DNA of 34,858 nt from an uncultured Pseudorhodobacter sp. GTDB taxonomy: Bacteria > Pseudomonadota > Alphaproteobacteria > Rhodobacterales > Rhodobacteraceae. How positions within the stretch are numbered: position 1 is the stretch's first letter; every line of letters begins with the position of its first letter. The translations under genes and the position numbers were made by a program. The notes under the pieces were generated by a model. That model saw nothing but the letters and a program-made list of their open reading frames with translations, was not told where the DNA came from and searched no databases. This document shows, piece after piece, positions 1 to 34,858 of the stretch. Location: contig CAMFLG010000003.1 of NCBI GenBank assembly GCA_945957495.1, positions 1 through 34,858 on the forward strand, read 5' to 3'.

Positions 1-198
1 GCCCGCAGCGTTGGGCAAGGCCGAGGCGCGCTCTGCCCGCCGGATGGCGGCGGTGGGCAGAATTTCACGCACATGCTGGAACGCCCAGCGGTTCCAGGGC
101 GCGCGATCCCAGTCGATCATCGGCACGCGCAGATGGATCGGCGGTGGCGTGCCAACCATGATCGGCGGGGCTACGTCAGAATTCTTGTAAGGGGTCAT
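1..198 (-). CDS. Serine hydrolase (beta-lactamase / 6-aminohexanoate-dimer hydrolase-like), N-terminal part, truncated by window edge
   Basis: Minus-strand frame opens at ATG 198..196 and reads MTPYKNSDVAPPIMVGTPPPIHLRVPMIDWDRAPWNRWAFQHVREILPTA to the window edge; this N-terminal pattern resembles beta-lactamase-fold serine hydrolases. Confidence 0.6.
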   Translation of the reverse strand, partial: MTPYKNSDVAPPIMVGTPPPIHLRVPMIDWDRAPWNRWAFQHVREILPTAAIRRAERASALPNAAG

Positions 199-262
199 CG
201 CAGTATCTCCGCCCGGTCTGTGGGAAAAAGGCATGTGCAATCGGTTGAAACATGGGTTCGGA

Positions 263-1291
263 TCAGGGAAGGCTGTGTTCAAACCCGGTCAGAACCGCCG
301 TCAGGTTCGCCCCAAGTTCTTCGCACAGATAGCCGCCTTCCTGAACGAAAAGGCAGGGCAACCCCAGTGCGGCAATCGCCGCGCCAATCCGGCCAAAGCC
401 GGTTTCGGTGACGGCAAGGCCCTTGAACGGATCACCGATGAAGGCATCCAGCCCCAGCGCCACAACGACCGCATCCGCCCCGAACGCCTTGATCCGCTGC
501 ACCGCCGTGGCCAGCGTTTCCAGATAGGCGTCGTCGCCGGTGCCGCGCGCCAGCGGCAGGTTCAGGTTATAGCCCAGGCCTTCGCCCGCGCCGCGCTCAT
601 CCGCATGGCCCCAGAAGAACGGATAGAACCGTTCGGGATCGGCATGGATGGACACCGTCAGAACATCCTTGCGGTGATAGAAAATGCCCTGCGTCCCGTT
701 GCCGTGATGCACGTCAACATCCAGAATAGCCGGGCGCAGGCCTTGGGCGCGCAGCCGCTCTGCCGCGATGGCGGAATTGTTCAGAAAGCAAAAGCCCCCC
801 GCCAGATCGCCAAAGGCATGGTGCCCCGGCGGGCGCGACAACGCATAGGCGGCTTTCTCGCCCGCCAGCAGCAGGTCGGCGCCGCTGATGGCGGTTTGCG
901 CCGACCAATAGGCGGCCTCCCAGGTGCCTTCGGCAATCGGGCAGGCGGTGTCGGCCTGATGATAGCCCGCCTGACCCACCGCCGATCTGGGGTAGCTGTC
1001 GCTGCGGCTGGCGGGGTGGATGTTCGGGATAACCTCTTCGCCCGCGCCTTCGATCCGCCGCCAACGGCTGTGGATGGTTTCCAGAAACACCAGATACTCC
1101 GGCGAATGCAGCGCCGCGATCGGGCCCATGCCTGCATCGGTGGGTGCAGTGACGTTGCAACCGGCATTGCGCGCGCCCGCCAGCAGCCGGTTGATCCGCT
1201 CTGCCTGCTCGGGGTTGGGCAGGATCGCGCCATTCGCCATGAAATGGCGCGGCTGATGTTTCCACTGGCGGTCGTCGAATATGGCCTTCAT
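263..1291 (-). CDS. Histone deacetylase family protein / acetylpolyamine amidohydrolase-like
   Basis: ORF with RPPGHHA, FLNNSAIAA, ILDVDVHHGNGTQ, and VALGLDAFIGDP motifs typical of class II HDAC-like zinc deacetylases; start chosen at MKAIFDDRQWKH. Confidence 0.9.
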   Translation of the reverse strand: MKAIFDDRQWKHQPRHFMANGAILPNPEQAERINRLLAGARNAGCNVTAPTDAGMGPIAALHSPEYLVFLETIHSRWRRIEGAGEEVIPNIHPASRSDSYPRSAVGQAGYHQADTACPIAEGTWEAAYWSAQTAISGADLLLAGEKAAYALSRPPGHHAFGDLAGGFCFLNNSAIAAERLRAQGLRPAILDVDVHHGNGTQGIFYHRKDVLTVSIHADPERFYPFFWGHADERGAGEGLGYNLNLPLARGTGDDAYLETLATAVQRIKAFGADAVVVALGLDAFIGDPFKGLAVTETGFGRIGAAIAALGLPCLFVQEGGYLCEELGANLTAVLTGFEHSLP

Positions 1292-1345
1292 GCCGTTACT
1301 TCCCCTATGCCGCACCGCTGAGGGCGCCGGATTTGCCTGCCAGTT

Positions 1346-1362
1346 GCACAGTGCCACTGTGC
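1346..1362. promoter_or_regulatory. Palindrome GCACAGTG-C-CACTGTGC upstream of the HDAC-like gene, candidate operator
   Basis: Perfect 8-bp arms with 1-nt centre, 55 nt upstream of the HDAC-like start codon. Confidence 0.4.
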
Positions 1363-1864
1363 CAACCGGCATAGCCCCTTTAACGTTCTATCGGTCAGAG
1401 TTCCCTTTCTGCAACTGGTTGCGTAACTGGGGCACCTTGATCCGAATTCCCCTCCCCTTTGCTTCGCCTCGATCTTTGGGCCGTTTCGGGAACACCTGAA
1501 GTTCTTTTCAGCACCTGCTGATCGGTTTCGGTTGTGCTGAGGTAGACTGGTGCGGGTGGTTGTCTGCCACGGGCGGTGCGGGACCATTGGTTGTCACAAA
1601 TGGCGTTCCAGCACCCATCGCCAGCCGTGACCCGGGACATGCTTTGGCCGGTTGGTCGGAAGAAACGGGTGAACGAATGCCGTTCAATCTGCCGCTGCCT
1701 TGACCTGAGCCGATGCAAAGCCGCGATAAGCCCGCTGATCCTTCAAGAGGGCCGCCGTCCGGGTGCCGCAACTGCGCAAACATCGCATCCGGCCAAGCGT
1801 AGCGATCGCGTTTCTTCCGATCCGTCAGCCCGATACCGATTGTAATCCCAACGGCCCCCGCCGT

Positions 1865-3313
1865 TCAGATACGCGCTTTCGTTACGGCGTGCGCCCAGCT
1901 TTCCCGCAGCGCTGCACGCGCGGTTGCTGACAGGCTGGGCGAAAATTCGGTCACGCCGCGCGCCGCGAAATCCGTACCAAGCGCCATGGACGCCACGCCC
2001 AGGGCGCCGACCTCTTCGACATCATTGCGCCGAACGCTCCGCCCCAGAACATCGGCCTGAATCTGCATCAGGAACCCATTGGACGACGCGCCGCCATCTG
2101 CACTCAGGCCGGAAATCGCGCTGCCGATATCCAGTTCCATCGCCGCGAAGACATCGGCGATCTGGTGGGCAATTGCCTCTAACGCGGCGCGTGCAAGATG
2201 GGCGGGTGTGGTGCCATGGGTCATGCCGGTGATGGTGCCGGTTGCGCTGTCATCCCAATAGGGCGCGCCCAGCCCTGCAAGGGCGGGCACAAACACCGCG
2301 CCGCCCGTGTCGGCAACCGTCTGCGCCAGATCGGACAGCGCCTGCACTGACCCAAGGCCCAGAACCTTTGCCATGAAGGCCGCCGCCTGCGCCGATACGG
2401 TGATGTTTCCCTCCAGCGCATAGGCGGTGCCCTGCGCGGTTGTCCAGGCGATCGTGCCTGACAGACCGTGGCCAGAGGTCGTCCGCGCCGGTGTCAGGGT
2501 CATCAGCGATGATCCGGTGCCGAAAGTTGCCTTGACGGTTCCGGGGGCCTTGACCCCGTGGCCATAAAGCGCCGCATGACTGTCACCCATCATCGCTGCA
2601 ATCGGCACGCCCATCGGCAAGGCCGTGACCCCGGCGGCGCTGTGCCCAAAGGTCGAGTCAGAGGCAAGCGGGGTGGGCAGGCAGCCCAGTGGCACGTTGA
2701 AAATATCGCACAGCGCCGGGCTGAATTGCAGCAGGCCCGTATCGAATAACTGCGTCCGCGAGGCATTGGAATGGTCGGTCGCAAAGGCGGCGCCACCGGT
2801 CAGTTGCCATAGCAGCCATGCGTCCACGGTGCCCGCGCGCAGATGGCCTTCGTTCGCCAGATCCTGCGCCCCGGCAACATTCTGCAAGATCCAGGCCAGC
2901 TTGCTGGCCGGAAACAGCGCATTGATCGACAGCCCCGTCGCGGCGACGATGCTGTCGTTCTGGCCCGCCGCCATCAGCGCGGCGCAGGCATCTGCGGTGC
3001 GGCGGCACTGCCAGATGATTGCCGGGCAAATTGGCCGTGACGTGCGGGCATCCCAGGCAACGATGGTTTCGCGCTGATTTGCAATGCCGATGGCATCAAT
3101 CTGGATGCCGTCAGATCCGGCCACAACCTTGGCGATCACCGCCTGAACCGAGGCCCAGATCGCATCTGCGGATTGTTCGGCCCAACCGGGATGTGGATAC
3201 TGCGTGGTCAGCGGGCTAGAGGCGCGCAACAGGATTTCGCCGTCTTCGCGAACCAGAATTGCCTTGGTGTTGGTGGTTCCCTGATCAATCGCCAGAACGT
3301 GCCGCAGGGTCAT
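1865..3313 (-). CDS. FGGY-family carbohydrate kinase (glycerol kinase/xylulokinase-like; candidate apulose kinase)
   Basis: MTLRHVLAIDQGTTNTKAILV N-terminus, GTGSSLMTL and SADGGASSNGFLMQIQADVLG motifs of FGGY kinases; the ORF extends further upstream but overlaps the transketolase gene, so the ATG at 3313 is preferred. Confidence 0.9.
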   Translation of the reverse strand: MTLRHVLAIDQGTTNTKAILVREDGEILLRASSPLTTQYPHPGWAEQSADAIWASVQAVIAKVVAGSDGIQIDAIGIANQRETIVAWDARTSRPICPAIIWQCRRTADACAALMAAGQNDSIVAATGLSINALFPASKLAWILQNVAGAQDLANEGHLRAGTVDAWLLWQLTGGAAFATDHSNASRTQLFDTGLLQFSPALCDIFNVPLGCLPTPLASDSTFGHSAAGVTALPMGVPIAAMMGDSHAALYGHGVKAPGTVKATFGTGSSLMTLTPARTTSGHGLSGTIAWTTAQGTAYALEGNITVSAQAAAFMAKVLGLGSVQALSDLAQTVADTGGAVFVPALAGLGAPYWDDSATGTITGMTHGTTPAHLARAALEAIAHQIADVFAAMELDIGSAISGLSADGGASSNGFLMQIQADVLGRSVRRNDVEEVGALGVASMALGTDFAARGVTEFSPSLSATARAALRESWAHAVTKARI

Positions 3314-4272
3314 TTTCCCGCACGCTTCATTGCGCGACGGGCCGCGGCGGCAATGCCTTCTGTGCTTAGCCCGAACTCTTGGAACAGCCATTCGACCGAT
3401 CCGGTCGGAACAAAGCCGGGAAAGCCCAACCGCTCCACCGGGACGGGATGGTTGGCCGAGGTCAATTCGGCAACGGCGCCGCCAAGTCCGCCGCGCACCG
3501 ATGCCTCTTCGACCGTCACAATCGCGCCGGTTTCGGCAGCGGCAGCAAGAATCGCCGCCTCGTCCAGCGGATTGATCGTCGCCATGTTCAACACCCGCGC
3601 CGCAATCCCTTCGGCCTTGAGCCTGTCTGCGGCGGCATCGGCCAGATGTACCGTGGTGCCGCAGCCAACGAGCGTCACATCCTGACCCTCGCGCACGCAT
3701 TCGGCCTTGCCCATGCGGAAAACCCGATTGGCGACCGCCAGATCAGGCACCGGCATCCGCGACAGGCGGATGTAGACCGGCCCTTGATGCGCCGCGGCCC
3801 ATTTGATCGCCTCTGCCGTTTCCCACGGGTCTGCAGGGGCGATGACCACCAGATCTTTCATCACCCGCAGCCAGGCAAAATCCTCGATCGAGTGGTGAGT
3901 CGGCCCCAATTCGCCATAGGCCACGCCAGAGGATTGCCCGATGAGTTTGACGTTGAACCCGGCATAGACAACGTCGGCCTTGACCTGCTCCAACGAGCGG
4001 CCGGTCAGAAAGCACCCGGCTGCCGAAACAAATGGGATGCGCCCGCCATTGGCAAGGCCCGCACCAACGCCGACCATGCACTGTTCGGCGATGCCGACGT
4101 TGATCAGCCGGTCCGGAAATTTCTTCTGGAACCCCCCCAGTTTTGACGACCCGACCGAGTCATTCACAACCGCAACGATCCGCTCATCCGCGGCTGCAAG
4201 GGTTTCCAGCGTGGCAACCCATGCTTCGCGGCAGTCGAACAAGCCTTGGGTCAGTGGTGCAGCGGCGGCCAT
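3310..4272 (-). CDS. Transketolase C-terminal subunit (pyrimidine-binding and C-terminal domains)
   Basis: 320 aa with FVSAAGCFLTGRSLEQVKADV, GPTHHSIEDFAWLR and VTVEEASVRGGLGGAVAE motifs; ATGA overlap with the downstream kinase. Confidence 0.92.
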   Translation of the reverse strand: MAAAAPLTQGLFDCREAWVATLETLAAADERIVAVVNDSVGSSKLGGFQKKFPDRLINVGIAEQCMVGVGAGLANGGRIPFVSAAGCFLTGRSLEQVKADVVYAGFNVKLIGQSSGVAYGELGPTHHSIEDFAWLRVMKDLVVIAPADPWETAEAIKWAAAHQGPVYIRLSRMPVPDLAVANRVFRMGKAECVREGQDVTLVGCGTTVHLADAAADRLKAEGIAARVLNMATINPLDEAAILAAAAETGAIVTVEEASVRGGLGGAVAELTSANHPVPVERLGFPGFVPTGSVEWLFQEFGLSTEGIAAAARRAMKRAGK

Positions 4273-5090
4273 CAGACAAGTTCCTTCATTGCGGCGGCAA
4301 ATTGATCGGCGTTGGGCACGCCATGGTGCCAGTTTGCCTTGTTTTCCATGAACGACACGCCTTTGCCTTTAACTGTATTGGCGATGATGGCGCGGGGCTT
4401 TTCACCGGGAACCGCGCCCAGCACCTTCAACAGGGCGGCATGGTCATGCCCGTCCACCATCACCACATCCCAACCAAAGGCCGCGAACTTCTTGTCCAGC
4501 GGTTCCAGCCCGTTGGTTTCTTCGGTGCCCGCGCCCTGTTGCAGGCGGTTGCGGTCAACGATCCAGGTCAGGTTTCCCAGATTGCGGTTGCCCGCCGTCA
4601 TCGCCGCCTCCCAGTTTGAACCCTCCTGCATTTCCCCATCCCCGGTCAGCACAAAGGTGCGGAACCCGGCGTTGGTGATCTGGCCGGCAATGGCGATCCC
4701 GGTCGCAACCGGCAGGCCGTGCCCAAGCGGGCCGGTGTTGGTTTCCACACCCGGCAGATAGTTCCGGTTCGGATGCCCGTTCAGCATCGAACGTGGCTGC
4801 ATATAGGTATCAAGCCAGTCTTCCGGGAAATAACCTGCGGCACAAAGCACCGTGTAAAGCGCCCCTGTTGCGTGACCCTTCGACATGATGAAGCGGTCGC
4901 GCTCCGCCCAATCCGGTCTGGCCGGATCAAAGCTCAGCACACCGAAGTAGATCGTCGCCATGATGTCGATGGCCGAAAAATCGCCGCCGGGATGGCCAAG
5001 CTGCGCGTCATAGACCATCTTGAACGCGCGGCGGCGCATCCACAGCGCCTTTTCCTTGATCCGGGCGACCGGGTCATTTTGCAGGGTCAT
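4272..5090 (-). CDS. Transketolase N-terminal (TPP-binding) subunit
   Basis: 272 aa with GHPGGDFSAIDIMA, SKGHATGALYTVL, GDGEMQEGSNWEA motifs; stop/start overlap with the C-terminal subunit gene. Confidence 0.92.
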   Translation of the reverse strand: MTLQNDPVARIKEKALWMRRRAFKMVYDAQLGHPGGDFSAIDIMATIYFGVLSFDPARPDWAERDRFIMSKGHATGALYTVLCAAGYFPEDWLDTYMQPRSMLNGHPNRNYLPGVETNTGPLGHGLPVATGIAIAGQITNAGFRTFVLTGDGEMQEGSNWEAAMTAGNRNLGNLTWIVDRNRLQQGAGTEETNGLEPLDKKFAAFGWDVVMVDGHDHAALLKVLGAVPGEKPRAIIANTVKGKGVSFMENKANWHHGVPNADQFAAAMKELV

Positions 5091-5100
5091 ATTCCGTTCC

Positions 5101-6566
5101 TTAGAAACGATTGGGCCAGATCAGCCGGGGCTCCGGCGTGCCGCAGTGGTGATAGCTGGGATAGCCGAGGTAGCGTGTCACGGCCTCTTCGACGACATCG
5201 GCGTGATGGCCGCGCACCATGGCGACGTGATGTTCAAAGCCGTTTTGCGTGACGAACCGCATCAGGTCGCGCAGGCGTGGCACCTTGGTCACGGCGATGC
5301 CACCATCCATGGGAAAGGGATCATCGGTGAAATCGCCCTGACCCAGATAGCATTTCAGCGTGCCTGCCCGGTCATCCGACGACAGGCGGAAATAGGTCAT
5401 CGGGCCGGGTTTGACCTTGCCCTTGACCGCGCCGAAACATTTGGACCGGCCGATGCTTTCGCCCAGAACATCCAGTTCCGAAATCTCGGGCGTGTCACCG
5501 ATAAAGCTTTTTGGAAAGTTGCCGCAATGCGTGCAGACGCATTTGTCAACTTCGTTCCCGTAGTTGTTGTTCCAGTCCAGGATCGCAGGCGGCGCGCCAG
5601 AGGCCAGGGCAAGCGCATACATCGACAGCGCCCCCATGATATCAACCTCGCAGGCCGAGGGCATCAGCTCTTCGCCCATCATCGACATGGTCACGCAGGT
5701 CGCGCAGCCGAAATTGTCCTGCAAACTGCGCCAGCATTGGATGGCGCTGGCGTCGCATTCGTTTTCCGCGATCCAGCGGTTGACGGCGAGCGTCCATTTC
5801 GCCTGCGTCACGATCTGGCTGGTCTTGATATGGGCGGGAATGGTGCCGTAGGCCTTGATCCGCTCCATCTTGGCCAGCAAATCCGGCTCGTCATCGCGGA
5901 TGGCCGCAGCCTTGCCCATCATCTCTGACAAATCGACGGTCACAACCGTCACGCCAGCCGCCTGCAACAGCTTTTCCGAATACCGCATGGTCTGGAAGGC
6001 GCCGGTGCGGGCACCGATGGCCCCCAGACGGGCATTGCGCATCCCGCGCACGGTACGGCACAGCCTGGCAAAGCGTTCAAGATCCGCGCCAAATTCTGCC
6101 CCGCCGACATCACAGGTGTGCGACGTCGTTTCCGTGAACGGCACGCCATATTGCCAGAAGTTGTTGGTCACGGAAATCTTGCCGCAGAAGGCATCACGGC
6201 GCTCATGCACCGAAACCTTGTCCACCTCGTCATGCTGGCTTGCAGCAGGATCGGCACGTTCAGTTTGGCCCGGTTGACCAGTTCCGCAATCGCGATTTCG
6301 TCGCCAAAGTTCGGCAGGCAGATCACCAGACCGTCGATATCATCGCGGCGCGCCTTGAAATGGCTGGCGTAAAGTTCGGCGTCGGCGATCCCCTGCACGG
6401 CACCATTGGCCGTGGCCTCGTAAGGAAGAATGACCGCCTCTATGCCAAGCCGGTCCAGGTGCGCCAGAACTTCGGTTCTGGCCGTCAGGCAGGGCGCAGG
6501 GCTGAAAAACGCCCTGCTGCCGATGACCAAGCCAAGCGTGACCTTGCGCCGAATGGTTAGAGTCAT
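5101..6566 (-). pseudogene. L-fucose/L-arabinose isomerase-like sugar isomerase, split by an apparent 1-nt frameshift near 6237/6238
   Basis: N-terminal frame (MTLTIRRKVTLGLVIGSRAFF...VICLPNFGDEIAIAELVNRAKLNVPILLQA) and C-terminal frame (QHDEVDKVSVHERRDAFCGKISVTNNFWQYGVPFTETTSH...) join as one ~488 aa protein if one base is inserted between 6237 and 6238. Confidence 0.75.
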
Positions 6567-6621
6567 GCCTTCCCCCCCTTTGCGGCGCATCCCCTCAAAG
6601 ATTCGCGCTGCGTATGCTTTC

Positions 6622-7807
<1,186 letters not shown>

Positions 7808-7875
7808 GCCTTCTGGTCGACTCCTCCCGGCGCGGCTGGCTTTCTGGCCGCGCTGGGCTTCATATTGGAAATCCC

Positions 7876-8523
7876 ATGCGCTCTCTTCAGTTGTTGCCCC
7901 TTGTGGTGGCAATCGCTTTTGGCCTGACCTCCTGCAAGGTCGTCAAGACCGCAAGCAAGTCAACCACCTCCACCTCAGACGCTGCGCAAAGTGACGGGGC
8001 GGATCCCATCGCCAAGGTGGCGCAGGAAACGTTCGAGCCCAAACTGCTGCCGCTGATCGCGCAAAAGGCGCTGACCGTCGCAGATTTGCGCAAGGCTGTA
8101 GGCGCAGGGCTGGACGCCGCCGGGGCCGCCAGTGGCAATCGCGGCGCCGGGGAAGGTGCGGCATGGAACTTTGCCGTCAAGGGCGAAGGCAAGATCATCT
8201 CCGCCAATCTGACCAGCCGGGCACGCAAGGCCGAGCTTGACACAGACGGCGACGGCACCGCCGATCTGACGTTGCAGTTGGGCCCGGTCATCAATGGCAC
8301 CGCGCTGCGCGATGTGGCGCCTTTCTACAATTTCGGCGATTTCCGCGACCAGATCGAATTTGCCCAACTGGCCCGCGCCCTGAATGATCTGGCCAGCGCA
8401 AGGCTGGTCCTGCCTGACGGCGATCCGACCGGAAAAATGATGTCTTTTCAGGGCGTCGTGCCGTTGAAAAGCGCGGCTGAGCCTTGGTCCGTCACCGCCG
8501 TCGAGGCGGCGGTGTTGCCATGA
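7876..8523 (+). CDS. DUF2291-like lipoprotein associated with sugar ABC transporters
   Basis: Lipoprotein-like N-terminus (MRSLQLLPLVVAIAFGLTSCKVVKT) in a gene lying between the RbsB-like and RbsA-like genes, the usual DUF2291 position. Confidence 0.75.
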   Translation: MRSLQLLPLVVAIAFGLTSCKVVKTASKSTTSTSDAAQSDGADPIAKVAQETFEPKLLPLIAQKALTVADLRKAVGAGLDAAGAASGNRGAGEGAAWNFAVKGEGKIISANLTSRARKAELDTDGDGTADLTLQLGPVINGTALRDVAPFYNFGDFRDQIEFAQLARALNDLASARLVLPDGDPTGKMMSFQGVVPLKSAAEPWSVTAVEAAVLP

Positions 8524-10049
8524 CGCAGGAACATCCCATCGGGTTGTCCATCCGGGGCGGGGTCAAGGTTTATCCGGGCACCCGCGCGCTGAAAGGCGTG
8601 GATTTCGATCTGCGCATGGGGGCGGTCAACGTTCTGGTCGGCGAAAACGGTGCGGGCAAGTCCACCCTGATGAAAGCCATCGCCGGGGTGGAAACCCTGA
8701 CCGAAGGCACGATCACGATGGATGGCCAGACGGTTTCGTTCCGGTCGAAAGCCGACGCCGTAGCCAAGGGTATCGGCATTGTGTTTCAGGAACTGAACCT
8801 GTTTCCAAACCTGACCGTGGCCGAAAACATCTTCATCGCGCGTGAACCGACCCGCTTTGGCGTGGATATCGACGCCGCCGCGCAATCCAAAGCCACGCGC
8901 GCCCTGATGGAACGGCTGGAACAGGACATTGACCCCGATGTTCCCTTGGGAACCCTGCGGATCGGACAGCAACAGGTCGTCGAAATTGCCAAGGCGCTGG
9001 CCCAGAATGCCCGCATCCTGATCCTGGACGAACCCACCTCGGCGCTGTCGGCAGCCGAAGTCGAGGTGCTGTTTCGGGTGATCTCTGATCTGAAGGCGCA
9101 GGGCGTCGGCATTGTCTACATCAGCCACCGCCTGGAGGAACTGATCCACATTGGCGACTATATCACCGTTCTGCGCGACGGCATGATCACAGCCGCACAA
9201 GCGATGGACGGCGTGGATATCCCGTGGATCGTCCGCGCCATGATCGGTGACGGGTCCAAGGAATTTCCCCGCACCGAACCGCCAAACTTTGGCGCCGAGG
9301 TGTTTCGGGCCGACACGATCTGCCTTCCCCGTCTGGGGGGCGGTTACACGGTTGATCACCTGTCGCTGTCGGTGCGTTCGGGTGAAATCGTCGGGCTTTA
9401 CGGGCTGATGGGGGCAGGGCGGACCGAGTTTCTGGAATGCATCATGGCGCAGCACCCGGATTCCACCGGGCACTTCTACATAGATGGCAAGCTGTTGACC
9501 GAACGCGACGTGACCGGGCGGATTGCGCGCGGTCTGGCCCTTATCCCCGAGGATCGCAAGCGCGATGGCCTGGTGCAGATCATGGCGATCCGCGAAAACA
9601 TCACGTTGTCGGCCCTGTCCCGCTTTACCCGGCTGTTTCACCTGAACCTCAAGGCCGAAGCGGCGGGGGCCGCCGAATTCATCAAGCGCCTGACGATCAA
9701 GGTCGCCAGCCCCGAAAATCCGGTGTCCAGCCTGTCTGGCGGCAACCAGCAAAAGGTGGTCATCGGCAAGGCGCTGATGACCGACCCGAAGATCCTGCTG
9801 ATGGATGAACCCTCGCGCGGGATCGACATTGGCGCAAAGGCCGAGGTGTTTCGCACCATGCGCAGGCTGGCCGCCGATGGGTTGGGCATCTTGTTCGTTA
9901 CATCTGATCTGGAGGAAGTGCGCGCCCTCTCGGATCGGATTCTTGTCATGGCGGATGGCAAATTGACCGGCGAGTTCAGCGGTCAGGCCAATCCCTCCGA
10001 GGTGATCGCCGCCGCCACCCGCCACAAAGTCAAGGAACACCGCACATGA
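8520..10049 (+). CDS. Sugar ABC transporter ATP-binding protein with two ATPase domains (RbsA-like)
   Basis: Walker A GENGAGKSTLMK; Walker B LILDEPTSAL and LLMDEPSRGIDIGAKAEV; LSGGNQQKVVIGKAL signature. Confidence 0.95.
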   Translation: MTQEHPIGLSIRGGVKVYPGTRALKGVDFDLRMGAVNVLVGENGAGKSTLMKAIAGVETLTEGTITMDGQTVSFRSKADAVAKGIGIVFQELNLFPNLTVAENIFIAREPTRFGVDIDAAAQSKATRALMERLEQDIDPDVPLGTLRIGQQQVVEIAKALAQNARILILDEPTSALSAAEVEVLFRVISDLKAQGVGIVYISHRLEELIHIGDYITVLRDGMITAAQAMDGVDIPWIVRAMIGDGSKEFPRTEPPNFGAEVFRADTICLPRLGGGYTVDHLSLSVRSGEIVGLYGLMGAGRTEFLECIMAQHPDSTGHFYIDGKLLTERDVTGRIARGLALIPEDRKRDGLVQIMAIRENITLSALSRFTRLFHLNLKAEAAGAAEFIKRLTIKVASPENPVSSLSGGNQQKVVIGKALMTDPKILLMDEPSRGIDIGAKAEVFRTMRRLAADGLGILFVTSDLEEVRALSDRILVMADGKLTGEFSGQANPSEVIAAATRHKVKEHRT

Positions 10050-11101
10050 CCGTTGCAACCGCCCCGTCTTTTGACAAAACCGCTCTGATCCTTGCGCTGC
10101 TGCGCATGCGGACTTTTGTTGCGCTGATCCTCGTGTTTGCGTTCTTTGCCATCGCCGCCCCCAATTTCCTGTCTACTGCGAACGCGGTGATCGTATCCAA
10201 ACACGTCGCGCTGAACGCCCTTCTGGCGATCGGGATGACCTTTGTGATCATCACCGGCGGTATCGACCTGTCGGTTGGCTCCATCGTTGGGCTTTGCGCG
10301 ATGATGGCGGGCTGGCTGGTGCTGAACGGGGTCGATCTGGGGATTGGCTACACCGTCTGGTTCAACACGGCAGAAATCGTCGTGATCGTCTGCCTGATCG
10401 GGGTTCTGGTGGGGGTGGTCAATGGTCTGCTGATCACCAGACTTGCCGTCGCACCCTTCATCGCCACGCTGGGCACGCTTTACGTCGCACGCGGCTTTGC
10501 GCTGTTGTCATCAGGTGGCAGAACCTTCCCCAATCTGACCGGAAAGCCCGAATTTGGCACCGACACCTTTCCCCTGATCGGAACCGGAACGCTGCTGGGC
10601 CTTCCCGTGATGATCTGGCTTCTGATCGCTGTCGGGCTTTTGGCCCACTACATCTCGCGCAGGACAACCTTGGGGCGGCACATCTATGCCGTCGGCGGCA
10701 ACGAACGCGGCGCGGCGCTGTCTGGGGTCAAGGTCAACCGGGTCAAGATGTTCGTCTACATGTTTTCCGGTCTGTGCGCTGCATTGGTCGGCATCGTCAT
10801 TGCCAGCCAGCTTCAGGCCAGCCATCCGGCAACCGGAGAGACGTTCGAACTGAACGCCATCGCGGCGGCCGTTCTGGGCGGCACCTCGATGTCGGGCGGG
10901 CGCGGCAAGATCGGCGGCACCATCGTCGGCGCCTTTGTCATCGGCATCCTAAGCGATGGTCTGATCATGATGGGCGTGTCGTCGTTCTGGCAGACGGTCA
11001 TCAAAGGCCTTGTGATCATCATGGCCGTGGTCATTGATCAGGCTCAAAGCCGACTTCAGGCACGGGTTGCTCTGCAGCAAGAGGCCGCACTGGAAAAATA
11101 G
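10046..11101 (+). CDS. Sugar ABC transporter permease (RbsC-like)
   Basis: Hydrophobic ORF with MTFVIITGGIDLSVGSIVGL, GGNERGAALSGVKVNRVK and AAAVLGGTSMSGGRGKIGGTIVGA motifs. Confidence 0.95.
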   Translation: MTVATAPSFDKTALILALLRMRTFVALILVFAFFAIAAPNFLSTANAVIVSKHVALNALLAIGMTFVIITGGIDLSVGSIVGLCAMMAGWLVLNGVDLGIGYTVWFNTAEIVVIVCLIGVLVGVVNGLLITRLAVAPFIATLGTLYVARGFALLSSGGRTFPNLTGKPEFGTDTFPLIGTGTLLGLPVMIWLLIAVGLLAHYISRRTTLGRHIYAVGGNERGAALSGVKVNRVKMFVYMFSGLCAALVGIVIASQLQASHPATGETFELNAIAAAVLGGTSMSGGRGKIGGTIVGAFVIGILSDGLIMMGVSSFWQTVIKGLVIIMAVVIDQAQSRLQARVALQQEAALEK

Positions 11102-11192
11102 ATCTGACTTTCAGGAACACGAGAATACCGCTAGGATTTCAGTCACACCATTAAAAACCATTCGCGTCCATACCCAAGAAAGAGAATGCGAC

Positions 11193-12002
11193 ATGAATTC
11201 AAATCGCAGCTTGGACCGCACTGATACAATGGTTGGGCTTTTGTCGGAACCCCGGCGTCGGCGCATCCTGGAATGGATTCAGGAAGAGGGCGCGGCCCGG
11301 GTCCGCGATCTGGCCGGGGCGTTTCAGGTGTCAGAGGCGACCATCCGCCAGGATCTGGAGCGTCTGGAAGCCGAAGGTCTGATCACGCGGGAACATGGCG
11401 GGGCATACCTGAATTCCAGCGTCAGCCCTGTCGGCACCATGGTTCTGCACCATCAGGACAATATGGACAAAAAGGCCCGGATTGGCGCGCTTGCCGCCAG
11501 TCTGGTGGGAAACGGCGAAACGCTTATCCTTGATGCGGGCACGACGACGACCGAAGTTGCGATCCGGCTGGTTAACCGCAAGAATCTGACCGTCATTACC
11601 AACGCGCTGAACATTGCGATTATTCTGGGGGCCGTTCCGGGATTTGCCGTGCATATGCCGGGTGGCCAGTTCAAGGTGCCGACCCTGTCGCTTTCCGGGG
11701 ACAAGTCGGTTGAATACTTCCGCAACATCTTCGCCGGAAAGCTCTTTCTCGCCACGGCAGGGGTTTCGCTGGAATCCGGCCTGACCTACCCCAGCTTTGC
11801 CGATCTGCAGTTGAAAGAGGCGATGATCAAGGCCGCCAGCCATGTCTATCTTGTGGCGGATTCCAGCAAGATCAACAAATCCTCTTTCACCCGCCTCGCG
11901 TCATTGGAGGTAGTGCAGACCTTCATCACGGATGACGGTATCTCTGACGCCGACGCCAAGGCATTCGAGGCGCGCGGCATCAATCTGCTGGTGGCAAAGT
12001 AG
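11193..12002 (+). CDS. DeoR/GlpR-family transcriptional regulator
   Basis: Winged HTH RRRRILEWIQEEGAARVRDLAGAFQVSEATIRQDLERLEAEGLITREHGGAYL and DeoRC sensor ILDAGTTTTEVAIRL. Confidence 0.93.
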   Translation: MNSNRSLDRTDTMVGLLSEPRRRRILEWIQEEGAARVRDLAGAFQVSEATIRQDLERLEAEGLITREHGGAYLNSSVSPVGTMVLHHQDNMDKKARIGALAASLVGNGETLILDAGTTTTEVAIRLVNRKNLTVITNALNIAIILGAVPGFAVHMPGGQFKVPTLSLSGDKSVEYFRNIFAGKLFLATAGVSLESGLTYPSFADLQLKEAMIKAASHVYLVADSSKINKSSFTRLASLEVVQTFITDDGISDADAKAFEARGINLLVAK

Positions 12003-12071
12003 CCGTCTGATGCCTGGGGGCCGAAAATGGCGGCAAGACGGCGCGCGTCCCCAGCCATTCCAGCCCGCCGC

Positions 12072-12097
12072 TTCCGATCAATAGTAATTGATCGGAA
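12072..12097. terminator. Stem-loop TTCCGATCAAT-AGTA-ATTGATCGGAA at the convergent gene boundary
   Basis: 11-bp perfect inverted repeat with 4-nt loop, spanning the stop codon of the minus-strand class IV transaminase and 70 nt after the DeoR stop; no clear U-tract. Confidence 0.4.
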
Positions 12098-13040
12098 AGG
12101 TCAGCTCGGGGTCCGAATGCGCGTCCCAATACCCCTTCCAGATCGCCTTCGAAATCGGGCCGACCTGACCGGAACCAACGGGGCGGTGATCCAGCGTGGT
12201 GATGGGCATGACGCCGCCTGCCGTGGTGACAAACATGATCTCGTCACAGCTGTAGGCCATCTCCACCGGAATATCGTCAATCACCCATGGGATGCACAGC
12301 TTGTCGGCCACCGCCAGGATGGATTTGCGGGTAACACCTTCCAGGACTCCGCGCCGCGGAGTGTATAGCTTGCCATCCTGAACCAGCACCACGTTGAAGC
12401 CCGACCCCTCGGTCAGGTTGGCGTCGCCGTCTGTCAGGATCGGGTACATCGCGCCTCGATCGCGCGCCTCCAGAATGCCGCGGGTGAAATCACCCCACTG
12501 CAGGTTCTTCACTGTCGGGTCGATGGCCCCGGGCGAGATGCGGCGCACGGTGCGGGCGATGATGGCGGAACCACCCGTCTTTTGCACCTCTTCGCCCATC
12601 ACCCACAGATAGGGCGTGACCATAAGATAGCAGAAATTTTCGCAATCCTCGGGCGCGTATTGGCGGATATAGCGCAATCCGCGCGTCACGATGATCATCA
12701 CATAGGCATCGCGAATGCCGCTGGTCGCGGCCATTTCCACCAGCCGATCGCGGATTTCCTGACGCGGAATCGGGCTGACAAGGCGCAGCTTGGCAAGGCT
12801 GGCTTCAAAACGGTCCAGATGGTCGTCCAGCCGGAAAAAACGGCCATTCCAGATGGCTGGCACGTCATAGGTCAGGTCAGAATGCAGAAACCCCTGATCC
12901 AGAAGCGGAATTTTTGCATCCGCCACCGGTACATAATCACCGCCCACCCAAGCAATTCCCTTGGCAAATGGGTTCGTGCTGGCCTGCAAATCCTGAACGC
13001 GGCGGCGGTAGTCGTTGAAAATGTGATCGGTGTAGGTCAT
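12078..13040 (-). CDS. Fold-type IV PLP aminotransferase, likely (R)-selective amine transaminase
   Basis: [119 protein letters not shown] and [14 protein letters not shown] closely follow the recalled fungal/bacterial (R)-ATA pattern. Confidence 0.88.
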
Positions 13041-13067
13041 GGCGGCTTTCCAGTTTGGGCGGGGTCG

Positions 13068-14312
13068 TCAGGCGGGAACGAAACCTGCGGCGATGATGTC
13101 GCCAAAGGCCGCGTCAACGGCTTCGATGGCACGGTCAATCTCGGCCGGGCCATGTGCGGCGCACAGGAACATGTTGTGTTTGGGGTGCAGGAACACCCCG
13201 TGACGCAGGGCTGCAGCACACAGCGCATTGCCGATGCGCAGATCCACGTCACCGTCCACCAGCACAACCGGCATTTGGGCAGGGCCGGTCTGGCGCAGGC
13301 GGAAGCCGTTGCGTTTGGCCACCTCGTCCAGCCCGGCGCGCAGGCGCAGACCCATGGCTTCGGTATGGGCAATCGCATCGGTGTCGCGCAGAATCCGCAC
13401 CGTCGTCAGCGCTGCCGCCATCGCCACCGCCCCATACCAAAAAGAGCCGGTGGTAAAGATTTTGTCCGCCCCGTCACGGGCCCGGTCAGAGCCCGCCACA
13501 CAGGCCAAGGGCCAACCGTTCGCGATGGATTTGGAATAGGTGGCAAGATCCGGTTTGACCCCGTAGCGTGCCCAACTGCCCCGAACGTCCAGCCGGAACC
13601 CCGCCCGCACGTCATCCAGGATCAGCATGGCACCGCTGCGGTCGCAGGCCGCGCGGGCGGCGCGCAGAAACGCCTCTGTCGGCATTTCCTGATCCCGGCC
13701 CACATCATGCCGATAGGCGGTCAGGATGATGGCGGCCAGATCGTCACCCGCCTCGGCCACAACGGCCTCAAGCCCGGCGATATCGCCCCATTCAAAGGTC
13801 ATCAGATGCGCACGGTCGGCTTCGGTGACACCTACGACCGATGGGGAACACCACGGCACAGCGCCATGATAAGCGCCCTTCGCCATGATCACCTTGCGCT
13901 TGCCGGTGCCCGCGCGGGCGATGGTCACGCTGGCCGTGGTTGCATCGGTGCCGTTCTTCTGGAACAGGCACCAATCGGCATTGTCCAGCGTGCCGGTCAG
14001 CAGTTCAGCCAGTTCAACGACCCGTTCGGTCGGACCATTGCCGCAATCCACCACGCGCAACTGTTCCAGCGCGGCGGCCTGCACTTCGGGGTGGTGATAG
14101 CCCAGGACATTTGGTCCCCAGGCGCACATGAAATCAATGAATTCGTTGCCATCAACATCCCAGACCCGGCAGCCATCGGCGCGCGAAAAGAACTGGGGAT
14201 AGCCGGGCGCGATGGCGCGGGTGGCCATATGGCCCCACATGCCGTTCGGGATCACATGGCGCGCGCGCTCCAGCAGGGCGGCATCGCGAGAGTTGGTCAA
14301 AGTGGCGGTCAT
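13068..14312 (-). CDS. Class III PLP aminotransferase (glutamate-1-semialdehyde aminomutase-like)
   Basis: PNGMWGHMATRAIAPGYPQFFSRADGCRVWDVDGNEFIDFMCAWGPNVLGYHHPEV, LILDDVRAGFR PLP-Asp motif and DLATYSKSIANGWPLACVAG Lys motif. Confidence 0.9.
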   Translation of the reverse strand: MTATLTNSRDAALLERARHVIPNGMWGHMATRAIAPGYPQFFSRADGCRVWDVDGNEFIDFMCAWGPNVLGYHHPEVQAAALEQLRVVDCGNGPTERVVELAELLTGTLDNADWCLFQKNGTDATTASVTIARAGTGKRKVIMAKGAYHGAVPWCSPSVVGVTEADRAHLMTFEWGDIAGLEAVVAEAGDDLAAIILTAYRHDVGRDQEMPTEAFLRAARAACDRSGAMLILDDVRAGFRLDVRGSWARYGVKPDLATYSKSIANGWPLACVAGSDRARDGADKIFTTGSFWYGAVAMAAALTTVRILRDTDAIAHTEAMGLRLRAGLDEVAKRNGFRLRQTGPAQMPVVLVDGDVDLRIGNALCAAALRHGVFLHPKHNMFLCAAHGPAEIDRAIEAVDAAFGDIIAAGFVPA

Positions 14313-14370
14313 GCGTTAATCCCTTGGCTAAAAGGCGGGGGGGCGCATGGCCGCGCCCCCCACGGTCGGC

Positions 14371-15969
14371 TCAGTTGGTTATTTCCGCCAGCGGCAGGTT
14401 GCAGCAGGCGCTGTAACGCACCCCCTTGATATTGGGGCCATGGGCAAGGATCAGGTCCGGGCTGACCATCGGAATGATGATCTTGTTGTTGATCATCTCT
14501 TGCGCGGCTTCGTTCCACAGCTTGTCGGCTTCTTCTGCCGTGGGCGCCGCAAGCGCCGCCGTTTTCAGCTCACCCGGGCGCGGATTGATGATCGAGGGAT
14601 CATTGTCACCCCCCGCGCGCTTGGCCCAGACAGAGCCTTCCTGCATCCCGAACACATCGACATATTGCGAAGTGCCAAAGAAGTCGGGCGCAAAGAACAC
14701 TGCCGTCAGGGCAATGTGATCACCATTCGCCTGTTCGCGCCAGTTGGCCAACGGCATCGGCGTCAGTTCCAGGGTGATGCCAACCTTGGACAGATCCTGC
14801 TGGATCTTCTGCATCATCAAGGAAAAGTCCACGCCATAGACGTTCAGATCCGGATAGATCGACTGGATGGTAACGCCATCGCCCAGACCGGCAGCGGCCA
14901 GCATTTCCTTGGCCTTTTCGGGGTTGTATTCCGGGATGGCGTGCCCATCGCCGCCGGGGAAGCCCAGAGGGATCGGCGCGGCCAGCGGACGCCCGGCACC
15001 GCCCAGCGTGAAGTCGATCAGCGACGTGCGGTCAATGGCAATCGAGATGGCCTCGCGCACCTCGGGTGTCATCTTGAAGGTCAGCGATTTTGCCCCGGGG
15101 GACAGTGCCATATAGACGAAGTTGTAGGACGGTACGCTTTCCACAACGGCGTCGGTGCCTGTCAGCGATTTGGCGGTTTCCGGGTCGATCTGCATGGCGA
15201 TATCCACCTCGCCCGATTGCAGCATCTGCGCCTGCGACACCGCGTCCTTCACCTGACGAAAGATCACCTCCGGCACAGCAGGCTTGGCGCGCCAATAGGC
15301 CTCGTTGCGCTTCAGCCGCAGTTCGGTGTTCGGCTCGTACGCTTCCAGAACGAACGGACCGCTGCCTGCGGAATTGGACAGGAACCACGTCTCGGATGCG
15401 TCCTTTTCAGCGGCTGTTTCGTCTGCCAAAGCGCCGTTTGCGATGGCAACGTCGCTGTTGATCACGCCCAGAAAGCCTGCTGCAGCCTGATTGAGGAACT
15501 CAGAGTTGGAAGAAGCCAGCTTGACGATCACAGTCGCCGCATCTGGCGTATCAATCGACGTGATCGGGTCTGCGATGAAGGCTGCACTGCCTTTCATGTT
15601 CTTCACCCGCTCGAACGACCATTTCACATCCTTTGCCTCGACCGGCGAGCCATCCGAGAATTTGGCAGCCGGGTCCAGTTTGAAGGTGAATTCAGTCTGC
15701 TCGGGGTTCGAGGACCAGCTTGCCGCCAGCAGCGGCTGCAATTTGTTGTCCTTGTCCAGCGTGACAAGCTGTTCATAGACCGACGTGTTGTAAATCTGGC
15801 AGGTGTCACACCAGGACCGTGCCGGATCCAGCGCGTTCACATCCATGTCGCGCGCGATCACCAGCGCTTTTTCCTCGGCAAAGGCTGACGGTGCGGTCAG
15901 CCCGAAGACAGCGGCCATCAGCGCAAAGGAAATAAGCGCGGCTTTTGGCCTGAGAACCCTAGTAATCAT
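14371..15969 (-). CDS. ABC transporter substrate-binding protein, family 5 (peptide/nickel/opine type)
   Basis: Signal peptide, then YEQLVTLDKDNKLQPLLAASWSSNPEQTEFTFKLDPAAKFSDGSPVEAKDVKWSFERV, the SBP_bac_5 pattern. Confidence 0.92.
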   Translation of the reverse strand: MITRVLRPKAALISFALMAAVFGLTAPSAFAEEKALVIARDMDVNALDPARSWCDTCQIYNTSVYEQLVTLDKDNKLQPLLAASWSSNPEQTEFTFKLDPAAKFSDGSPVEAKDVKWSFERVKNMKGSAAFIADPITSIDTPDAATVIVKLASSNSEFLNQAAAGFLGVINSDVAIANGALADETAAEKDASETWFLSNSAGSGPFVLEAYEPNTELRLKRNEAYWRAKPAVPEVIFRQVKDAVSQAQMLQSGEVDIAMQIDPETAKSLTGTDAVVESVPSYNFVYMALSPGAKSLTFKMTPEVREAISIAIDRTSLIDFTLGGAGRPLAAPIPLGFPGGDGHAIPEYNPEKAKEMLAAAGLGDGVTIQSIYPDLNVYGVDFSLMMQKIQQDLSKVGITLELTPMPLANWREQANGDHIALTAVFFAPDFFGTSQYVDVFGMQEGSVWAKRAGGDNDPSIINPRPGELKTAALAAPTAEEADKLWNEAAQEMINNKIIIPMVSPDLILAHGPNIKGVRYSACCNLPLAEITN

Positions 15970-16009
15970 GTTTCCGTTCTCCTGTTGGTGGACCTGTGTG
16001 GTCCGTTTT

Positions 16010-18184
16010 CTAGTTCGCCGTGATGCGAAGCAGCGCCTCACGGATATCCGCCGCAGAACCCAGTGCGGCACGATTCAGCACTGCCGAGACGGTCGGGGCG
16101 GCAAGCCCGCCCGTCACCCGCAGAATTTCGTGATCCAGTCGGTCGAAGAACCGGCTTTGGATGCCATCGGCCCAAACTGCACCGATCGACATGCTGCGCG
16201 CAGTCTGCTCGGCGATGATGACCCGGCCCGTCCGGTCAATGGAGTCGCCGATCATCCCCCAGTCGATGCCGTGATGATCCAGATTGCGCAGGTCGATCAC
16301 TTCGGCGTCGATCCCGGTGTCTTTGGCGGCCTGCACGGCCTGCGCGACCATGACCGATGTGGCCAGCACGGTGCAGGCGCTGCCCGGACGAACGGTATGC
16401 GCGCGGCCAAAGCCGATGCAATAGTCCCGGTCGCCTGCGGGCACCTCAAACTCGCGCTGGTAAAGCTCGGTATGTTCTATCATCAATACCGGGTCGTTGC
16501 AGGTCAGCGCCGCATTCATCATCCCGATGTAGTCAAAGGCCGTGGTCGGGCTGAAAATCCGCCACCCCGGAAACAGCGCGAACAGCGCCGACGGGTCGGT
16601 GGAATGCTGCGAGCCATAGCCGGTGTGTGGCGACACGCGCACGCGCATTAACAATGGCACCGGAAAGCCAGAGCCGAACATATGGCGCACCTTGCCCACG
16701 CCATGTGCGATCTGATCCGCAGCGGTAAAGCAGAAGTCGCCGAACATGATTTCGACCACCGGGCGCAGGCCATTCAGCGCCGCGCCAAGCGCCACGCCGG
16801 TAAAGCCGTTTTCGGCAATCGGCATCGGCAGCACCCGGCCCGGCCAGCGTTCCAGCGCACCTTTGGTAAAGCCGGAAACGCCGCCGCGCAGCTGATGCAC
16901 GTCTTCGCCCATCACGATAATGCGCGAATCACGGTTCATCGCGCTGGCCAGCGTTTCCGAGGCGGCGGTGATGAACTTCACCCGCTCGGTCTTCAGGTGG
17001 CGCAGATCGTCGTGGTCCAACATCCGCGCATCGGCCAACTCGGACAGATCGCCAAGGATGCCAGTGTCGCGGCTGGCTGGGTCGGGCCAAAGATGGTCAG
17101 GAATGCGCAGGGCATTGCCCCCTGGCACCGTTTCCGTCAGTCGGGCTGCGGCGGCGGCCACGCGGCCTGTCACGCTTGCGTCAATGCGGGCAAGATCATC
17201 CTGATGCACAAGGCCCATGTCCAGCAGACGCGCCCGTGTGGTGGTGACGGGATCGCGGGCAAGCCACGCCTCTTCCTCCTCGGTGGCGCGGTAGCCGAAA
17301 TCGCTGCCCCGGCGACTGCCCGACTGGTGGAAATGCCGGTACAGCATCGCCTCGACAACCACCGGGCCACCGTCCTCGGCGATGATGCGCCGCGCCTCTG
17401 CCATAGCGCGATGAACTGCAACCACATCCATGCCGTCGCATTCGATCGCCGGTATGCCCAACATCGCCCCGCGCGACGTCAGCCGTGTTTCACGCGTAAT
17501 GTCGGTGATCCGGGTCGCAACGCCGTAAAGGTTGTTCTCAATGAAGAAGATCGTTGGAACACCCTGCGCGGCGGCGATGTTCATCGCCTCATAGCTTGCG
17601 CCGTTCTGGGTTGCCCCATCACCAAAAAAGGCCACCGATACGCGGTCACGGCCCAGCATCTTGTCGGCCAGCGCATAGCCCACGGCATGCGGTGGGTTGC
17701 CCCCCACAATGGCCGAGGTGCCCATGATTCCGGCCGCCGCGTTGCGCATATGCATAGAGCCGCCGCGCCCACCACAGTAGCCGGGCGTCAGCCCCATGAT
17801 CTCTGCCATGAAGCGGTGCAGCGCCTCGTCCATCTCGGGGGTGAAATCGTCGCGCAGCACGTCAAATCCGGGCGGCGTCGCCGCGTTCACCAGTTTCATC
17901 AGCACCTGATGATGGGCACGGTGGGTGCCGTTGATGTTGTCGCCGGTCTGCAGAACCGACATTGCACCCACGGCCCCCGCCTCTTGCCCGATGCTGGCAT
18001 GGGCGGGGCCGTGGATCAGCCCGGCTTTTTCCAGTTCCAGCAGTTTTTCCTCGAACCGGCGGATCAAAAGCATCTGACCGTACCAATGGATCAGATCGGC
18101 GGGCGGCGCATCGTCCCAGTCCTGCGCGCTGGTTTCCAGCCGGAACCAGGGCGCCGAAGGAGAAAGTTGGATCCGCTGGGCCAT
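16010..18184 (-). CDS. TPP-dependent 2-oxoacid (acetoin/pyruvate/branched-chain type) dehydrogenase E1, fused alpha and beta subunits
   Basis: N-terminal E1-alpha motifs (GPAHASIGQEAGAVG, GGRGGSMHM, FFGDGATQNGASYEAMNIAA) and C-terminal E1-beta motifs (VMGEDVHQLRGGVSGFTKG, GFTGVALGAALNGLRPVVEIMFGDF, EVIDLRNLDH) in one 724 aa ORF. Confidence 0.92.
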   Translation of the reverse strand: MAQRIQLSPSAPWFRLETSAQDWDDAPPADLIHWYGQMLLIRRFEEKLLELEKAGLIHGPAHASIGQEAGAVGAMSVLQTGDNINGTHRAHHQVLMKLVNAATPPGFDVLRDDFTPEMDEALHRFMAEIMGLTPGYCGGRGGSMHMRNAAAGIMGTSAIVGGNPPHAVGYALADKMLGRDRVSVAFFGDGATQNGASYEAMNIAAAQGVPTIFFIENNLYGVATRITDITRETRLTSRGAMLGIPAIECDGMDVVAVHRAMAEARRIIAEDGGPVVVEAMLYRHFHQSGSRRGSDFGYRATEEEEAWLARDPVTTTRARLLDMGLVHQDDLARIDASVTGRVAAAAARLTETVPGGNALRIPDHLWPDPASRDTGILGDLSELADARMLDHDDLRHLKTERVKFITAASETLASAMNRDSRIIVMGEDVHQLRGGVSGFTKGALERWPGRVLPMPIAENGFTGVALGAALNGLRPVVEIMFGDFCFTAADQIAHGVGKVRHMFGSGFPVPLLMRVRVSPHTGYGSQHSTDPSALFALFPGWRIFSPTTAFDYIGMMNAALTCNDPVLMIEHTELYQREFEVPAGDRDYCIGFGRAHTVRPGSACTVLATSVMVAQAVQAAKDTGIDAEVIDLRNLDHHGIDWGMIGDSIDRTGRVIIAEQTARSMSIGAVWADGIQSRFFDRLDHEILRVTGGLAAPTVSAVLNRAALGSAADIREALLRITAN

Positions 18185-18250
18185 CTGTCGTCCTTTGTCC
18201 GCTTGCCCCACAGCGCCAGAAGGTGGCGGTTTGAGGTGAGTCTGTTTTAT

Positions 18251-18263
18251 GGAATATAATTCC
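18251..18263. promoter_or_regulatory. Palindrome GGAAT-ATA-ATTCC between divergent E1 and acyl-CoA dehydrogenase genes, candidate IclR-type operator
   Basis: Exact odd palindrome in the 138-bp divergent intergenic region; resembles IclR-family TGGAATNNNATTCCA-type sites. Confidence 0.45.
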
Positions 18264-18322
18264 GTTTTCTCTTGAATCGGAGACTAAGCCGTGCCAGCCT
18301 TTCCGTGCAACATAAATCTTTC

Positions 18323-19504
18323 ATGCCGGACACAGGTTCGGCGGCAAGGCAAGCGACAGACATGATCCGTGATGCAGAAATCCTGGCGGGGCTGGTTGAA
18401 ACCCTGCGCCGTTTTGTGCGCGAACGCCTGATGCCCGCCGAGACAACGGTAGAGGAAACCAACACGATTCCCGCCGTCCTGCTGGATGAGATGCGCGCCC
18501 TTGGCCTGTTCGGCATGTCCATTCCCGAGGCTTATGGCGGGCTTGGCCTGACCATGGAGGAAGAGGTCATGGTCACGCTGGAACTGGGCTATACCTCTGC
18601 CGCGTTCCGGTCGGTGTTCGGCACCAACAACGGTATCGGCGCGCAGGGGATCATCGTGGATGGCACGGCGGCGCAAAAGGCATACTGGCTGCCGCGCATG
18701 GCGTCAGGGCTGGTGATCGGGTCTTTCGCGCTGACAGAGCCGGATGTCGGGTCGGACGCAGGGGCGGTCAAGACAACGGCGGTGCTGGACGGGGATCACT
18801 ACGTTCTGAACGGGACCAAACGCTATATCACCAATGCCCCCATCGCCAATGTATTCACGCTGATGGCGCGCACGGGTGGCCCAGGTCCGGCAGGGGTCAC
18901 GGCCTTTCTGGTGCCAGCCGACACCCCGGGTCTGAGCCTTGGCGCCCCCGATCTGAAGATGGGCCAGCGCGGAACGCGAACCTGCGATGTAATCTTGCAG
19001 GACTGCCGGGTTCCCGCATCGGCGATCATCGGCGGGGTTTCGGGGCAGGGGTTCAAGACGGCGATGAAGGTGCTGAACCGGGGTCGGCTGAACATCGCCG
19101 CCTTTTGCGTCGGGCAGGCGCAGCGGCTTTGCGATGAATCGGTGCGCTTTGCCACCAACCGGGTGCAGTTCGGCAAACCCATTTCTGAACATCAGCTGGT
19201 GCAGGCGATGCTGGCCGACAGCGGCACGGAAACCTATGCCGCGCGCTGTATGGTGATCGAAACGGCCCGCCGCTTCGACGCGGGCGAGCGGATCATTCAG
19301 CATGCGGCCAGTTGCAAGCTGTTCTGTTCGGAAATGGTCGGCCGGGTGGCGGACCGGGCGGTGCAGATCCATGGCGGTGCAGGCTATATGCAGGCCTATC
19401 CGGTAGAGCATTTCTATCGGGACGTGCGGTTGTTCCGGCTTTACGAAGGCACTTCGCAGATTCAGCAGATCATCATTGGCCGCGAAATGTGCGCCGCTAC
19501 CTGA
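18323..19504 (+). CDS. Acyl-CoA dehydrogenase
   Basis: GSFALTEPDVGSDAGAVKTTAVLDGDHYVLNGTKRYITNA, RVQFGKPISEHQLVQ, QIHGGAGYMQAYPVEHFYRDVRLFRLYEGTSQIQQIIIGR. Confidence 0.95.
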   Translation: MPDTGSAARQATDMIRDAEILAGLVETLRRFVRERLMPAETTVEETNTIPAVLLDEMRALGLFGMSIPEAYGGLGLTMEEEVMVTLELGYTSAAFRSVFGTNNGIGAQGIIVDGTAAQKAYWLPRMASGLVIGSFALTEPDVGSDAGAVKTTAVLDGDHYVLNGTKRYITNAPIANVFTLMARTGGPGPAGVTAFLVPADTPGLSLGAPDLKMGQRGTRTCDVILQDCRVPASAIIGGVSGQGFKTAMKVLNRGRLNIAAFCVGQAQRLCDESVRFATNRVQFGKPISEHQLVQAMLADSGTETYAARCMVIETARRFDAGERIIQHAASCKLFCSEMVGRVADRAVQIHGGAGYMQAYPVEHFYRDVRLFRLYEGTSQIQQIIIGREMCAAT

Positions 19505-19515
19505 CAGGATATGCC

Positions 19516-20760
19516 ATGGCGCCCGTGATCGGCATTATCGCAGATGACTTTACCGGCGCGGTCATGGTGGCCGGAATGCTGGAAGGGTTGGACGTGCATT
19601 GCCCCATCCTGTTCCATCCCGATGGCGCCGCCGGGGCCGGGGCCGGGGGCGTTGCGCTGATCGCCGCCGCGCGCAGCCGGACGGTTCCGGTGGAACAGGC
19701 GCTGAGGGAAATCGCCGCCCTGCACGCCGCCCTGACGGCGGCAGGATGCCCCCGCATCGCCTACAAAGCCTGCGCGAGTTTCGATTCCACCGCGCAGGGC
19801 AACATCGGCCCTGCTGCCGATTTTCTGGCAGACAAAGCCGGGCAGCGCCCTGTGCTGCTTAGCGCGGGCTTCCCGCGCTTTGGTGCGACGGTGCATCAGG
19901 GCTATCTGTTTTACCGCAACCGGCTGGTGTCCGACTCGATCAAGCGGCTGGACCCTTTGACGCCGATGGAGGATCCCGATCTGGTGCGGTTTCTGGGCCG
20001 TCAGACGCCGCATGGCTTCGGCCTGATCAACCATGCAACGCTGCATCTTGGCCTGCCTGCGGCGCGGGCGGCATTGCAGGCATTGGTGCAAACGGGCGTG
20101 GGGCATGTCTTGCTGGATGCGTCGGATGATGACGACGTGGCGGTGTCCGCCGATCTGGCGACGGGGCTTGATCTGCCGGTGGTGGCCAGTGATCCACTGA
20201 TTGTGGCTTTGACGCAAAGGCTGGCCGCAGGCGCGCCGCCCGCCCCGCCCGTGCCACCAGTGCCAACCGGGCCGATTGCGGTTCTGGCCGGCAGCACCGG
20301 GCCGGTTGTGATGACGCATCTGACCGCGTTCCGCGCACAGCACCCGGTTCTGACGCTGGACCTGTCGCATCCACAGGGTACGCCTGCATTGGTTGCAGAG
20401 GCATTGAATTGGGCGGCGGCGCAGCGCGGTCCTTTTGCCGTCTCCACGGCGACCGATGCCGAAGGTTTGGCGCGCAGTCAGGCCATGCACGGGCCATTGG
20501 GCGCGGCGCGGTTGGCCGAGGCGGTTCTGGCCGGGGTGGCGGCAGGGCTATACGCGCGCGGCATTCGCCGGTTTGTCGTGGCGGGGGGCGAAACCTCGGG
20601 TGCCGTGGTCGCTGCCCTGGGTCTGACCCGCGCCCGCGCCTTGCCAGAGGGGCGTCTTGGCCTTGGCCAATGTGTGGCTGATGGGGATGCCCCGTTGTGG
20701 CTGTTCCTCAAGCCCGGCAAGCTGGGGGCCGAGGATGTTCTGTTGCAGGCCGTAGCCTGA
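19516..20760 (+). CDS. Four-carbon acid sugar kinase family protein (DUF1537, OtnK-like)
   Basis: IGIIADDFTGAVMVAGML N-terminus, AYKACASFDSTAQGNIGP, C-terminal FVVAGGETSGAVVAALG. Confidence 0.88.
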   Translation: MAPVIGIIADDFTGAVMVAGMLEGLDVHCPILFHPDGAAGAGAGGVALIAAARSRTVPVEQALREIAALHAALTAAGCPRIAYKACASFDSTAQGNIGPAADFLADKAGQRPVLLSAGFPRFGATVHQGYLFYRNRLVSDSIKRLDPLTPMEDPDLVRFLGRQTPHGFGLINHATLHLGLPAARAALQALVQTGVGHVLLDASDDDDVAVSADLATGLDLPVVASDPLIVALTQRLAAGAPPAPPVPPVPTGPIAVLAGSTGPVVMTHLTAFRAQHPVLTLDLSHPQGTPALVAEALNWAAAQRGPFAVSTATDAEGLARSQAMHGPLGAARLAEAVLAGVAAGLYARGIRRFVVAGGETSGAVVAALGLTRARALPEGRLGLGQCVADGDAPLWLFLKPGKLGAEDVLLQAVA

Positions 20761-20776
20761 CCGAAAGGAGACGCCG

Positions 20777-21427
20777 ATGCCGATGGATGAGGAAACCGCA
20801 CGTCAGGCGCTGGTGGCCGCAGCCCAAGACTTGGTGCGGCTGGGGCTGAACAGCGGCACGGTGGGCAACCTTAGCCTGCGGCATGGCGCGGGGCTGTTGA
20901 TCACACCCACGGGAATTGCCCCCGAAGTCATGACCGCCGATCAGATCGTGGCCATGGACAGCGCGGGCAACTGGCAAGGGAAATGGGCGCCGTCTTCGGA
21001 ATGGGACATTCACTTGCGGATTCTGGCCGCGCGGCCGGATGTCGGGGCGGTGATTCACGCCCATCCCGACCATTGCGTTGCGCTGTCCTGTCTGCGCCAG
21101 CCGATCCCCGCCTTTCACTATATGGTGGCGGGGTTTGGTGGCGATGAGGTGCCTTGCGCGGATTATGCCTGTTTCGGCAGCCCAGAGTTGGCTGAAACCG
21201 TCGTCGCGGCGCTGGGCGCGCGGCTGCACGGTTGTCTGATGGCCAATCACGGCATGGTGGCGACGGGGACAGACCTTGCCACCGCGCTGGCCCGGACGGC
21301 AAAGCTGGAAACGCTGGCGCGGCAATTCCTGCTAGCGCGCGTGCTGGGTGCCCCTGTCCTGTTGACGCAAGCCGAGATGGCCGCCGTCAAGAACCGATAC
21401 AAAAGTTACGGCAAACAGCCCGGCTGA
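20777..21427 (+). CDS. Class II aldolase/adducin family protein (OtnC/fuculose-phosphate-aldolase-like)
   Basis: LGLNSGTVGNLSLRHGAGLLITPTGIAPE and VIHAHPDHCVALSCL metal-binding His motif, CLMANHGMVATG. Confidence 0.9.
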   Translation: MPMDEETARQALVAAAQDLVRLGLNSGTVGNLSLRHGAGLLITPTGIAPEVMTADQIVAMDSAGNWQGKWAPSSEWDIHLRILAARPDVGAVIHAHPDHCVALSCLRQPIPAFHYMVAGFGGDEVPCADYACFGSPELAETVVAALGARLHGCLMANHGMVATGTDLATALARTAKLETLARQFLLARVLGAPVLLTQAEMAAVKNRYKSYGKQPG

Positions 21428-21431
21428 TCCG

Positions 21432-22703
21432 TCAGACCGCGCTGCGCCACAACTCTGTCAGCAACCGCAGCGACAGCACAGCCTGTTCCAGATGCGGCAT
21501 ATGTCCGCAATCAGCCAGCGCGTGCAGCGCCACCGCGCCGGGTAAATCGCGCGTGGTGGCGAAAGGCAGGATGCGGTCCTGCCGCCCAAAGATCACCCGC
21601 ACCGGCAGGCTCAGACGTGCCAGATCGGCCCGGATCGACAGGATCTGCGTGGCGTCGGGTAGAAAGCGGTCGGCAAACGCCGCCATCGCGGCGGTCAACC
21701 CGTCGTCCTGCCGTTGCGCGGCCACGGTTTTCACAAAAGCCTCGCTGATCACCGCAGGGTCATGCACCAGCCGCTCAAGCCAGGGTCGCAGGCTGGCGGC
21801 GCTGCGCGCGCGCAGAATGCCATTAGTGAAGGGGGCGTCGATTTCGGGGCCAAGCCCGGCAGGCGCGAACAGGCACAGCCCGCGCACGTCCAACCCGCCC
21901 CGCGCGGCAATCCGCGCCGCGACCGCGCCACCCAATGAATGACCGGCCAGTACCAGTGGCCCTGTGACATGCGCCGCAATCGACGCCTCGACCAGCGTGC
22001 ACAGCACCTCTATATCTGCCGGAATGGCGCGCGGCGAGGCACCATGGCCGGGCAGATCAAGCGCCAGAACCGGGAAGTCTGCCCGCGCCCCGGCAAACAG
22101 CCCGCGCCAGTTGTTCAGATCACCGCTGAACCCATGCAACAAGACAACCGGAACCCCGCTGCCACGCCGCAGCCAGACAGCGTTCAGGCTTTGGGCGTCG
22201 GGCGCCGGGGCAGGGCGGGCGCCCCGCGCGACCAACCCATCCAGATGCGCCATCACATCGGTCTTTTGCACCCGGCCACGCGGCCCGGTGCCGGTCAACC
22301 CGGTCAGATCCAGTCCGCGTTCCCGGGCGATCCGCCGCGCCAGCGGCGTGGGGTTGGGCAAACGCGCGGCCCGCGCCGTCAACGGCGGGGCTGGGGCGCG
22401 GACGGGTGCCGCAACCGTTGCAGGGCGCGCAGCCGTATCAGTCGGAGTGGCCGCAACAAGCACCTCATCCGTGGCAAGAATCTGCGCCACCGTCGCGCCA
22501 ACATCCACCTCGGCGCCTTCGGGGCTCAGATGCCGGATCACGCCGCTGGCCGGGGATTCAACCTCGACCGCGGCCTTGTCATTCTCGATCTCGAACAGGA
22601 CATCGCCCGCCGTGACGGTCGCTCCATCATCAACCAGCCAGCGGCTGATGCGCCCGGTCTGCATTTCAAGGCTGACCTTTGGATAAAGCACTGGAACGGG
22701 CAT
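21432..22703 (-). CDS. AcoC-like dihydrolipoamide acyltransferase-type E2: lipoyl domain + E3-binding domain + alpha/beta hydrolase
   Basis: Lipoyl motif EIENDKAAVEVESPASG, PSBD-like PLARRIARERGLDLTGLTGTGPRGRVQKTDV, then VVLLHGFSGDLNNW and LAGHSLGGAVAARIA alpha/beta-hydrolase motifs. Confidence 0.9.
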   Translation of the reverse strand: MPVPVLYPKVSLEMQTGRISRWLVDDGATVTAGDVLFEIENDKAAVEVESPASGVIRHLSPEGAEVDVGATVAQILATDEVLVAATPTDTAARPATVAAPVRAPAPPLTARAARLPNPTPLARRIARERGLDLTGLTGTGPRGRVQKTDVMAHLDGLVARGARPAPAPDAQSLNAVWLRRGSGVPVVLLHGFSGDLNNWRGLFAGARADFPVLALDLPGHGASPRAIPADIEVLCTLVEASIAAHVTGPLVLAGHSLGGAVAARIAARGGLDVRGLCLFAPAGLGPEIDAPFTNGILRARSAASLRPWLERLVHDPAVISEAFVKTVAAQRQDDGLTAAMAAFADRFLPDATQILSIRADLARLSLPVRVIFGRQDRILPFATTRDLPGAVALHALADCGHMPHLEQAVLSLRLLTELWRSAV

Positions 22704-22719
22704 GTCGTCTCCTTTGGGG

Positions 22720-23559
22720 TCAAGTGGCCACAAGGGCCGGGGCAGCAGGGGTAACGGGCGCGCCGTTCAATCGGGCGCGCAGGTTTTTGACCGTTTCAAC
22801 CAGATCCGGGCCGATGCGCGAAATGCAGGTTTCCCGGGGGATGATATCCACGATGCCGCCGCAGGTGATCGCCACCAATGGCGAGCCATCGGTGGGGCGG
22901 AAGGCAACGCCGACCGCGTTGATATAGCTGTACCAGGTGCCATAGGTGCCAACGAAGCCCCGCGTCGCATAGCTTTCGATCGCGTCATCGACGGCGGCGC
23001 GGATCTGGCGTTCCTGCGCAGGCTCTTTCGCAGCGATCTGGTTCAGAACATCGGCGCGGATATCGGCACCCATTTCTGCCAGATAGGCCAAACCCATCGC
23101 CGTGCGCCAGATTGGCAGGCGCGAACCGACATTCAGCCGCAGCGAAACCGGGCTTTGTGACCGGCAGTTGGCCAGATACACCATCTCCAGCCCGTCGCGG
23201 GTGCCAAGCGCCGTCGCAACGCCTGAACGGTCGGCAAGCACCTGCATCAAGGGGCCCGCCATATGCACGACAGCGCTGGAACTCAGCGCAGTGTAACCCA
23301 GCGAAACCGTTGCCGGGCCAATGCTATAGCGGCCAAGCTGCGTGTCGTAGTGCAGATAGCCAAGCGATACGAGCGCCGCTGTCAGCCGTGAAACGGTGGC
23401 CTTCGGCAGGCCGGTCCGCTCCAGCAGTTCCTGATTGCCAAGGGTGGTATCATTCGCCGTAAAGCAGCGCAGGATGTCCAGCCCGCGCGTCAGCGAGGCG
23501 GCCGCATTGCTGGCATCCGCCGATTCTGTTCCCTCGACAGGGATGGCCCGTTTCCTCAT
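22720..23559 (-). CDS. IclR-family transcriptional regulator
   Basis: ASLTRGLDILRCFTANDTTLGNQELLERTGLPKATVSRLTAALVSLGYLHYD HTH and IclR effector-domain pattern; long upstream extension of the ORF judged non-coding. Confidence 0.93.
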   Translation of the reverse strand: MRKRAIPVEGTESADASNAAASLTRGLDILRCFTANDTTLGNQELLERTGLPKATVSRLTAALVSLGYLHYDTQLGRYSIGPATVSLGYTALSSSAVVHMAGPLMQVLADRSGVATALGTRDGLEMVYLANCRSQSPVSLRLNVGSRLPIWRTAMGLAYLAEMGADIRADVLNQIAAKEPAQERQIRAAVDDAIESYATRGFVGTYGTWYSYINAVGVAFRPTDGSPLVAITCGGIVDIIPRETCISRIGPDLVETVKNLRARLNGAPVTPAAPALVAT

Positions 23560-23612
23560 TCTTCCCCTCCAGTCCAAGTCAGGTCTTCTGCCGTCACCGG
23601 GGTCCGTCGCCA

Positions 23613-23637
23613 ATAAATGAAACTTAATTTCATTTAT
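23613..23637. promoter_or_regulatory. Inverted repeat ATAAATGAAA-CTTAA-TTTCATTTAT, candidate IclR-family operator
   Basis: Perfect 10-bp arms with 5-nt spacer between divergent IclR (start 23559) and DppB-like (start 23732) genes; matches the remembered KdgR (IclR family) box layout AATGAAA-N5-TTTCATT. Confidence 0.75.
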
Positions 23638-23731
23638 GTTGACGCCCGCATCCGCTCTTGTCAATACTAACTGGCAGAGAGTGCGCCTTGGCACAAGAAA
23701 CGCCCCATGCGGCCACCGGGAAGGACAAGTC

Positions 23732-24745
23732 ATGACCCGATACATCCTGCGCCGTCTGCTTGCGATGCCTTTCCTTGTGCTTGGGGTGGTGACACTGGCC
23801 TTCCTGCTGACCTCTGTGACCAAGGGCGATCCGTTGACGGCCATTGTTTCGGACAGACAGATGAACAACCCCGAGGTTGTGGCGGCGGCAAAGGCGAAAT
23901 GGGGCCTCGATCGCAGCCTGCCAGAGCGGTACATCATCTACGTCGGCAACCTGCTTCAGGGCGATATGGGAACCTCGTTCATCACCCGGCGCCCGGTGGC
24001 GCAGGATGTGATGTACCGCCTGCCCGCGACGATGGAACTGGTGATTGCCGCCATGATCATCGGATCGCTGATGGGGGTCAGTCTGGGGGTGTTGGCGGCC
24101 TATTTCCGCAACACGGTGATTGACCACGCCGCACGGGTTTTCGCGCTGTTCGGCTCTTCGATCCCGGTGTTCTGGATGGGGCTTGCGTTGCTCTACCTCT
24201 TTTCGGTGCATTGGGGGGTGCTGCCCGGGCCGGGGCGCATTGATGCCCGCGCCACCCTGCCACCCACTGTCACCGGCTTTCTGACCATCGACACCCTGCT
24301 TGCAGGGGACGTGCCGCTGTTCTTCAACGCGCTGTGGCATCTGATTCTGCCGGCCTTCGTGCTGGGATGGGCCGTCGCGGGAACGATCTCGCGGCTGGTG
24401 CGGGCCAACATGCTGGAAATCCTGTCGCGCGAATTCATCATGACCGCCCGCGCCAAAGGTGCGGGAGAGTTGCGCGTCGTCACCCGCCACGCCCTGCGCA
24501 ACACCATGGTGCCGACCTTGACGGTGATCGGCTATTCCTTTGCGTATTTGCTGACCGGCGCGGTGCTGACCGAAACGATCTTCTCCTGGCCGGGGATGGG
24601 ATCTTATGCGGTCGATGCGGCACGCGGCCTTGATTTTCCCGCGATCATTGGCGTGACCATCGTGGGCGGCGTGATCTTTCTTGTGACCAACCTGTTGACC
24701 GACATCGCCTATGTTGTCGCCAACCCGCGCGTCCGGCTGGGCTGA
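23732..24745 (+). CDS. Peptide/nickel-type ABC transporter permease (DppB-like)
   Basis: MTRYILRRLLAMPFLVLGVVTLAFLL N-terminus, SREFIMTARAKGAGELRVVTRHALRNTMVPTLTVIG EAA-loop. Confidence 0.94.
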   Translation: MTRYILRRLLAMPFLVLGVVTLAFLLTSVTKGDPLTAIVSDRQMNNPEVVAAAKAKWGLDRSLPERYIIYVGNLLQGDMGTSFITRRPVAQDVMYRLPATMELVIAAMIIGSLMGVSLGVLAAYFRNTVIDHAARVFALFGSSIPVFWMGLALLYLFSVHWGVLPGPGRIDARATLPPTVTGFLTIDTLLAGDVPLFFNALWHLILPAFVLGWAVAGTISRLVRANMLEILSREFIMTARAKGAGELRVVTRHALRNTMVPTLTVIGYSFAYLLTGAVLTETIFSWPGMGSYAVDAARGLDFPAIIGVTIVGGVIFLVTNLLTDIAYVVANPRVRLG

Positions 24746-24748
24746 CCG

Positions 24749-25603
24749 ATGACCACAAATCCGCTTCATCCCCCCGTTGCCCCGCGCCGCCTGACCCGCC
24801 CGCGCTGGCTGTCGCTGCCGCTGATGGTCGGAGCCGCAATTGTCGGGTTCTGGCTGCTGACCACGTTCGCCGCGCCCTGGATGTCGTCCTATGACCCGTT
24901 GGAAATGGTTGCCCGCCGCCTGCAACCCCCCAGTTGGGAGCATTGGCTGGGCACCGATGCGCTGGGCCGCGATGTCCTCAGCCGTACCCTGCACGGCGCG
25001 CGCCATTCGCTGCCCATCGCGGTCACGGTGGTGGCGGTTGCCGTGGCGATCGGCGCGACTTTGGGCGCGCTGGCCGGATTTCTGGGCGGGTTTGCCGATA
25101 CGGCGATCATGCGGCTGGTCGATGTCACCCTGTCGTTTCCGCCGATGTTGCTGGCGATGGCGGTGGCGGCCTCGCTGGGGCCGGGCCTGGAAAACGCTGC
25201 CATTGCCATGGTGATCGTCTGGTGGCCCGTCTATGCCCGCCTGATGCGCGCCCAGGTGCTGGAGGTGCGCGAACGTGAGCATGTCGAGGCCGCCGTAGCC
25301 AGCGGCGCCACCCGGGCAAGGGTGCTGACCAAGCACATCCTGCCGCTATGCTGGACCCCGGTGCTGATCAGCGCAACGATGGATCTGGGGCAGGTGATCC
25401 TGCTGGCGGCGTCGCTGTCCTTCATCGGGCTGGGGGCAACCCCGCCCACGCCGGAATGGGGCTCGATGATCTCGGAAGGGGCATCGCAGTTCTATTCCTG
25501 GTGGGTGGCACTTGGCCCCGGCCTTGCCATCCTGACCATCGTTCTGGGCTTCAACTTCGTCGGGGACGGCCTGCACGACTACTTTGATCCGAGGTCGAAA
25601 TGA
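24749..25603 (+). CDS. Peptide/nickel-type ABC transporter permease (DppC-like)
   Basis: HWLGTDALGRDVLSRTLHGARHSLPIAV, AAVASGATRARVLTKHILPLCWTPVLI EAA-loop, C-terminal [18 protein letters not shown]. Confidence 0.95.
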   Translation: MTTNPLHPPVAPRRLTRPRWLSLPLMVGAAIVGFWLLTTFAAPWMSSYDPLEMVARRLQPPSWEHWLGTDALGRDVLSRTLHGARHSLPIAVTVVAVAVAIGATLGALAGFLGGFADTAIMRLVDVTLSFPPMLLAMAVAASLGPGLENAAIAMVIVWWPVYARLMRAQVLEVREREHVEAAVASGATRARVLTKHILPLCWTPVLISATMDLGQVILLAASLSFIGLGATPPTPEWGSMISEGASQFYSWWVALGPGLAILTIVLGFNFVGDGLHDYFDPRSK

Positions 25604-26601
25604 GCATGGAACCCCAGGTGCCACCGTTGTTTCAGGTGGAAGGGCTGCGCGTCGCCTTTGGTCGCGATGGGCAGCTATATGAGGCGGTGCGTGGCATCAG
25701 CCTGCATGTAGACCCGGGCGAAGTGCTGGGCATCGTGGGCGAATCCGGTTCGGGGAAATCAGTAGGCATGTTGGCGGCCTTGGGCCTGCAACCCGAAGGC
25801 GCGCGCGTGTCGGGTTCTGTGCGCTTCAAGGGCCAGGAACTGGTCGGCATGCCCCGCAGCCAGTTGCGCAAACTGCGTGGCGCGCGGATTGCGATGATCT
25901 TTCAAGACCCGCTGTCCTCGCTGAACCCGGTGATGACGGTGGGCGATCAGATCATCGAGGCGGTGCGGCTGCACCATCCCGATATGTCGCGCAAGGCAGC
26001 AATGGGGCGGGCGCTGGACCTTTTGGCGCTGGTCGCCATTCCGCAGCCTGATCGCCGGGTCAAACAATACCCCCACGAATTTTCCGGCGGGATGCGCCAG
26101 CGGGTGATGATCGCCATGGCCATGGCCAATGATCCCGATCTGCTGATCGCGGATGAGCCGACCACGGCGCTGGATGTCACCGTTCAGGCGCAGATCATGG
26201 AGGTTCTGGCCGATCTGCAAGATCGCCTGAAACTGGGCCTGATCCTGATCACGCATGATCTGGGCGTGCTGGCGGGCCATGCTGACCGCGTGGCGGTGGT
26301 TTACGCCGGGCAGGTGGTGGAACAGGCGGGGGTGGATGATCTGTTCGCCCGACCGGGCCACCCCTACACCCGTGGCCTGATCGCCTCGATCCCCAATATG
26401 GCGGCGGAAAGCGAGCGGCTGTTTTCCATCGACGGCACACCGCCGGTCTTGGGCAAGCTGCCGACCGGATGCGCCTTTCATCCGCGCTGTCGTCACGCCC
26501 GCGAGATCTGCCGCAGTCTGGCCCCACAGGCGCAAACGGCGGGCGCGGGCCACAGCGCCGCCTGCCATTTCGCCTTTGCCACGCCGGAGGCTGCACCATG
26601 A
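25600..26601 (+). CDS. Peptide-type ABC transporter ATP-binding protein (DppD/OppD-like)
   Basis: GESGSGKSV Walker [60 protein letters not shown]-terminal [11 protein letters not shown]. Confidence 0.96.
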
Positions 26602-27611
26602 CCGCCCAACACCCCCCGCTTCTAAGCGTTCGTAATCTGGTCAAGCGTTTTCCGGTCAAGGGTGGCTTGCTGATTGAACGCGATGTCGGACACGTCAATG
26701 CGGTGGCCGACGTGTCTTTTGATCTGGCCGCAGGCGAAACCCTCGGGCTGGTGGGGGAATCCGGTTGCGGCAAATCCACGCTGGGTCGCTGCCTGTTGCG
26801 CCTGATCGAACCCAGCAGCGGCCAGACCCTGTTTCACGGGCAGGATATCAACACGCTGCCCGCCCCGCAGATGCGCGCCCTGCGGCGCAAGATTCAGCTG
26901 GTGTTTCAAGACCCCTATGCCTCGCTTCACCCACGCATGACGGTGTCGCAGAACATTGCCGAACCCTTGCGTATCAGCGATCTGTCACTGGCCGATCGCA
27001 GCCGCAGGGTGGCAGAGATGCTGGATCTGGTGCAACTGAACCCCGAACACGGCACACGCTATCCGCATGCCCTGTCGGGCGGACAGCGCCAGCGCGTCGT
27101 GATCGCCCGCGCCCTTGCGCTGCGGCCCGAACTGCTGGTGCTGGACGAACCGGTTTCGGCGTTGGACGTGTCGGTGCAGGCTGGGGTGCTGAACCTGCTG
27201 AAAGACGTGCAGACAGAGCTTGGCACGGCCTTCCTGTTCATCGCGCATGATCTGTCGGTGGTGCAGCACATCAGCCAACGGGTCGCGGTGATGTATCTGG
27301 GCAAGATCGTTGAAATCGCGCCAAAACGGCTTTTGTATTCGGCGCCGCTGCATCCCTATACGCAGGCGCTGATGTCGGCGGTGCCTTTGGCCGATCCGCC
27401 GCGCGAAAGGGCGCGGGCGCGGCTGGTGCTGAAAGGCGATGTGCCCAGCCCGATCAACCCGCCGTCGGGCTGCCGTTTCCGAACGCGCTGCCCCATCGCC
27501 CAGCCCCGCTGCGCCGAGGAGGAGCCGGCGCTTACCATGGGCCCGGGCGGTCATGCGGTTGCCTGCCATTTTCCAAGCGCCCGCGAAACGGGCCTGGCCA
27601 TCAGCGCCTGA
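26598..27611 (+). CDS. Peptide-type ABC transporter ATP-binding protein (DppF/OppF-like)
   Basis: [77 protein letters not shown]. Confidence 0.96.
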
Positions 27612-27637
27612 AGACGCGATCCGGGGAGGATTACGAA

Positions 27638-28882
27638 ATGCAGACTTTGCCACTGGAAGGCCTGAAAGTGCTGGACCTGACGCGGGTTCTGGCCGGGCCT
27701 TGGGCGACGATGAGCCTTTCCGACCTTGGCGCCGAGGTGTGGAAGATCGAAAACATCAAGGGCGGCGATGATACCCGCGCCTGGTCGGTGCCCAATTACA
27801 AGGGTGTCAGCACCTATTACCTCTGCGCCAACCGCGGCAAACACAGCATCGCGCTGGATCTGAAATCGCCCCAAGGCAAACAGATCATCCTGGATCTGGC
27901 CGCCAAGGCCGATGTTGTAGTCGAAAATTTTCGCGCCGGAACCGTTGATCGTCTGGGCATCGGCTATGAGGATCTGCGCAGGATCAATCCCGGGATCGTC
28001 TACTGTTCGATCTCTGGTTACGGCCAGACCGGGCCGGAACGCACTCGCCCCGGCTATGATTTCATCATGCAAGCCGAAAGCGGGCTGATGTCGATCACCG
28101 GGGCCACAGATGGCCCGCCGAACCGCCTGGGCGTGGCCTTTACCGATGTGGTGGCGGGGATGGTGGCGACGCAGTCGATCCTGTCGGCACTGTACCAGCG
28201 CCGCGCTACCGGTTTGGGTCAGTATATCGACGTGGCACTGCTCGACTCTACGCTCAACCTGTTGATCAATGTCGGGTCGGCCTATCTGAATGGCGGCACG
28301 GAAACCCGGCGCTACGGCAATGCCCATCCGACGGTTGTGCCCTATCAGTTGTTCCGCGCCAGTGACGGGGATTTTGCCTTGGCAGTCGGCAATGACCGCA
28401 TGTTCGCCGATTTCTGCAACCGGGTGATCTTGCAACCAGACCTTGCTGCCGATCCGCGTTTTGCCAACGCCTATCTGCGCGCCTTGCACCGGCAAGAGTT
28501 GCTGGATTTGCTGCAGGCCATTATTGTCACCCAAACGGCCAGCCACTGGATCGACGCTTGCCTTGCGGCCGAGGTGCCCGCCGGGCCGGTCAAGACCGTG
28601 GCCGAGGCTTTGCAGTCGCCGTCGGTGGTCGAACGGGGGGTCATCCAGACGCTTGATCACCCCGAACTTGGCCCAATCTCGCTGATCCGGCCCGCGCAGG
28701 GGTTGGCGGCCCAGCAGGGGCAAATCCCCAAACCGCCGCCGATGCTGGGTGAAGACACCCGCCATGTGCTGCGCAATGTTCTTGGGATGGACGATGAACA
28801 CATCAACGCGCTAGAGGCTGCGGGCGTCGTGGCCTCGCGCGCAACCGCACCGCCCCCCGGAAAAAAGGCGGTCTCTGCATGA
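27638..28882 (+). CDS. CaiB/BaiF-type (class III) CoA transferase
   Basis: [96 protein letters not shown]. Confidence 0.94.
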
Positions 28883-28972
28883 TCGGCACCTGCCTCATGG
28901 CTGGCCTGCGCATCCCCTTCCGGCGGCGCGCCGACGCCATACCACTTGTCTTTGAACCTGTATGAGGGCCGC

Positions 28973-30919
28973 ATGCCTGTGACCTTGACCAAATCCGGCG
29001 CAATCGCGGTTGTCAGCATCGACAATCCGCCGGTCAACGCCCTGAATACCGCGATCCGTGCCCAACTGTTGGCGCTGGTCGAGGCGACAGAGGCCGACGC
29101 GGCGATTTCGGCCGTTGTTCTGATCGGGGCGGGAAAACTCTTCGTCGGCGGTGCCGACATCACCGAATTTGACCGACCGCCCGAACAGCCCGATCTGCCC
29201 AGCGTCATTGCGCGGATCGAGCGGGCGACAAAGCCATGGGTCGCCGCAATTCACGGTGCGGCGCTGGGCGGTGGGCTGGAACTGGCGCTGGTCTGTCACT
29301 ACCGCGTGGCGGCGCCGGGGGCCACGCTGGGCCTGCCAGAGGTGTCGCTGGGTTTCATCCCCGGCGCAGGCGGCACGCAACGCCTGCCGCGCCTGATCGG
29401 GCCAGAGGCGGCGATCCCCGTTGTGGCAGAGCGGCAGATGCTGCCCACCGATGCCGCGGCCCGTCTGGGGCTGCTGAACAGGGTGATCGAGGCAGATTTA
29501 CGCGCCGGGGCCGTGGCCTTTGCGTCAGAGGCTGCTGCCATACCGCTGCCCCAACCCTTGCCCGCGCAGCCGCTGGCCGACCCGGGCGCTGCGTTCTGGG
29601 ATGCCGCTCGCGCTCGCATCGACAAGGCGGCCAAAGGGCAGGCGGCCCCGCTTGCCGCACTGGAGGCTGTGCGGTTTGGCGTCGAAAACGGCGCGACCCT
29701 TGGTTTGCAACAGGAACGCGCCACCTTCCTGCATTTGCGCAGCACCGAGGAATCGCTTGCGCTGCGCCATCTGTTCTTTGCCGAACGCGCCGCCCCGCGC
29801 CCCGCCGATCTGCGCGGGGTCGAACCGGCGCCGCTGCGCCTTGTCGGGGTTGTCGGCGGTGGCACGATGGGCAGCGGCATTGCCGCCGCCCTGCGCAATG
29901 CGGGGCTACAGGTGATCCTGTCGGAACAGGATGCGGCGGCACTGGATCGTGGATTGGCGTCCGTTCACGGCCTCTTTGATGCCGCCGCCCGCCGGGGCCT
30001 GACATCCGCCGCAGAGGCAGCTGACCGCAAGGCCGGGGTCGCGGGGGTCGTGGGCTTGCAGGGCCTTGCCGCCTGCGATCTGGTGATCGAGGCGGTGTTT
30101 GAAGACCTTGTTGTAAAGCGCGCGGTTTTCGCCGGGTTGGCGGAAACGTGCCGCCCGGATGCGATCCTTGCCACCAACACCTCTTACATCGACCCGCGCC
30201 AGATTGCCGAAGGAATGGCTGGGCCAGACAGGTTCCTTGGCCTGCACTTCTTCAGCCCCGCGCAGGTGATGAAGCTGCTGGAGATCATCCCGATCCCCGA
30301 AACCTCTTCGCAAACCCGGGCCACCGGCTTTGATCTGGCGCGGCGCTTGAGCAAGATCCCGGTGCAATCGGGCATCTGTGAAGGCTTCATCGGCAACCGG
30401 CTGCTGAAACGCTATCGCGGCGCGGCAGAGGCGATGGTGGCGCAAGGCGTGGCCCCCGCCGCGATTGACGCCGCGATGCGCGGCTTTGGCTATCCGATGG
30501 GTCCGTTCGAGATGCAGGATATGGCGGGGCTGGACATCAGTTTCATGAACCGCGAGGCCGCGCGGGCAAAGGGCGAGGATGTGCCGGAAACCCCGGCAGA
30601 CCTGCTGGTGCGCTCCGGTCGCAAGGGCATCAAAACCGGCGGCGGCTGGTATGACTATGCCCCCGGCGACCGCAAGCCACAGCCTTCGGTTCAGGCGGCC
30701 CAGATCATCGCGCCGCTGGTGGCTGCGCCCTGTACCCTTGCCCCCGATGCCATTGTGGCGCGGCTTCTGGGGGTGATGGCCGCCGAAGGGCAGGCGATTC
30801 TGGCCGAAGGCATCGCCAATACGCCCGCCGCCATTGATCTGGTGCAGGTCCACGGTTACGGCTTTCCGCGCACCAAAGGCGGACCGATGTTTTACGCAAG
30901 CAGAAAGACCCCATCATGA
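28973..30919 (+). CDS. Enoyl-CoA hydratase/isomerase - 3-hydroxyacyl-CoA dehydrogenase fusion (FadB/FadJ-like)
   Basis: Crotonase motifs [27 protein letters not shown] and [23 protein letters not shown], then Rossmann [19 protein letters not shown] and HADH C-terminal [28 protein letters not shown]. Confidence 0.94.
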
Positions 30920-32352
30920 TCGCATATCCCGACGTTTCCCTGTTCATCGACGGCGTCTGGCGCCCGGCTTCGGACAAGGGCGTGTTGCCCGTGTTCAACC
31001 CGGCAACCGCGACCCAGATGGCCACCGTTGCCCATGCCACCCGCGATGATCTGGACGCCGCCCTCGCCGCCGCCGCCAAGGGGTTTGAGATCTGGCGCAA
31101 GACCTCTGCCTATGACCGCGCCCGCCTGATGCGCAAGGCCGCCGAGATTCTGCGCAGCAGGGCCGATGACGTTGCCAGCCTGATGACCCGCGAAAACGGC
31201 AAGCCGCTGGTGCAGGCGCGCCTGGAAACGCTGGCCGGTGCCGATATCATCGACTGGTTCGCAGGCGAGGCGCAGCGCAGCTACGGTCAGGTGATCCCGT
31301 CGCGCGCGCCGGATGTGCTGCAGATCACGGTCAAGCTGCCGGTCGGCCCTGTTGCGGCCTTTACCCCGTGGAACTTTCCGATCAATCAGGTGGTGCGCAA
31401 ACTGTCGGCGGCGCTGGCGACCGGGTGTTCGATCATCGTCAAGGCACCCGAGGAAACGCCGGCCAGTCCGGCCGAACTGATCCGTGCTTTCGCCGATGCC
31501 GGGCTGCCCGCAGGCGTGGCGAACCTTGTGTTCGGCGTGCCGTCCGAGATTTCGGAATACCTGATCCCGCATCCGGTGATCCGCAAGATCAGCTTTACCG
31601 GGTCAACTCCGGTGGGCAAGCACCTGGCTGCGCTGGCGGGCCAGCATATGAAACGCGCCACGATGGAACTGGGCGGCCACGCGCCGGTGATCGTGGCAGG
31701 CGATGCCGACCTTGATCTTGCACTGACCACGATTGTTCCACACAAATTCCGCAATGCCGGGCAGGTCTGCGTCTCGCCAACGCGGTTTCTGGTTCAGGAG
31801 GGGCTTTTTGACGCCTTCTCCACACGCTTTGCCGAAATGGCCCGCGCGATCCGCGTCGGCAACGGTCTGGACCCGGAAACAGAGATGGGGCCGCTGGCCA
31901 ATTCCCGCCGGATTCCCGCGCTGGAAGCGTTGGTTGCCGATGCCGTGGATCAGGGCGCGCGTTTGTTGACGGGCGGGCGGCGGATCGGCAACGAAGGTTG
32001 GTTCTTTGAACCGACGGTTCTGGCCGACGTGCCTTTGTCGGCGCGGATCATGAACGAAGAACCCTTCGGCCCGGTCGCCGTGATCAACCCCTACACCGAT
32101 CTGGATGCCGCGATTGCCGAGGCCAACCGTCTGCCCTTCGCGCTGGCCGCCTATGCCTTCACCCGCAGCAGCGCCACCGCAACCCGGTTGGGGGCAGAGG
32201 TCGAGGCTGGGATGCTGTCGATCAACCATCTGGGTCTGGCTTTGCCCGAAGTGCCGTTCGGCGGCATGAAAGACTCCGGCCACGGCACCGAAGGCGGGTC
32301 CGAGGCGCTGGACAGCTATCTGGAAACCCGGTTTGTCACCCGCAAGGGGTAA
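30916..32352 (+). CDS. NAD(P)-dependent aldehyde dehydrogenase (succinate-semialdehyde dehydrogenase-like)
   Basis: [86 protein letters not shown]. Confidence 0.95.
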
Positions 32353-32820
32353 GGTCCACACATCGGTTGAGACCGCGCCGCATTGAGGGATGATGACAGG
32401 GCTGTGGGGCGTGAACCGCCGCCCTGCTGGGCGGTGCGGGCTTGCAACCGGGTGGCCGTCGCGTTGCCAAGCGCGGCAAAGTTGAAGGGTTTGAACGGCT
32501 CCAGCCCGATCGTCGCCATCTTGGCATCCATTGCCGCGTCGTCCGCCGCGGGCGACGATCACGAGGGTGAAAAAGGCTTAGGCCTGCTAGTCCCGGGCCG
32601 GGACACATTGAAAAACCACGCCAATACAATGCGATGGGTTTTGCGTTAAGCTTTCAATAACCACGATTGGCTGAGGCCCTGCGCGCGGCAGGGACGTGGG
32701 CGCAAGCTTTGCAGGCTGGATGCAGGGCGGGTGCGTCATGGTGTCTGCGCCAGGTGCGAAAGCTGGACGCAAGGCGGGTAGGCGCCTACACTCATGTCAG
32801 CAAGGCTTGGGGGGATGGCG

Positions 32821-34116
32821 ATGAAAAAGCGCGCATTGGCACTGTGTTCGGCAGCCGCACTGTTCTGGGGCGGAATGGCCCTGGCCGAGGTTGATGTGCC
32901 TCCCTTCTATCAGGCCGTGGGCCAGATGCAGCCCACGGGCAAGCTGGGCGAGGTGCTGGCCAAGGAAGCCGTGGCGACCGATGTTGCCGGGGCAGAGGCG
33001 TGGCGCATCGCCTTCGTCTCTTCTGACCTGAACGGCAAGCCGACGATTTCCACCGCACTGGTCGTGGCCCCGACGGGCGATGCCCCTGCCGAGGGACGGC
33101 CAATCCTGGTTTGGGCGCATGGCACCACCGGCACGGCGCAAAACTGCGGCCCCTCGCAGGTGCTGAACCCCGCGCAGGATCTGAACGAATACAACCTGAT
33201 CGGCGGCACGTCCTGGACCGATTTCGGCATTCCGGGCCTGACCGATGCGATCAAGGCCGGCTATGCGGTGATCGCGCCGGATTATCAGGGCCTGGGCGGC
33301 GGCGGCGTGCATCAATATGCCATTGCCGCGACGCAGGGCCGCGATGCCATCAACGCCGCCCGCGCGGTGGGGGCGATGGGGCTTTCGGGCGCGGGTAAAT
33401 CCGCCGCCGTCATTGGCTGGTCGCAGGGCGGTGGTGCAGTGCTGGCGGCGGCCAGCCAGCCCGACTATATCAACCAGCCCGGAACCGCCTTTGACGGCCT
33501 GTCCTTTGTCGGCTTCGGCGCGATGGCACCGCAGGATGTGGCCGTGCTGATCCCGCCTGCGGCCTTGACCGAGGACGGCGCCAATCAGCTTATTCCGGGG
33601 TTGGCCGCGCAGTTTTCCGACAGTGTTTTCAACTTCACCCATTACGCAATGAGCATGTGGGCGATGCCTGCGGCCTTCCCCGAGTTGAAGCTGACCGACA
33701 TCTTCACCGAAGAGGGCGCAAAGGCGGTGAACGAAGTGTTTTCCGACAAATGCATGCATGCCGGGGCCGATACCATCAGCTTCACTTATGGTGACGATTT
33801 CAAGACATTGTTGAATCCGCAGCCCAGCAATGCGCTGGCTTGGGTCAAAGGCCTGGTTGCGGCCAGCGTGGCACCGGTCAAGCCGGTGGCGCCTGTGGTG
33901 ATCTACTTTGGCAGCAAGGATGTCACGGTTGATCCGAAGATGGGCGAACTTTACCGCACGCAGATGTGCGGGCTGGGCGGCGATGTGACCCGCGTGCAAT
34001 TGGCGGGCGAACAGAACCACTTCACCACCCCGCCCAATGCCACGCCGCTGCTGATGCCGTGGATCGCCGACCGTTTCGCCGGCAAACCCGCGCCAGAGGG
34101 CTGTCAGGCCGATTGA
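32821..34116 (+). CDS. Secreted lipase-like alpha/beta hydrolase
   Basis: Signal peptide MKKRALALCSAAALFWGGMALA; VWAHGTTGTAQNCGPS; AVIAPDYQGLG; GWSQGGGAVLAAA nucleophile elbow; pattern resembles secretory lipases. Confidence 0.85.
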   Translation: MKKRALALCSAAALFWGGMALAEVDVPPFYQAVGQMQPTGKLGEVLAKEAVATDVAGAEAWRIAFVSSDLNGKPTISTALVVAPTGDAPAEGRPILVWAHGTTGTAQNCGPSQVLNPAQDLNEYNLIGGTSWTDFGIPGLTDAIKAGYAVIAPDYQGLGGGGVHQYAIAATQGRDAINAARAVGAMGLSGAGKSAAVIGWSQGGGAVLAAASQPDYINQPGTAFDGLSFVGFGAMAPQDVAVLIPPAALTEDGANQLIPGLAAQFSDSVFNFTHYAMSMWAMPAAFPELKLTDIFTEEGAKAVNEVFSDKCMHAGADTISFTYGDDFKTLLNPQPSNALAWVKGLVAASVAPVKPVAPVVIYFGSKDVTVDPKMGELYRTQMCGLGGDVTRVQLAGEQNHFTTPPNATPLLMPWIADRFAGKPAPEGCQAD

Positions 34117-34199
34117 CCGGGACACCGGGATCGTCGCAGGTCCATTTCAGCGGGCAGCTGTGGGGGGCAGCAATTGGGTGGGACCGCTATTCGCGGGTC

Positions 34200-34269
34200 T
34201 CGGTAGGGTGCGTGATTTCACGCACCATGGCGACCCGATTAAGGTGCGTGAAATCACGCACCCTACCGA
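34200..34269. repeat. Nested inverted repeat (REP-doublet/MITE-like)
   Basis: 27-bp perfect arms TCGGTAGGGTGCGTGATTTCACGCACC / GGTGCGTGAAATCACGCACCCTACCGA around a 16-nt spacer; each arm contains GGTGCGTGA-NN-TCACGCACC, itself palindromic. Confidence 0.9.
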
Positions 34270-34428
34270 TGTTGCGATGAAACTAGGCATCTCTCGTATC
34301 GCGTCCACCAGCAGTTCTTGGCTCTCTGCCGATTTCGCCAGTCGGAACCTCTGCTCGCCGGGAAAACAAAACCCGTCAAGCCAATTGCGGGACACATCTA
34401 TCCCAACCCAGGTCGCTGCTGTTATCAT
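34267..34428 (-). pseudogene. IS110-family transposase N-terminal fragment
   Basis: MITAATWVGIDVSRNWLDGFCFPGEQRFRLAKSAESQELLVDAIREMPSFIATS resembles the DEDD transposase N-terminus (GIDVSK.WLD...RF); coding sense stops at the 34200..34269 repeat. Confidence 0.7.
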
Positions 34429-34858
34429 GTCTCTCTCTCTTCCTTATGCTTCGCGGTCCCGCACAACGGGCCGCAGTCAACTGTTCGAGACGGTGAGGAG
34501 AGGCGGGATCAGCCTGCCAAAAAAACGTGGGCAGGCCACAAGATGTTCAGCGCTGTCTCCAATCCTGTCGCCGCTCCTGGCCGGGAGAGGTGACGGGGGT
34601 ATCTAGATTAGGGCCGAGACACATAAGGGAAAGCCACAGCCGATGAACCGGACCATGGCAGTCCTAGCAACGCCCAAAGCGGGCCTTCGCGTCGGTTTAA
34701 ACAGGCGGCTTCAAGGTCATACCGGCTGTCGCCCGCCAGACCATGTCGGGCGCCCCGATTTAACCGCTGGGCATCGCGGGCACAGGCACGGTGTTTCCCG
34801 GATCCTTCAAAGGATGACGCCGGATCGTTCAAGACCCGGCCTTGGCGCTTAGCTAGCC

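What the first reader, a model, noticed from the sequence alone, without database searches (positions are those of the whole stretch)
12078..13040. Likely bacterial (R)-selective amine transaminase
The protein matches the recalled fold-IV (R)-ATA pattern closely: [88 protein letters not shown]. These enzymes are biocatalytically valuable and their native roles are poorly understood. Here one sits in a coherent catabolic operon, giving a rare clue to natural substrate.
Basis: partly seen in the sequence, partly recalled or inferred. Interest (0 to 1): 0.75.

Follow-up and report, generated by a model that had tools for sequence, protein, structure and literature searches.

The report
(R)-amine transaminase in amine-catabolism regulon
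The gene is a bacterial (R)-selective amine transaminase of a known, industrially used kind, and its strict pairing with a fumonisin-type transaminase inside one conserved catabolic regulon gives a testable guess (breakdown of amino alcohols) at what these enzymes do in nature.

Summary
Window 12078-13040, minus strand, is an intact 320-aa class IV transaminase with all four quoted motifs. It is 79% identical to the solved Shinella (R)-ATA (6XU3) and 64% to the Aspergillus terreus enzyme. Catalytic lysine, carboxylate-switch arginine and most pocket residues are kept. As an enzyme it is a new member of a known kind.

The surroundings are more interesting. The gene ends a 20-kb block of four transcription units: dipeptide-type ABC importer, class III transaminase (AT3), E1 and acetoin-dehydrogenase-type E2, ketose-type kinase, aldolase, beta-oxidation enzymes and an IclR regulator. 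One palindromic operator lies at both divergent promoters and nowhere else in the draft genome. Of 45 related genomes, 44 also carry AT3, against about 3% of the class. AT3 belongs to the family of FumI, which turns a 2-amino-3-ol into a 2-keto-3-ol. Outside this block AT3 often sits beside a split transketolase.

Best explanation: with AT3, the enzyme deaminates an imported vicinal amino alcohol, probably both epimers, to an alpha-hydroxyketone that the TPP-dependent enzymes cleave. The exact substrate is unknown and nothing was assayed. The 6XU3 gene itself lies in this block, so the idea can be tested on a characterised enzyme.

The parts
12078..13040 (-). (R)-selective amine transaminase (PLP fold type IV), 320 aa; the finding (RATA)
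   Evidence: 79% id to 6XU3, 64% to A. terreus
13068..14312 (-). class III transaminase of the FumI (aminopentol aminotransferase) family (AT3), 28 bp from RATA
   Evidence: 423 bits to 6HBS FumI; FumI nests inside the AT3 tree
14371..15969 (-). ABC substrate-binding protein, family 5 (SBP5)
   Evidence: PF00496; start chosen at the signal-peptide Met; conserved next to AT3
16010..18184 (-). fused alpha/beta TPP-dependent 2-oxoacid/acyloin dehydrogenase E1 (E1ab)
   Evidence: PF00676, PF02779, PF02780; below PDH equivalog cut-offs
18250..18264 (.). palindromic operator TGGAATATAATTCCG in the E1ab/ACAD divergent promoter
   Evidence: one of only two genome-wide matches; same place in orthologous loci
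18362..19504 (+). acyl-CoA dehydrogenase (ACAD)
   Evidence: Pfam ACAD domains
19516..20760 (+). four-carbon acid sugar kinase, 3-oxo-tetronate-kinase-like (OtnK)
   Evidence: PF07005/PF17042; 263 bits to NF043035, below its 350 cut-off
20777..21427 (+). class II aldolase, fuculose-phosphate-aldolase-like (ald2)
   Evidence: PF00596; best NCBIfam hit PRK08087, below cut-off
21432..22703 (-). acetoin-dehydrogenase-type E2: lipoyl + E3-binding + alpha/beta-hydrolase domains
   Evidence: 376 bits to NF011457, above its cut-off of 307
22720..23559 (-). IclR-family regulator (PcaR/PcaU-like)
   Evidence: PF09339/PF01614
23618..23632 (.). palindromic operator TGAAACTTAATTTCA in the IclR/dppB divergent promoter
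23732..27611 (+). dppBCDF-type ABC importer (two permeases, two ATPases)
   Evidence: translations; annotated in orthologous plasmid blocks
27638..28882 (+). class III CoA-transferase (CaiB/BaiF)
   Evidence: PF02515
28973..30919 (+). enoyl-CoA hydratase / 3-hydroxyacyl-CoA dehydrogenase fusion
   Evidence: PF00378, PF02737, PF00725
30916..32352 (+). aldehyde dehydrogenase (succinate-semialdehyde-DH-like)
   Evidence: PF00171; annotated so in Shinella HZN7

Best explanation
The gene encodes a PLP-dependent (R)-selective amine transaminase that moves the amino group of an imported (R)-amine to pyruvate, giving a ketone and D-alanine. It works with the neighbouring FumI-type class III transaminase in one IclR-controlled catabolic regulon. 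The most likely substrate class is a vicinal amino alcohol (2-amino-3-ol or 2-amino-polyol), with the two transaminases together accepting both epimers at the amine carbon. The product is an alpha-hydroxyketone. Its C-C bond is cut by the fused E1 with the acetoin-dehydrogenase-type E2 (giving an acyl-CoA and an aldehyde), or, for a product with a terminal CH2OH, by phosphorylation and retro-aldol cleavage (OtnK-like kinase and FucA-like aldolase, giving DHAP and an aldehyde). The aldehyde is oxidised, attached to CoA and beta-oxidised. SHOWN: protein family, block conservation, shared operator, co-occurrence with AT3. INFERRED: substrates, direction, enantiomer split, order of steps.
For: (1) Enzyme: 79% identity to 6XU3, active-site residues kept. 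6XU3 is identical over 319/319 residues to the enzyme of Shinella SUS2 (L014), whose locus carries the same block. (2) Partner: 35 of 45 genome loci with RATA hold AT3 within 10 kb, 16 of them within 100 bp on the same strand; 9 of the other 10 genomes hold AT3 elsewhere. Background is 12 of 386 in the class and 8 of 295 RATA-negative genomes in the family. The label changes at least 7 times on the AT3 tree, so the link was made repeatedly. (3) Chemistry: FumI, nested inside AT3, transfers the C2 amine of a 2-amino-3-ol to pyruvate giving a 3-hydroxy-2-one (PMC2933618). The E2 passes the curated acetoin-dehydrogenase E2 cut-off. AT3 loci without the E1 carry a split transketolase in L066, L071, L082, L111, L115, L150, L152, L153, L154, L156, L157 and L158, and kinase plus aldolase in L066, L085, L150, L152 and L154. 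(4) Co-regulation: one palindrome at both divergent promoters, only these two copies in the 3.43-Mb draft, conserved at the same place in Rhodobacter, Shinella, Rhizobium and others. (5) A D-amino-acid-dehydrogenase-like flavoenzyme sits beside RATA in L040, L044 and L047, as expected if D-alanine is made.
Against: No activity was measured. Whether the E1 prefers acyloins over 2-oxoacids could not be told: it is below all curated cut-offs and about 40% identical to the genome's own PDH alpha. No E3 gene is in the block. Most Ancylobacter and Caulobacter-type RATA loci lack the E1/E2/kinase/aldolase set, so the downstream route varies. AT3 is 43-83% identical across loci and may have more than one substrate. 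L045 (Aureimonas) has RATA but no AT3. The family-5 importer does not name a ligand.
Confidence: 0.5

Rival explanations
1. D-amino-acid / 2-oxoacid route: RATA and AT3 deaminate the D- and L-forms of an alpha-amino acid, the fused E1/E2 oxidatively decarboxylates the 2-oxoacid to an acyl-CoA, and ACAD, ECH/HAD and thiolase finish it. Kinase and aldolase are unrelated passengers.
For: E1 domain make-up fits a 2-oxoacid dehydrogenase; ACAD and ECH/HAD are the normal next steps; (R)-ATAs accept D-alanine (established knowledge); peptide-type importer.
Against: RATA scores far below the D-amino-acid transaminase cut-offs. AT3 is in the FumI family, not an alpha-amino-acid family. The E2 is of the acetoin-dehydrogenase type. 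Transketolase, OtnK-like kinase and aldolase recur with AT3 in many loci and have no place in this route.
Confidence: 0.2
2. The two transaminases act on two different amine groups of one molecule (a diamine or amino-amide product), not on two epimers of one centre.
For: Some loci carry two AT3 paralogs instead of AT3 plus RATA (L152, L154), so needing two transaminases is a theme that does not by itself mean opposite enantiomers. Amide hydrolases sit in several AT3 loci.
Against: Many AT3 loci have a single transaminase and the same downstream genes (L066, L150).
Confidence: 0.15
3. RATA is a generalist amine scavenger that supplies nitrogen, and its linkage to AT3 reflects shared xenobiotic or secondary-metabolite niches rather than one pathway.
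For: Patchy distribution (0 of 386 other class genomes, 2 of 297 other family genomes), plasmid carriage, different neighbours in Ancylobacter (luciferase-like monooxygenase and flavin reductase).
Against: Shared unique operator and near-fixed gene order across Rhodobacterales, Rhizobiales and Rhodospirillales; 44 of 45 co-occurrence with AT3.
Confidence: 0.12

Closest known systems
Shinella (R)-selective amine transaminase, PDB 6XU3 (Telzerow et al. 2021, as cited in PMC10671532)
   Same: 79% identical over 319 residues; same pocket residues including Y113 and M115; same gene block in Shinella SUS2, whose enzyme is identical to 6XU3
   Different: Minor sequence differences only; the genomic context was not discussed in the papers I could read, and the 2021 paper itself is not held
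Aspergillus terreus (R)-omega-transaminase (4CE5 / 8X1F) and other fungal (R)-ATAs
   Same: 64% identical; same fold, catalytic lysine and R128 loop arginine
   Different: F115->Y, E117->M, C273->V; fungal enzymes form their own branch inside the otherwise bacterial clade
Arthrobacter KNK168-type (R)-amine transaminase (3WWH)
   Same: Same wider (R)-ATA group by sequence
   Different: Much more distant: 256 bits against 460 for A. terreus
FumI, aminopentol aminotransferase of fumonisin degradation (6HBS), for the neighbour AT3
   Same: FumI nests inside the AT3 family tree; both are class III transaminases
   Different: The window's AT3 lies in the sister branch, not in the FumI subclade; its own substrate is untested
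Acetoin dehydrogenase complex
   Same: E2 has lipoyl, E3-binding and alpha/beta-hydrolase domains and passes the curated E2 cut-off
   Different: E1 is a fused alpha/beta chain below equivalog cut-offs; no E3 in the block; acetoin itself is unlikely to be the substrate

Membership tests
(R)-selective amine transaminase (PLP fold type IV) | Class IV aminotransferase fold with catalytic lysine | tested here: met
   PF01063 E 1e-36; K178 aligned to K180 of A. terreus
(R)-selective amine transaminase (PLP fold type IV) | Falls in a clade with characterised (R)-ATAs rather than BCAT, D-ATA or ADCL | tested here: met
   Tree with 6XU3 and A. terreus; all BCAT, D-ATA and ADCL NCBIfam models far below cut-off
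(R)-selective amine transaminase (PLP fold type IV) | Active-site residues of known (R)-ATAs, including the flexible-loop arginine for dual substrate binding | tested here: met
   H53, Y58, V60, R126, W182, T272, T273 conserved; Y113, M115 and V271 as in 6XU3. The formal 2010 motif table was not available to me
(R)-selective amine transaminase (PLP fold type IV) | Converts (R)-1-phenylethylamine or similar with pyruvate, not the (S)-form | not testable with these tools
   Needs assay
FumI family of class III transaminases (for neighbour AT3) | Groups with FumI to the exclusion of GSA aminomutase | tested here: met
   423 bits to FumI against 166 to the next best; tree nests FumI inside AT3
FumI family of class III transaminases (for neighbour AT3) | Deaminates hydrolysed fumonisin or another 2-amino-3-ol | not testable with these tools
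   Needs assay
Acetoin dehydrogenase complex | E2 with alpha/beta-hydrolase catalytic domain | tested here: met
   NF011457 376 bits, cut-off 307
Acetoin dehydrogenase complex | E1 of the acetoin type | tested here: inconclusive
   Domains present but no curated E1 model passes its cut-off
Acetoin dehydrogenase complex | Dedicated E3 in the cluster | tested here: not met
   No E3 gene seen in the block
Branched-chain or D-amino-acid transaminase | Passes curated equivalog or subfamily cut-off | tested here: not met
   Best 163 bits against cut-off 363 (BCAT subfamily); D-ATA 110-122 against 277-320

The most novel reading that the evidence does not exclude
A so far undescribed catabolic pathway for vicinal amino alcohols (possibly sphingoid-like 2-amino-1,3(,4)-polyols) in which enantiocomplementary transaminases, a fold-IV (R)-ATA and a FumI-type class III enzyme, feed an alpha-hydroxyketone to a TPP-dependent cleavage complex and a ketose-type kinase/aldolase branch. 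This would be the native role of the (R)-ATA family, and fumonisin deamination by FumI would be an offshoot of the same chemistry.
Probability: 0.35. Interest if true: 0.72.

Novelty: new member of a known kind. Interest (0 to 1): 0.52.

Why it matters
(R)-selective amine transaminases are widely used in chiral-amine synthesis, and I found no paper that names a physiological substrate for them. Here a close relative sits in a small dedicated regulon. Its partner genes point to one substrate class, and the gene of an already crystallised enzyme (6XU3) sits in the same block. That makes the question testable with defined enzymes and a knock-out in a cultured Shinella, and would direct mining for (R)-ATAs that accept amino alcohols.

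Tried and rejected
Considered and rejected: (a) BCAT or D-amino-acid transaminase (NCBIfam scores). (b) The sugar ABC / transketolase / kinase unit upstream (about 1868-12002) as part of the same pathway: not conserved with RATA in other genomes and no operator there. (c) Catabolism of a specific pollutant such as chloramphenicol: literature gave no support. (d) Similarity to the Pseudomonas sphingosine operon sphBCD: different enzyme types (PMC11893366). Led nowhere: paper searches for a stated natural role of (R)-ATAs; the 2021 Shinella paper is not held; ligand of the SBP cannot be told from homologues (best hit AgaA at only 109 bits); terminator scan after RATA found nothing. My simple gene caller mis-called some high-GC loci, so gene content was read from tblastn maps and annotated records instead.

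Full report
WHAT IS THERE. The plus strand of the interval is not open. The best solved relative is PDB 6XU3 (611 bits, 79% identity over 319 residues), an (R)-ATA from Shinella according to PMC10671532. A. terreus and other fungal (R)-ATAs follow at about 460 bits, while the Arthrobacter-type enzyme gives only 256 bits. NCBIfam models for BCAT, D-amino-acid transaminase and ADC lyase all score far below cut-off. In register with A. terreus numbering, H55, Y60, V62, R128, K180, W184, T274 and T275 are conserved; F115, E117 and C273 are Y, M and V, exactly as in 6XU3. A maximum-likelihood tree places it among Rhodobacterales sequences, with 6XU3 and the fungal enzymes in the same well-supported clade.

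THE BLOCK. The gene is the last of an operon E1ab-SBP5-AT3-RATA (minus strand). Next to it lie ACAD-OtnK-ald2 (plus), IclR-E2 (minus) and dppBCDF-CoA transferase-ECH/HAD-ALDH (plus), from 12078 to 32352. The same block, in the same order, is on Shinella sp. HZN7 plasmid pShin-08 and on an Agrobacterium sp. T29 plasmid, the latter with a 3-oxoadipyl-CoA-type thiolase in addition, and in most Rhodobacter-like and Shinella genomes fetched. Rhizobium SSA_523 has the block without AT3 and aldolase, and carries an AT3 beside a transketolase pair elsewhere on the same plasmid. The sugar transporter, transketolase and kinase genes on the other side (about 1868-12002) do not travel with RATA.

REGULATION. 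A 15-bp palindrome lies in both divergent promoter regions: TGGAATATAATTCCG at 18250 and TGAAACTTAATTTCA at 23618. A degenerate form of it has exactly these two matches in the 3.43-Mb draft genome and none for the reversed control. In orthologous loci a similar palindrome sits at the same place: CGGAATTWATTTCCA between E1ab and ACAD in 18 loci, and TGRAAYNNNRTTYCA-type sites between IclR and dppB in L021, L022, L080 and L110. The pattern was read off the window first, so the window's own score is circular; the orthologues are the independent part, and the genome-wide scan shows only that the pattern is not common. I infer one IclR-controlled regulon that includes RATA.

CO-OCCURRENCE. RATA is rare: none of 386 other genomes drawn from the class and 2 of 297 drawn from the family. 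AT3 is found in 12 of 386 and, among family genomes without RATA, in 8 of 295. Of 45 genome loci with RATA, 35 hold AT3 within 10 kb, and 9 of the remaining 10 genomes hold AT3 elsewhere, so 44 of 45 carry both. These genomes are related in part, so this is not 45 independent events; but on the AT3 tree the label 'with RATA' must change at least 7 times, so the link was made repeatedly.

WHAT AT3 SAYS. AT3's best solved relative is FumI, the aminopentol aminotransferase. With FumI's sequence added, FumI nests inside the AT3 family next to AT3s from RATA-carrying genomes, one of them a Sphingopyxis. FumI transfers the C2 amine of hydrolysed fumonisin B1, a 2-amino-3-ol, to pyruvate and yields a 3-hydroxy-2-one (PMC2933618). 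An alpha-hydroxyketone is what acetoin-dehydrogenase-type complexes cleave, and the block's E2 passes the curated acetoin-dehydrogenase E2 cut-off. In AT3 loci that lack this E1, a split transketolase, also a ketol-cleaving TPP enzyme, sits beside AT3 in twelve loci. A 3-oxo-tetronate-type kinase and a fuculose-phosphate-type aldolase recur in five of the AT3-only loci and in RATA loci; together they suit a HOCH2-CO-CH(OH)-R intermediate. Amide hydrolases (DMF-amidase-like PF20254, amidase, penicillin-acylase-like) recur in AT3-only loci, as if the amine often arrives acylated. In L040, L044 and L047 a D-amino-acid-dehydrogenase-like flavoenzyme is nearby, which fits D-alanine as the by-product of RATA.

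PROPOSED MECHANISM. Import by the family-5/Dpp transporter; deamination at the same carbon by AT3 and RATA, plausibly one for each epimer, with pyruvate as acceptor; cleavage of the hydroxyketone by E1/E2 to acyl-CoA plus aldehyde, or by kinase plus aldolase to DHAP plus aldehyde; oxidation by ALDH; CoA transfer; ACAD, hydratase/dehydrogenase and thiolase. Only gene content, family membership, co-occurrence and the operator are shown; all reactions are inferred. The main rival is an alpha-amino-acid / 2-oxoacid route, which explains E1 and beta-oxidation but not AT3's family, the E2 type, or the recurring transketolase, kinase and aldolase.

KNOWN OR NEW. As an enzyme this is a new member of a known kind. 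The literature I could search named no physiological substrate for (R)-ATAs and no pathway of this make-up; subscription papers, and the 2021 Shinella paper, could not be read. The useful new point is that the gene of the crystallised Shinella enzyme (identical over 319/319 residues to L014) lies in this regulon, so a defined enzyme and a cultivable genus are at hand for the test. Limits: the source genome is a draft of about 82% completeness in 521 contigs, and nothing was assayed.

Noticed in passing
window 1868-12002: Separate sugar-type unit: FGGY kinase, split transketolase pair, isomerase-like gene, RbsB/A/C-type ABC transporter and DeoR regulator. It adjoins the RATA block but is not conserved with it.
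   Followed up: partly
L152 and L154: Two different AT3 (FumI-family) paralogs in one locus with transketolase pair, OtnK-like kinase and aldolase, without RATA: two transaminases per locus is a recurring theme.
   Followed up: partly
L034, L035, L037, L039, L041, L043 (Ancylobacter): RATA with a luciferase-like monooxygenase and/or flavin reductase and a PotD-type transporter instead of the Dpp importer and E1/E2 set; a different route to or from the same kind of amine.
   Followed up: no
L087, L090, L106 (RATA relatives of about 41-46% identity): More distant class IV relatives sit with transketolase pairs or E1/E2, and in two of the three with HDAC-type amidohydrolases; all three have an SDR neighbour. 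The TPP-enzyme link may hold for the wider group.
   Followed up: partly
tree: Fungal (R)-ATA structures (A. terreus and near relative 8ZM7) branch inside the alphaproteobacterial clade (98/99), suggesting transfer from bacteria to fungi; one long bacterial branch (L050) carries this, so it is tentative.
   Followed up: partly
window 32815-34113: Secretory-lipase-like protein (PF03583) just downstream of the aldehyde dehydrogenase; unclear whether it belongs to the regulon.
   Followed up: no
window 263-1372, minus strand: Histone-deacetylase/acetylpolyamine-amidohydrolase-like gene; similar genes (44-50% identical) sit beside distant RATA relatives in L087 and L106.
   Followed up: no
L018: A MAG labelled Burkholderiales carries a RATA (80%) that groups with Paracoccaceae; transfer or a binning error.
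   Followed up: no
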